Positions 1 to 64,000 of a DNA stretch of 64,000 nt are shown one piece after another. The stretch is from the NCBI GenBank assembly GCA_947179485.1, contig OX359245.1, positions 27,329,067 to 27,393,066 on the forward strand, in the 5' to 3' direction. Both the position numbers and the translations under genes were made by a program. The DNA is from Allacma fusca (taxonomy: Eukaryota > Arthropoda > Collembola > Symphypleona > Sminthuridae). The notes beneath the pieces were generated by a model. That model was not told where the DNA came from. It worked only from the letters and a program-made list of their open reading frames with translations, and searched no databases. How positions within the stretch are numbered: the stretch's first letter is position 1; each line of letters begins with the position of its first letter.

Positions 1-2621
1 TAGGGTTTGGACCTTACGATTGCCCCCTGGTTAAGCTTCAAACGTTGCACCAAATTTTAATTCATTTTTACGTCCATTAGTTTTTTTTTGCGTTTTTCCT
101 ATGTACATTTTAGGGGAATAATTTTGACGCATATTTGAAGAAAAAACAAAAATTGATTCAAAATTTAGATGTTTCGAAATGTTTCAAAATTTTTAGGGGC
201 AAATTTTCCGGGAAGCTTATTTTTTTCGAAACTTTCCCGTTTCATCAATCTGTTCCTCAAATTTACCACAAAATTGTAGTCAAATCTTGCCAAATGATTC
301 CCTCAAGTTTTCAAAAACAAAATCCCAAAATGTTAAACACAATTTTTAACATTTTAAGCAAATGTTTCCCAAAAAGTAAAGCAAATTTCTCTCAAATTTT
401 AAACAAACCACCACAAATTTTACCAAATTTCCCCCAGTACTGGCGCCGAATTGTTGTTAAAATGGTATAAATTTACCTCCGTAATTTTTTCAGATCCTTT
501 CAAAATATGCGTCTGCAATTTAGGCAAAATTAAAGAAATTTTACCAAAAGGTTAGTAGAGTTATGCAACCAAGCATTAAAATTTCCTGTGAAAAAAATAC
601 CCCCAATTTTTACGAAACGTTATGGCACTCCAGCCAATTGGGATTTATCATAAGGGCTTCTATTTGTCTGCTGCTCATTTCAGGATTTTTATTGTGCCAG
701 CGTTCCCGCAAAAATAAAAGCAGAAAAACTAGCGGTTCAGTTATACGACGTGGCCCAATAAAGAATATAAAACGGGGCTGTCAAGACGAAGGAAAAAATG
801 AGCCTTGTTACATTTTTATGATGCTGGGATTCGTCGTTATAAATGAAATTACAAGTAAAACCTGGCACTCGTAATACTTCCCCACACCCGATACATGCAC
901 ATAGCTCCATAGCCTTGTTTAAGACTTAATAATAAGACAGTAATAACCCAGGCGGAGGAAACTTCCCAATAGACTCCTTCTTTCCCCAGCTTTTTTTATC
1001 CCTCGGAAAAGAAAATTTGCATTGCTAAAAAGTTACTTGTGAATTCATTCCATCCTGGATAAATCCAAACTATAACAATCTGCTATTGCTTGTCCCACAG
1101 TCATAAAAAAGTTAACTCTATTATAGGGCTTAAGCTTTTTAAAACCCTCTGTATGCATATATTTGAATACGCTGGAGATAGACTTTCAAAACTTTTTCTG
1201 CAGGTACGTTAGGGATGCGAGGAGAAAATTAAAAGAAATCCTGGGAGTTAAATTGAACTCATTTTATTTCCAAGCTATTGTTCGCCTGTATATGCGTTTT
1301 TATGGGGGAATCAAATCGCAACAATTAGTCACTCTGAAGAAGGAAATTCGGGAGGGATTTATTTTTGAAGGAGATCGAATACCCTTTTATAAAGGACTTT
1401 TCACGGATTTAAAATTCTATTCTGTCAAATGGTAAAGAGTAAAATCGGGAAATTATTTTTCCTCAGTTTTTTTCTACGCATGGATAAACATGCTTTTATG
1501 AACTTCAAACGGTAGAATTTGTATCAGAAAAACCCTTAATTTTTAAAGTATTTTTAGTAATTTCGTCAAAACTGGCGAATATTTTACGCAATCGAAAATC
1601 AATTTCACCCGATTTTCCTTGTTTAATTTGGGCAATTTTCTCCAAAATTCCTTAAAAAACTTACATACTGGAAATTTTTGTTAGAACATAAATTCGGGCC
1701 AAATTGTCATCCAATTTACAGTCAGAAAATTTTCTTCAGAATTTATATTCAAGCAATTTTCCACAGAAATTGAGTTCAGACATTTTTTTCCAAAATGCAA
1801 GTTTAACTAGTTTTGTCAAAATTTAATTTCGGGCAATTTTCATAAACTATAATTTTGGGGAAATTTTATTACCGGTACATTTTCAGCAAAAAATCCAGGT
1901 TAGTCAATAATGACAGGAAAATTTTCCACCAATTTTCTAAGCACTATCCCTGAACATAAAAATATATGTTAAAAATTTCGCCCCCAATTACAAAATTTTG
2001 CCACATTTACTGCCAAAATTTGGTAAGTTTGCATTTGCCCAAACCCCAGAAAACCCTTAAAAATTTTACCATTTAGGAATAAAATTTTAACTAAAATTGT
2101 CATTTTTCTGGGTTTAATATTCCAAGGGAGAAAACATTTGGTCAATTTTCGTTCGTAGAGCATTGAAACCCCCAAAAAAGTTACGGAAGCCTGCTGAGAA
2201 TGCAAATGCCAGTGAGAGTGGTTCTTTGTGAAGAAATGAGGAGCTAAAATAAGATAAGAGGAAAATGAAACTAAATGGGGCTAAAAGATGTGTGCGGGAT
2301 AAAGATAACAAACGGCTTAGGAGGGAGAAAACCTCCAGAATTTATACAAGACGAAAATCAACCGAGTTGAGAATGACTCTTCCCCACAAGAGAGGAAATG
2401 AGAGAAAAAGAGAGAGAGAGAGAGAGAATGAAGAAAAGAGAATTTTCTTAGTGAGAAAGAAAACTTTGGTGGAGAATGTAAATTCAAAATTGTATCCTCG
2501 CGCGGAATAATAATTCGCCCGAGCTTTCCCAGCCCCATACGTATGGGAAAAACTCCTTCACTTTATGAAAAGAAAGTTATCAAAAGCGTACCTGATTATA
2601 ACAGTAATCCGGAATTAATTG
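1..2621. other. AT-rich flank, no recognised gene
   Basis: The stretch is AT-rich with many AAATTT runs and only short open frames that lack recognisable motifs or splice structure. Small open frames near 135-470, 563-874 and 1163-1435 have low-complexity, K/F/N-rich translations typical of chance frames in such DNA. The part from about 2100 to 2621 lies downstream of the Toll stop codon and probably holds its 3' UTR. I see no RNA gene. Confidence 0.6.
2399..2430. repeat. GA dinucleotide tract
   Basis: A simple purine tract of repeated AG with a few interruptions, just downstream of the Toll coding end on the minus strand, probably in or beside its 3' UTR, where the transcript would read CT repeats. 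Confidence 0.8.
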
Positions 2622-5600
2622 TCAGGCCCACAGTGGGGCAGGCGGGGGTGGTCTTCGGGGAGCAGGGAAAGGCGGAGGAGGTCGATTCGGTGGCGGGAAC
2701 GGCGGCACGTACAACTGGACATTGGAGGAATTTGAATGAGTCATTGTCATGATGCCGCCATTGTGGGCGGGGGGAGGGGGCGGGGGGAAAATTGGGGACC
2801 CCAGCGTCCCACCCCCAAAAGAACCATTCCCATGTAAAGGCAGCGTCATAGCCCCGTTGGAGCGTCGATTCAAAACCAGCGCGCCAAGGCGCGGCTCGGG
2901 GAGCGCGCAGCGCAATTTGGCCCAAAAAAGTTTATCATTAGAATTGAGGACCGTCGCGCTCCGTAAACACACCCTCAAGTCCGGGTCCAAATCCCGGGTC
3001 GGCAGATCCCCCAGCATGACAGCGATCAGGCGGTTTTTCTTCCCCCGAAGCGCGGCATGAAGCGCGCTCTTAAACTCAAACCTACACCACTCACTCTGAA
3101 GGAAATTTTTACTGAGCACTATTATAGTCCGGCGGGAGGACTCCACCGCCTCCACTATAGTGTCCGCAATGTACGCGCTCACTGGGAAATCCTTATAGTG
3201 TAAGCATAGCCGGTAGCCATTTTCGGTACTCCCGCTGCTGGTGATGTTCTGGGCGCCGAGCTCCGCTGCCAATACCTGGCCAACCCATGCCTCATCCTTG
3301 ACACTGTACGCCACATACGCGTCATAGAGCTTTTCCCGATCATCTTCTAAAGTGGTCTGGTAACACTGGAGCGGGCATTTTGAAACGGCCCAAATGCGCA
3401 GGGAATTGCGCTTCCGACAAAGCGCAACCAGGACGCTGCCCAGAAGTAAGCAGACGGCCATTACTCCAGCGACCAATGGCAAGTAAGAGCTGAGGATTGA
3501 ATTTTCAGGAGCTTCGACAGCGCCGCTGAGCGCCGTGATCTCCGCGCACTTGGTCCCATTGCTACTGACGTATACCAGGGAAAAGGGCCGCCCGTTCAGG
3601 ACGCAATTCACTCCCGATGCATCCATGAGCTTTGCCTTGTTGGCTTGGATCCAGGCCGCGGCTTGCGCGACGTAGCCACAGTCGCAACTCCAAGGATTCC
3701 CGCCTAGCGCAATTTCTACCAAATATGGGTTCCCACTTAGACTCCAAATGCTGAACCTTGTGAGTGAATTCCCGTCCAATTTGAGAACCTCGAGATTTTT
3801 GAGCCCTGCAAATGTTCCGTTCTCGATGTAGGAGAGCGCATTACTTTGCAAGTACAGTTCCCTGAGCGATTCCAGCGGCTCAAATTCGTAGCCTTCGAGG
3901 GCGTCCAGATAATTATTTTCCAGGTGTAAAATTTCCAGGCGCTTGAGTCCTGAGAAGGAATTATTTTGCACGACCCGGATCCCGGAATTGTTCAAATATA
4001 AAACTTTCAAATTTTTCCGCCCAATGAAGACGTGGGAGGTCAATTCTGGGAAAACATTACCATCCAAATAGATTTCCGTGCTGTCCATTGGGATGCGTTG
4101 GGGGATCGTTAAATGGTCCTTCGATGCGCAGTCTACGATATTGGCGCTCCAGGTGTCGTCATGGTAACAGGTGCAATTTTGAGGGCAGGTCATTTGACAG
4201 TCACAGGCATCGAATTCACAACAGTGGCAGAGGGCAAAGCAGTGGGTTCGGTAGCTGCATAGGAATTGATGGGCATTTGCATCGGCTAGAGGGACAAAGT
4301 ACTTGTCTCGATGGTAGACTAATTTGCAGTAGACGCTGTCCAGGTCCATGACGCGCGGGTGTTGGCGGAGATGATCCAAGGAGTTGATACGTTGCAACCA
4401 CTCCATGTTACAGTCGCAGAGTATCGGGTTTCCTGCGATGTAAAATTCGGGGAGAGGTTTTTCCTGGGGGAACGGCGCTAGCTGAAGCGCTTTCAAATCC
4501 ATCGTTTCGATTTGGTTGGCAAAAATATCTACACGGCTCAAATTCACCTTCTTGTAAAACGTATGAGGCTCCACATTTGAGATGAGGTTATCATTTAAAA
4601 ATAAATTTTCCAAACTGTCTGGCACATTTTGAGCGCTAATTTTTGAAATTCGGTTGAAGCTTACGTCCAAAGTACTCAGGCGGAGGTCTTCGGTGTTGAA
4701 ATAATTGCCCAAGTCCGTGATGCCGTTTTTGTGCAAGTCCAGCCATTGGAGTTGTTTCGGAATGAGAGCGTAGTCAAACCAGGTCAAATGGTTGTCCGAA
4801 ATATTTAACCAAATCAAATTTGGCGCTTGCGCGAATAAATTTGAAATGTCCCCTAAATAATTTGCGTCTAAGCGCACAGCTTGTAAATTCGTATTATTGT
4901 CGAAACTCCCGGGTTCAACGGACTGAATTCGATTCCGCGCCAAATTTAAAACCTTCAGCGCGGGCAGACCTTTGAGCGCATCTTTCGAGACGTTGACGAT
5001 GCGATTGCCAGTTAAACGCAGTCCGTACAGATCCTTCATTCCCACGAGCCTGGGTGTTTCCAGCTGCTCAATGGTGTTCTCGCCGAGGTCAACCATCTTC
5101 AAAAGGGTCAAATTTTGAAGAGCCCCGGGAATTTCGGAGAACGCATTGCCATTGAGGTTCAAATCCTTGAGCGATGAGCAATTGTGGAATGCCGCGGGGT
5201 GGATCCCTGTAATTGCATTGTTATCCAAGGACAAGGTCGAGAGGACGAAGAGTCCGTTGAGCGCCGTCGCATCGATGAATTGGAGCTTATTATGTGATAG
5301 TATGAGAGTGTGCAAATTATTCATCGCACTAAAAGTGTTCCCATCGATGACTTGAATCGTATTATGCTCCATGCTCAAAATTTGGAGCGAGTACAAATCT
5401 GCGAACGCCTCCGGATTTAAATGCGAGAGTCTATTATAGCCCAAACGCAGGAATACTAATCGAATCAGTCCCCGAAATGCACCTGAGGCATTCATCCAAT
5501 CCGATGTGAGTAGATTATGACTCAAATCCAGAACAGCCAATTGATTCAGATTTGAGAACAGACCCGGCGCCACCGACGTCAGTGAATTATTCTGAAGGTA

Positions 5601-6431
5601 GATCTCCGTAATTTCCTTCGCATCGGCAAATAAGTCCTTTGGTATCGCCACAATTTTATTCCCACTTAAGTTCAAAATCCTCAGCGCGCGCAAATTTGTT
5701 AGTGCGCGGTCTTGGATATTCGAAATCTCATTTGCTTGTAAATACAGTTCTTGCAAATTTGTCAGGGCTAGGAGGCTTCGGGAAGGCAGGACGATGAGTC
5801 GGTTGGAGGAGACGTCCAAAACACGTAACTGAGTTTTGCATCGGTCCGTCTCGGACTCCTTCTCTTTGAAGCTCAGGTCCGTAATATCTTGCAATCGATT
5901 CAAGCTCACATTTAACACTTCTAAAGACTTGGCAGGACAGAAGAGTTTGTCCGGGAAGGTCCAGATATTGTTGGCGCTTAGGTCGATGCGCTCGAGAGCG
6001 GGCATTTCGTTGAAAACCCCCGATGCAATCTCCAAGCTCAGGGCGGGCCATGCTGTATTGTAAGTCCGAATAGTTAAATTTTTGAGGAGAGTCAACCCTG
6101 CGAAGACTCCGGGGTCCAGACGGGACAATTTACAATGTTCGATGTGGAGCGATGTGAGCCGCGTCAAATGTGCGAGAGACTCGGATTGGAGTGAACTTTG
6201 GTAGAAGATGACATCCGAGCATTGTAAATTCAAGGAGGTGATGGCATCCCCGATGAGCTCACTGAAGTTAGTCTTGTCAAATTCGGAATTGATGGTGCGG
6301 AGGTGACATGAGAGCGAGAGGTCGGAACCTGATTGGCTAATGGACTTGGCGCACTCTTCCGAAAATTTACACTCCGACGATCTTACAAACAAAAAAACCA
6401 GAAGAACCACGAATGCAACTTTATTCTTCAT
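2622..6431 (-). CDS. Toll-like receptor, long Toll (Toll-6/7/8/18w type), single exon
   Basis: Single open frame of 1269 codons for a type I membrane receptor that would bind ligands through extracellular leucine-rich repeats and signal through a cytoplasmic TIR domain. Visible order: signal peptide (about 1-21, hydrophobic core VAFVVLLVFLFV); about 20 LRRs with LxxLxLxxN pattern (about 65-650); LRRCT with CDCNMEW (about 668-732); a Cys-rich LRRNT (about 733-770); about five more LRRs (785-910); a second LRRCT with CDCGY (912-962); one transmembrane segment (983-1005); TIR domain (about 1034-1180) with box 1 YDAYVAYS, box 2 around RLCLHYKDFPVS and the FW of box 3; then a Pro-rich tail of about 85 residues. 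Two LRR blocks split by LRRCT/LRRNT, large size and lack of introns are hallmarks of arthropod long Tolls, which act in development as well as immunity. The exact paralogue is not assignable. Coding DNA is clearly GC-richer than its surroundings. Confidence 0.95.
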   Translation of the reverse strand: MKNKVAFVVLLVFLFVRSSECKFSEECAKSISQSGSDLSLSCHLRTINSEFDKTNFSELIGDAITSLNLQCSDVIFYQSSLQSESLAHLTRLTSLHIEHCKLSRLDPGVFAGLTLLKNLTIRTYNTAWPALSLEIASGVFNEMPALERIDLSANNIWTFPDKLFCPAKSLEVLNVSLNRLQDITDLSFKEKESETDRCKTQLRVLDVSSNRLIVLPSRSLLALTNLQELYLQANEISNIQDRALTNLRALRILNLSGNKIVAIPKDLFADAKEITEIYLQNNSLTSVAPGLFSNLNQLAVLDLSHNLLTSDWMNASGAFRGLIRLVFLRLGYNRLSHLNPEAFADLYSLQILSMEHNTIQVIDGNTFSAMNNLHTLILSHNKLQFIDATALNGLFVLSTLSLDNNAITGIHPAAFHNCSSLKDLNLNGNAFSEIPGALQNLTLLKMVDLGENTIEQLETPRLVGMKDLYGLRLTGNRIVNVSKDALKGLPALKVLNLARNRIQSVEPGSFDNNTNLQAVRLDANYLGDISNLFAQAPNLIWLNISDNHLTWFDYALIPKQLQWLDLHKNGITDLGNYFNTEDLRLSTLDVSFNRISKISAQNVPDSLENLFLNDNLISNVEPHTFYKKVNLSRVDIFANQIETMDLKALQLAPFPQEKPLPEFYIAGNPILCDCNMEWLQRINSLDHLRQHPRVMDLDSVYCKLVYHRDKYFVPLADANAHQFLCSYRTHCFALCHCCEFDACDCQMTCPQNCTCYHDDTWSANIVDCASKDHLTIPQRIPMDSTEIYLDGNVFPELTSHVFIGRKNLKVLYLNNSGIRVVQNNSFSGLKRLEILHLENNYLDALEGYEFEPLESLRELYLQSNALSYIENGTFAGLKNLEVLKLDGNSLTRFSIWSLSGNPYLVEIALGGNPWSCDCGYVAQAAAWIQANKAKLMDASGVNCVLNGRPFSLVYVSSNGTKCAEITALSGAVEAPENSILSSYLPLVAGVMAVCLLLGSVLVALCRKRNSLRIWAVSKCPLQCYQTTLEDDREKLYDAYVAYSVKDEAWVGQVLAAELGAQNITSSGSTENGYRLCLHYKDFPVSAYIADTIVEAVESSRRTIIVLSKNFLQSEWCRFEFKSALHAALRGKKNRLIAVMLGDLPTRDLDPDLRVCLRSATVLNSNDKLFWAKLRCALPEPRLGALVLNRRSNGAMTLPLHGNGSFGGGTLGSPIFPPPPPPAHNGGIMTMTHSNSSNVQLYVPPFPPPNRPPPPFPAPRRPPPPAPLWA

Positions 6432-8584
6432 TGTCCCGCAGTTAGACTTCAGCTAGGGTTGAAAATTTTAATAAGTGGCAAAAGGTTGGGTTCTTCATTG
6501 TCAAGTGTGAAAAGCTTGGCACTTCCAACATCTCTTTTAATTCCATTAGTACCCTTTTGAGTCTTCTTTTACGGTCCGCTTCATAATTGGCTAAGTGACT
6601 GGCTTCCGTATATTTTATAGCCCAACCGTTACAAATTTCCCTGTAAAATTTACAGGCCGCCCACAATTTTGAGTAAAATTTTTCAAATACAGATTTTTTA
6701 TAAAACCACTTTGCACTTTCAAATTTTTTAATTAACGTATTACAAGCAAATCTGTATTCGACCCTCTTGTAAAAAGTCACTTCAGGATAGGAACACTTAG
6801 TACAGAAGCATTCAGTAAATAATTTTTTTCAGCTTGATTAAAATTTTCCCAGGTTTCACTTGTTGTGTTCTTTTCACAAGTTTCAAAAATTAACGTCGTA
6901 AAATATTCAGTAATTAATTTTCCTCCAGTTTTCAGTCCAAATCAGGAAACATCAATCAGGTAAATTATCCCTGCAAGAAAAAAGTCAGAAATTAGAGACA
7001 AATTTTACGGGCAGAAAATCGCAAAGTATTTCAATGGCTAAAATTTAACCTTATACCTAATTTTGTTTAAAAATTCAAATTTGCTGAAAAATTTGTTTTG
7101 CAACGTAATTTTCAAAATTTACTTAACTCGGCTCAAAATCTAGTGAAAACATATGGCAGGCGGTAAAATTTCGGAAAATATCGGATATCTCATGGTATCT
7201 AGTTTTCATGAAAATTTTTGTCTGGAAAAATTTGCAGGTGCGCTCATTAAATTTTGTCTGTTCTGGCATTTTCAAAAAAAAAATTTTCCGCAAAATTTAT
7301 TTAAATGTTTGCATAATTTTGGGGAAAATAAATGAATTAATAAACAAAATTGTGAAAAAATTTTAAAACAGAAAATTCAGGAAATTTAATGAAACCCTTA
7401 TAATTTGAGAAAGTGATTTCCAAGCTTGCAAACTACAGAAGGAATGGAGCGGAGAGGAAAATTGAAGAGTCAGAAGAATCATTCTTTCTCAAGCGGATGT
7501 CGAGATACGGGAAAGAAAATTTACGCCAGTCCTATCATCTCATCAACCATTGAGTCTCGTGCGTTTTGAAAAGGGAAAACATCCAATGTGCGTAGAAATA
7601 TTTTACGTAATATTTTACAACATAAAATGTTTATTCGTAACATACGCCTTCAAAACAGGGTTCCTAATGTGAAAGAGCGTGCTCTTCCTATTAGCCGATT
7701 ATTAAAGTGTCAGTGTTTTGTGTTTATTTACTCAGACGCATTTATCTGTTTTCTTTTCTCAGCAGACCGACTGAGTCCTTTTATACATTCACCGTCCTCT
7801 TCACTTTTTAAATATCCCCGACGGCGGACCCTTTTAAAATTTGACAAGAAAAGCCCAAATATAGATATTAAATTATGGGCAGGCCGTTTTTATGTCGTGC
7901 CACATGCATTCTCTGGAGTTTCCTCCAAACAAGCACAATTCTACCAAAACGAATGAAAACTGAGGAAAAGGGGAAACAATTTTATCTCTGCTTGAGGGCT
8001 CAACACGCACCAAAATTTTCTTTCTTTTGGCAATTTCTCAAGTAATTGTCCCTCACTTTTTGGGAATTGAATTTTAACTCAATTTTCAGGCAAGACAAAA
8101 TTCCTGCTTTGAATGAAACAAAAACCCCAAGAAACTTCAGGCCTTTTGGCAAAATTAAGATCATTTAAAAAATTTGGCATTAAAAATTATCCAAATTTTA
8201 CAACAACATTTCCAATTTCTGCCTAAATTTTACACAAATTGCAAAACTTTTGAAGATATTCCTGAATTTCCGAAACTTCAATCAAAGTGTAACGAATTTC
8301 TAAATATTAACTCAGCCTAATATTTTCTGTCGAAATTTTTGTTATTTTAGCAAAATTTTACGATATCACAATGCCCGCATATTTGAATTTGTAAAATTCT
8401 ATTTTCAAACAAATTTGACATATGTGTACAAATCAGAAAATAAGATTAACCGGCAATTTTCGTGTAGGTTTTATAAAATTTTGGGCTTACAAATTCTAAG
8501 CAAATGTGGGAAACATTTTCATCCAAATAATGGGAAATAAATGTCCCAAATGGGAAAAAAATTTTGGGCAAGATTTTTTATGAA

Positions 8585-8830
8585 ATTTAGAAAATTGTTT
8601 ACCTCAAATTTAGAAATGTATTTACCTCAAATTTAGAAAAAGTATTTACCTCAAATTTAGAAAAAGTATTTACCTCAAATTTAGAAAAAGTATTTACCTC
8701 AAATTTAGAAAAAGTATTTACCTCAAATTTAGAAAACGTATTAACTCAAATTTAGAAAAAATATTTACACCAAGTTTAGACCAAGTATTTACTTGAAATT
8801 TAGAAAATGTGTTAACCCAAAATGTGGACA
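8585..8830. repeat. 24-bp minisatellite
   Basis: Tandem array of a 24-bp unit with core CTCAAATTTAGAAAAAGTA. Four central copies are nearly identical. Flanking copies decay gradually on both sides, and degenerate units are still visible to about 8.96 kb. No open frame crosses it. Confidence 0.85.
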
Positions 8831-11078
8831 AACGTTATTTTCCAAATGTGATCAAAATATTACCCCAAACGTAGAAAAATATTTTCTTTAAACGTACAAA
8901 ACTATATACCCTAAACGCACAAAAATATTTATCCTAAACGACGAAAATATTTACTCTAATCCCTGAAAATGTTTTACCCCAAGAGTGGAAAAATCTTTGC
9001 ACAAAAAATTTAAATTTTTTTTTACTTTTGACCAGAAATTACTATTTTTATAACTAAACCCACCATGAAAGCCCAGTTTGAAGAAAATTTCGAAAACTTT
9101 TTTTGAAAAACTTACCAATTCAATGAGAAGTATTCGGCCAGTCTTTTCCCCCGTTAAAACAATTTTGTTTCACCAAACGTTGAAAAGTCCAGAAATAGTT
9201 TCGGAAAGTTGGAGTAAAATTTTCGTTCAATTGCAACAGCTTTTATTCACTTTCCTTGAGGTTTCAGTTTATTCTTTTTAGTATATATTTGTTTTTATAC
9301 ATGTAGTTTCCCGTGAGTAACCCCCAAAAAAGGATGAAAAAAGTTTGAGGGTATTTTCCTTATGTATAAAAATTGGTTGGGAGTTAGAGCGGAGCAAAGG
9401 TAGAAGATTGGACGTAAGTTGTGAGTTAGAATTGAGGATCGACACAAGGAAAAAGTCCCATTATGGACTTTACTTCACAGTTCACGGTAACTTATACTTT
9501 ATTACGGGCGGAAAAGGTTCTCACACAAAAATTCACTTTCAGCTTTGCTCCTCTCCTACCAAAAGGGAGAGAAAAAAGTGAAAAATTCCAAAAACAAGTG
9601 TGGAGCTTGTCTCTGAGCCAAAAAATTCCCAGTGGGCCCAAAACAGCTTAGAATACGGACTTCACTCAAATTTCCACCAAATACAGTGTCAAGTCACTAA
9701 CAGTAATAACAACCGCCACTTAAATACACAGGGGTCCCTCTTTACACGTGAAAATTTGAAGGACACAATTTCTCCGTGTTCTGCTCGTTTCTCTTTAGTT
9801 TCTTTTCCTGTCAAAGTCACAAATAACACCACAACGAAAGTTTATATTTCTCTGTGGAAAATATTTCCCCGTAAAAATTTTCCCTGGTTTTGACACCAAC
9901 AATAATTTTCAACACTGTCAAAATGTATCAACCCACAATATTTCCCAATTTCGTCTGAACCTAAAAGTTTGAGTATCGTTAATTCAGTCTTATGTTTGCA
10001 AGCAGAAATTATTTTCCGCTGGAAATTGTCAAAACCCCGTTTGTTTCTGAGGGTTGCGCGCACCCGATTCTTTAAATTTTCCTAAAATGTATACGTATAA
10101 TATGGTTTTGATTAAATCCAAAGGTTGAGTATAAATCCGAAATTTCCTCAAAATTTTGAATGGAATAAGATTTTTCGGAAATTTGAAATTTTCGGAAGTT
10201 TTTCAAATTTTCCTTGAATTTTTACCGTTTTCAACACAAACTATAAGCAATTTTCATATTTTCATTCGAAAATTCTCCCGGTTTTGAAAAATCCAGTGAA
10301 AAGCCCGATTTTCCAAAAGTTTGGGATTCTTCAAAATTTGTCAACTTTAGTAATTTTGGAGTTCCAAAACTTGCCCTTAAATTTGACGCTTGCTGGTTTT
10401 TAAACTAAAATCCAGAATTTGAGTACAACATGCAAGTTTCACTTTCATTTGGGTTTTTGCTTAAAATTTCCCGGAATTGTATTGACAGTCACTTTTCCCC
10501 TTCAAAATTACAAAGTTTGAATTCTAGGAGTTTGAGATTTTGGAAGATCTTGAATTTGACAGAAGATTTCGTAAAAATTTTGACACGCTGGAGATTTTTT
10601 AAAAATTTGCTGCAGCAATCCTGTTTCCAAGAATTTTTTACCGTTTTGTGGCAGTTCCAACTTTGTAAATAATAATTTTCAACTTGGGCTGAAATCCGTT
10701 AAAATGTTTGGGGCAATTTCCCGGGTTTTGTAAAAACACGAAGGAACTTGGGGAGTTTTAGTGGTTTTGTGGGATATTTGATGGGAGGAAAATTTTCCCG
10801 ACCGAAATGCCACTTTGGTAAAATGTGAAACAGTGGGGAGTAAATAGGAGGAATTGGGGGTGATGGATAAAAATTTTGGAGTTTCTGGTCAAAGACACTG
10901 GTACTGAGTGGAACTTTTGTTTGGGAGCACCGACCAGAGTGACGTGAGTCCGTGGCAGAGCTTTGCGTGTAACTGAACCCGAAGATGGGAAGATGCACAC
11001 TTTTCAACGAGGCAGGGCCATTCAGCCCTTCCGAGTAGTGTTAATATTATGAGAGTACAAGAGAGTTAGGGAGAGTGA

Positions 11079-11105
11079 GTGAGTGAGTGAGAGAGAGAGA
11101 GAGGG
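11079..11105. repeat. GAGT/GA simple repeat
   Basis: A run of GTGA repeats grading into GA dinucleotides, ending at GGGACTGAG. Simple sequence with no associated gene that I can recognise. Confidence 0.75.
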
Positions 11106-11370
11106 ACTGAGCAGTGAGTACGGACGAGTGAGGACTGAAAGAACCATCCTCAAATCTCCAGGAGGTATCAATTCTCTCTTCTCTCCATTCCTCTCCAAAT
11201 CCTCGAAACACATGTGTAACTTTGACTCTGGTCATAAACCCTGTACACCCGATTTAGTATGTGCATAGATTTCTGGCGTTTTTACATGTCAAATTTATTT
11301 TTATCACAAGGATCTTTCCAAAAATTATGCGTAAAATTTTTCTGAATATTTTTATCCGTTTTGACACTAT

Positions 11371-11488
11371 TCCTCTAAATTTTACCCGCTTCCCATAATC
11401 TCTCAAAATTTTACCCGTTCCCCATAATATCTCAAAATTTTACCCGTTTTCCATAATCTCCCAAATGTTTTACCAATTTCTCATTATT
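11371..11488. repeat. Approximately 30-bp minisatellite
   Basis: About four tandem copies of a unit containing CTCAAAATTTTACCCG followed by a CCATAAT end. Divergence rises toward the 3' side and ends at a C9 run near 11501. Confidence 0.7.
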
Positions 11489-14400
11489 CCTTAAAATTTC
11501 CCCCCCCCCTTTACTATAATTTCTCAAAACGTTTACCCGTTTGTCTAAATTTTTACCCGGTTTATCCAATTTCTGGATTTCCTTCCGTTTTTCTATTATG
11601 AATCAAAACGTGTACTGGTCTTATCAAATTTCTCAATTTTTATCCGTTTTGCGTACTATTTCCCCAAAATGTCCTGATTATTCTCAAAATTATTGCCTAC
11701 TGGACAACGCTTACCCCCAAAATTTTAGCCACTTTGGCCCAGTTTGCCTCAAATAATTTTAAACACCTTGCCCTGTATTTTCCAAAGTGTTTACCAATTT
11801 TACCCAATACTTCCCAAATTATATCGGTTTGCCCAATAGGTCCTGAAAGCAAAAAAAAATACTATGGCTTCAAATTATATAAAAAAATATACCATCTTCA
11901 TCATTTGTTGCTTGTGAAATAATTTACCAGGTATTTCCCCATTTTGGCAGAACTCCTGGAAATCTAAGGAACAAAAATTGTGCACGAATTTTGGGATGTT
12001 TCTTTGAATAAATTAAAGTAGATATTTTTAGAGCAAATTATGAAAAGTAAATCTGATGGAAATTTTGAGGTAGTAAGGTTTAAGAATTAATTTAGTATTG
12101 TAGAAATGAAAAATTTGCTTCAAATATAGCCAGAAACACGGGTTTATGTTTGGGTACGTGCCGTGCCATCTATTACCAGAAAATCTAAACAATTCCAAAA
12201 CCCTTATTTTATTTTTCCGGGTGTCTTAACGCCGGAAATAATTTTGTTGAGCGAATACAATTTTATTTAAAATTTTTGAAACTTGAAATTTTTGACAAAA
12301 TATTTAGGGAATTTTTAAAATTTACATTAAAATGTTTTTGTAGATTAAGGCCAGAATTGTACAGCTAGTTTCAAAGCAGGAGCTCAGACGTGATTTCTCA
12401 GTTGCTTGCTAACGGGAGTTCCTGGACAACTCCATCCGCCATCTCTTGCCCTAAAATCCAAATATTTACATTGAAGCTCTACACAAACTACTCGCTCCTT
12501 GCTACAGAATCCCATCCGCCATCTATTAGCCTGAAAAGAGAAAATCTGTGAAAATGTATTTCTCCATTGAATTTCTTCTGTCGAAATAATTTTTTGTTTT
12601 GTTAAATAACGGAACATTTTTCAATTACATAAAAAAATATTCAGTAAAATTTGATGATAAATTTTATGTACTACAAATTTTTACCCTCAAATTTTGTTTT
12701 CAGTTTGAACCACAAGTTTAAAATATTTTGTTCCTATTTCTTTGAAATGAGCTTCCACATGTAAATATTTCCCTCTCAAATGCATGTTAAGAAGCCCTAT
12801 TTAAATTTTAAGAGGGGATTTGATTAACCCTGACATATTTGACTGAAAAATATTTATGGTGGTTTAATCAACCCCCAATGAATACTTATTTTAAAGGGGA
12901 TTTGCATTCAAATGAAGGAGCAAGTTTAGAGATGGACTATATTTTTATGAGCGTAAGCTAAGGGATATTATTCAGGATAAATGAGGATTAGCATTGAAAC
13001 TTATAATTATATACGAGGGCGCAAATTATTATTCGGGATCCACACGAAGGACTCGCACCTGGACTTTTTAATCCGTCGCTTCCCCATTGACTCTCCGCTA
13101 ACCACGTATTATTTATGTGCAGGGAATGGAATGCTTTTGTAATGAGGAGTCCCTCCGAAGCAAAAGTCAAAAGAGATGCGAAAGCCTGTAATAAAATCCA
13201 ATGCCGCTCCTCCTGACGTGACTAACAACCCTCGTTGTTGTTGTTCTTGATGCACTTCCCTCTTTATCATTGTAATACGATTTACAGTCTACCCTGCGCT
13301 AAAAGGCGTCCCACAGAAAAAATATATTTCGGGTAAAATTTTTCTGGAAAATATTTTACCCCAAATAGAAATTTTACCATTCCTACAATGTCCCAGGGAA
13401 AATAGGGGCAAATAATTTTCGCACAACTTGCAATGAATTATTAAACATTTTTCGTTAAATTTTGATACTTGGACTAAAATTTTTCCTACTAATACGGGAA
13501 GTTTTCATGGTCGTTTTTATATATGCGATGGGAATCCATAAATTTCAAAATTTTCAGGAATAAAATATTTTCAGCCTGTTTTTGTTCAAATTGTCCGTAT
13601 TTGCTTCTCGAGACTAAATTTTATTCCATGGGTTGATGCAGATTTGAAAATTTTAAGAAATATTTGGGGAAGACCTGGCGTCATTTTAATGTCAAAATTT
13701 TTATTTGGTTGGGAATGTTATTATTGCTCTTTGCAAACATGGTGTTCGTATTTAAGGGGGAAATTTAGGGAACATTGGGATTGTCCTTGTATTGGGAGTG
13801 CACGCTACGTGTTTTATGGCTCTCTGTACTAATGTCAAAGAATAGGGGAAGTGAAAAGCAGAGATTTTGACAGTGCCAGAGGTTGGAGGAAGAAGGTAAA
13901 ATTTTGGAACGCAAGTGACCCTATATGAAAAAGCATGTCCTCTCATTATTAGTCTCCACGGGAGCGTTGCATAGATGAGGACAAAGTACGCACCTACTAT
14001 TATTATGACGGGCTGGACCACATTTCATAAGCTGACCATTATTACCTTCCCCAGGAGCCCACAATGGACAACAATACCAACTTTATGAGACTTCCCTCAG
14101 CAGTCGGATTTGTAAACCAGCAGTGCCTGACAATCGGCATGCTGGCATGTGACCACAACGCCAGTTCCATATTTTTTGGGGAAGGTTTTCCCTTTAAACG
14201 GAAACACAATATTGGAAGATATGATTGGGGCTCTATTTTTAATTGCATATTGCGAGCACCAGTTGAATCAAATATCTTTTGTCTAAAATATATAAGGGAA
14301 CTTAATTTTTTGAATACAGTTTTTATACAATTTAAAAGACTAAAAAACATCCAAAATTTTAAAAAGGCTAAAAATTTATGGAAAATATGTTTTAACGGGA

Positions 14401-17400
14401 AGAGAACTTCTGCTCAGAAACTGATACACAAAATTTGTGAAAACTAACCTGAAATTTGTAAAACTTTCTGCCTATGCTTTACACACTGAAAGTTTTAGGA
14501 AATTTATGCACAAAGTAAGAAGAAAATTTCAATCAATGGTTTTACGAACATTTCAACACCAAACTTTTAGAAAATGTTCGCACAAAATTACAAAAAAATT
14601 TAAATAAAAAATTGTAAGAACATTTCAACCCCAAATTTTGGGAACATTTGACCCCTAAATTTTAATAATAATTCATCAAAAAAATTTAAGAAAATTTTAC
14701 CCATAAATGGAGAAAAACACCCTAAACTGGACAGAAATGCTAACCCTAACTGTATTCTAAAATGTATTCCTGAGTTTTAAGAAAATTTGGAGCCCAAATT
14801 CGATAAAACGTTTAACCCCAAATTTGAAGAAAATTTTAACCCCAAAATGGACGAAAATGTTAACCCGAAATTTGAATAAATAACCATAGATCTGAAAAAA
14901 AATTAACTTCAAATCGAAAAGAAATCGCATCCTGAATTCCAACAAATTTCAGCCATACATTTGATGAAACAAGTTACACAAATTTTGAGAAAATTTTCCA
15001 ATAAAAATTGGAGGATACTTTCTACTCAAATGGGAATAAAATATAGATATGCTACGATGAAAATATCGCAATTTAAAATGAATTTAGACAACAGCGACGG
15101 AATTGAGCAAATTAACGCACCATAGAAAATACTTATTAAATATTATAAACAAAACCCTAAAATATCATTATGATGCCTCAAACTTTGCCTATACACATAA
15201 AGCTATATCAGCGTAACTGACGCATACAAAGATAAAATTTCGGTCAGAAACTAATAATTTTCCCTCGTTTCATTAAACCGTAATTCCAATCATAAATCTA
15301 AATTTTAATACCCCTTGGAAAAAATGTCTCCCAAATAGCGCACGAGGATAAAATTTGGACTTAAGAGGGAAAATGGGACTCGAATCGTAGGAAAACATAT
15401 AAAGCCACTTCTCCAGCTTGTTACTGTTGTCATCCCTTGTTAATCCACTTGGGTCATAAGCGGGTCCTCTCACTTTATCATTTTGACACGTATGTTCGTT
15501 TTGACACATATTTATAATCCAAATCCTTCCAATGATACTCATATGCCAAGCAAAGGCTAATCATATGAAAGCTAATGTGCGCACTGCCAGCTGACAAGGC
15601 TCAAGTGCGGTTTTCACTTTTATCTTCATTGACGAGGTTTGGGGCTGATTGAAACTACCCTCAAAATGAATGCTGCCTTTGGTGGAACCAATACATAAAC
15701 AAGGACCTACAAAACCTATCCTTCCGTCCCTTCCCGCAACCTCAGATTTTCCTTCTCCGCTCTCAAAATTTTTATACAAAATTTGTTCAAAATTATTCCC
15801 TCCAAATTTATGGGAAAATTCGGACCCCAAAAGTTTGTAGATTCATAAAACCCCATTTATTTATCTGCTTTAACTTTTATAAAAACTTTCAACAAAATTT
15901 GAAGCAAAATTTTCCCAAAATACAGCAACCGACAATTTTCTAAAATTTTCTCAAATTATTTTCCCTGTCCCAAAATTTTTTTACATTCTTTTTTACGTTT
16001 TGAATCCCTGTGACCAGAAATTCCGATAGTACTCATAAAAACATGCGGAGTAAAATTTTAAACAAAATACGAATATTTTGACAAATTCAAATGTATAGGC
16101 AATTTTGGGGTGCAGTAGAAGATTTCCAAGTACCCTACGCATATGAAGACTGTGCGTAAAAATTTGACTCCAGATGTTTATATATATGCTCGCGTATCAA
16201 TGCACAAAGGCATAGAACATTTTAAGGGTGTACTTATGCAAGAGCGTAATGTAATGCATATTGTATGGGGCAAATGTTAATGTTATATGCTCCAAGCTAC
16301 AGGCAATAATGGCGTAAAGAGGTTTATTGTGTCAAGTACACCAGGGTTGGATTGAAAAGGGCAAAAAGCTGGAAACCCCTTGGAGTCGGGAAAAACAGGC
16401 GTCGTGAGTACTCCTGGCCACATGGACACATGCAAGTTGTAGTAATAATAATAACAGCCCTTAATTCATACGAGCCACTCTCATTGTCAGTTGTGTGAGC
16501 CGTCTGCCTTTTGTCCATTTCTTTTTCCTCCGCCGGATCACTTGTGACGTTGTAACATGTGCCAGCTCATAAATGCTTATTTTCGTCGAGACCTCCTCCC
16601 CATTCACACATTTTAGCTTGTTATGCCTCAGCAAATTTTTACGCTCGGTTTTTTCCTCTCTCTCCACTAACCCAATATAAATGCACTCAATTTGTTCTCA
16701 ACTTTTCGATCCTTTTATGCACCAAATATTCCCTCAAGTTGTGCAGTTCTGTTTGTCCCTAAAAAAACCGCCGTACATCCAATTAGCCACGTAGGATTGC
16801 AAGTATCTGGTCTAAATTTTTTATACAAAATTGAGCGGATCCATTAACCTTGGAAAAAATTTACGTTGCGGATTTGATCCCGTTGTTGTTAACTGCAGAA
16901 TATCCTTCAGGCAAAAAATGCTTTCAGAATATGCAGACTTTCGTTAAAATTTGCTTTCCATAAAATTTTCTTAAAAATTGGATTCCTTCAAAAATTCCTT
17001 TGATTCAGAAAAATTTTACTCACAAATTTTGCCCTATTTATTTTCAGCTTACAAAGGGAATTGTTCCTGGAGTGAGCCAGATCAAAAAATTCCAGTATTT
17101 TATGTGAATTGAAAATTTTGGGGCAAAAATAATCGGGAAAATATTTTCTTACTATTTAATGCTGGCGAAAATGTTTCAGTATTTGAAAACACTCCAATGT
17201 GTTTCTTGCAAATGTGTTTTTTATCAAATGTTTTCATGTAAAATGTTTGTAGGCGCGTAAAATTTTATGTTTTCAAATATTTTGAGGTTTCTTGGAAAAT
17301 TTGATCAACAGTTTGAATAAATTTGGGCAAAATTAAGGGAAAATTTTAAAGGAATCAAATTTTAATACATTGGAATGAGAAATTTGATGGAAATACAAAT

Positions 17401-17983
17401 TTAGGGTTTTGGATAAAAAGGAATGGTTAAAATGGGCGGGGAATCTCCGTCAAATGAATTGACCCTTACGGAGTTCCAGCAATTGTGACAAAGCGGGCTG
17501 AAAATTTCCTGTCCTTTTGTGAATTTATTGGACGTGTAATTGAGTCAGCGTGCCAGTCATGGGCTGGAAAGGAGAGCGTGTGTCTGGACTTAACAAATTT
17601 TCCACAAATTGGGAATAATAGGGGGTCGGGCCATTATGGACGGTAGGGGAATGAAATAATGAAAGTTGATGTAATTGCGAAACATTTTCTACTGCATTGA
17701 GATAAATGGGGGTTTGGGGACTCATCCCATGACTGTTAAGTGGTGACTGTATCTTTGGTAGGAAAAATTTAGTTCAGGTCATTTAATTTCTGTGAAGTAA
17801 ACGGAGAGGGAAAAAATTAACAAGAAAATTTATTTTCCAAGGCACAAAGAGCAATACAATCAAAAGCAGGGGAGAGTGGCGTCTCAATTGATTGAGTATT
17901 CCGCTCCAATAGCCGTGCTATTGAACCTGACACCGTCATCTTCACGTATATTTTCTCTTGAGTTGCAAACCCCAGTGAATTTG

Positions 17984-18021
17984 CATAAAAGAGCGGAGGA
18001 GTGGAGATTATGCTATTAGTC
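17984..18021 (+). promoter_or_regulatory. Core promoter (TATA-like plus initiator) of the His-rich gene
   Basis: CATAAAAG at 17984-17991 lies 32 bp upstream of TTAGTC (18016-18021), which resembles an arthropod initiator, and the ATG follows at 18026. Spacing fits a TATA/Inr promoter with a very short 5' UTR. Inferred from sequence only. Confidence 0.45.
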
Positions 18022-18025
18022 AAAG

Positions 18026-19948
18026 ATGAGCTACCGATTTGTGTTGATTGTTCCTTTGCTTGTGTGCTCTTTAGCACGAGGGGCTGACGTGAAGAAGGAG
18101 GCGGACAAAAATCCCGCTGACAGTTACAAAGGTGTTGTGAGAGTTCCGAAGCAAGTGGGATCCAATCCCGGAGGTAAATTTCCACATCAAATTTATTTCT
18201 TACACATATTTTTGACCAGATTTTTGTTCCCTAAATTCTCCGTAATTTCCTTTAAATTTTACACCAAATGTTTAGAAATTTTGCAACAATTTTAATAAAA
18301 ATTTGGAAACATTCAAAATGAAAAAAAATTCTCTCAAAATACAAAAATGTACTTGCAAAAAACTTCCCCTTAAATTTTTAGTAAGTTTGCAAAGATTTCG
18401 ACAAAAATTTTAAAGAATTTTTCTCACAAAATATGAAAACACTTGTTTGATTAATTTGTACCCTTAAATTTTGAGAAAGTTGACAAAATTTGCGAGTTCT
18501 AATATGCATGGTGTGGTTTTCATGGGCAAATAACAGATATTTTTATAATTTTTCAGGAAATGTCCAAACCGACAAGGATCACGAGCAGTCCGGCACCCAC
18601 TTTGGACATCATGGACATGGTCATGGTTTTGGTCACCATGGGGGTCACGGTCATCACGGATTAGGACATGGACACTACGGCGATAGCAAATATTTCCAGT
18701 AAAATTTTATGCCTGATTGTACTCTTGCATATTGGTATTTTGCAGATTTGTTTTTATTTATTTGGCAAAATTTTATTCCAAATTGGGAAATTTTTTTGCA
18801 AAACATTTTCAATAATTTGGTATGAAATGCTGGAAAACAAATTTCCTGCGAACAATATTTATTTTGTATTTGATTCTTTTGAACTTTTGTTTGAGAAAAT
18901 TTGGGAAAATTTTTCCCTGGTGGAATTGTATTTAATGGTTTAACGGGATTGGATTTTTAAGACATTTGGACCTTTACAAGAAAATTATAAGCCCAACACA
19001 GTATGAGATTGCTTGGATAGAGGAAACCCCCTGGAAGACGGAAATGAGGGTGGAGAGAGTAGATGGGAATACGAAACAGGGCCAGGTAACTTTTCAAAAT
19101 TTCCCACTAATATGGATTCTATTTGTAAATTTTAGATACGCCCATAATCCTCACTACGGAGAGTACGAGTATGGATACAGGCGGGGCAACGATTACCACT
19201 TCCAAGAGCGGTATGAGCGTGCTCACGGATGGAACTTTAAGACCAAAGTAATTTTTTACTTCTTCAATTTCCCATAGAACCCCCAAATTTTACAAATTTA
19301 AAATCCCTCCTGGAAAAATACTTTTTTCTTGCCCCGCCAGACTCTCTTAAGCTAGTTTTTTGTAAGAAAATTTTCTAAAAAATTTTTTATTTCAATAGGT
19401 CAAGTGGGGAGATAAGTACGCTGGATACGGAGAGCACTACTGGTAAGGGAAATCAAATTCAGGAACAAACTATAAAATTTTCGAAAAATAATTACAATAT
19501 TTTTTTCTCTTTAGGGATTACAACCATGCCGATAAGGGTCACGATCACGGACATGTAAGAAATTTTCCTGCAAATTTTCCTGGTACTTTTTGGTAAAATG
19601 TTTAGAAAATTTCTAAAAATTTTCCTGAATTTTTAGGGCGGCGGCGGTGGTGGAGGAGGCGGTGGCGGCGGTCACGGCGGGTACGATGACGGTGGTCATG
19701 GACATTACAGTGAGAACGTTCCAAGTTACGAGAAAACTCCTGGCAATAAAGTCCCTAATAAGCGTCAGAGCCAATCTGAGGTCCAGCAGGAAGTAAAGGG
19801 CGAGTCGGAAGTGACGATGCCAAAACCGAGACTTACTCCAAGAATTCCGAAGACCACGGCTCAGCCCAGGTTGACCCTTAATCCGGTCAATGGTCAAGTC
19901 CGGGATGAGACCACTGGGAAAACCTATGTTTTAAAGCCAACGAATTAA
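18026..19948 (+). CDS. Secreted His/Gly-rich protein, six exons
   Basis: Gene model built from splice signals: exons 18026-18173, 18557-18698, 19136-19247, 19399-19442, 19515-19554 and 19637-19948. Every intron is GT-AG and the phases join without a break, giving 798 nt and 265 residues. The product starts with a clear signal peptide (RFVLIVPLLVCSLARGA), so it should be secreted. Exon 2 encodes a dense His-Gly region (HGHGHGFGHHGG), exon 3 a Tyr-rich segment, exon 6 begins with 12 consecutive Gly codons and ends in a basic Pro/Thr/Gln-rich tail. Such composition is seen in cuticle-associated and metal-binding secreted proteins, but I recognise no named family. A stretch at 18962-19085 inside intron 2 looks exon-like but breaks the frame into exon 3. 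Promoter and polyadenylation signals flank the model. Confidence 0.8.
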
Positions 19949-20031
19949 ATTCACTTGTTTTCATTGTTTGTTCAAGTTTTTGTTGGACATGTTGTTACCT
20001 TTTGTTGAGAAATTGTTTTCGTACATGATTT

Positions 20032-20037
20032 AATAAA
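20032..20037 (+). terminator. Polyadenylation signal AATAAA of the His-rich gene
   Basis: Canonical AATAAA 84 bp after the stop codon at 19948, in an AT-rich tail; fits the 3' end of the six-exon gene. Confidence 0.7.
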
Positions 20038-20389
20038 GTACAGTTTTCATGACATTTACCGTATTTGATTCGCTTTTTGGGCATGTTGTTGAGTATAACC
20101 GTTTTTGAGCGTTTTGAGAATTTCGTTTTGAAGAGTGCATGTGATTTAAAGCGTATAATCAAGATAGTTGTGGTTATAGAATGTTTATTTTATTATAGAA
20201 TATTTATATATTTAAAAAATATTTGATTGCCCCAGTTTGTAGCAAATTTAATAATTCGATGTATCTTCAGCCCGTGGTGTGGAGATAGATTGCGTAGAAC
20301 CATACCTTAAAAACTAAGCCAGGATGTACAGCATACGTCATCTAGTATTACATTTTACATGTTTTCGTGTTAGTAAATTTTTGAGGGAT

Positions 20390-20398
20390 AGATGGCGC
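20390..20398 (+). promoter_or_regulatory. CTCF-core-like motif
   Basis: AGATGGCGC matches the core of the CTCF recognition sequence conserved in arthropods. One short motif is weak evidence. Confidence 0.2.
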
Positions 20399-20481
20399 AA
20401 AAATTTTATGTATAACAGTAGGAGCTGCAAATTCCGTGCGGAATTCAAAAACATGTTAAAAATTGGCGGAAAATTTTAAAA

Positions 20482-21360
20482 TACAGTGAATTTCCCATAT
20501 AGTGGTTTCCTCTTAGATGGCATTCCCTCTTTAGTGGCATCAAAAAACCCTCCCTAGAGGTTTGCAATGTTAAAGGTATACAGTATAGTGGCACCCGCTA
20601 TAATGGTATTCCCTCTATAATGGCACTATTAGGTGTTACTGTGGCTCATACAATGCAAAATTATAATGGCAGTTGGCATAAAATTAGCTAGATAATGGCT
20701 ACAAAAGTATAACATGATGTTATAAAACGTGCGAGCGGTTAATAATGCTTATGTCGGTTGGTTCAATTTTAATTTCAAATATTAATACAGTTTGATTATT
20801 ATTGTGGTTTACTGACGCCCTGGTATGATTAGCTGGATTTACGGCATATGATCCGTGACTTAAGTTAAAACGAACAGTTATAACACAAATCATTGCCATC
20901 TTTGCCTTGGCTCACTTCTAATAAGTTTCAATTCGTGCTGGTTTTTTTAAATAAATTGAATTATTATATTGAAGATTTAAAATGACATTAAACAGACAGT
21001 CAAGAAAACCCTCATTGGGAAAAAGAGTACTCAGTGGAAGTAATTGCCATTGCCATAATTCCAGGATTTTGGTTTCTGGAATGGTGACATTGCAGTCGAA
21101 AAGTTTGCTACGACTAATATTATTAATAGTATGAGGAAACCTAAAGTTACTGAACATCTTAAACTCAATGAAGCTTAGCATACCTCATAATTTTGAGTAT
21201 TCTGTAAAAATAAATAAATTTATAAATGCATTTAGTTACAGTTATTGTCTAAAAACATTAATAGTATATAATTAACCATTAGTAACATATAGTGGCATCC
21301 CTATATAGTGGCAGGAATTTGTCACTCCCTTGGAAACCACTATATAGGAAATTCACTGTA
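20482..21360. mobile_element. MITE, Tc1/mariner (pogo-like) type
   Basis: An 875-bp element (20484-21358) with terminal inverted repeats: CAGTGAATTTCCCATATAGT on the left and its near reverse complement ending ATTCACTG on the right, extended by GTGG(T/A)TTCC. It is flanked by TA on both sides (20482-20483, 21359-21360), the target duplication of Tc1/mariner elements; CAGT termini suit the pogo/Tigger branch. Subterminal TATAGTGGCA motifs recur inside both ends. A short open frame at 20918-21181 (minus) has no motif I can assign, so the element is treated as non-autonomous. Confidence 0.75.
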
Positions 21361-22065
21361 CATTTAAAAACTTGTATTTAACAAAATTTACCCCAATACA
21401 ATATGAATCTTCAAAATTTTTGAGAAAGAACATAAGCAGAAGAAGAAAGCCCATTTCATGCATGCGCAGTAAATTGCCAGATATATTTATTTAACACCTT
21501 TAATATAAGTAATAATTACTCAAGTCCACTCTTGTTTTGCGGGAAAATTAAAACGCACAAGAGACTATTTTTTAAAGAGTCAATAGTCAACGTCGAACGT
21601 ACATACAATCCGTAAATCCAATCCAACCAAGTGACTGAAGACAGCCAGCAAGTTCGCAACCCCTTATAAATTTGAATTTTGCCGCAAATATCGTGATGAA
21701 AACTACCCTTAAACTGTGCCAGCTCCCGGATTTTTTGCATACCCAAAAACTTGGCAAAAAAAATTTAAATGGGCTGACAATTCTTATTTCTTATTATTCT
21801 TCAAATTTGTTAACTTCAAACATTTCTATTATAAAATTCCACTAGTTCAAAACCCACTCGTTGTATTAATAAGGTGCAGAGTAATCCCAGTTTGATTTTG
21901 CCAATTTAATTCATTTAATTCTCTTTTTGAACTAACCTGCACAACAAAGTTTCAATTTAAATCTGGTCTGTCGACCACCTGAAAATTTAATTTCGCAAGC
22001 AAATTGAACTTATTTCATTAAAAGGATCACAAACGACAGTAATTTTTGGAGTGAAATTCGATATA

Positions 22066-23508
22066 CTAATCGGATTTGACGGTTCGCGGGGCGGGTCGCA
22101 AGTATGTCTTGCGGAAGAACTGAATAAACAAGTAGGCAAAGATTGGAATTATAATCCCGGACAGGTAAACGACGTTAATGTTCCTTTTGCACGGACGCCC
22201 CATAGCTTTACAAATTTAAGGTTTCATATTATTAGTCCCTTGAATTTAATTTGGCCAGGAATTTGTAACCAAGGATTTAAATGTTTTTTCACAATATACA
22301 TAAATACAAGCCAAAAGTTTAAATACAGATATATCAGTTAATGTTTCCGAACAAAATTCAAATAAAATGTATCCATTTAAAAAATAATGTCTCCTAAACG
22401 TTCAAGGACACAATTTATGATACTAATTGTAAGTAAATGTAAAGGTTATTATTGTTTTACCCATGAAATAAACGGATGAAAAGTTGATATAAATGACCAT
22501 AAACATCTGAATGATTTGAAGTGTTGTTAGAGACTTTGCAAATCTTTTGGGAATTTTCACCTTCAAAGCCTGCAAGTAAAAAAAAAATATACAAATAAAA
22601 AAAATGTACCAAATATTAAAAAATAAAATGCTGGATTTTTAATCAAAATTTTTTTTGTTATCACGATTTACCTTCAAAGCATAGTACGAATACATAATGG
22701 AATGAATGAATGTGTTGATTACAAATACACGCCCCAGGGCATCGTAATGTTCCATCGCAAGCCAAGTCAGTAATAAAGTAGTGACATGATGGAACCTGGG
22801 AAATTTCCATAAAAATCACAAAACGCTACAACAAGTGAACAATACATAAACATTGTTCAATACATTAAATTTTGAAAGACCCCTTATGTACCAGTGCAAT
22901 GTTATGAGCTTCTGCTTCCTTAAAACGATAAAAGCAGTGTCCCCAAATTCCACAAGTTTGGACAAAACGAATAAATATGCCCAAAAAGAGGTAGCGTAAT
23001 TGTGGGGTGTCCTACAAAAAAAGATGAGAAAATTAAAGTGTCATAAAAAAACCAAATATAAATTAAAACAAAAATATTTTATCAATGCAGAAAATGTTTT
23101 ATTCTTTTCCTCCAAGGAAAGAAAAACATGTGATATTCGTGGTCTTAAATCAGAGTAAAAATTAAAATTATCACGTCACCCCACGCAAATGGTTTTATAT
23201 GTCCCTTCCGGGCTCGAGAGTGTATATAAAATCTCCGGAGTTCCTCGTATCGTCGAGATGATGGAAAATATTGCGAGACCCGCATTCCAAAAAAAGAGCG
23301 GGTACTTTAAAACGTACGCGGGTCTATTTTTCATCCACTTCTGCCCGAAATACACGAGGAATAAGTAGATTCCAATTGATAAGTACATGTAATTCCTGTA
23401 CACTGCTGTCTGATCAATGGCCCAAGCCACATCGTAAACTTCAAAATCATACGCAGTAATATACCCCGAGGTTTTTTCCATTGCTTTAACAACTTCGGCC
23501 GTCTCCAT
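22066..23508 (-). CDS. ELOVL6-type fatty-acid elongase, copy 1 (frameshifted, possible pseudogene)
   Basis: Very-long-chain fatty-acid elongase (3-ketoacyl-CoA synthase of the ER membrane). Exons on the minus strand: 23508-23180, 23011-22892, 22796-22672, 22569-22461, 22205-22066, all GT-AG. Exon 1 has [19 protein letters not shown], exon 2 [19 protein letters not shown] followed by LRKQ, and the HxxHH catalytic box (HWFHH) spans exons 2-3; exon 5 carries the last membrane segments. The layout matches copy 2 at 62044-63437 exon for exon. Exon 3 here is 125 nt against 124 in copy 2: an extra base in the GAT-GGCC-CTG region near 22740 breaks the frame after the Tyr-Asp pair. Either the gene is a recent pseudogene or the assembly has an indel error. 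Without that base the gene would encode 273 residues. Confidence 0.8.
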
Positions 23509-26500
23509 ATTAAAGACTATAAAATTTACACGATTTTTGAAAAAAAAAAAACAATGTCCCTACTTCCAAATCTGGAATGTAAAAATATAATAAAAAAAAA
23601 TAAGTTATCTTTGCCTACGCTCAAGTCCAGACGGGATTTAAATTGAAACTAAATTACAAAGGAACTAGCTCAGTTCAGTTTTAAGGGTTTTAAGAGAAAC
23701 TTTGTTGCTGGAGTTCAATGGAACAGGTTTTATTTCCCGTATTTGTGCCTCATGTATTCTGGGACCAGAAATGTATTTTTGTGCAGTTAGTAATTACAGT
23801 GAGTAAATACGGGTTGAAATATCCTGCATAGTAGAGGAGACTGAGTACCTTTAAAATGCAACGTATATTATAGGATGTTAGGTGGGAATAATGAGACTCA
23901 TTTGGTCCAGGTGAGTTGATATGGATGGGATTTTACATGGGATCTTTTTGGACATTAGCGCAATCAACATGTTTTTTAATCTTAAAAGGAACTTTTCGCA
24001 AGTGCCCCAAGGATATTTCTGGGGAACTTTGTAGAACGCTTAGTATTTAATTACAGGTAGTTGAATTTCAGTGGAGGGTTCCGTTGCTGACGCCTTTTGG
24101 TTAGAGCTGCGCTAGAGCTACTTTTTTTGCAGCATTTGTGCCCATATGCTGCTTGTTCTTAAAGTCTTCCTGTAGGTGACTGTCTTGGGTTTAGGTTAAG
24201 CAAAAAATAATGTATTTCTTAAACCATGCAGTAAGTAAATGCCTTGATACCCACTTGTACAGTTTTTGACATGGAAAAATAATATTTGGCCGAAAGGATT
24301 CACCCCGAAATTTGATAAAGTCTAGTTTTTCGGTCAAGTGACATTTTTTACTGTCCCTCACTCTTTATTTCACTGTGGACGGAAGTTTTAGCGCAAATTT
24401 TGATAAAATTTGGAAAGGATCTGGAAAACATTTATATTTTGTTTCAAATTGAGAGTTTCAAATTGAATCTCGAGAACATATACTCTTGAGATTCAAATCA
24501 AAATACAGCTCCATGTATATGAAAATTTTTGGAGTTTCTTGAAAATAATAATTCTTGGAAATAACATTGAAAATTTCACTTCTAACGTATCCGGGTGTGG
24601 ACATTTGGTGTAGCTCTAAGTAAAAAGTGACAGCATCAGAATGTAACTCTAAAGTCAACAACCTTTACAAATTTAGCTAAGAACTAATAAGTTTCAGAAA
24701 ACTGTTTCTGGGACAGTTGCGAAATGTTCCTTGTTAGTGGCAGGGAAATCTCTCGTGCGGTAATTATAATTATTTCTGTAATGGGAAAATCCTATCCTGG
24801 ACAAGTGCTCGGACAGATTACGGGTAATACTCGAGTAAATGAGTATAGAAACTACCCGGACATACACGAGTTGTACTCGTAAGTATACAGGCAATACTCA
24901 GGTATACTCTGAATTTAGGACAATAAATTGGGTACAGAAATGGGTATACGGTATGGGTAATCATCCAGTGGTAGTTAGGTGGTACTCAATTGATTCGTGT
25001 CACACGTATGTGTATAAAATATTAAAAATTTATAAAATAAATTAAGCCCTGCATCATGAAACCCACTATTCACTTTTGGGTACTTCGAGGATTCCTGTTA
25101 GAATAAATTACTTTAGCTAACACCTGCGAGGCGCGGATCTGGTGAAGTTGCTTTGTAACTATATATACAGACACTCGTGTTAGTGAAATAGCCTTGGGGC
25201 TTCACAACGTTCCCGCTTTCCTTTTCGCTGCATTCTAACACTTCTAATGTTTCCTTTCAGGAATTTAACAAAAAAAAACACGTGAAGATTCACAGGTTTT
25301 ACCGACGGAAGGGGGTGTAGGTAAATTTTTGTCGCATTAAGCGTATAGGTACAGGTAAACCGTGGGTGCGCTAAGGGTCCAAGTAAATTTTAGGTACAAT
25401 AAGGGTGCAGGTTAATTGAGGGTAATTACATTAAGTGTACAGGTAAATTGTGAGGGTATTATGGTTATAGGAAAATATTGGGTACATTAGGTAATGTACA
25501 GGTAAATTGTGAGTGCATTAAGGTTAAAAGAAAATTGTGGGTACATTTGGTAATATACAGGTAAATTGTGAGTGCATTAAGGTTATATGAAAATATTGGG
25601 TACATAAGGTAATGTACAGGTAAATTGTAAGTGCATTAAGGTTATATGAAAATATTGGGTACATTAGGTACTGCACAGGTAAATTGTAAGTGCATTAAGG
25701 TTATATTAAAATAGTGGTTATACATTAGGTACTGTGCAGGTAATTGTGAGTGCATTAAGGTTATATGAAAATATAGGGTACATTATGTAATATACAGGTA
25801 AATTGTGACTTTACTAAGGGTAAGGGTAAAGTGTTTCAACACTACGGTTATAAGTAAAATGTGAGTGCATTAGAATACATTTAAATGCTGCTTACAATAA
25901 GTTTACAGGTAATTTGTAGGTACATTATGAGTGCATTGTTGTACATTGCATTTGGAGATAATGGTACTTCCTTTTAATTTAAAATATTGGCCATGGTACT
26001 GAAAACGTTTGCCGGTTACTCGAGTACGGATTTTGATAATTAAAGGTACATCATTTTGTCCCCCCCGATCTTCGGGCACGGGATATACCGTTTCTGTTCC
26101 CAGCCCTAGCACTTTCCTGGACTGACTCAGATCATGTAATGAGTATGAAAATATTTTATTAATCAGAGCTTTCCAATGTTAGAATTCCTAGTAGGAATTC
26201 ATCTATTCCCGTAAACCGGCTTTGCCATAAATTGTGAATGAGGTTGGAGCAGATATGCAGCTGTAATTTATTACGATAAGTAGTTCAATGTGCATTGATC
26301 ACAATAATGTGGGAGAATAATGTGAGAAATTTTCTTTAACTAGTTTCCCAGGTGATGTTCCTACTGTATTTGGAACGTTGAAGACATTTGTATTAATCTA
26401 AAGTAAAAAATTGTCATTCATGCTTCTATAAGCAGGGACATTATTTCGGGGGATAGGAAACATGCCCAAGAATATTGGCCTCCTTGATAAACGTACCTTT

Positions 26501-26584
26501 GATGTACATCATCAGGATTTACCCATTTAGATGTTGAAGACCTGTGTCAAGTTCTGTGAACTCCTGTGGTTGAAGACAGCGTAT
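23509..26584. other. Intergenic region between ELO copy 1 and the giant LTR element
   Basis: AT-rich, no recognised gene. The proximal part upstream of 23508 should hold the ELO copy 1 promoter, but I see no clear TATA box. The notable content is a 59-bp minisatellite at about 25320-25920. Open frames such as 24458-24661 and 25903-26112 (minus) have no recognisable motif. Confidence 0.6.
25320..25920. repeat. 59-bp minisatellite
   Basis: Tandem array with unit about 59 bp. Each unit has AGGTAAATTGTGAGTGCATT, then AAGGTTATATGAAAATATTG, then GGTACATTAGGTAATGTAC. Around six good copies lie at 25440-25805, with degraded copies on both sides. All copies share orientation. Confidence 0.85.
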
Positions 26585-27169
26585 TGTTACGGATATATTA
26601 TAAATAGGCTACGATAAGCATAAAATACGTCAGCAAATACTTTTCAAGGTTGTAAGCAAAGGCTACGTGACACCAAACGCTGACCAAACATAATTATAAG
26701 AAAAGGAAAGGAAATGATTCAGATTATTTAATACACAATAAGATAAGAAGAGAATAAGATTAGATTAGAGTAAGACACGTAGGATAAGAACAAGTTCCAA
26801 TCTCGACTTCAAGCAAGCAACATCAAGAGGAGCCGCACCTAGAGTCCACTCCCTCCGGGATGAAGCTCAAAAGGTAGCAAGCGGGGCTACGTGAAATCGG
26901 GAGATTTCATGAGAAGAAGAGATTCAGAATTTCATTCTATTTTTAGTGTTAAATGTTCAGTTCACGTTTTGTGTAAATTGTATCGGTTCTAGGAACAATA
27001 ATTGGCCAAAATAAAGTACACATGAACTACACACAGAACTCGATAAGTTCCATTTATTCATGAGTTTCACCAACATCGAAACCATAATTCAGGGGAATGG
27101 AACGCCCGAACCTAGGCTACATTGTCGTTACCCATACAACATCATATACCCGGGTAGCACAACGTAACA
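26585..27169 (+). repeat. 5' LTR (585 bp)
   Basis: Begins TGTTACGG and ends GTAACA, forming a 6-bp terminal inversion. A TATAAATA sequence lies at 26599-26606 and an AATAAA signal at 27010-27015. It aligns with 54034-54619 along its whole length with 10 substitutions and one single-base indel. Confidence 0.97.
27010..27015 (+). terminator. LTR polyadenylation signal AATAAA
   Basis: AATAAA in the 3' half of the 5' LTR. The same site is at 54459-54464 in the 3' LTR, where it would end the element transcript. Confidence 0.6.
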
Positions 27170-27200
27170 TGATGTTTCTGCCAGGCCCTAGGGTTTCGGT

Positions 27201-27219
27201 AGGGACCCGGAGGGTCTTT
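27201..27219 (+). promoter_or_regulatory. GC-rich hairpin just after the 5' LTR
   Basis: GACCC, a GGA loop and GGGTC, extended to an eight-pair stem by one A-U and two G-U pairs. It lies 32 nt after the LTR, in the place where primer-binding or dimerisation structures usually sit. Confidence 0.45.
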
Positions 27220-27838
27220 AGGTCACGGGAGACCAGAGGACGACCCTGTGACAAAGACCGAACTTTGTAGCAAGTCAGGTCGTAGTTTCAAAATTCACGG
27301 GATGGAAGTATGGGGTCCGACACGGAGGAAATGTTCGCATCTCTCTCCAGGGCCACCCGAAACTTCTCGTGAAAGGCAGTTATAACATGCAACAAAATGT
27401 TACCTCAAGAAAGAAAATTGGGAATTATCATCACGCGCGGATTCAAACTCTAAGTCCGAAATCCTATTGCGGCACTATAAAAAGAACTATTTTACGGCCA
27501 GAAATATTATTTTAAGTGACCAGTGAAATTGGGACTCTTTCCACCCGGAAAATTAGGGGAAGAGGACGTCCAATAATGTAATACAATTTTTCTTTAAGGT
27601 TCATGAATTTCATGTTTAGGAGCTCATTATTTTTGTAACGTAGTTACGAGGCGCACTTAAATCTCAGGAGTAATTAACCAGAAGTTAGGTGCAAACCATA
27701 GATTTAAATTAGAAAATTGCGCATATATGTATATGTATTTTGTGGTTTTCAGAGTACATAGTAGGTGTATGTGCATCATAATTTTCACCAAAATTAGCTT
27801 CTTCCAGTAAAAATAAGTCTTCGTCTATCTTTTTAGAC

Positions 27839-27866
27839 GCCTAAAGGGCCGGGCTTGAGTGTAGGC
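27839..27866 (+). promoter_or_regulatory. Leader hairpin 1 of the conserved-loop array
   Basis: Stem GCCT/AGGC (4 bp). Loop AAAGGGCCG - GGCT - TGAGTG with one change in the second block and an extra A. Confidence 0.7.
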
Positions 27867-27901
27867 ATAAACAGTGTCGTATTGTAAAGGGTATTATTCC
27901 G

Positions 27902-27926
27902 GCTGAAGGGCCGGCCTGAGCGCAGT
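27902..27926 (+). promoter_or_regulatory. Leader hairpin 2 of the conserved-loop array
   Basis: Stem GCTG/CAGT (three pairs plus a G-U), with TATTAT/ATAATA as a possible outer stem. Loop AAGGGCCG - GCC - TGAGCG. Confidence 0.75.
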
Positions 27927-27964
27927 ATAATAGTAGCCTTTCTCTTCGTAAATAAGGACAATAA

Positions 27965-27993
27965 TTTCAAAAGGGCCGGATTGAGCGTTGAAA
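27965..27993 (+). promoter_or_regulatory. Leader hairpin 3 of the conserved-loop array
   Basis: Perfect 6-bp stem TTTCAA/TTGAAA. Loop of 17 nt: AAGGGCCG - GAT - TGAGCG. Confidence 0.85.
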
Positions 27994-28229
27994 CTCTTTA
28001 AATCTTCAAATTACTTTTCAAAGTTTCGGGAAACCCCAGGCTAAGGGATAGGAACCCGTAACACAATTCAAATCTTTCAGTCAATTAGGACAAGCTTTTA
28101 TTTATACAAGACTCTCAAAATTCACTTTTCAAGCTTAGTTTAAAGCAAAATATGATCTATTTTTCAGTAAATAACGCAAAAAATAATTTTTCACTCATTT
28201 CTCTCTTTTTTTCGCCTTCTAGTATAAGC

Positions 28230-28260
28230 ACATTTGAAAGGCCGGTCTGAGCGCAAATGT
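28230..28260 (+). promoter_or_regulatory. Leader hairpin 4 of the conserved-loop array
   Basis: Perfect 7-bp stem ACATTTG/CAAATGT, the longest in the array. Loop of 17 nt: AAAGGCCG - GTC - TGAGCG. Confidence 0.88.
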
Positions 28261-28444
28261 CTTTGATATCTTTAACCTTCAAATTTAATTAGGAGCCCAT
28301 GGCTAGTGAGGCTAAAACCCAATTAAAACTCTTTCTCTCAAAATTACTTTCCTTCGTCTGAGGTGTAGTTATACACGGACGAAAAATATGACCTATCTTT
28401 ACCATTTTCAAACATCTCTTTTCTTCTTCACCTTTTTCCATTTC

Positions 28445-28479
28445 TACCAGAAAGGCCGACCGTCATTGAGCGCTGGGTA
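28445..28479 (+). promoter_or_regulatory. Leader hairpin 5 of the conserved-loop array
   Basis: Stem CCAG/CTGG, then one bulged G and TA/TA. Loop of 22 nt: AAAGGCCG - ACCGTCAT - TGAGCG. Confidence 0.75.
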
Positions 28480-28531
28480 ATTAGAAAATAATTTGTCATG
28501 GTTTTGGCAAATATTAGGACTCTAAAGTTAA

Positions 28532-28557
28532 TCCGGAAGGCCGACTGTGAGCACGGA
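28532..28557 (+). promoter_or_regulatory. Leader hairpin 6 of the conserved-loop array
   Basis: Stem TCCG/CGGA. Loop GAAGGCCG - ACTG - TGAGCA, the last base differing from consensus. Confidence 0.7.
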
Positions 28558-28668
28558 GCATATCAGATTTCAGTTAGTCATTTGCAAATCAAAGCCTAAT
28601 TATCTCAGTTAGAGAGCATAGGTAGATCAGATCATCTAAAGATCATAGTATGTAAGGTGAACAAAATT

Positions 28669-28699
28669 TTTCGGAAGGGCCGAATTATAAGCGCCGAGG
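28669..28699 (+). promoter_or_regulatory. Leader hairpin 7 of the conserved-loop array
   Basis: Stem TCGG/CCGA extended by two G-U pairs. Loop of 19 nt: AAGGGCCG - AATTA - TAAGCG, one change from TGAGCG. Confidence 0.72.
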
Positions 28700-28737
28700 T
28701 AATTAGGACAGTTTAATTAAGGTTTCAACAAAACTTA

Positions 28738-28769
28738 GTCCAAAGGGCCGAGGTACATTGAGCGTGGAC
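28738..28769 (+). promoter_or_regulatory. Leader hairpin 8 of the conserved-loop array
   Basis: Perfect 5-bp stem GTCCA/TGGAC. Loop of 22 nt: AAGGGCCG - AGGTACAT - TGAGCG. Confidence 0.83.
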
Positions 28770-28826
28770 ATATTGGCATAGTACATAAGCATACATATAA
28801 GAAAATTCTCATCTACGTAGTTTAGG

Positions 28827-28855
28827 GATTGAAGGGCCAAGACATGAGCGCAATC
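28827..28855 (+). promoter_or_regulatory. Leader hairpin 9 of the conserved-loop array
   Basis: Perfect 5-bp stem GATTG/CAATC. Loop of 19 nt: AAGGGCCA - AGACA - TGAGCG. Confidence 0.83.
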
Positions 28856-29012
28856 ATTGTTGTATATTAGTTTTATTACACGTAGAATCCGAGAGGCTAG
28901 GAAGATTAGGAGGGACCTTATGGTTTAGTAGGGTTCGAGTCATTCCAAGCACGGAGGTGATCGGACGGAGTGCCGACAAAAGTACCGATAAGCCTGTGAC
29001 CTACTAGAGGTA

Positions 29013-29041
29013 ATCGGAGAGGCTATGATTGACGCACCGAT
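29013..29041 (+). promoter_or_regulatory. Leader hairpin 10, degenerate copy
   Basis: Perfect 5-bp stem ATCGG/CCGAT around a 19-nt loop, AGAGGCTA - TGAT - TGACGCA, which keeps AGGC and TGA only. Probably a decayed or divergent member of the array. Confidence 0.45.
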
Positions 29042-29587
29042 ATAGGTATATGTTTGTAATGTGCCCGAGCTAGCGGATAGGTAACAGCAATGACTATTAC
29101 TAGTAAGGAGGTCCATGGGATTTGGATAGGATAACAGGGGACATTCCAAAGCACGGATGTTCACTTTAAAATCTATGTATGCGGTTTCCAGCTATGGCCA
29201 TACATGAGGACTTTCATATTTATTACTTCTTCCATAGATGACTCATGGTTTTGAGTGCATCATAAGATTAGCCATTCTCGAAGGATTATAGGGATAGGAA
29301 TTCAGTAAATTCTGGTGCTTTCAGTTTTTATTGTCTACGTCAGATACAAGCCTTGCTGATGGTAGGATCGGTTCAAGGAAGTTCTTAGGTACGAATTAGG
29401 ACGCGAAACTTATCCATCGAGGTAGAAGGGTAATTAGTAGCGAGGAATACAGTCCTTATTAATTCTGGGAGTTATTACAGGAGTATTTAGGGAAATTTAG
29501 GCAACACCAGCCCGAATGTGAGGAGTGTTGATTGACAATAAGACTGATAATTTAAGGAGTTAGACGCAACTAGCCATTGCCAATAAG

Positions 29588-29745
29588 TAAGTTTAAGTGG
29601 ATTAAGTTTTAAGGGGAGTAAGTTTAAGGACATTAAGTTTTAAGAGGGTTAGGATTTAAGGAGAGTAAGTTTTAAGAAGGTTTAAGTTTTAAAAGGACAC
29701 TAAGTTTTAAGGGGAATAGGTTTAAGGAGTTTAAGTTTAAAGGAT
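29588..29745 (+). repeat. Purine/T-rich repeat array in the leader
   Basis: About nine irregular copies of a 15-20 bp unit built on TAAGTTTTAAGG(A/G)G. It lies between the hairpin array and the first ORF. No coding potential. Confidence 0.7.
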
Positions 29746-30220
29746 GAAGTGTAAAACAGTTAGGTTGTAGTGAAGGTTAAAATTACGAAAGGAATAGGTT
29801 ACAAAAGGAATTAAGATTAGAAAGGTTTAGGTTTTAAGGAAGTTCAGGTGGTAACACCAGGAGGTACTCATTGGAAAGTTAGGATTACAAAAATTAAGTT
29901 TTAAGACAGAGTCACAGCTAAAGTCAGGGACGTTCAGGGATTGAACACTTAGGTTATAAGCATAGAAAATTCTTTTCCAAGTTTTCATCACCAATTGGCA
30001 GAATTAAGTCTAACAACTAGGGTTATATAAGCATAGCCATACAAGGCAAAATTTTAGGAAACGGTTTAAGTTGAAATTTGGCATAAGTTTTAAGAAGGTT
30101 TTCAGGGTTGAAATTGACGAAGGAACTCTCACAACCGTCAAACAAATTCATAAAACCAAACTCTACGAAACGCCTTAGCATTTTTCAGCCCATCAAGAAA
30201 AAGTTAGGACGTTTACAGGT

Positions 30221-30757
30221 ATGGAACCTGAAAAGAACCAACATCCATCAAGAAGGGAACCACCACCTGCGCCTTCAATACCATCTCGAAGGACTACGCG
30301 ATCTTCAGGACCAGTGCCACAGAATGAAACAGGCTTGGAGGAGATCCTCGCCCGTAGGAAAGAGGAGAGGAAAGCAGCGAAAGCCAAAGCTAATACAGCA
30401 ACGGCAGGTGTTGACCTCTCTTCAACATCTACAGCTTCGACATCTACAGTCATGGAAGAATCCGGCAGTACAACCCTGGCATTATCTGCACAAAGTCCAT
30501 CGTTCTCGCAGGCCACGGGGCACGGAGATAATCCTGACAATAATGATGAAAGCATGGATGGGTTCTTGGACACGGTGTCAACACCTGTAACAGGTACGGC
30601 AACCAGTCCTAGACGAACACCAACAGTATCGACAGCGCAAACACCAAAGTTTTCAAAAACAAAGGTGGCGCAAGGACAAAATCTCCATAGACTAGCTATG
30701 CAACGAGAACCGTATCGCAAATATCAGAACCAGTCCACAAGGGATTACAACGCGTAA
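30221..30757 (+). CDS. Leader ORF of the giant element (N-terminal part of Gag?)
   Basis: Open frame of 178 codons from an ATG that follows the leader; Pro/Ser/Thr-rich start (MEPEKNQHPSRREPPPAP), an acidic/basic middle and no recognised domain. It ends at TAA 30755-30757 and overlaps by 62 nt the gag frame, which lies one base ahead (+1) and opens at 30696. The gag frame has no ATG until 32106, so this ORF most simply supplies the start of a fused product, by +1 frameshifting near the GCG-TAA end or through an indel in this copy. A separate small protein is possible. It is not the Ogre-type ORF1 as far as I can judge. Confidence 0.55.
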   Translation: MEPEKNQHPSRREPPPAPSIPSRRTTRSSGPVPQNETGLEEILARRKEERKAAKAKANTATAGVDLSSTSTASTSTVMEESGSTTLALSAQSPSFSQATGHGDNPDNNDESMDGFLDTVSTPVTGTATSPRRTPTVSTAQTPKFSKTKVAQGQNLHRLAMQREPYRKYQNQSTRDYNA

Positions 30758-33700
30758 GAGACTGAGCAACAGCCGTTGCGAGACAGCCACCCACAAGGGT
30801 AGCCCAAGAGCACCCACGACTTCACCCGCAACCAAGACAGGTAATAGGACACCAGCAGGGAGCTCTACGGCACAACCGAAAGTGACCCCGAGGTCCAGTA
30901 ATTCCTGTCACTCGACCCCTACAACATGTGAAAGGGGGCAATCAAGCCGACACAGCAACTCTCACGAGATAACACAGCAAATCAACCCAGTACACATCTC
31001 ACCTACCGGTCAAAACAGACAAGTTTCAACGGAAAATACGCCGAGAAATCGACCAACACAACCCAATCTGCAATTTAGGCCTCAACCCACCCAAGACGAT
31101 TTGGAGACCGCAACTGAGGAGGTCGAGTCCACCCAAATTGGTAATACATCACAGGCTAACGTTAAGAAAGATTTGGCAACAACCAAATTATACGTCAACA
31201 CAGATTCCACCCAGGAAAACAATAACGAGCAACTGGTACACCGAGTTTACCAGTCACCGGGAGGTCGAATCTACGTACACCCACCCGTACACGCTTTGCG
31301 AGCACCGCCACTTGACGTTAGTGAGTCAGCTTTAAGAACATTGGTGCAAGTAGGAAGACAACTAAGGGAACAAAATCCGTCAATAACTATAGCCAACACC
31401 ATCAGAAATTCTGACACATGTACTTACTATCAGGCATTTAGACCCCAAGACAGATTTACCGTCTATCAATCACCGAGAGGCTCGTTATATAACAGCATAC
31501 TCATAGGACGCACAGGTATACACCGCCACATTCTACGAGGTCAAGACATCCTGCAACGAGCAACCAACAACGACAGGACCATCGTAGAAGGTGGAGAGCT
31601 AGTAACAGCACCACAACCACCACCGTCGGAACAAACGTCGAGAAGCGGCGAGTCATACGTCCAAGGTGACACCCTAAGGTCACGGACAGCGACACCTGCA
31701 TCAACAACACGTGCAGCAACGACCTTTGCAGTACCAGCCAGACCAACTGGAAGGTTTATAACCAGGTCAGCCAACCAACCAAAGGCACCGACAGCTCCAG
31801 CTGCCGCCGCCAGGCCAAATTCAGCGGTAGCAGGACCATCTCGAATCACTACAACTCCCACTACAGGTCAAGGTACAGTCAGTTGGCTTGACGACTTACA
31901 ACACGGAGTTAACATTTGGACAGGACCCAGTGGCAGAGTGTACACCAGCGAAAACGAAACAACCGAAGACGAATTAGTACCAAGTAGAATAACAGTAAGG
32001 CAATACGCCAAGATTGCCAGAAAACAAGACAGATCTAGAAACCAGGGAATAGAAAACGAAGCGACTTGGACAGGTCAAGTGAGACGTCTAATTTACTTCA
32101 ATAGAATGGACGGTATAATACAACAAAGGTTTAGACCAACTAGAAATTCTGATTTTGAGGCATTCGCAGCTACAAGAGCAGAACACGAGGAAATTGTTCT
32201 GAGTAGCAATCCCATAGTTACCTTTTGGAGGATACTAGCTCAAAGATCATTAGACCCAAATCAAGTCACTAGCTACATTGCATCCGATTTTAGGCTCTAT
32301 CACAGACACATCAGTCTACCCAACGGCATTCGCAGACAAAGAGTACCACCAGGTTTCTTGGAAAACATCGAGAACGAATACGACCACCAAGAGGCGTTAA
32401 GCAGATTAGTTCACGACCGTAGCGTCGAAATCCTGACTGATACGTCTAGTGAAGAGGAAGTAGAGCGGATCATCCAGAGAGACGCTCCTAGGCGCGAAAA
32501 CGAACAGCATAGCAGTGCACAGTCTAGCGCAGAGACAGAGCACATTTTCATTGGAGTTGACGAAGAGGACTTCATTATTCCAGAAGTACCCGGTCAATTT
32601 ACTATAAGAATCTCTATAGACGACGCCTACGACGCAGCGTTCAGAGCAATTGAAAGAGACGAAGAAATACAAAAGGAAGTCCGATTTGTGGACAATACCG
32701 GAGAAACTCACTTCTTCCCAAGATTCCGACTTCGGGATCTTAGCCCGGAAACTCAAGTTGTACTCACTCAAGTCAGAAGGAAACGCAAACCCTTACGAGC
32801 ACGCCTTCAAATCGGAAATAACCAACCAAGACCACCAGGCCCAGGACCAAGCGGGTCAGGGAGAGGCAACCACTCACAAGGAGCTAACAACAACAACTCC
32901 CACGGTCAACGAACATGCCAACAAAGGTCGAATCCAGGTCGAGGAGGCTCGAAAGGAGGACGACACATCGGAGGCAGACGGAGAGGAAGGAGTGACCCCG
33001 GAAGTTCCGGAGGAAGTAGCTCATCATCCAGCTCCAGTAGTAGCAACCCCAGTAACCCTCACGACTTCGAAGCCTTCGACAACTGGAGGAATAGACAGAT
33101 TGTGAACAGAAACAATATCTTCAATCAGGTCAACGTTAACATCATCAACCCATACGTACCAGTCAACCTAAATCAGGGAATACGTATTGAAGACGTTGCA
33201 GACGAAGAGCAGGTACGAGTAATTCCAAGGAGACATCTGGACGACGACATGACCGCCCTCATGTTTCCCAAAGTAGAATTCAAACCGGGTGTAGATGACC
33301 CAGAGACAGCCTTCGCAACAGCCGAACTCCAGACCAACAGGTTCGGAGGAGATACCATCATAACCAGGATGCAATACGTACAGATCATCTTTGACCCACC
33401 CGTCAGGGATTGGATCAGAAATTGGATTTCCGAACGGAGATTACATGAGGAACAACCATACGACACCATTGACTGGGATGAATTCAGAGAGGAATTTCTA
33501 ATAAGGTATAGTATTACCGACCAAATGATACGTACGCTGATAGAAAAGCGAAAGATGCACACAGATGAAGACCCATGTGCTTACATAGATGCGAAATTAG
33601 CATTAATCAATAGAGTCGACAGATTTATGCCCGAAATGGAGAAAATCAGACTCTTACGTGCAGGATTAACATCTGAATACATAGTCTTCTGCCGAGGATG

Positions 33701-34844
33701 GACCGCAGAGACAGTAGCAGATTTTGTAATCGGAATTAAACAATACGATGAAGATCGAAAAACAGATGGGGCAGAATCCATTGAAACAAGATTTGTCAAA
33801 GTACAAGAAATGTTAGAGAAATTGACCTCCGGAATGAAAGCAGCTCCCACGGATACAACTGTCGTGAAAGTAGCTGCAGTGAGAGAACAACAGGACTATC
33901 GGAGACCTGAAAACAGACCAAATGACCAGCGAGGACGAAGTCCAGGTCAGGGAAACTTCAAAAACTCACGGAATTCCAGTCCAGGTTACAACAACAACAG
34001 TTCCCCGGACAGGGGACGTAACAATCAAGGTTACGACGACCGAAGAAATTACGGAAACCGAGGCAGATCTCCAACACCTGAGAGATTCTACAATAATCAA
34101 GATAGGAGTAGGCCCCAATACAGAAATGATGGCAACAACTCCAACAATCAAGGTTACCCTCAGAGGAACCAAAATTTTGGATCCAGACAAAGTCTAAACC
34201 GACAATACTATAACAACAACCCTAACAACCAGGGTAACAGCCAGTGGAATGATCAACAGATGAACCAAGGGTACAACCAACCCTACAACGGCTATAACAA
34301 CCAAGGGTTTAATCAAAACCAAAGCTTCATACCACCTCAGGGGTTTAATCCAAATCAAGGGTACCCACCACAACAGGGGTATGCACCATTTCAAGGTTAT
34401 GCGCCTACCCAATGGTACGGACCATCTCAGGGATACGTATCACAACAAGGATACGGTCCAGGACCAAATGCAGGGTACACCAACCCTGGCATGCAACAAA
34501 TCCAGGCCAACCCACAAGGTTACCAGAACCAGGGTTATCAGCCCAACAATAACCAAGGAGGTCAACGACCCCAACAATACAACAACAATAACAACAGGAG
34601 TGGAACCAATACCAGAGACCGGAACAGCCAAAGCAATGACAGAAACAACTCCTGGAGGAATCAATCAGACCGCCAGGAACAGTCACAGCCGATACCGGGA
34701 CAATTGGCGCTAGAATCCACCCAGACCGACATAAAATGTTTCGGATGTGGAGAGATGGGCCACCTAAAGAGAAATTGCCCACACAAAAGACAATCTAGCC
34801 CATACCCGTCGGGAAACTCACAGAGGGGGACGCACCCCCAGTAA
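30696..34844 (+). CDS. Gag polyprotein, oversized, with CCHC zinc knuckle
   Basis: About 1382 open codons without a stop. A long Ser/Thr/Arg/Pro-rich N-terminal part contains three copies of a short motif, (Y/W)xxPxGx(I/L/V)Y: YQSPGGRIY, YQSPRGSLY and WTGPSGRVY. Next come an acidic region and a Gly/Ser/Arg-rich linker. The retrotransposon Gag core is encoded at about 33230-33840 (pieces such as DPPVRDWIRNWI and WDEFREEFLIRY). Then follow an Asn/Gln/Gly/Tyr-rich prion-like region with about a dozen QGY/QGF units (about 34000-34600) and one knuckle, CFGCGEMGHLKRNC, near 34737-34778. Gag would form particles and bind RNA. Typical gypsy Gags are 250-500 residues. No in-frame ATG occurs before 32106, so translation should enter from the upstream ORF. 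The end overlaps pol by 46 nt in the -1 frame. Confidence 0.88.
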   Translation, partial: LCNENRIANIRTSPQGITTRKRLSNSRCETATHKGSPRAPTTSPATKTGNRTPAGSSTAQPKVTPRSSNSCHSTPTTCERGQSSRHSNSHEITQQINPVHISPTGQNRQVSTENTPRNRPTQPNLQFRPQPTQDDLETATEEVESTQIGNTSQANVKKDLATTKLYVNTDSTQENNNEQLVHRVYQSPGGRIYVHPPVHALRAPPLDVSESALRTLVQVGRQLREQNPSITIANTIRNSDTCTYYQAFRPQDRFTVYQSPRGSLYNSILIGRTGIHRHILRGQDILQRATNNDRTIVEGGELVTAPQPPPSEQTSRSGESYVQGDTLRSRTATPASTTRAATTFAVPARPTGRFITRSANQPKAPTAPAAAARPNSAVAGPSRITTTPTTGQGTVSWLDDLQHGVNIWTGPSGRVYTSENETTEDELVPSRITVRQYAKIARKQDRSRNQGIENEATWTGQVRRLIYFNRMDGIIQQRFRPTRNSDFEAFAATRAEHEEIVLSSNPIVTFWRILAQRSLDPNQVTSYIASDFRLYHRHISLPNGIRRQRVPPGFLENIENEYDHQEALSRLVHDRSVEILTDTSSEEEVERIIQRDAPRRENEQHSSAQSSAETEHIFIGVDEEDFIIPEVPGQFTIRISIDDAYDAAFRAIERDEEIQKEVRFVDNTGETHFFPRFRLRDLSPETQVVLTQVRRKRKPLRARLQIGNNQPRPPGPGPSGSGRGNHSQGANNNNSHGQRTCQQRSNPGRGGSKGGRHIGGRRRGRSDPGSSGGSSSSSSSSSSNPSNPHDFEAFDNWRNRQIVNRNNIFNQVNVNIINPYVPVNLNQGIRIEDVADEEQVRVIPRRHLDDDMTALMFPKVEFKPGVDDPETAFATAELQTNRFGGDTIITRMQYVQIIFDPPVRDWIRNWISERRLHEEQPYDTIDWDEFREEFLIRYSITDQMIRTLIEKRKMHTDEDPCAYIDAKLALINRVDRFMPEMEKIRLLRAGLTSEYIVFCRGWTAETVADFVIGIKQYDEDRKTDGAESIETRFVKVQEMLEKLTSGMKAAPTDTTVVKVAAVREQQDYRRPENRPNDQRGRSPGQGNFKNSRNSSPGYNNNSSPDRGRNNQGYDDRRNYGNRGRSPTPERFYNNQDRSRPQYRNDGNNSNNQGYPQRNQNFGSRQSLNRQYYNNNPNNQGNSQWNDQQMNQGYNQPYNGYNNQGFNQNQSFIPPQGFNPNQGYPPQQGYAPFQGYAPTQWYGPSQGYVSQQGYGPGPNAGYTNPGMQQIQANPQGYQNQGYQPNNNQGGQRPQQYNNNNNRSGTNTRDRNSQSNDRNNSWRNQSDRQEQSQPIPGQLALESTQTDIKCFGCGEMGHLKRNCPHKRQSSPYPSGNSQRGTHPQ

Positions 34845-34864
34845 TTGAAGATATCCAAGAAAGA

Positions 34865-35872
34865 ATGAATGCAATTATCGCAACTAGAGTAGAAGGTCAG
34901 TCAAAAGACGACGAAGAATTAGAAATTATTGATCTCAACAAATGTCGTTTGTCAAACGGCAACAAGTCAACTTTACAAGTGCAAATTTGCAGTATGATGA
35001 TACCAGCTTTACTAGATTCAGGAGCAACAAGATCCTGTATCCAAAGAAACTTAGTACCAAGATGTGCGGAAATAAAAGAAGTTCCAAGCGCTCTGCGAGT
35101 AGCAGTAGCTAATGCAGAATTGGTAAATCCAATTTGTCTCACCAAATTTTCAATGATAATTGAAGGTGAAAAACTTTTATTCAAAGGTCTAGTGATGGAG
35201 ACACTAGAGCCACGAATTATTATAGGCGAAGATCTTTTGTCACGTTATGGAATAACGTTAGACTATAAAACTCATGAAATACGGAGTGACCGATTTCAAA
35301 CAGTTTCAATGACTAGAGACACCCATTTCTATGTTGGAGAGAAAAAGGCTGACATAGAATTTGTCAGGTCAATTTTTTCATTTCATGAAGTCAAAGGACC
35401 GAAGAACATGATGTGCAGGACTCGAAAAGCAGTCACAATACCAGCCTATGGACACATGAAAGTGCCCATTCAAATTCCAAATCGCATCAAAAAGGATTTT
35501 TATCTACAACCATCAGAAAAACTTTACACCAGCAAGCAACTTTTAGTAGCCGCAGGTGTAGTACCAAATGAAGAACCTTTCGGATATGTATTTAATCCAG
35601 CTCCATGCCCACAGACGATGTATGGACGCACAGCTATAGGTCATGCTGAGGAAAATTTTGATCTCATCAAAATCAAGCGCAATCAATTACGTGATGCTCA
35701 CAAAAGGCTCACACAGGAACAGCTCGATTGTTTCGACGTCAACGAGGAGCTCGATGAAGAAAGAAGAGCCAAGTACCGAGCATTGTGGACAAGATATCCA
35801 GAATGTTTCGCATTTAATAAGGGAGATTTGAAGGAACCAGCGTGGATTGATCCCATTCGGATCCATACGTGA
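34865..35872 (+). pseudogene. pol segment: retropepsin and start of RT linker
   Basis: Open stretch of 335 codons from ATG 34865. It carries the active-site DSGATRS motif and the flap-side IIIGEDLLSRYGI region typical of Ty3/gypsy protease. The frame is open from 34799, so the ATG is probably internal to a Gag-Pol fusion. It ends at TGA 35870-35872, after which the RT N-terminal region (NPPVQAKPFPCSP) continues in the same frame. Confidence 0.85.
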
Positions 35873-36670
35873 AATAATCCACCCGTTCAGGCAAAACCTT
35901 TCCCTTGCTCACCAATGGAGCGACAAAAAGTACGAGAGGAAGTACAAAAGATGTTAGACGCAGACATAATCAAGGAAGTGAACGGACCGTACAGCAGTCC
36001 ATTATTCCTAATCAAAAAGAAAGACGGAACATTCAGATCAGTTGTGGATTACCGAGCGTTAAACAAGACCATCACAGATCAAGTATATCCTTTAGCAAGA
36101 ATAGATGACAAACTTATGCAATTTGGAAAATCTGCAATTTTCGACACTCTTGACATGGAGTCAGGATTCTTTCAATTACTTATACATGAGGATGACCAAG
36201 TCATAACCTCTTTCATCACACAGGATGGATTATATGCTTTCAAACGACTACCTATGGGAGTCAAGATTGCACCGTCAGCTTTTCAGCGGGCAGCAGATCA
36301 AATGCTGGGCTCACTCAAATTCAGAGGAGCCATGGTATATTTAGATGATGTAATTTCTTACGGAATTCATCTTTTCGACAAATTAGCATCACTCGAAGAA
36401 TTGATGTTAAGAGCCAGTAACAAGAATTTTAAGTTCAAACCAAAAAAATGCAAATTCGGATATTTTGAAGTAATTGTTTTAGGATTTAAAGTATCTAGGG
36501 AAGGCACCTGTCCAGATCCTGCAAAGGTGGACGCTATTAAACATGTGCCAGTACCAAAATCTGAAACGGAAGCAAAAAGATTTTTCGGAATATGCAACTT
36601 CTATAGAAAATACATCAAGGACTTTGCAAAGATTGCTAGTCCCATCTCACAATCATGGATTGGAAGTTAG
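35873..36670 (+). pseudogene. pol segment: reverse transcriptase
   Basis: RT fingers and palm with SSPLFLIKKKDGTFR, VVDYRALN, FDTLDMESGFFQL, the LPMG-type motif and YLDDV, so both palm Asp positions are kept. It ends at TAG 36668-36670 in the thumb/connection; the next codons continue toward RNase H in frame. Confidence 0.9.
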
Positions 36671-37384
36671 GGTAAATCCGAAGGACAAAAACGCATAAGA
36701 TGCTTCCAATGGAGTGTAGATGCAACAATTGCCTTCAACGTCCTCAAAAATAAATTAATGACACAGCCAGTTCTCGCACATTTTAACCCAGAACTGGATT
36801 GCATACTTCACACAGATGCATCAATCTCAGGATTAGGATGCTGTGTATTACAAGACGATGGAGGAGAACATCCAATAGGTTATGCTTCAAGGACACTAAT
36901 TCAATCAGAGAAAAATTACTCAGTCACAGAATTAGAACTAGCAGCAGTCGTATATGCAGTTCGCAAATTCAGACAATACCTTTATTTGAGAAATTTTTTA
37001 ATCAGATCAGATCATTTAGCATTGTGCTATTTACGATTACAAAAGGATCCAACCCACAGAATAAGTAAGTTTGTAAATAAACTACAAGAATTTGACTTTC
37101 AAGTCACATACAAGAAAGGAGCATTACACGTGGATGCAGACTTTCTATCAAGAGCTCCATTACCCTACACAAAGGAGGATTTGGAGGATACAGAGGACCG
37201 AGTGATCGAGTTTGAACCAGACCCGGTCAAAGAACATAAAATTGCCTTGGAAGAGCAAAAACAAATCCCTCAGGGGAATATAATGATGCCACCAACAGTG
37301 TGTGCAGCAAGCCTTATGACCAGGGAAAGCTACAAGGGAAAATATTGGACGGATGACGAAAGTCAATCCTCAGACGAAGAGTAA
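36671..37384 (+). pseudogene. pol segment: RNase H
   Basis: Gypsy-type RNase H with HTDASISGLG, GYASRTL, TELELAAVVYAV, IRSDHLALCYL and HVDADFLSRAP. Active-site acidic residues are visible. An acidic tail leads to TAA at 37382-37384. Confidence 0.88.
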
Positions 37385-39080
37385 GTCATAATCCCACAGC
37401 GACAAAATCCATGGTCAGGAAGATTAAAAGGTCAACCCAGACGTAAAGCCAAATCACAAGTGGAAAATTTAGTACTTTAACCGAATTTAGAAGAAACGGA
37501 TTGGGAAAACCATACAATGAGCGTAAAGAGCCGTGTAAATGAAGTAACACACAGCTACTCAGCGCTCAAAGAATGGAAATTATCCGTAGATGACATCATT
37601 ACAATCCACAAATTTCGGAAAGAAGATCCACAGGGAGATGAAAATACCTGGAAATACACTAATGAGTATATCTATGAAAAGAATCTCAAACTAATACAAG
37701 AAATAGAGCTTCACAATGCAACAATAAATGATTTGGATATGAAGGAATTTTTAACACCAAAGAAATCTCAGGACCAAGATGAGAATGTAGATTTCGACAG
37801 AAGTACTACCGCTGACATTGGAATGGGGACTGAGTTGTCTCCTACCCCAAAGTCAACGACAGCAACGACGTCACAAAGTCCAGCCAGCGGGAAGGTTGAC
37901 ATGGATTCACCAAAATCCCTAGGGCAGATGACACGAAGTACAATGTAATTCACAACAATGGATGGGGCAGGTGATGCTGAAACAAAAGCTGTACATCTAC
38001 CACCAGCCATAATTGTAGACTCCGATACGGAAGTCCATGATCAAACATCGAAGAATCAGGAGACAGCGGATCTGGTGAGCCAGGCAGCTGAGACTACAAA
38101 AAACAAGTCCTCAACTTTCTCGCCCACCCATCCCGCCAGTCCTAAAGAGGCCAAGAAATTGGTACTCATGGATGAAGATAGGAACGTCCAAAAGGAATGT
38201 GGTCAATCAACACTGAGACAGGAAAAGCTCAGTGTGGAAAATCACATTCCATCCGGGCACGAGCCCACAGATGAGGAGAAAAGATTTGCATTTGAAGAAA
38301 CTTGGAGGAATCCAACTTCAGCAAAAGGAGATGAATGGAAGCTCAAACAGGAGTCATTTCGCAACTGAAGACATACACTGCACAATCTGCCAGGAAGACT
38401 GATCAAGTTCCTGATGCAGAGAGTCCAGGATATGCTCACAATCCGGATCTTGATACCCCACAGCGGATCAAGGCGATGAAGATTTCCAGAGATGTGGAGG
38501 AATGGATGAAAAATATCCAGGAAAGATCTGCAGTATGTGAGTCGGAGGAATACAAAAACCATCCGCCGTCGCATACGTACATATCCACAGAGAATCCAAA
38601 TAATGAAGATAATTTCTCACTACTGGCAACCACAGTAGAAGAGTTGAGGAAAAACATCCGGGAAGGTGAAATTAAATTCACCGATGGAAGATCATGGAAG
38701 ATTCAACCTCTGAAAGGGCAGAGCGTTGTGACAAGTAAAAAGACGTCACATGCACTGTCTTTCACAGAATGAAGACCAAAGGAATAAAGACGCTCAGAAA
38801 ACTGAGGACATGTCATTAAATAGAGCAATAAAATTTGTTCCAGGAGCTCACGCACTACAGGGGTGCGAAGGGAGCAAAGATACTTCTTCCACACACAAGC
38901 CTGTGTGGAATGGATACTTGAAGATGAGGAGCAAGTTACTATGTTGGAAGAACATAACATGCAGGAGATGCAAAGGGACGATCCATATTGTTTATTCATC
39001 ATGGACAAAATAAAGATGCGGCAGACGTTAAATTGGAAGGACAAAGAGAAGTATAGATAATTGAAGAAGATAATAAATTG
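37385..39080 (+). pseudogene. Unassigned pol block between RNase H and integrase
   Basis: Ty3/gypsy pol normally joins RNase H to integrase by about 100 residues; here the gap is about 565 codons. The pol frame holds an open stretch 37517-37948 with KLSVDDIITIHKF and a Ser/Thr-rich end, then 37958-38368; after that the reading frame changes to 38335-38772, probably back and forth again, and to 38863-39060 where MQRDDPYCLFIMDKIK resembles the usual pre-integrase linker. No catalytic motif is recognised. Several stops and indels interrupt it in this copy. Confidence 0.6.
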
Positions 39081-39082
39081 AT

Positions 39083-40693
39083 GAAGAAGGGATTCTTACT
39101 ATAGTACATAAAGATGGACGTAAGTTATACGTACCCCGAGTACTTAGAAATTTCCTACTATCAAAAGCTCACGATGGGATCCTATGTGCAGGACATTTAG
39201 GATTCCAGACAACTCTTCATAGACTCAACAGAGATTATTTTTGGAGAAAAATGAATGTCTCCGTAGCAAAATATGTCATGTCATGCGAAAGTTGCCAAGC
39301 AGCTAAATCCATGAGAATGAAACCAGCAGGACTACTTCATCCAATACGGATAGAAAACGTAGGAGATGCACTATGTATTGATCTCATTGGACCCATGCAA
39401 ATTAGCATAAAAGGGAATAAGTACATAATAATCGCACAGGATTATGTTTCAAAGTTCGTGATCGCAGAAGCAATTCCAGATAAAACTGCTGACAGGATAG
39501 CAGAATTTTTGCTTCACAAAGTAGTTTTAAAATATGGACTGTTTAAAAACTTGCTGAGTGACTGAGGATCCGAATTCAGAGCGGAAATCACTCAAGCATT
39601 ACTTCGCAGATTAGGCATGAACCATTCTACATCTACAGCATTAAGACATAATAGTGTGGGACAAATAGAAAGAATGGTCCAGACCATAAGCACTATGCTG
39701 AGTCATTATACTCAAAAGGAGCAAGCACTATGGTGCAGTTGTTTACCGTTTCTAATAAATGCTTACAATTACAGTCACCATGATGTGACCAAAGAAACTC
39801 CTTATTTTATGATGTTTAGGAGACAACCCATATATGATTTCAACTTACAACTGTGTTTAAGCAGCGTTGACACAAATTTTATGAGTGCTGAGGAAGCCAC
39901 TACTAGAATAGAAAAAGCTATTGCTAAGATAAGGGAACGTCAGGACTACAGTAAGGATTGGTATGATAGGAAAAGAAGGTTCGTTAAATTCAACATCGGA
40001 GACACAGTGCGAGTCTTTACACCGACCAGGATAGTTGGAAAGAGCGAACGCTTTCTTCACCCTTACAAAGGACCCTTTGTAATCATAGAAGTTTTAGCCA
40101 AAGACAATTATATCATTCAAGACCTTAGGAATTCTAAAAAGAGACAGAAAGTCCATGTGGAGAGGCTTAAGAAGTGCCTCCAGCGAGAACACATAGAGGA
40201 CGAGTATAGTTATGATTTAGATTCCGATATAGTGGAATTGGTGACAAAACGAAATTGGAATAAGTGTGGAAAAGTTACAGTGAGTCTGCCACGGTCAATT
40301 CTCAAGAATTCGACCAGTTCAGATAATAATTCAACTACGAGCAAGAAGGTGACTTTTAAAGTTCAGCCTGCCCAAACTGAAGAAATAATTAGAGAGTTTT
40401 CATCCGAAAATTACTCAGATAGCTCAAGTCACCAAACTCAACCAGTACAACAGAGAGGAGAATTTTGTGACAAAAATTACTCACACTCTCAAATCACCCC
40501 AAGTGAAGGAGGGAAATCAAACCAGGAATCGCATCAACACAAAGATACCACTCAAGGAGGAAAAGGTACAACTAAGCAGTCGAGTACACAATTAAGAAAA
40601 TTTTCGTCAAAAAACTATTCAGATAATCGGGAATTTTTAGATAAGAATTACCCATATTTCACTCGCTCGAAAGTAAATGAACACCCTAAATGA
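39083..40693 (+). pseudogene. pol segment: integrase with C-terminal repeats
   Basis: Zinc-binding region with two His (AHDGILCAGHLG) and CESCQ; catalytic core with CIDLIGP; TGA at 39563-39565 just after LLSD, where related integrases have a sense codon before GSEF; the third acidic residue in GQIERM. The C-terminal GPF domain has KIxxGDTVRVF-like and YKGPFVIIEV segments. The tail carries four spaced copies of a (R/G)(E/K)FxxxNY motif. Pol ends at TGA 40691-40693 and overlaps the next ORF's ATG at 40677. Confidence 0.88.
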
Positions 40694-41135
40694 AATCAGG
40701 GACGAGATAAGAGGATTGAAACAGCAGAGGAATTTAGTTCAAATAAAAATTTGGAAGTACGCAGCCCAGGAGGAGTACATCAAACACAGAATCGCAGCTT
40801 TAGAACTGCAAATTCAGGAGATAAATCCTCAAACATCAAGTTTCTACCCACAACTGGAGAAACCCCAGGACGAGGTTCAACCAGAATAACTAATGACACA
40901 TACAAAGAGGGAATTAATCCTAATCATCAAGAGATTACAGACCCAATTAATCAAGGCAAAGGAGAACGAAATTCGTCTCCAACAAAGGATATTACATCAA
41001 ATTTCGGAACAGGAGGAAGTACTGAGCAAGCTAAAGCAACTCGAGGGAGATCACAGAGCAACCCTCCAGGAGACTCAGAAAGTCAAAGAAGATATTTCGG
41101 ATTTAATAAACCAGCTGAAACCAGCTCAGGTGTAA
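40677..41135 (+). pseudogene. Coiled-coil ORF A of the cargo region (one nonsense codon)
   Basis: The frame starting at ATG 40677, 17 nt before the end of pol, has strong heptad character: LKQQRNLVQIKIWKYAAQEE and IKRLQTQLIKAKENEIRLQQ. It is interrupted by TAA at 40887-40889 and ends at 41135. An overlapping frame (40751-41581) is open through the whole region and gives a Ser/Thr/Pro-rich translation. Which frame is used cannot be settled from one copy; Gln-rich coding naturally yields T/A/S/P codons in that shifted frame, so I favour the coiled-coil frame. Confidence 0.5.
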
Positions 41136-41581
41136 CATCCGAAGGTGAAGAAGAAACTCAACCGCTTATTGACGAAAGTGACCTTAAAACACTTAAGAAA
41201 TTAAGTAGTTCAGGGATAAGTCCAACAGAACTTGATGTGGACGACAGCAGTGAGTGTAGAGAGACAAATCCTTACAATTCGGGATCAGAACCGAAAACTA
41301 ATCAACCGCCTACGACAGAGCGAAGGGGACCTGGACAAATTGAAACAGGAAATCAAGGACCTTCAGAAGCGACTCCACGAGTTAGGGTGCCTTGGCCCTC
41401 AGTAGAGGCGGACAATTCAACACAATTGCTTCACTCAGATGAGCAAAAGGCCTTGGAAGAGCCCCCCTTTGTGGAACTCAACACCAAGCCCACCCAGCGA
41501 AGCTCAGAGACAAACACTGCAAAGCCTACAAGCGCAAGGCAGTCGGATCAGAGAGCAAATAGCACGAGTAGAGAGAGATAG
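40751..41581 (+). CDS. Overlapping Ser/Thr-rich ORF (276 codons), status uncertain
   Basis: Long open frame in the same frame as integrase, hydrophilic, rich in S, T, G, N, E and P, no domain. It overlaps coiled-coil ORF A and the start of the next ORF. It could be a real overlapping gene, a continuation of pol past its TGA at 40691, or a by-product of biased codons in the other frame. The length without a stop in DNA this rich in A is the main argument for coding. Confidence 0.35.
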   Translation: MEVRSPGGVHQTQNRSFRTANSGDKSSNIKFLPTTGETPGRGSTRITNDTYKEGINPNHQEITDPINQGKGERNSSPTKDITSNFGTGGSTEQAKATRGRSQSNPPGDSESQRRYFGFNKPAETSSGVTSEGEEETQPLIDESDLKTLKKLSSSGISPTELDVDDSSECRETNPYNSGSEPKTNQPPTTERRGPGQIETGNQGPSEATPRVRVPWPSVEADNSTQLLHSDEQKALEEPPFVELNTKPTQRSSETNTAKPTSARQSDQRANSTSRER

Positions 41582-42068
41582 AGCAAACCGAGAGATTAAA
41601 GAACATTCTGAAAAATCAGATTCGAGCAGCCAACAGTTTAACCAACAATTCAAACAACCCACGGAACGAAAAGTCCTTGTAGAAAATTCTACAGAAGAGG
41701 ACGAAGAGTTCCAGGAAGTTCCAGAGGAGGAACACGGACCAGACTCTGTAGACACGCATACAGAAGTCATTAACACACCTGTAGAATTTTCTACAGAAGA
41801 GGACAGGTCATTGGATGTCAGCACGAAAGACAGTTCCAGAAGGCCTGAGAGAATTAGCACAAATACGCCAGATCACCCAGAGACATTCAGCGACCCTCAG
41901 GACCCGAATAGCACAAATCCAACAGGAACTTCAACAAGTTCAGGAGGAAATCCGGGAACTGAAGGAGCAGGCGAAACACCTCACGAAGAAATCGCTGAAG
42001 AAACCAGTGAAAATAGACGATACCCAACTCGTACCCGAAAGAGGACAAGAAGATTTGGATCTATCTGA
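41439..42068 (+). CDS. Cargo ORF B: coiled-coil start, acidic Ser/Thr-rich end
   Basis: 209 codons from an ATG. It begins with a heptad-rich stretch (SLQAQGSRIREQIARVERDR), continues with acidic Ser/Glu/Thr-rich sequence and ends in a basic tail (RRYPTRTRKRTRRF). No family recognised. It shares DNA with coiled-coil ORF C in another frame. Confidence 0.45.
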   Translation: MSKRPWKSPPLWNSTPSPPSEAQRQTLQSLQAQGSRIREQIARVERDRANREIKEHSEKSDSSSQQFNQQFKQPTERKVLVENSTEEDEEFQEVPEEEHGPDSVDTHTEVINTPVEFSTEEDRSLDVSTKDSSRRPERISTNTPDHPETFSDPQDPNSTNPTGTSTSSGGNPGTEGAGETPHEEIAEETSENRRYPTRTRKRTRRFGSI

Positions 42069-42078
42069 AAGCGAATGA
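41815..42078 (+). CDS. Coiled-coil ORF C (87 codons), overlapping ORF B
   Basis: Starts at ATG 41815 and is a near-continuous heptad repeat (LRTRIAQIQQELQQVQEEIR). Its TGA at 42076-42078 overlaps the next ATG at 42075 as ATGA, a stop-start overlap that could support termination-reinitiation. The frame relation to the Ser/Thr-rich overlap is the same as for ORF A. Confidence 0.5.
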   Translation: MSARKTVPEGLRELAQIRQITQRHSATLRTRIAQIQQELQQVQEEIRELKEQAKHLTKKSLKKPVKIDDTQLVPERGQEDLDLSESE

Positions 42079-42377
42079 GCGCAACCCGATACTTAACAAC
42101 AATACCAAACTGTGTTAGTTTTGGTCAAAACAAGATTGATCTCAAAATCGGAGATCGCATAAATCTCATCAGTTACCTAGTACGACAAGGTCGAAGGAGA
42201 ATCCGATACGTAGGTACGTACACAATTATTAAAACAGATTACTGGAAAATATTTTATCTGCAACCAGATGTCCGAGAACAGAGGGTCACGTGCATCCGGG
42301 TCTCGAACCAGCGAGACCCCGCGCCAAGATGCCCTACCCGCCGTCGACAGGGACGACGACGATCGACCACGTTATAG
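42075..42377 (+). CDS. Small ORF with SH3/GPF-like barrel pattern
   Basis: 100 codons opening in the ATGA overlap with coiled-coil ORF C. The middle reads as alternating beta strands: LKIGDRINLISYLVRQ, RYVGTYTIIK and YWKIFYLQPD, resembling the fold pattern of the integrase GPF domain, then a basic Arg-rich tail. Resemblance is by eye only. The 3' end overlaps the 615-codon ORF, which starts at 42268 in another frame. Confidence 0.45.
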   Translation: MSATRYLTTIPNCVSFGQNKIDLKIGDRINLISYLVRQGRRRIRYVGTYTIIKTDYWKIFYLQPDVREQRVTCIRVSNQRDPAPRCPTRRRQGRRRSTTL

Positions 42378-44115
42378 GACCCAATACGTGAGTCAAACTG
42401 AAGCGGAGACACCACAAGCAAAAATTTTACCAAACTCAGATACGGGACGACTGGAAGTTGTTCTCAGAGTAGACGGAAAATTATCCAACAGGATTATCGT
42501 CCAAGGACGAGATGGACGAGAAATCGTTACCCATTCAATATTAATCGGAGCTCTCAGGAAACCTAGAGAGTTAACAATAGATTATCGCATATTACGACGA
42601 GAACCGCAATTTTGTGGGTCAATAAATTTTCCGGAGCAGCAATTGGAAGTTGACAGAGGCAAGCGAGCCCCAGATGATCTTGTTTACCTTTTTAGAGGGC
42701 AAGAATTTAATCCCACTCCCATACGAAGACAGATCCCTATTTGCAAAACACGTAATAGACAGCCAGATGACCCATGGCTAGTCCAAAATTACAGGCAGGA
42801 AAAGGATGTACCCGGACAAAAGAATCCAAGGGGAAACTATGACCATGATCCATGGGCATTTACTCCAGTGCTTCAATACGAACGAGGCAAGACAAGTCGA
42901 AGCTCATCTCGAAAAGTGATGGGAGCCGACCCTATTTGTGGAGTAACCCGAGTCAACATCCCCGAAATTAGTGAATGGTTAGCGCAACAAGAAGAACAGG
43001 TCGAGGAGGTAGGCCATAGAGTCAGTAGACAAATTGATGATAACTATGGACCCGATCTGAGACGAGGGACCTGTAGTAGGAAAGGATGTAAAAGGGTACG
43101 ACAAGTGATTGAAACCGACAATGGACCAGTTGTACAACATGAATGTGAACATCATGCAAAGAAACGTGCCAAGAAGGAGAAGAAGGTCAAGAAGGAGGCT
43201 CAGATGACCATCTTAGAGCTATTTGGACAGAACACAGTAACAACCCAACCACCGGCGAAATGGCAATCGAACATCATAAAGATCGGAGAGGACTCCAGAA
43301 GGGCAGGGAAGCACGAGGAGATGGTAAACCGAATAAAAGATCTCGGGGAAATCATCCGCAACCTTGCCAGACAAAGTGTCAATGCAGACAGTGCAAAAAA
43401 GCAAAAGGAAAGATTAATGAAGGAATTAGCACGCCACCGCCAAGAATGGATAAAGTGGAGAAATGATAACGACTTTCACTTGGTATGTGTCAAGTCAAAT
43501 ATAGACCTCCAGACCAAAGAATTACCTCCAGCATACTTTGAACCAACGAATATTCCGACGTCAACAGCTACATCCGGAGAGCTAGAGCGTTTGCTCGCTC
43601 AGGAGAAACGAAATGGTCCAGAAACTGCAAGCCCAACAGGAATGGCAACGGAAATGCCACCCTCACCAGGACAAAACGTGGAAGTTGCAACATCCGAGCT
43701 ATTTATAGCCGAGCAACACAACGACCAGAGCAGTAGCTCAGAGGATTTCGAAGTGATCAGATCAAAGAGAAGACCAAAAGATCGAGAATCATCAATAACT
43801 TCGGATACAACGGAAATTGTCAATAACCACCAGCTTTCGTTGGCTGATTTTGCCAACTCACCCCAGGACGGAACCGTCATCCTCAGTGAAGACGAGGAAC
43901 CAGGACAGCCAACCTCATCAATTCAAACGCCACCTCACACGCCGGAGATGGGACGTGGAGAAGGAGGAAGACGAGGAGGACCCATACCTTACCTCGGTAA
44001 CAGTTGGTTATCATTTTTATTAATGTTCGGTTTAATTACATCTGCTGTAGGACAACCCAATGTGGAAAAGGGATTGACGGGACAGTACGGACCATATCCA
44101 GCGATAAGGGCATAA
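42268..44115 (+). CDS. Cargo ORF D (615 codons) with Cys/His cluster and C-terminal secretory-like segment
   Basis: Long intact open frame of unknown family. Visible: a well-structured N-terminal half; a possible zinc site with C-x4-C then HECEHH (about residues 270-300) followed by a Lys-rich basic stretch; helical, charged middle (ELARHRQEWIKWRNDND); acidic Ser/Thr-rich region; and, near the end, a hydrophobic segment followed by small residues (SWLSFLLMFGLITSAVGQ) that looks like a signal peptide placed internally. The stop at 44113-44115 is followed by open sequence in the same frame, so the ORF may originally have continued into an envelope-like product. Confidence 0.6.
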   Translation: MSENRGSRASGSRTSETPRQDALPAVDRDDDDRPRYRTQYVSQTEAETPQAKILPNSDTGRLEVVLRVDGKLSNRIIVQGRDGREIVTHSILIGALRKPRELTIDYRILRREPQFCGSINFPEQQLEVDRGKRAPDDLVYLFRGQEFNPTPIRRQIPICKTRNRQPDDPWLVQNYRQEKDVPGQKNPRGNYDHDPWAFTPVLQYERGKTSRSSSRKVMGADPICGVTRVNIPEISEWLAQQEEQVEEVGHRVSRQIDDNYGPDLRRGTCSRKGCKRVRQVIETDNGPVVQHECEHHAKKRAKKEKKVKKEAQMTILELFGQNTVTTQPPAKWQSNIIKIGEDSRRAGKHEEMVNRIKDLGEIIRNLARQSVNADSAKKQKERLMKELARHRQEWIKWRNDNDFHLVCVKSNIDLQTKELPPAYFEPTNIPTSTATSGELERLLAQEKRNGPETASPTGMATEMPPSPGQNVEVATSELFIAEQHNDQSSSSEDFEVIRSKRRPKDRESSITSDTTEIVNNHQLSLADFANSPQDGTVILSEDEEPGQPTSSIQTPPHTPEMGRGEGGRRGGPIPYLGNSWLSFLLMFGLITSAVGQPNVEKGLTGQYGPYPAIRA

Positions 44116-44811
44116 CATTACCAGTGGTGGACCCGATTGAAAGTTGACAACTCGACAAGTCCAAAAGGCTTCGACCATGTCAGCCTAGACTTTGAAAATA
44201 AGGAAGACTCGGAGGAAATTGGACACTATGACCCCTATGACCAACGGGAATGCCCACGGGTCGGAAATTCAGCCGTACGATACCAAGCTTTCGGTTCAGC
44301 CACAGCGCACCGACTCTGGCAGAATGGAGTGGTACGAGGAGTAGCAGGAGCCGTAGGCATGTGTACCACGGGAATGGTCATAGTAGGAATTTACGTCAGC
44401 TCAATCATGGACGCAGTTAGGAAATGAAACAGACCACTAAAAACAGTCAGCATACCACAGGACTGGGTACTCATTGAGTCCCAACTACCAGACCAACGAC
44501 CTATTTGGATGATAATGCCCGTCAACGCCAGTGAGGAGAAGGAATTAGAGGACTTTCTCAAAGGAGACCCAACAGCAACGGAAATTTCACCGAACATAAT
44601 AGCATTACCAGGTGATATCCAAAGGAATGCTCATTTTCTCAACGAAACTTCCGTAGCCAAAGTATGGAACCAAGCTTTAGGCAAGGAAGTGGACGCCGAA
44701 GATTCCGAAAACGGGAGAGAGCGACGACATGCTCCTGAACCCACTTCGGAGGAAGAGGAACGATGACAAAAGATACGAGACCAACGGAAATTACCACAAG
44801 CCATTTGGCTA
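44116..44811 (+). pseudogene. Envelope-like stretch broken by stop codons
   Basis: The frame of ORF D stays open here except for TGA at 44425 and TGA at 44764. After the signal-like segment at 44003-44053 come possible N-glycosylation sites (NST, NAS, NET), a glycine-rich hydrophobic segment (GVAGAVGMCTTGMVIVGIYV, about 44338-44400) and an acidic, Arg-containing end. The order of signal, glycosylation sites and a membrane segment resembles a membrane glycoprotein. No named env family is recognised. Confidence 0.45.
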
Positions 44812-46461
44812 ATGTCACAAGCAATACGCGACGGTTACCATCTAACAACCAAGACCTTACAGTCAGTCGCTATGGACTTACTAACAAAACCAAACCCGTT
44901 ACCACTACGAACCAAAAACGAAATTTGGAAGGAGTATGAAGTACAGTACGGGAAATTCATCAACAAAATCATCCAAATTTTGGGACTTAAAGACTCACAT
45001 AAACGTACTAGGCGAAGTATCTTGGCAAAAGACCAGATAAATAACCTACAACACCAGATGCAGAACAACCCTCACAATATCACAAAAGGGGAAGACTGTG
45101 TTCACCCCACCGAGGAAATTGCAATAGGTGAAGTTGTACACTTCGCACTAGCAACGACAATTACAGAAGCAAACTGGACAATAGTTTTGCTCACCCCACA
45201 CATATACAACGGGGTAGACCATCTCGAGGAAGAAGAACTTAAGGGATGGGAGGCAAAGGCACACGCCAACGTCTCACGAACCCACCCACTCTTCCAGCGA
45301 ACGTCGGAACGAGCAGCCAGAGAACGGCAGAGGAGAGATGCATTCGTAGGACCGACCAACGCATGGTCACCCGTAAGTTATAGCAGGCAATTCTTAAAAC
45401 AACAGCTACAGCGTATGTTGGCACGGATTGAGGAAGAGGAGGCTCACTCATCGTCAGGAAGACCAACAGGAATTATTCAACAGCTTGTACGATTTACCCT
45501 CAGAATGGTAATCTATATTGGCACGTCCGTCGGAATGGACTTCGGAGGGAACCAGGATCCTATACGGAAAGGTGACCCCGGAAGAAGCCACCCACGAAGG
45601 ACAGGAGGAGCGGAAGGACCGGTTTTGGCCTCAGAAGAGGAACCGGCTGTGCCAACCGAAGAAGCTGTTGAGGCTCAAAAAGAAGGAGCCGGAACATCAA
45701 AGAAAGTAATCAAGAAAGAAGTCTTAGACGACGAGGAAAACCCACCCTCAGAACATCAAGTAGATAGTTCATCAAACAACGAAACCGAAAACAGGTGGGA
45801 AAGGACCAGATGTGAATATTGCCCACTCAAACACGGTCATAAGCCACAGATAAGACCAAAGACCAAGTTAGCAGGACATGAAGCTTGGCAAAAACAAAAG
45901 GATATACCTGTACAGTATATCCGAAGAAACAGACCAGAGTTGGACAGATTGTATGGAAGAGATAGTGTACCAAACTGTACATTCCAATATAGAGGACGAT
46001 TACGATATCCAGAGCCAGAGATTGTACGACCCAGGGTTAGAGTATACTCCCCCATCAGGACTGTAATATTCAACGAAACAAGGGACAGACGAGGATCAAG
46101 GTCACCATCACCAATAGCATCCGAGATAGCAGGACGACTTACACCACCGAGTGAAAACAACTTGAAGTCCAGACGAGCTAGGCAACGCCAACGAAAAGTG
46201 GAATTCAAAGAAGAACGTCAGGAAATCCCAGAAGTTCCAGTACCAGAAGACCCACTGGCACAAACCGACTCACCTGATGTAAGATTCGTTGATTTAGCTC
46301 ACGTATCATTTTACATAGGAGTCCGCGGATGGATGGTGGCACCAAGTTGGGAAGACGAGGAAGCTGAAATAGTCATCTTTACCAACCCGAACGAGACAGT
46401 TATACAGTCAACTGAATCCGGTACAAATTCAAGTGAAAAATATGGTGGAAAGGGCCAATGA
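44812..46461 (+). CDS. Cargo ORF E (549 codons) with furin-like site and C2H2-like cluster
   Basis: Open frame in the same frame as ORF D and the broken stretch before it, so probably once part of one long ORF from 42268. Visible: a basic KRTRRS site (about 45001-45018) of furin type followed by helical sequence with NIT and NWT glycosylation sequons, a Glu/Ala-rich helix, a central Lys/Glu linker, a small Cys/His cluster (CEYCPLKHGH) and an Arg/Ser-rich C-terminal part. No family recognised. It overlaps the next ORF, whose ATG is at 46442, by 20 nt. Confidence 0.55.
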   Translation: MSQAIRDGYHLTTKTLQSVAMDLLTKPNPLPLRTKNEIWKEYEVQYGKFINKIIQILGLKDSHKRTRRSILAKDQINNLQHQMQNNPHNITKGEDCVHPTEEIAIGEVVHFALATTITEANWTIVLLTPHIYNGVDHLEEEELKGWEAKAHANVSRTHPLFQRTSERAARERQRRDAFVGPTNAWSPVSYSRQFLKQQLQRMLARIEEEEAHSSSGRPTGIIQQLVRFTLRMVIYIGTSVGMDFGGNQDPIRKGDPGRSHPRRTGGAEGPVLASEEEPAVPTEEAVEAQKEGAGTSKKVIKKEVLDDEENPPSEHQVDSSSNNETENRWERTRCEYCPLKHGHKPQIRPKTKLAGHEAWQKQKDIPVQYIRRNRPELDRLYGRDSVPNCTFQYRGRLRYPEPEIVRPRVRVYSPIRTVIFNETRDRRGSRSPSPIASEIAGRLTPPSENNLKSRRARQRQRKVEFKEERQEIPEVPVPEDPLAQTDSPDVRFVDLAHVSFYIGVRGWMVAPSWEDEEAEIVIFTNPNETVIQSTESGTNSSEKYGGKGQ

Positions 46462-49400
46462 CCCATTGGACCACTCACCACCACGATTCCCGGACCAAAC
46501 ATTGGAAGATATATTCGGAGACGAACGTCACAATCGGATAGAAACACAGTACTCCAGGAGGACCAACTACTTCAGTAACCGCATGGACACCAGGGAAAGA
46601 ACGACCATGTGTCCCCATTGTTACCAGACATCGATCATAGACCCAGAGAGATTCCCAACGTATAATGTCTCACATCGTTCAACCAACAGTCCAGAACAAA
46701 ACCTAGTGAAATGGCTCAACAGGATGTACAGGGAAACTTTTATCGAAAGACTTAACATCCACCAACGACCAACTCAACCACCTCAACTACGACTCGAGCA
46801 GTTACAAAGGGCGCTTAGCACCTTAGGCGAACCCAGAACAGATGCTCATGAATCAAATGTAGAATATGCCGAACACCAGTCAGGAATAGATTACAACAAT
46901 CATGGAGAATTAATCAGGGAAAGAAGGGCATTGCTGTATGATGCGATGGACCATCCCACCGATTACCGCCGACTAGACCCAAGGGAGCGGGACCTGCTCA
47001 TCCTATACGGGCAAAGTCGAAGGAACGTACCAATGGAAAACACCCGTCTAGAGGCGATGGCAGGAGACATGAACATCTCACCAGGGGAAATGACACCGAG
47101 ACTGTGGACAACTCTGTTCAATGGTCAAAGAGGTGTCGATAACCACCAAGTACCAACACATCTAACATGCCGAGAACATCAAGGAGTAATGCAAGGGCTC
47201 ACAGGAACGGAGCTACGCAGATTGATTACTCAGATGTGGTTCGACATAGGAACTCAGCCAACCTGGCGAGAGCAAGAAATATGGATAAACAGTTTCCTAC
47301 TCAGAGGAGACGCCATCACCGGACGAGGAGAAAAAGCTTTACAGCAACTAGCGAGTATACCAATACACATGCTAAGCTTTCAAGAATTTGCGAGTATGAC
47401 CGAAAGGATCATAACTCTTTATCATCAGGACGCGGCAATTCAGGAGTGGCAACAATTTGGAGCAGTAAACCAGAGTAGCGGAAGTCAACCCAATCCTATA
47501 GCTTACATACAAGACGAACTAGATAGATAGATATTTATTGATCGATATGGCCTTGGCCCTTACAACCTTGCAACATTTGGTTACATTTTTCATATGTAAA
47601 GGAGATCAGAAAAATTAGTTTTTTAGCTCAATAATAAAAAGTATTAAATATTGTAAATTTAGTGAATGTAAGTTAAAAGAATAAAAAAGTGTAGTAGTAA
47701 AATAGTGTGCGTAGCTTGTTTTGTGGTGTAAAGTAGTTATGGGTATAGGTAAAAAAGGTTCCCTGTCATAACAAGGGCCATTAAAAATTCCTATACATCT
47801 TTTTTCATTAATTAAGTGAGTCTTTGTGATGATAATTTGTACATCTAGATAATAGTTACAAGAGGTTAAGTTCATGTTACATTGCTCATTGGCGCCTCCA
47901 GGTCGTGAGTGTTTTTACTACGTGCTGCAGCCCGCCAACAGCCCCAGCCTTAAGACATCCCTAAGTATTCACCCATGAGGCCGGTACCGGATGTCGAAGG
48001 CTATTGGTGGGCTGCTACGCGTACACTTCCTTTCAGCTTACATTTAATGTACCAGCATCATGGGTGAGTGTTAATGTTATTGTACTACGTTGTTTCTTAA
48101 TTTAATTGCTTCACACCAGAATGCGTAGACATGTTTGATATTTTCTATCAACTCGTCTTTCTCCATTATTTGTTTTACAAAATTTTCGTTGTTGATGCTG
48201 GCGTCCTTGCGGTTTATTAGGTCCGTAATGTGTTTCATCCTTGGTGTGTTATAAAATCTACATTCAAACATTATATGAAAGATGGTTTCTGGTTTTGATT
48301 TACAGGCTTCACAGTGGGTGCGATTCTCGTTCCTCTTGCCCCATTTGTTCCATATGTCGTTCAGATTAGTACACCTGTTTCGTGTCCATACTCTTGGTTT
48401 ATTGAGTCTTAGGTTTTGGGCAAATTTGATTAGTGGCCAGCTGAGACCATGTTGGTAGATATCATCCTGCAGTGCATGTGTCTTCAGATGTATGTAGCTG
48501 GGGTTTTCTGTTTTCAGCATGTCCTCAACGTCCCTATTTATCGAGCCAGTTTCGATTTTGCTCCAGAGTTTCTTCCAGTTGATTTGTTCTTGTTCCTGGA
48601 TTAGGCCTTTGAAGTCTGGTGCAAGTTTTGCTTGGTTGAATAGTTCTTCCCATTGTTTAAACATGCTCGTGCTACTGTTTCTTGTTTTTAGTCGTTGACT
48701 TTTCATGCATGTTTTAGCCATTTCTGTTGCCGTGTCCGCACGTATGGTATTTTGGATATGGGTTGCTATGTTTTTCAGTCCTATCGTTTCCATCCTCTGC
48801 CCTCCGGTTTCTAGTCTCAATACCTGTCCGGGTGTAAGGTTGCTTGCCCCAAGGATGCGTCTGAGGAATTGGGTTTGGAGTTTTTCGATTTCTTCAAGGT
48901 AGTTTGCTCCCCAGATGGCGAATCCGTACATTGGTATCGAGCTCACCAGTGAGTAGAAGAGTCTAAGTATTATGTCTATATCATTAGTCTTGGTGGATCT
49001 CAGGGTGGATATTAGTACTTCTACTGCCGCTTTGGTTTTTTTCTTTGTTTCTTGCCAGTGTTTGCTGAAGCCACCGTTTCTGTGGAAGGTGACTCCAAGG
49101 TACAAGACGAACTAGGACAATGGGAAGACTGGATATTCGCAATAAAACTAGCGGGAGAAGGCCAAAAGCCATCTACCCTATATGCTAGAATATTAAAAGG
49201 AGGAGTAGCCACTCTAAGACAACCCCGGAAAGCAGGTTCTTTCAGAGACCTAAACGAACTTGTCACGATAAGATTCTGGCAAAGAGAGCACTTTCATAGG
49301 ACTCGGGAGCAAATTAGCAACCGTGGAGACGGACCAAGTTACAGACCATACCAATTATCTCCAAGAAATGAGAGACGACCAGGAATAACACCTATACATA

Positions 49401-49792
49401 TGATACCAAGTGCGATAGACCGATTCCAAACAGCACAATGGCGATCCGTTGTCATTGATGGAAGACCAGACGCACCCGATCTAATAAATCTTATAAGAAC
49501 ACTCAGAGGTCGAACAGGAACCGAAATAGTTTTCCGAGACCTTGGACATGATTTCATACAGGAAGAACTCAGGAGAGACCCAGTGACCCAACAAAGAACC
49601 AGCTATCTTTCCATAACAAACCCAGTGGAGCATAGAAGATTAATGGATCAGTTATGGGAAAGATCATCATGTGCAAGATGGGATCCGGAGATCTTATCCG
49701 AAAATAGATTTGCAGGCTTATCATTCCGATCACTAGCGGAAGGAGAGGAGGAGACAGGCACCCTCAGAGGGCCGTCCGAGGAAGACGATTAA
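46442..49792 (+). pseudogene. Cargo ORF F (about 585 codons) split by a LINE insertion
   Basis: The ORF runs from ATG 46442 to the insertion after 47522 and resumes at 49116 to end at TAA 49790-49792. The frame is kept across the insertion because insert plus target duplication is 1593 nt, a multiple of three. The product is helical and charged, with a CPHC pair near the start, an Arg/Glu/Leu-rich middle and an acidic C-terminus. No recognised domain and no membrane segment. With the LINE present it is cut into two halves. Confidence 0.6.
47508..49115 (-). mobile_element. 5'-truncated LINE (non-LTR retrotransposon) nested in ORF F
   Basis: Insertion 47523-49100 on the minus strand, flanked by the 15-bp target duplication TACAAGACGAACTAG (47508-47522 and 49101-49115). 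Its 3' end on the minus strand finishes in short ATCT repeats rather than poly(A). An open frame 49105-48077 encodes the C-terminal end of ORF2: YLGVTFHRNGGF, typical of the region after the RT palm, and a closing Cys/His motif, HCEACKSKPETIFHIMFEC. The RT catalytic part is missing, so this is a dead 5'-truncated copy. The jockey/CR1/I group is likely, clade not certain. Confidence 0.9.
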
Positions 49793-50116
49793 AACACACA
49801 GGATAATAACCTGACCACCAACATCCAGGTTATAGTATGGAGAGAAGGAGAACTAGCGGGGAAAGCAGAAGCCAAATTACCTGATGACGGAAGAAATTCC
49901 CGAAGGGAATGTAAAGTGTAGATTATTTCGTAAGAAAGGATCTACGATAAAACATTTTTAAGATCTTATGCAGCATCAACCATCGGGATTACGGCCGATG
50001 TTACATAATGATCACCATAACAGAATAGTTAGAAAAGAAAAACAAATAAAAATAATTACAAAATAGAAAACAAACAAAAACAATTCACTTACTAACACAT
50101 TTTATAGAGTTCATAG
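49793..50116. other. A-rich spacer between cargo ORFs
   Basis: About 320 bp with stops in all frames and A-rich runs. It separates ORF F from the final transmembrane ORF and may hold a splice acceptor or leader for it; none is clear. Confidence 0.5.
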
Positions 50117-51558
50117 GATAAAAATATTAACAAAAGATTATGCCACCGGAAGTGGGACATACGGATTACAACATCGGAATTAGAAAAAGAATTCTCTTTC
50201 GCAATCGGAAGACGAAAATACAAACAATTATTTGATATAAATACGAGACTCTCAAACAAGAGTACTCATTACCACCACACAACCCTCAAAGAGCTCAACT
50301 ACTTGAGACTACTCAGGGATAGGAAACAACTACTACTACTGAGCCTTGCAATAACTCTAATTGCAATGGACGTTTCAGAAACTAGACCAATAGCACAACC
50401 ATACCCAGATTCATGAGTAGGATCACTGATGGCAGCCTTAGGAGGTTCAGCGGGAAGATGGTTTGCCAATTACATGGTACCAGCTATAACCGTGGGCGGA
50501 GGAGACATCACAGCACAAGTTTTATCGCAAAAGGACCCGGTAGTACACATACTACACCATAAGGATGACGGGAAACTAGTGGTCGGATTGATTCAATTTG
50601 ATTCGAATTTTTCAATTTGATTCAATTTGAAGCTTGAATTGAATCGAAAAACCAATTTTCGATTCAATTTGCCCCAAAGCAATTCAATTCGATTCAATTC
50701 ACTCCGTGAATCGAATTGAATCACAAATCAAACGATTCAAGCAGGAAAGCAGTGTCATATGTATTACTATACAATGTAGTATATACATATTATAAAGGGT
50801 ATAGTAAAAGCTACGCTAAAATAACAAACGTTGTGGTAAACATAGTATTTGGACTTTGAATATGTGGAAAAAAAGTTACACGTGCCCAGCCGAAGCGGTT
50901 TTATTGAATTGTTTGAATTGCAATTCACATGATATGATTCGATTCAGTTCAATACCAAAATCGAATCATTCGATTTGGCTTTGCTGCAAATCGAATCGAA
51001 ATACTACTGAATCGAATTGAATCGAATTGAATCGAATCGAAAACTTCCAATTCTGAATTGAATTGGTCCGACCACTACGGGAAACTAGCCATTGTGCAGT
51101 ATGACCCGAACGACCCAAACGTAGAAGCCCAGAGGATAATGGAAAGAAATCAACAAATGGCTTTACTACAACCACAACAACAGCTTGTACAACAAAACCA
51201 ACAGCCCACCATGCAGAGGGACGTCAGACCACCATGGATGGACCAATTTACAGAAATTGATTGGAAATCCAATGAGGTTCCAACATCAGACACGGATTAC
51301 ACCGTAGTCATCATCAGTTCATTCGGTTGTATGACCACAGTAGTGATATTTATATTCACAGTAATACTGTACCGAATGCGAATGCAGAAAAAGAAACCAG
51401 ATCAACAAACATCAAACGAGAGAGGATTAGACAATGTTGCAGACACGGCAGCATTAGTCCAAAATTCTGTAGAGCAGTTAGTCGGATGCAGAATCGTGAG
51501 GCCAAACATACAACCACAGGCCAGCCGACACACAACCAGAGCAACTGTACAACTGTAA
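50117..51558 (+). pseudogene. Envelope-like transmembrane ORF, broken by a stop and a MITE
   Basis: The frame opens at 50117. A Leu-rich hydrophobic segment (LLLLSLAITLIAMDV, about 50330-50370) may be a signal or anchor. TGA at 50414-50416 breaks the frame; the ATG at 50429 opens the remaining part, which includes GGSAGRWFANYMVPAI. A hAT-type MITE sits at 50577-51077. Insert plus duplication is 509 nt, and the frame after it matches the one before it, showing a single original ORF. The last part has a Gln-rich stretch and one clear transmembrane helix (VVIISSFGCMTTVVIFIFTV, within 51298-51372), then a short basic cytoplasmic tail. Position (last ORF) and topology suit an Env transmembrane subunit; sequence family unknown. 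Confidence 0.55.
50569..51085. mobile_element. hAT-type MITE nested in the last ORF
   Basis: A 501-bp insert (50577-51077) with inverted ends TAGTGGTCGGA and TCCGACCACTA, flanked by the 8-bp duplication CGGGAAAC (50569-50576, 51078-51085). An 8-bp duplication and TAGxG ends are typical of hAT. The subterminal regions are filled with GATTCAATTCGATT-type repeats on both arms. No transposase. Confidence 0.88.
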
Positions 51559-54023
51559 AACTGACCCAACCGGGAAGGATCAACGCAAGAAAGAAAACAA
51601 CGAAGAAAAATACGCAAAACCATAAAACTGTATAGAAAAATATTTAAAAACATTTATTAGTTATAAGATAGTATTAGAAAAGCAATAGAATAAGTAGTTA
51701 TAAGTAGAATAAGGTAGGAAGAGAAAATATAGAAAACAAAGTTCATATAAAACAAAAATATAAAAATGCAATGAAAATAACAAAGTTCAAATAACAAACG
51801 AAAAGTTCAAACTAGTTACAGAGCCAGATTACCAATAGGAGTAAAGTGAGAATAGCTCCAAGATTTTGTGATTCAAATCAAAATATCTTTCGTGTCTCAA
51901 TGGATTCATCATCCATTTTTTCCAGTTTTCTATCCACCCCATTGATTCCAGTGATTTCATTCTTATTGTCTCATCTTCTTCATTGGTTTTGAGGAAGAAA
52001 TTTTATTTGGTTAAAGGAACACAAAATGTTTCAAGATAAGGTTCAGTTCTAACCAAAATGTTAGGCAATATTATAATTCCTTGAGGCTTGTTCATTCAAC
52101 AGCCAATAAGTGAGGATTGTAATGCCTTGCGGTTTTATTAGGTCATTCAACTCCATATGAGAAAAATAAATTTATATTTCCAACCTACTCATCGCTTGGG
52201 ATAATAGTTTCCAGCAAAAACATCAGAACCATTACATAAGCAAGTTCTCTAGGATCAGGATTAGAACACCTTAGCTTCAGTTCAACAAAATTTACCTAGC
52301 TAGATGTGCTAACGAAAATACGTTAGGTACCTAAAAAGGCAGTTTTTATTAAAACGGAAGTCCAAAGGAAAGATAGATTCTTCCGAAAAGAAACTCTGTA
52401 TGTAGGTTCATACTAATTTATTTACTTGCAAAATGTAACGCATTTACAAAGGATGGTTGACATGAATGTGCCCAGATCAGAAAGATTCGATTAGCACTAG
52501 ATCTCCTATATGAGACAAGGCAAGAAAAGTACAAAAACATTATATCACGAATAGGTAGGTTGAACTTAAATAAAAATATAAAAGTAAGTAAATTAAAGTA
52601 ATGGAGATATTTGACAGGGATATTAAAGGCAGCAAAAACCTACATTGCAAACAGAGTCGACATCTTTCTACAATTATCGGATTACGGAATCATTACATTC
52701 ACTTCATTTATATACACTGATTACTTTCAACATTCACTGAGATTCAAAATTTTAAATCTTAAAAGATCAAAAGTCTTATTAGCTTTGATACATTCCATAG
52801 TTTCGCAAGACGAAGTGTATTAAGAAAACATAATTCTGAAAAGAAATTTTAAACAAAATTAGCTTACAAATTTAACACATTCCATCAAAGGATTTTTTAC
52901 AGATCAAGGTATATATATATGATTATCAACAAAATGCATTCCAATCTCAGCTGAGGAAATATTTCATAGTATATGATGATTTTATGTTACTTAGAGTAGT
53001 AAGAATTACTTACTGAACTTCATTGAGCACGATGTCTTCACATTTTGTGATCTGCCAACAGCTGTGCATAAAAAAGACATAATTCCTAATCTAGCCAACG
53101 AAAAACAATTCGAAATTTCATAAGTTAAATTCTCATGATGTGGCACACACACATTGTGTTTCCACAAAATATTTTTGTATTAGTGAGTGATACTTTTTCC
53201 CCACAACGATTTTTCTGTGACAGCTTAAGTCTAGTCGACACATTCAATTCCGCTTTTCATATTAAATTGTTTTACAAGGAAAGTCACGGGATTTTACAAG
53301 CAGTAAGTTTAATAACTAGTAAGCGACATTAGGTCACCACCATAGTAGCAGGAGTAACCGACAGTAGTCACAATGTTTCAACAGCTAGTATTTGGTATCA
53401 GAAAATTAGAAATCAAACGAGAATAGAACCAAAGGACATATTTCATGTCTGCCTTCAAGTGTTCTTGACAGAAAAATTCACAAACAAATTCTTTCCAAAA
53501 TATGTGTATTAGCAATCAAATTCAATTAGGCAGCCAGGTTTTGAACTTCACACATTGTCTACTTTCCATGTGAATATTGTATATACAAATTGTAAAGGTA
53601 ACAACTATATTTTGTTGTGCAACGATTCTAAGATCTAAGTTTTGGTCACTCTGTACGAAGTACACATATATGAAGTCCTTCATGAGAAGTACACAAACAG
53701 TAACACCATCAAAACTGTACAGCATTACAAAGTATATACACATATGATGATGAACATGTATGATAAGTGTATGAAATGCCTTAATAATAATATGCCCATT
53801 ATAAGCATTACGACCATGCTACAAAGAAAAGATAAAAACAATAAGGAATCAAACAAAATACTACAAATAGCTACAAATAAATGGAACTATTTATTTCTGT
53901 ATTGTTGTTTCAACATGTCTGTAATTAATGACTTTGGTATAACTATATTTAGTAGTTAAATAATACGTCTAATAATATGAACTTGACATTTAGAACAAAC
54001 ATTGTCGAGGGCGACAACGACCC
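51559..54023 (+). other. 3' untranslated region of the giant element
   Basis: About 2.5 kb of AT-rich sequence from the last ORF to the polypurine tract. Short frames (52611-52823, 53135-53332, 53642-53959) have no motif. I see no further hairpin with the leader loop consensus and no tandem repeat. Confidence 0.6.
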
Positions 54024-54033
54024 AGAAGAGGAA
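54024..54033 (+). promoter_or_regulatory. Polypurine tract (PPT)
   Basis: AGAAGAGGAA directly abuts the first base of the 3' LTR, as required for priming of plus-strand DNA. Confidence 0.85.
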
Positions 54034-54619
54034 TGTTACGGATATATTATAAATAGGCTAAGATAAGCATAAAATACGTCAGCAAATACTTTGCAAGGTT
54101 GTAAGCAAAGGCTCCATGACACCAAACGCTGACCAAACATAATTATAAGAAAAGGAAAGGAAATGATTCAGATTATTTAATACACAATAAGATAAGAAGA
54201 GAATAAGATTAGATTAGAGTAAGACACTTAGGATAAGAACAAGTTCCAATCTCGACTTCAAGCAAGCAACATCAAGAGGAGCCGCACCTAGAGTCCACTC
54301 CCTCCGGGATGGAGCTCAAAAGGTAGCAAGCGGGGCTACGTGAAATCGGGAGATTTCATGAGAAGAAGAGATTCAGAATTTCATTCTATTTTTAGTGTTA
54401 AATGTTCAGTTCACGTTTTGTGTCAATTGTATCAGTTCTAGGAACAATAATTGGCCAAAATAAAGTACACATGAACTACACACAGAACTCGATAAGTTCC
54501 ATTTATTCATGAGTTTCACCAACATCGAAACCATAATTCAGGGGAATGGAACGCCTGAAACCTAGGCTACATTGTCGTTACACATACAACATCATATACC
54601 CGGGTAGCACAACGTAACA
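54034..54619 (+). repeat. 3' LTR (586 bp)
   Basis: Full-length partner of the 5' LTR with the same TGTTAC and GTAACA ends. Ten substitutions and one inserted A (in the CCTGAAACC region) distinguish them. Followed at once by GTAT, the target duplication. Confidence 0.97.
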
Positions 54620-55750
54620 GTATCATACTTTTACCAAAACTCTGCTTTAGAAACCCACATGTCCGATGGGCCACAAATATTCTGACCGATATTTTTTTCT
54701 TATTTATTTAGTGTCAACTTTCCAGTTTTTGAGAAAAGAAAGCGAAACAGCTTTAGCAAATTAAAATAGTTTTTTAAAATATTTAATCCCATTACTTCCC
54801 ACTCGACCCAATAACATGTAACCATTATTGACAATTATCATAAGACTTGATACTTACAGTAAGCACTACCAGCTCAACTGTCAGTTAGGGAATTCCATCA
54901 TCAACGTAGCAAAATTCAAGCCGATAGTAATTTTAGTTTCTCCAACCTTGCACTCCATTCTCTATCAAGTTTAAATTACGTTTAGATATTTCTTGAATTA
55001 AACAATAACATTTCAGATAGCTACCTTTGTATTATTTTTTATCGTGTGGTAGCGACACTTAAAAAAATATTACTTTTGCGGTTTAAAGGGTGACAATGAT
55101 TAATATCAAGCCACAGTAATTTGATCCAATATAATGCTAATTTTTTCAAAATCATGTTTAATGATTAAACTATCGTTCTGATGTAAATATATTAATTATT
55201 ATAAATGCGTTGAAATGACGGGAAAATTTAATCCGAGACTAATGTGGACTATTTTGAGACATCCTAATAATTGGACCTTTGTGATTTGAGATATATCTTT
55301 AAACAAGTAATTGCAATTTACAACAAGCTTCATTGAAAATATCTTTGGTAAGTTACTTGGAAGAAGGTATGCTTCGTTCCAAGTATTAATATTAAATAAA
55401 TCCTAGGTTTTACAGTGTGAGTGCAAATATTGAGAATAGAACCTGCAAGCTATGGTAACTGTAAGTTCCGGTTGCAATATATACGCTTACTCTGTAAAGA
55501 CCATTATTTATTTAATGCTGAAACTTTGTAAAACCTTTCAATATGATACTTGTGAGGCATATATGATTTCTCCCTAGTTGTTACAACCTGAGCTTCAGTT
55601 CAGATGGTAGAAGATTTGCAATTGTGTTAGAAACAGCGTCAATCCCGGCGCCGTCAGATGTGTATGTGGCAATTGACCGAACACGTGACCCAATTGTTTT
55701 TAAAACCTGAATTCGATTTGCACGTTTCTAAAATTAATTAAAAACTGGAC

Positions 55751-55918
55751 ATGGAAGGAATATACCAGATAAAATATGACCAACGCACTGCTGTATACAT
55801 TGGAGAAACAGGACGGCCTCTAACAGTCCGCATTATTGAAAACATCTAGACAATGACGAGCACAGGAAATGCTGTAAGTAGACATATACATGTCATACAA
55901 AACCACGTTTAACTAACT
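55751..55918 (+). pseudogene. GIY-YIG endonuclease relic
   Basis: A short frame starting MEGIYQIKYDQ, followed by YIGETGRPLTVRI, matches the GIY-YIG nuclease core with GIY, YIG, and the Arg of the first helix. The frame stops at a TAG after about 34 codons, and similar coding continues beyond it (NAVSRHIH). In animals such stand-alone relics usually come from Penelope-like retroelements. No RT is seen nearby. Confidence 0.6.
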
Positions 55919-55924
55919 GCAAAT

Positions 55925-56325
55925 CAGGGGTCGGAGTTTTGTAAATCTCCCTGGAAAATGATTTCTGAATTTCCCTGCTGAATATTATGTTCGTGCAGAG
56001 AGGTCCTCATCGTTTGTAAACCTCCCTGCTGAAAAAAAGGTCACCGATTTTCAAAATCACTGTTGACAAAAATAATTTCGCTACAAGACATCAAATCCCT
56101 GCCAAATAAGGTCAACCGATCTAAAAATCCCTATTTGCATAACAAATTTTTCTGAAACATGCCCATAAATTTGAAAATATCGATTAGAAATAAGATCAAC
56201 GAATTTTAAAATCCCTGTTCGCAAAATTGAATCCCTTTTCTTTGAAATTTTCCCTGCCAGAAATAATATTTCCCTGTGAAGAATCTTCCCGTCTTCCCAC
56301 AAAAATCCGATCCCAGCTGTAAATG
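55925..56325 (-). repeat. Dispersed repeat, inverted copy A
   Basis: On the minus strand it begins with a GATCGGATTTTTGTGGGAAG sequence and then shows degenerate ~57-bp units with ACAGGGATTTT and a GTTGA/TTGATC-like part. It is the reverse-oriented partner of 58811-59290, which opens with GTCGGATTCATGTGGGAAGA. Confidence 0.65.
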
Positions 56326-56450
56326 GGAAGAAAATAAGTAAAATCCTAACTAAGCATATTCAGTACAAGACAATTACTAATTCAGCAAAGTAAACATATC
56401 TGTATCTATCTAGATGAACAACAATGATGACTACATAGCAAGCGGGGCTT

Positions 56451-57782
56451 TGTAGTAAACCTGACCTTTGCGAAGGAATTATTGTCCAAATGATGAATGG
56501 GTAAGATAACAATAACTAATTAATACAAAAATCAACAAACTACTTCATAGGTTCCAATGCCAGCCCTTGCTTAAAAAATAACCAAACATTAAATAAATAA
56601 GTAGAAATTAGATTTCCAATCAGTGAAGTAGTGAGCTTTTTACGAAACGCGGGAATTTTCCATTAAAAAAATAATCCTTTATTATTATTGAGCACTTCTG
56701 TTGATTTAAACCTTCGCGCGTTTGTAGTACAATTCAAACCTTCGCGGCTTATTTCACGAATTCAAATCTTCCCGGCTTATTTACTATACAGCCAAGCAAG
56801 TCAGTGGTATATACAACAAGCCGAGAAGCACAGCGGGCTGAAAGGTGAAACTCTGTCGCAGTGGAGAGGTTTTTCAGCTCGCTCGGCTCGCTGTTCTTCT
56901 CGGCATATACCAACTGCTTGCAGCATACTGGAAGCTCGCAATATTACGCCATTTTAGATTATCACTTAACAGCGCTAACCATAATTATTATAAACATTAG
57001 ACATAAATCATCAAATTTGGATTAAATTAAGACTGGTAGTGATAAAAACTACGTTCGGTTACATTACTGAATAATTTGATAAGAGGAGAATTTTAATGAC
57101 TGAACTTAGTTCACATTAGTGTGGGATTCTTATTAGGAAGAATAATTACAAGCCTTAGCATCCAGAGTCTTGATCTTTATATCCCTAAAAATATCATTAG
57201 GATGTAAGATGGATTTGTAGGAACCATGGACTTTAGTAACTATAGCAAGTTAAATGTGTTGCGCTAATATGAAATCCTTTCATTTTAAATAATCAGTGCG
57301 TCCAGTGTCTGAGGCTTTAGTTACAATATTGCGGTACAACGGATCTGTATACAAATTATAATAACATAAAAAATCATATTTGATCAGCACGGTGTGCTGA
57401 TCCACTAACAATAAGGAGTGAAGCACCATACAGTGATGAAACAGCAAGATTTAATAACGACGTTGGTATTAAACTCATCAAGCGATTAGTTAAATTCCAC
57501 GTGTATAGTCAATATTGAGTTTGGGAAAAAACTTTAGTGGGCCGGAAGCTGTTCCATAATATTTTGATGATGAATTGCCAACTACCTATATGAAATTGTT
57601 AATCTTGCAGTTAATACTTCACGTCTTATATTAGATTACTTTGCCTGGCGAAGCGGGATATCAATATTAATCCTTCTCGACAGACCTTGATACGAGATTT
57701 ATTGCCATTTACACTTTTATTATTTACACTATTTATTTACACAAGTAATTGCTCCTGTGCGAAGCACGGGGCTTTTACTAGT
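56451..57782 (+). repeat. Duplicated segment, copy 1, with Helitron-like 3' end
   Basis: Shares TGTAGTAAACCTGACCTTTG onward (56451-56960) and a 3' block (about 57612-57782) with copy 2. The right end has a hairpin CCTGTGC-GAA-GCACGGG followed by a short spacer and CTAGT (57778-57782), then T, the pattern of Helitron 3' termini. The 5' terminus is not identified. Confidence 0.5.
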
Positions 57783-58195
57783 TAGTTAATAAGTATAACT
57801 TAGATTAGTTTAGAAAAATGTGTCAGTTAACCTGACTATGAACATAAGGAGGAAAATTAAATGATAAGGAACTTATTGTTAGTTAAATCTACTAACCAAC
57901 ACTTTTATTTATAACTGAATGTATTAACTAATTTCCTATTATTAGCTATATTCTTGAAACATAGATCCTATTCCGCCTAGCTTAATACTTTTAATTTGTA
58001 ATAGTTAATCTTTATCCCTTAGACTTGAGTGGCCGTGAATTGAGAAAACAATTGATCATGGTCACCCGAGCAATCATGAAGCTACGGATGCACCGAACTA
58101 TTTTCTCACCAAAAATAACATTTGAACAATTTACTGAACCTCGGACCTTTTCGTCATCGAATTTTACAAGAAGGATCAATTCACGGTCGCCAAAG

Positions 58196-59504
58196 TGTAG
58201 TAAACCTGACCTTTGCGGAGGAACTATTGTCCAAATACTGTTTGGGTAGACAACAATAACTAATTAATGCAGAAGTCAACAAACTACTTCATAAGTTCCA
58301 ATGCCAACCCTTACTTTCAGAATAATAAAACTTTAAATAAATAAGTAGAACTTAGATGTCCAATTAGTGAACTCCTTATGCGTGTCTGAATAGTGGAAAC
58401 GAACGGAGGACTCCAGTCTTGTAACAATAAATAGTGTTTATTAAATAGGATCGATTCAGTACTACTCCGATTCCAGGTCTTTACAGTGGCAAGCTCCAGA
58501 TCACACTGAGGCTCTCCTCAAACACATCCTTTCTTATTATTGAGCTCGAACTGTCCGTTGATTTAAACCTTCGAGCGTTTGTAGTACAAATTGAAGCTTC
58601 GCGCGCTCATTTCACTTTATAGCAAGCCGTTATGTACTATACTATTTCACTATATATCCAAGCAAGTCGAAAAGCACAGCGAGCTGAAACTCTGTCGCAG
58701 AGGAGAGCTTTTTCAGTTCGCTCAGCTCGCTGTGTTTCTCGGCTATATACCAACCGGCTACAACCTACTAGAAGCTCGCAATATTACACAATTTTATATT
58801 ATCATTTGACAGGGGTCGGATTCATGTGGGAAGACGGGAAGAATCTTGACAAGGAAAAGAATTTGTCAGCAGAGAAATTTTCAAACGGGATTACAAACAG
58901 GGATTCTCAAATCTGTTGACCTATTTTTGGGCAGGGGTTTTTCAAATTGTTGAGTTGATTTGCTGAAATTTTTTTTCATCAGGGATTTTCCAATTTGTTG
59001 ACCTTTTATTTATGGGATGTTTAAAACTGTGTTTTACTGAAAACAATTTTGTGAACAACGATTTTTGAAATCGTTGAGCGGATTTACAGAAATCATTTAT
59101 TGTCAAGAGGGATTTTTGAATTTGTTGAGATGATTTACGGAAATAATTTTTGGGCAGCACGGGTTTTCAAATTCGTGACGTTGTTTTGGGCAGGGATTTT
59201 CGAAATTGTTGAGGTGTTTTACGGAAAGCAAATTTTGTCAACAGGGTTTTTCAAATTGGTTGACCTGTTGTCCCATAATTTTTTACGCTGAATTGCCAAC
59301 TATCCATATGAAATCAATTGTTAGTCTTACAGTTAATAGTTCACATGTCTTATATGAGATTACTTTACCCGGCGAAGCGGGACATTAATATTAAGCCTTC
59401 TCGACAGGCCTTGATACGGGATCTGTAGCCATTACGGTTTTGTGTATACTCTCACAATTCTCAAGTAATTGCCCTTGCTGCGCTTTACTAGGGCTTTTAC
59501 TAGT
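58196..59504 (+). repeat. Duplicated segment, copy 2, with Helitron-like 3' end
   Basis: Same order of blocks as 56451-57782: TGTAGTAAACCTGACCTTTG at the start, the AACCTTCG(A/C)GCGTTTG region, and the ACTTTACCCGGCGAAGCGGG to CTAGT (59500-59504) end. It has an extra block of about 150 bp near 58372-58530, and the 58811-59290 repeat lies inside it. The terminal hairpin is weaker than in copy 1. Confidence 0.5.
58811..59290 (+). repeat. Dispersed repeat, copy B, with degenerate 57-bp units
   Basis: Opens with GTCGGATTCATGTGGGAAGA and continues with several diverged units of the type CAGGGATTTTTGAATTTGTT, GAGATGATTTACGGAAATAA. Opposite in orientation to 55925-56325. Confidence 0.65.
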
Positions 59505-59922
59505 CTAAGATAAAGACAGGAGAATGTCTCACATTTAAATATTTAAAGTAGCCGCTCTAGTTCACTGAGGCAGTGGTACAATTAAAAAAAAGTATATCTG
59601 TTCGTTACAGCTTGGAAGCCAATAATTCCAAACTTAAGTCTAATCGTGTCACAAAAATCCAACTTTATTGTTTTTGTTAAAACATTAAAAAATTTAATGT
59701 TTCAGTTTTTTGTAACAAATTTATAACCATGTAAAAGCAAGTTAGCAGTGAGTTGTAGATGACCAGACGATGATCACAGTTGTTCGGAAGCTTGCTATTT
59801 ATAATAAAAAATTGCTTTCGCAGAAACCTGTTTAAATATGAAAACAACACAAAATCAAATTAAGACAATTTCAATCAGTGAAACCAAATATGAAATTCTT
59901 TTTAAAATACTTATCTATTGAT

Positions 59923-60013
59923 ACGTACATGGAATTCTTCCATGCTTCTATCTTGTCAACGGCCCAAGCCACATCGTAGACTTCAAAATCGCAAGCAGTT
60001 ATGTACGAGTTAG
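59923..60013 (-). pseudogene. Relic of ELO exon 1
   Basis: On the minus strand it encodes a piece matching exon 1 of the elongases: [20 protein letters not shown], against [20 protein letters not shown] in copy 2. Only about 90 bp survive. No other exons are near. The sequence upstream of it (60014-60255) is similar to 63720-63955, the region upstream of ELO copy 2, showing it came from a duplication of that 5' region. Confidence 0.8.
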
Positions 60014-62043
60014 CTATGGGGATGTCAGTCGCTGCCTGTTTTAAAATATCGGTAATATCGGTTACGGTACGGTATAGGTGAAAACAAGCTTATAAATGTA
60101 GTTAACGAGATCCATCAAATGTTACCAATATACACATAACGTAAAAGATGCATTCTAATATCTTTTCCACTGCATCCTGAGAAATTTTGTCGGATTTATC
60201 ACCACCGTTAAGTAACTCTAATAAATTTTAAATGCATTTTACGTAACTTAAAAAATGCAGATTTCGGACTTGCTATATATTAGAACGCAGATTTTGCCAG
60301 GTACGCATGATTATTGCCCTTACTTAAATTATATTCGCTTAGACCTTTGCACTCGGTCGTTGGGAAAAAGCCCGGTTACATTGATTTTTGCATGGCTATA
60401 TAGGGGTAGCGACGCATCACTTCTCGCATCAGCGATACAGCGTTTAGGAGTAAATGTAATAATTATTATCGTACGATATTTCGAGGTAAGAATGGTTCTA
60501 ACGATGATGTAAGCGTTTCGATATTTGGAAAGTGACAATCCTATTCAGGAAATGCGTAATTTAATCTGAAAGTGAGCTAATAAAAATATGTAGCAGTATG
60601 TACCTTGGGAATGAAAGGTATCCAGGTAAGAAAGACAGAAGCTAATTGTATGACCATTAAAAAACAATTTAGCTGTTGCAGAAGATTCCATGTGTCGTAA
60701 ATCCAATTAGTGAGATTCAGATGATGGGAAAAGTCACTCCTGGACTGGCTCAAGTAAATTGTTAAGCAAAGGATACGTCACACTTATCGAAGCTATGCAA
60801 TCTTAAATTTGCCTCCATACTACTGTAAAATAGTAATTTATTGTCATTTGTCCCAGAAACTTAATTTACTGGATTTCGTGCTGAAATGACTAATGGATGA
60901 ATGTGTGCGAGGGAACGTATGAGTTAGGTAAAATGCAGGCTGTGGAAAACTGAGATTTACTGTACTAAAAAACTGCTTTACTATTTAATTTTGTCTAAAT
61001 AATTTAGAGCCAAATTACAAGTACTGATGCCAATTACAGACTGCCACATTACCTTAGAGTAGCTTGTATATACGGATTGTTCACAAATGTTCACTCGTCT
61101 AAACAGAAAATATTAGGGATTGATGAATGACAAATATTATCACTTAAATCTATACATTCATATAGGAGAGAATGACCCGAACATTGTTCATTTGATTACG
61201 TTGATATAGCAATAGTGAGTGGGGCTAATATTGCAAGATTAAGGCAACAGCCGAATGAGCTTCTAACAACAGATAATCAGACGCCTGAAGATAAAAACAT
61301 AATGTGGGTGACGGCGCAATTTGCAAGCCTACAGAAATATACAAACATCTTATTATAGCATATCTATACATATTTATAGTGTGTACTTGTAAAAGTTGGA
61401 AGCCAATACCTATGCTCATTGTAAGTGGGGATGTTTTTGACCTTAGTTCTTATCTTTAATTTTACGTAAAAGCACCTCCCTGTCCAGTTCGACTAGGAGC
61501 TCAATTGTTTTTGTTGACCTGCATTTTATATTCTAAAAATAAGTTACCCCTCAGAAGGAGCTTTGTTAATTGTAAGGAAAAATGATGACCAGGGGCTTTG
61601 CAGAAGTGACACTTCTCTCTACTAAAATTGTATTTAAAATAGTAACTATAATGACGCTTAACTATAAATTTTGTATTTAATTTGTAACTATAAATAAAAA
61701 ACTTAATTATAAATTTTGGTTCAACTAAGACCGAACTGAGTCTGAGTACTCATTTGTTATTTTTCTCATTTTCCCATCATCTCACTATCCTCGAACCACT
61801 GTTCTACTAACATCACAGTCAGCTTGTAAATGCACTAAAATTGCTTGCTTAGTTGATTGCAGATATTTTAAATTTCTACTGCAAGAGAGAAAGTGTAGTG
61901 CCAGCACGATTTTACCAATTTATTCAAAGTCAGGTCTGCAGTCAATTCCGTAGGACATTTCATTTTTTAAAACCTGAATTTATGATTTTATAAAATTTAA
62001 ATTTGAAAATTAACTACCGTCCTGGTTGAAGTGAATCTCATTT

Positions 62044-63437
62044 CTACTCCGATTTGATGATTTTCGGGACCCGGCGCGTGTATGTCTCGCGGAAGAACCT
62101 AATAAACAAGTAGGCGAATACTGGAATGATAACCCCGGTCAAGTAAACCGTATTAACGTCCCTTTTGCACGGATGCCCTAGAGCTGGAAATTATAGGTTA
62201 ATAATTTTAACACTGCTATTTAAATTCAGTGTATCCAAGTTTACATGTTGCACCCTTCACAATACAAAAAATATTTTCCTCGCTAAAGCGTCATCAGTAA
62301 ATAACAAAAAAATTGATCCAATTTCACATTTGAAAATCTCGGGAAACATGAATGCAGCAAAACAATTATCAGCTAGGACCCTCACCCATGAAATAAACGG
62401 AAGCAAAGTTGACGTAAGTGGCTAAAAACATTTGCGTGATTTGAATAGTTGTAAGAGATTTTGCAAATCTTCTTGGAATCTTCACCCTCAAAGCCTATCA
62501 CAAAAAGCATTTTTAAATAAATAATTCTACATACGTATGGAAAGAAAAGCTTTTTCGTAAGGTTTCTTGGCACAAACTTTACCTTCAATGCATAGTACGA
62601 GTACATAAGAGAATGGACAAATGTATTGATTACACATAAACGTCCCAAGGAATCATAGCCCGCAAATCCTAACCAACACATTAATAAAGTGGTGACATGA
62701 TGGAACCTGGAAATTGTTCGTAAAAATTAGGTCACGGAACAACAGAACAGTTTTGCGAGTGGATTGAATTTTGAAAGCCCCCTTACCAGTGCAACGTTAT
62801 GAGCTTTTGCTTCCTTAAAACAATAAATGCAGTGTCCCCGAATTCCACAAGTTTGGACAATACGAAAAGAAACCCCCAAAAAGAGGTAGCATAGTTGTGA
62901 GGCGTCCTACAAAAATATATGAAGAGTGTTACCCAAATATAAATATAGCTTTATTCACTGACACAATCCACATTCAATATTTTATCTCATGCACGCAATA
63001 TTTTGTGATAATTCCTTTTGGTATACAATACGAAGACGACAGATCATCCCCACATAAATGTATAGCAGGATATTAAATTTAAATACAAATAGAACACCTT
63101 ACGCCGAGCAAATAGTATGGTAGGTCCCACTGGGGAGTAAAATCATATATACGAGTTCCGGAGTTAATCTTATTGTCGCGATGATGGAAAATATTGCGAG
63201 ACCCGCATTCCAAAAGAATAGCGGATATGTCAAAACGTACGCAGGTCTATTTTCCATCCACTTCTGCCCGAAATACACCAGGAATAAGTAAATCCCAATT
63301 GACAAGTACATGAAATTCTTGTATGCTTCTATCTGGTCAACGGCCCAAGCCACATCGTAGACTTCAAAATCGTACGCAGTAATGTAAGCCGAGTTTTTCT
63401 CTATTGCTTGAAGTACATCGGCCGTCTCCATCTTCAA
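62044..63437 (-). CDS. ELOVL6-type fatty-acid elongase, copy 2 (intact)
   Basis: Five exons on the minus strand: 63437-63103, 62906-62787, 62706-62583, 62494-62386, 62183-62044. All introns are GT-AG and phases agree, giving 828 nt and 275 residues (or start two codons later at the second Met, 63431). Expected to elongate medium/long-chain acyl-CoA in the ER. Visible: first membrane region around [33 protein letters not shown], then [16 protein letters not shown] and LRKQ, the HWFHH box at the exon 2-3 joint, YSYYALK at the end of exon 3, the QITQM helix in exon 4, and the FAYLFIRFF segment in exon 5 ending at TAG. All exon sizes except exon 1 and the frameshifted exon 3 equal those of copy 1 at 22066-23508. 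Confidence 0.93.
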
Positions 63438-64000
63438 GATTTATAAAACTTTTCGACGTTTTCTAAATAACGTATTTATCCTCCTAAATTTCGAGATTAC
63501 AAATAATTATAACTATGTTTGGAAATGAATTATTTTTGGTGATCAAAATCTGCACCTACTCTAGACCGAAAGTAAATTGCAAAAGGATTAGGAGCTCACG
63601 CCAGTTCGAGCTTTTAAATACACACATTGTTGAAAAGAAATTACTGGAACCTGTTTCCCCTCCACATTACTTACCGCTTATCCTTATACTGGGACATTAA
63701 TCCATTTTTGTGAAATCAGCAGTATAGGGATGTCAGTCACTGCCTTTGTTAAAATACCGGTCATATCGGTTAGGGTAGATGAAAATGAGCTGATACTTAG
63801 TTTCCGAGACTCGTCAAATATTATCTGTATATTGTAAAAGAATCATTCTTACATATTTCCCACTGAAATCTGGGAATCTCTGTCGGATTCATTTGCCCCG
63901 TTAAGTTACTTTCATTATTTTTACGAGCATTTTACGTGACTTCGAGAACGTGGAAGGTCTTTGAAAGAAAGTCCACTTACCATAACGTTTGGATTCCTGA
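63438..64000. other. 5' flank of ELO copy 2
   Basis: AT-rich, no further gene seen. The 63720-63955 part is repeated with changes at 60014-60255. Probably holds the ELO copy 2 promoter; no clear TATA box. Confidence 0.5.

Follow-up and report, generated by a model that had tools for sequence, protein, structure and literature searches.

By DNA order, the 5′ leader of a giant Ty3-type LTR element of Allacma fusca carries an array of short hairpins with a fixed core and variable complementary arms, which are very likely a real RNA structure, so far unnamed. The support for the structure is covariation, not folding energy. The array probably offers repeated docking sites to a protein involved in handling the element RNA, and the best explanation, to which we give slightly less than an even chance, is that units bound by Gag mark the full-length element RNA for packaging. 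The whole stretch of 64,000 nucleotides that was analysed is referred to as the window.

The host element

The array is enclosed by an LTR element of 28,035 bp (26585–54619). The element has a pair of LTRs ending in TG..CA and is flanked by a target duplication of four bases, GTAT, at 26581–26584 and 54620–54623. The Pfam domains RVP, RVT_1, RT_RNaseH and Integrase_p58_C follow one another in the order PR-RT-RNase H-IN, as in elements of the Ty3/gypsy type. Its features are as follows.

26585..27169, plus strand: 5′ LTR, TGTTAC...GTAACA, 98.1% identical to the 3′ LTR
27170..27185, plus strand: primer-binding-site-like stretch TGATGTTTCTGCCAGG, adjoining the 5′ LTR
27170..30220, plus strand: leader of 3 kb, between the 5′ LTR and an ATG ORF at 30221
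30882..34844, plus strand: gag-like ORF of 1320 aa, one CCHC zinc knuckle near the C terminus
34865..37384, plus strand: pol, split into three ORFs that encode protease, reverse transcriptase and RNase H
39617..40693, plus strand: ORF with an integrase C-terminal domain (Pfam)
54034..54619, plus strand: 3′ LTR, with a polypurine-tract-like purine run, AGAAGAGGAA, just before it

The stretch at 27170–27185 resembles the 3′ end of tRNA-Val, and similar sequence adjoins the LTR in a copy of family B and in a copy of family C (both families are defined below). Basic stretches accompany the zinc knuckle in the gag-like protein. A homologue search with residues 770–980 of Gag found none. A search with RNase H matched 13 proteins with uninformative names, and in IMG/VR the RNase H ORF had no relatives. 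Past the integrase domain, on the plus strand, six ORFs of 200 aa or longer have no Pfam match; three of them are 615, 549 and 365 aa long. Elsewhere in the window, a 59 bp unit forms a tandem array just outside the element (25379–25851), and a Toll-like ORF with leucine-rich repeats and a TIR domain, which points to an animal genome, is found on the minus strand at 2622–6431.

Pairing at the sites of the window

Nine sites with a shared core and mutually complementary flanks had been claimed in an earlier note on this DNA, and all nine are present. Hairpins 1–9 were defined by a common register together with a covariance model and span 27839–28855, inside the 3 kb leader; hairpin 10 has a variant core.

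27839..27866, plus strand: hairpin 1, outer stem GCCTA/TAGGC, loop GGCT
27902..27926, plus strand: hairpin 2, outer stem GCTG/CAGT, loop GCC
27965..27993, plus strand: hairpin 3, outer stem TTTCAA/TTGAAA, loop GAT
28230..28260, plus strand: hairpin 4, outer stem ACATTTG/CAAATGT, loop GTC
28447..28476, plus strand: hairpin 5, outer stem CCAG/CTGG, loop ACCGTCAT
28532..28557, plus strand: hairpin 6, outer stem TCCG/CGGA, loop ACTG, with a G.A instead of an A.G mismatch
28671..28697, plus strand: hairpin 7, outer stem TCGG/CCGA, loop AATTA
28738..28769, plus strand: hairpin 8, outer stem GTCCA/TGGAC, loop AGGTACAT
28827..28855, plus strand: hairpin 9, outer stem GATTG/CAATC, loop AGACA; the family C homologue has GTTGG/CCAAC
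29014..29040, plus strand: hairpin 10, stem TCGG/CCGA, variant core AGAGGCTA...TGACGCA

The register common to the nine sites consists of a stem, one base, ARGGCC, one base, 3–8 bases, TGAGC (or a one-base variant), one base and the second arm of the stem. In this register the first four outer-stem pairs are standard at 36 of 36 positions, compared with 60% when left and right flanks were taken from different sites. The summed stem score was 109.5 against 60.8 (s.d. 9.0) in permutations, and none of 100,000 permutations of the flanks reached the observed value. The outer stem comprises 4–7 pairs at the window sites; beyond the fourth pair several sites are unpaired. For analysis of covariation the nine sites were aligned without gaps, with the loops cut to 3 nt. 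In this alignment 98.6% of cells pair, and 14 cells carry double changes against 3.6 in shuffles and at most four in slid controls. Of the five measures of covariation, two did not rise above the shuffles: pairs with a double change (4 versus 2.6, reached by 80 of 500 shuffles) and further pair types (10 versus 8.7, reached by 146 of 500).

A covariance model built from the nine sites, as the earlier note had proposed, recovered all nine at E < 1e-5 in the 64 kb window; there was one extra match at E = 1.4 and no further hairpin below E = 1. A match of the motif scanner at 6652 (score 24.9; best of six shuffles 18.7) has no counterpart among the covariance-model matches at E ≤ 10 and is probably due to chance.

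Energy models do not favour the hairpins. The outer-stem probability was at most 0.38 in the context of the leader, and none of ten short folds was better than z = −1.25 against its own shuffles. Non-canonical pairs or a bound protein must therefore contribute if the hairpins form, since neither the isolated nor the leader folds are favoured. The weak energetic pairing, the likeness of the site cores and a few flank columns, mostly A/T, that are 0.5–0.6 identical among sites would be in keeping with chance, or with a copied repeat that has palindromic flanks and no RNA structure. Most flank columns past the stem are at background identity, however, and double changes keep the pairing between homologous sites of three families (see below); we regard the absence of structure as scarcely credible. 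That variable but complementary stems reflect selection for RNA structure, as the earlier note had argued, is thus borne out by the 36 standard pairs, the permutations and the double changes between copies.

Searches of Rfam gave no match at the gathering score in the 64 kb; the earlier note, too, did not recognize the motif from any described retroelement. Four matches at E ≤ 10 within 27700–29200 overlap none of the hairpins. In the open-licence papers searched we found no description of the motif or of repeated covarying hairpins in retrotransposons. Small ribozymes have the general look of a small conserved internal loop between variable helices, and the unit shares this look, so that self-cleaving or processing sites in the leader might be considered. 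The Rfam result argues against them, as does the fact that nine cleavage sites would break the genomic RNA apart, and we consider them highly improbable.

Leader copies and architecture of the unit

The copies described here all come from the genome of origin (392.7 Mb, 91 contigs), in which the pattern AARGGCCRN3-8TGAGCG gave 735 matches (408 + 327) compared with 14 (8 + 6) for the reversed pattern. The first 100 of the 735 matches, which come from the 1.16–52.86 Mb part of contig C1, were examined individually. They are distributed over 29 places (the window plus 28 fetched loci), all of them leader copies that BLAST grouped into three families, with 57 of the listed matches in family A, 34 in family B and nine in family C. 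Family A consists of the window and 12 further copies, which are 88–90% identical to the window in the main block and 92–97% identical to one another. The seven copies of family B, one of them partial, have 67–75% identity to the window leader in their main blocks. Family C has nine copies with 87–98% mutual identity; DNA similarity to the window leader was seen in a single copy, over 60 nt, and pol shares 69% identity between one C copy and the window across 2.5 kb. By the scanner, the arrays hold nine hairpins in all 13 family A copies, 11 in five, ten in one and four in the partial copy of family B, and two in all nine copies of family C.

One B copy measures about 31.3 kb and one C copy about 25.0 kb; the LTRs of the bounded C copy are identical over a 714-base alignment. 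Probes placed 3 kb further downstream matched the pol region of the window (34700–38000) in nine of ten cases for family A, five of six for B and five of eight for C; the A and B probes matched only the protease end, and reverse transcriptase was reached in four of the eight C probes. In 75 kb taken from a B element and a C element, no hairpin below E = 1 appeared other than the two of family C. When viral contigs were scanned with the pattern, at least 80 stretches matched; among those listed, 79 held one match and one held two overlapping matches, counts that are uncorrected for chance. A second leader motif, ATTAGGA, was dropped: the window and two other A copies have six each, whereas three B copies have three, two and zero and two C copies have one each.

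At C1:6604600–6625200 two family A leaders (L126 and L127) lie 10 kb apart on one strand. A non-autonomous derivative was considered and rejected, as gag DNA follows both leaders; the upstream copy ends at the counterpart of window position 35415, in the protease region, beside a partial LTR, and looks like a deletion and not a gag-less derivative. Within the gag-like region, about 1.95 kb is present in L157 (after leader L127) and L158 (after leader L126) and lacking at 30709–30719 of the window. These are both of the A copies whose downstream parts were fetched at length, and the difference could be a loss here or a gain there.

In the leader of the window and the 28 fetched loci the scanner detected 204 hairpins, 103 of them distinct; having been trained on the nine window sites, it leans to their letters. 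What the earlier note had described as one conserved loop turns out to be a purine internal loop and a fixed inner helix, in which GCCR pairs with UG-A-GC and the A is bulged; the true apical loop is hypervariable. Each unit thus runs from a variable outer helix, some 4–7 bp long or longer, through the purine internal loop and the fixed inner helix with its bulged A to a free apical loop. The internal loop mostly has AARG on its 5′ side and one purine, G or A, on its 3′ side. On the 5′ side (RARG), the second base is A in all 103 distinct hairpins and the fourth is not G in 14; the purine–purine mismatches are AG in 65, AA in 24, GA in 13 and GG in one. In the inner helix GCCG pairs with TGAGC, with the A bulged, in 87 of the 103. 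Among the other 16, three break one pair and 13 keep all four inner pairs; in these 13 the bulged A is replaced by T or C, the first G-C by G-U, or the last G-U by G-C or A-U. In the covariance-model alignment one inner-helix pair is broken in two of 74 distinct rows. The case for this nearly invariant helix therefore rests on consistent single changes and not on double changes. The conserved inner G-U pair is present in 72 of the 74 rows; it would be A-C on the other strand, and the structured molecule is thus likely to be the sense-strand RNA.

The apical loop has 3–10 nt and is hypervariable in sequence and length at the same site. In 20 of the 24 distinct hairpins whose loop has at least 7 nt, the first loop base is A and the last is T, a pair that would lengthen the helix. 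Within family A, the apical loops of hairpins 1–5 vary between copies (3–8 nt) and the stems are nearly identical; in hairpins 6, 8 and 9 the apical loops change far less.

This architecture bears on a further role put forward in the earlier note, dimerization of the RNA by kissing of the palindromic GGCC, to which kissing of the apical loops may be added. A 4 nt palindrome was found in eight of 14 distinct loops of at least 7 nt (shuffled mean 0.36, P = 0.07). The GCC of GGCC is nevertheless engaged in the inner helix, the first G of the palindrome gives way to another base in 14 of the 103 distinct sites, the apical loops differ at the same site as described, and no conserved palindrome is exposed in an apical loop. 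In the 13 family A copies the number of complementary 4-mers between loops of one copy was zero (shuffled mean 0.5), a weak test as the loops are short. Dimerization by either route is therefore disfavoured and appears very unlikely.

The nine homologous sites were assigned by array order. The comparison omits the B copies L121 and L139 as well as B sites 1 and 2 and C site 1, and it aligns both B site 5 and B site 6 with A site 4. In this set 14 of the 36 stem pairs vary, ten of them with double changes that preserve pairing (one of these from A-U to U-G). Copies lacking complementary stems had been named beforehand as evidence against the structure; pairing is kept, with four of 684 cells unpaired, although these cells are not independent events since the copies within a family are close relatives. 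In one family B site, in L121, the core is kept and the stem is absent. Site 9 reads GATTG/CAATC or GATTC/GAATC and, between the same outer neighbours in family C, GTTGG/CCAAC. Site 6 is TCCG/CGGA in family A versus TCTG/CAGA in B, site 5 is CCAG/CTGG in A versus CCCG/CGGG in B, and site 4 is ACATTTG/CAAATGT versus ACATCTG/CAGATGT in one A copy.

A larger alignment of 74 distinct rows was taken from the best 150 of 198 covariance-model matches. In this alignment 92.0% of cells pair (87.2% in the outer helix), 169 cells carry double changes against 57.8 (s.d. 6.1) in shuffles and at most 65 in slid controls, and the covariation score was 0.546 against 0.184. There was no excess of pairs with a double change (6 versus 6.0, reached by 499 of 500 shuffles) or of further pair types (22 versus 24.0, reached by 492 of 500). 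Between one A and one B leader, identity was 0.87 in the fixed core, 0.84 in the outer stem, 0.64 in the rest of the leader and 0.44 in the apical loop. In the C copy of the same alignment the hairpin cores (36%) are hardly better conserved than the rest (31%), which we attribute to most A sites having no C counterpart.

The tenth, weaker copy claimed in the earlier note exists at 29014–29040 and is kept in family A, where all 27 bases are identical in 13 of 13 copies. Its variant core was missed by both the motif scanner and the covariance model. Two bases are changed in family B (five copies listed of six). In family C (seven copies listed of nine) the core is nearer to the canonical form, with TGAGCG in six of seven, and the arms are weak, pairing over only about three positions. 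When a single copy from each of the three families was aligned, conservation in the leader was highest around hairpin 10, at 28970–29040.

Proposed function and known systems

The outer helices are kept mainly as helices, the apical loops are hardly kept and the fixed letters lie in the core, as expected of a protein site. The internal loop, inner helix and bulge would provide the docking surface, and the outer helix and apical loop would serve as a scaffold. Since every one of the 100 examined matches belongs to a leader of this single lineage of elements, an element-specific partner is likelier than a host-wide one. Gag has been linked to both repression of translation and packaging in Ty1/Ty3 (PMC4974528) and is the first candidate here. 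With its basic stretches and CCHC knuckle, the element's own Gag may bind several units together; full-length element RNA so bound would be told apart from host RNA, withdrawn from translation and then packaged, or the binding might act as a switch from translation to packaging. Among the roles proposed in the earlier note, candidate packaging sites read by Gag are the most plausible. Family C, which has two canonical hairpins and the weak tenth, counts against packaging in that a large array is evidently not required.

Control of translation by a host or element RNA-binding protein that sits on the leader hairpins and represses or directs gag translation is improbable in our view. The array does lie in the leader upstream of gag; the hairpins are weak by energy and so would probably not block scanning by themselves. 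A host-wide motif is unlikely given where the examined matches lie, although the binder might still be a host protein. ATG is below the mononucleotide expectation in the hairpin span, yet this depletion, considered as a sign of ribosome scanning, was rejected because dinucleotide shuffles showed it to lack significance both in the window and in seven of eight copies (P = 0.10–0.58; L121, P = 0.013).

We judge equally improbable an export system like Rev/RRE of HIV, in which an arginine-rich protein of the element would load onto the repeated purine loops and export the long unspliced RNA. In stem IIB of the RRE the groove is widened by a bulged base together with G-A and G-G pairs, and the RRE gathers several molecules of Rev (PMC4488727). 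The units described here have purine–purine mismatches and a bulged A flanking a fixed helix, a fit by sequence and pairing, and any of the six ORFs without a Pfam match past the integrase domain could be a candidate for such a protein. The likeness to the HIV-1 RRE lies in a purine internal loop with purine–purine mismatches and a bulged base, and would extend to the loading of multiple protein molecules (PMC4488727). The RRE is, however, one compact structure in env, whereas the array consists of separate short hairpins in the 5′ leader, and no Rev homologue was seen by Pfam.

Recognition by Gag for packaging, the reading that we prefer, has its nearest parallel in MMTV, where a purine loop is reported to be a packaging site bound by Gag and the PBS is the other of two Gag sites (PMC8096270). 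The Pr77Gag signal of MMTV has a purine loop held by helices, as do the units described here, and is a packaging signal, as they are proposed to be (PMC8096270). It differs in that here one motif with covarying stems occurs 2–11 times, in Ty3-type elements of 25–31 kb, and Gag is a candidate binder. The yeast elements Ty1/Ty3 have cis-acting sequences at the ends of their RNA, their Gag is tied both to translational repression and to packaging, and their packaging sequences lack a precise definition (PMC4974528); a repeated covarying hairpin is not described in the sections cited. The Burro elements of planarians are also giant Gypsy-like LTR elements, of over 30 kb with their LTRs, and have extra coding domains (PMC6431247); the passages cited do not mention a leader hairpin array.

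The motif, repeated up to 11 times, with covariation across three families and confined to leaders among the 100 examined matches, offers a directly testable recognition site. It would be a candidate in elements of extreme length, at a time when the packaging sequences of Ty1/Ty3 are themselves imprecisely defined in the cited account (PMC4974528), and the 33-position model is a tool for seeking the lineage elsewhere. We give an even chance to the proposal that the hairpins are a new lineage-specific RNA family, in which multivalent two-helix units, built around a fixed bulge and purine internal loop, form the genome-recognition code of a clade of giant (25–31 kb) retroelements and the apical loops are free to diversify. 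Set beside the known systems, a cis signal in the leader is regarded as being of a known kind, and a motif repeated 2–11 times with covarying stems in elements of 25–31 kb is regarded as new.
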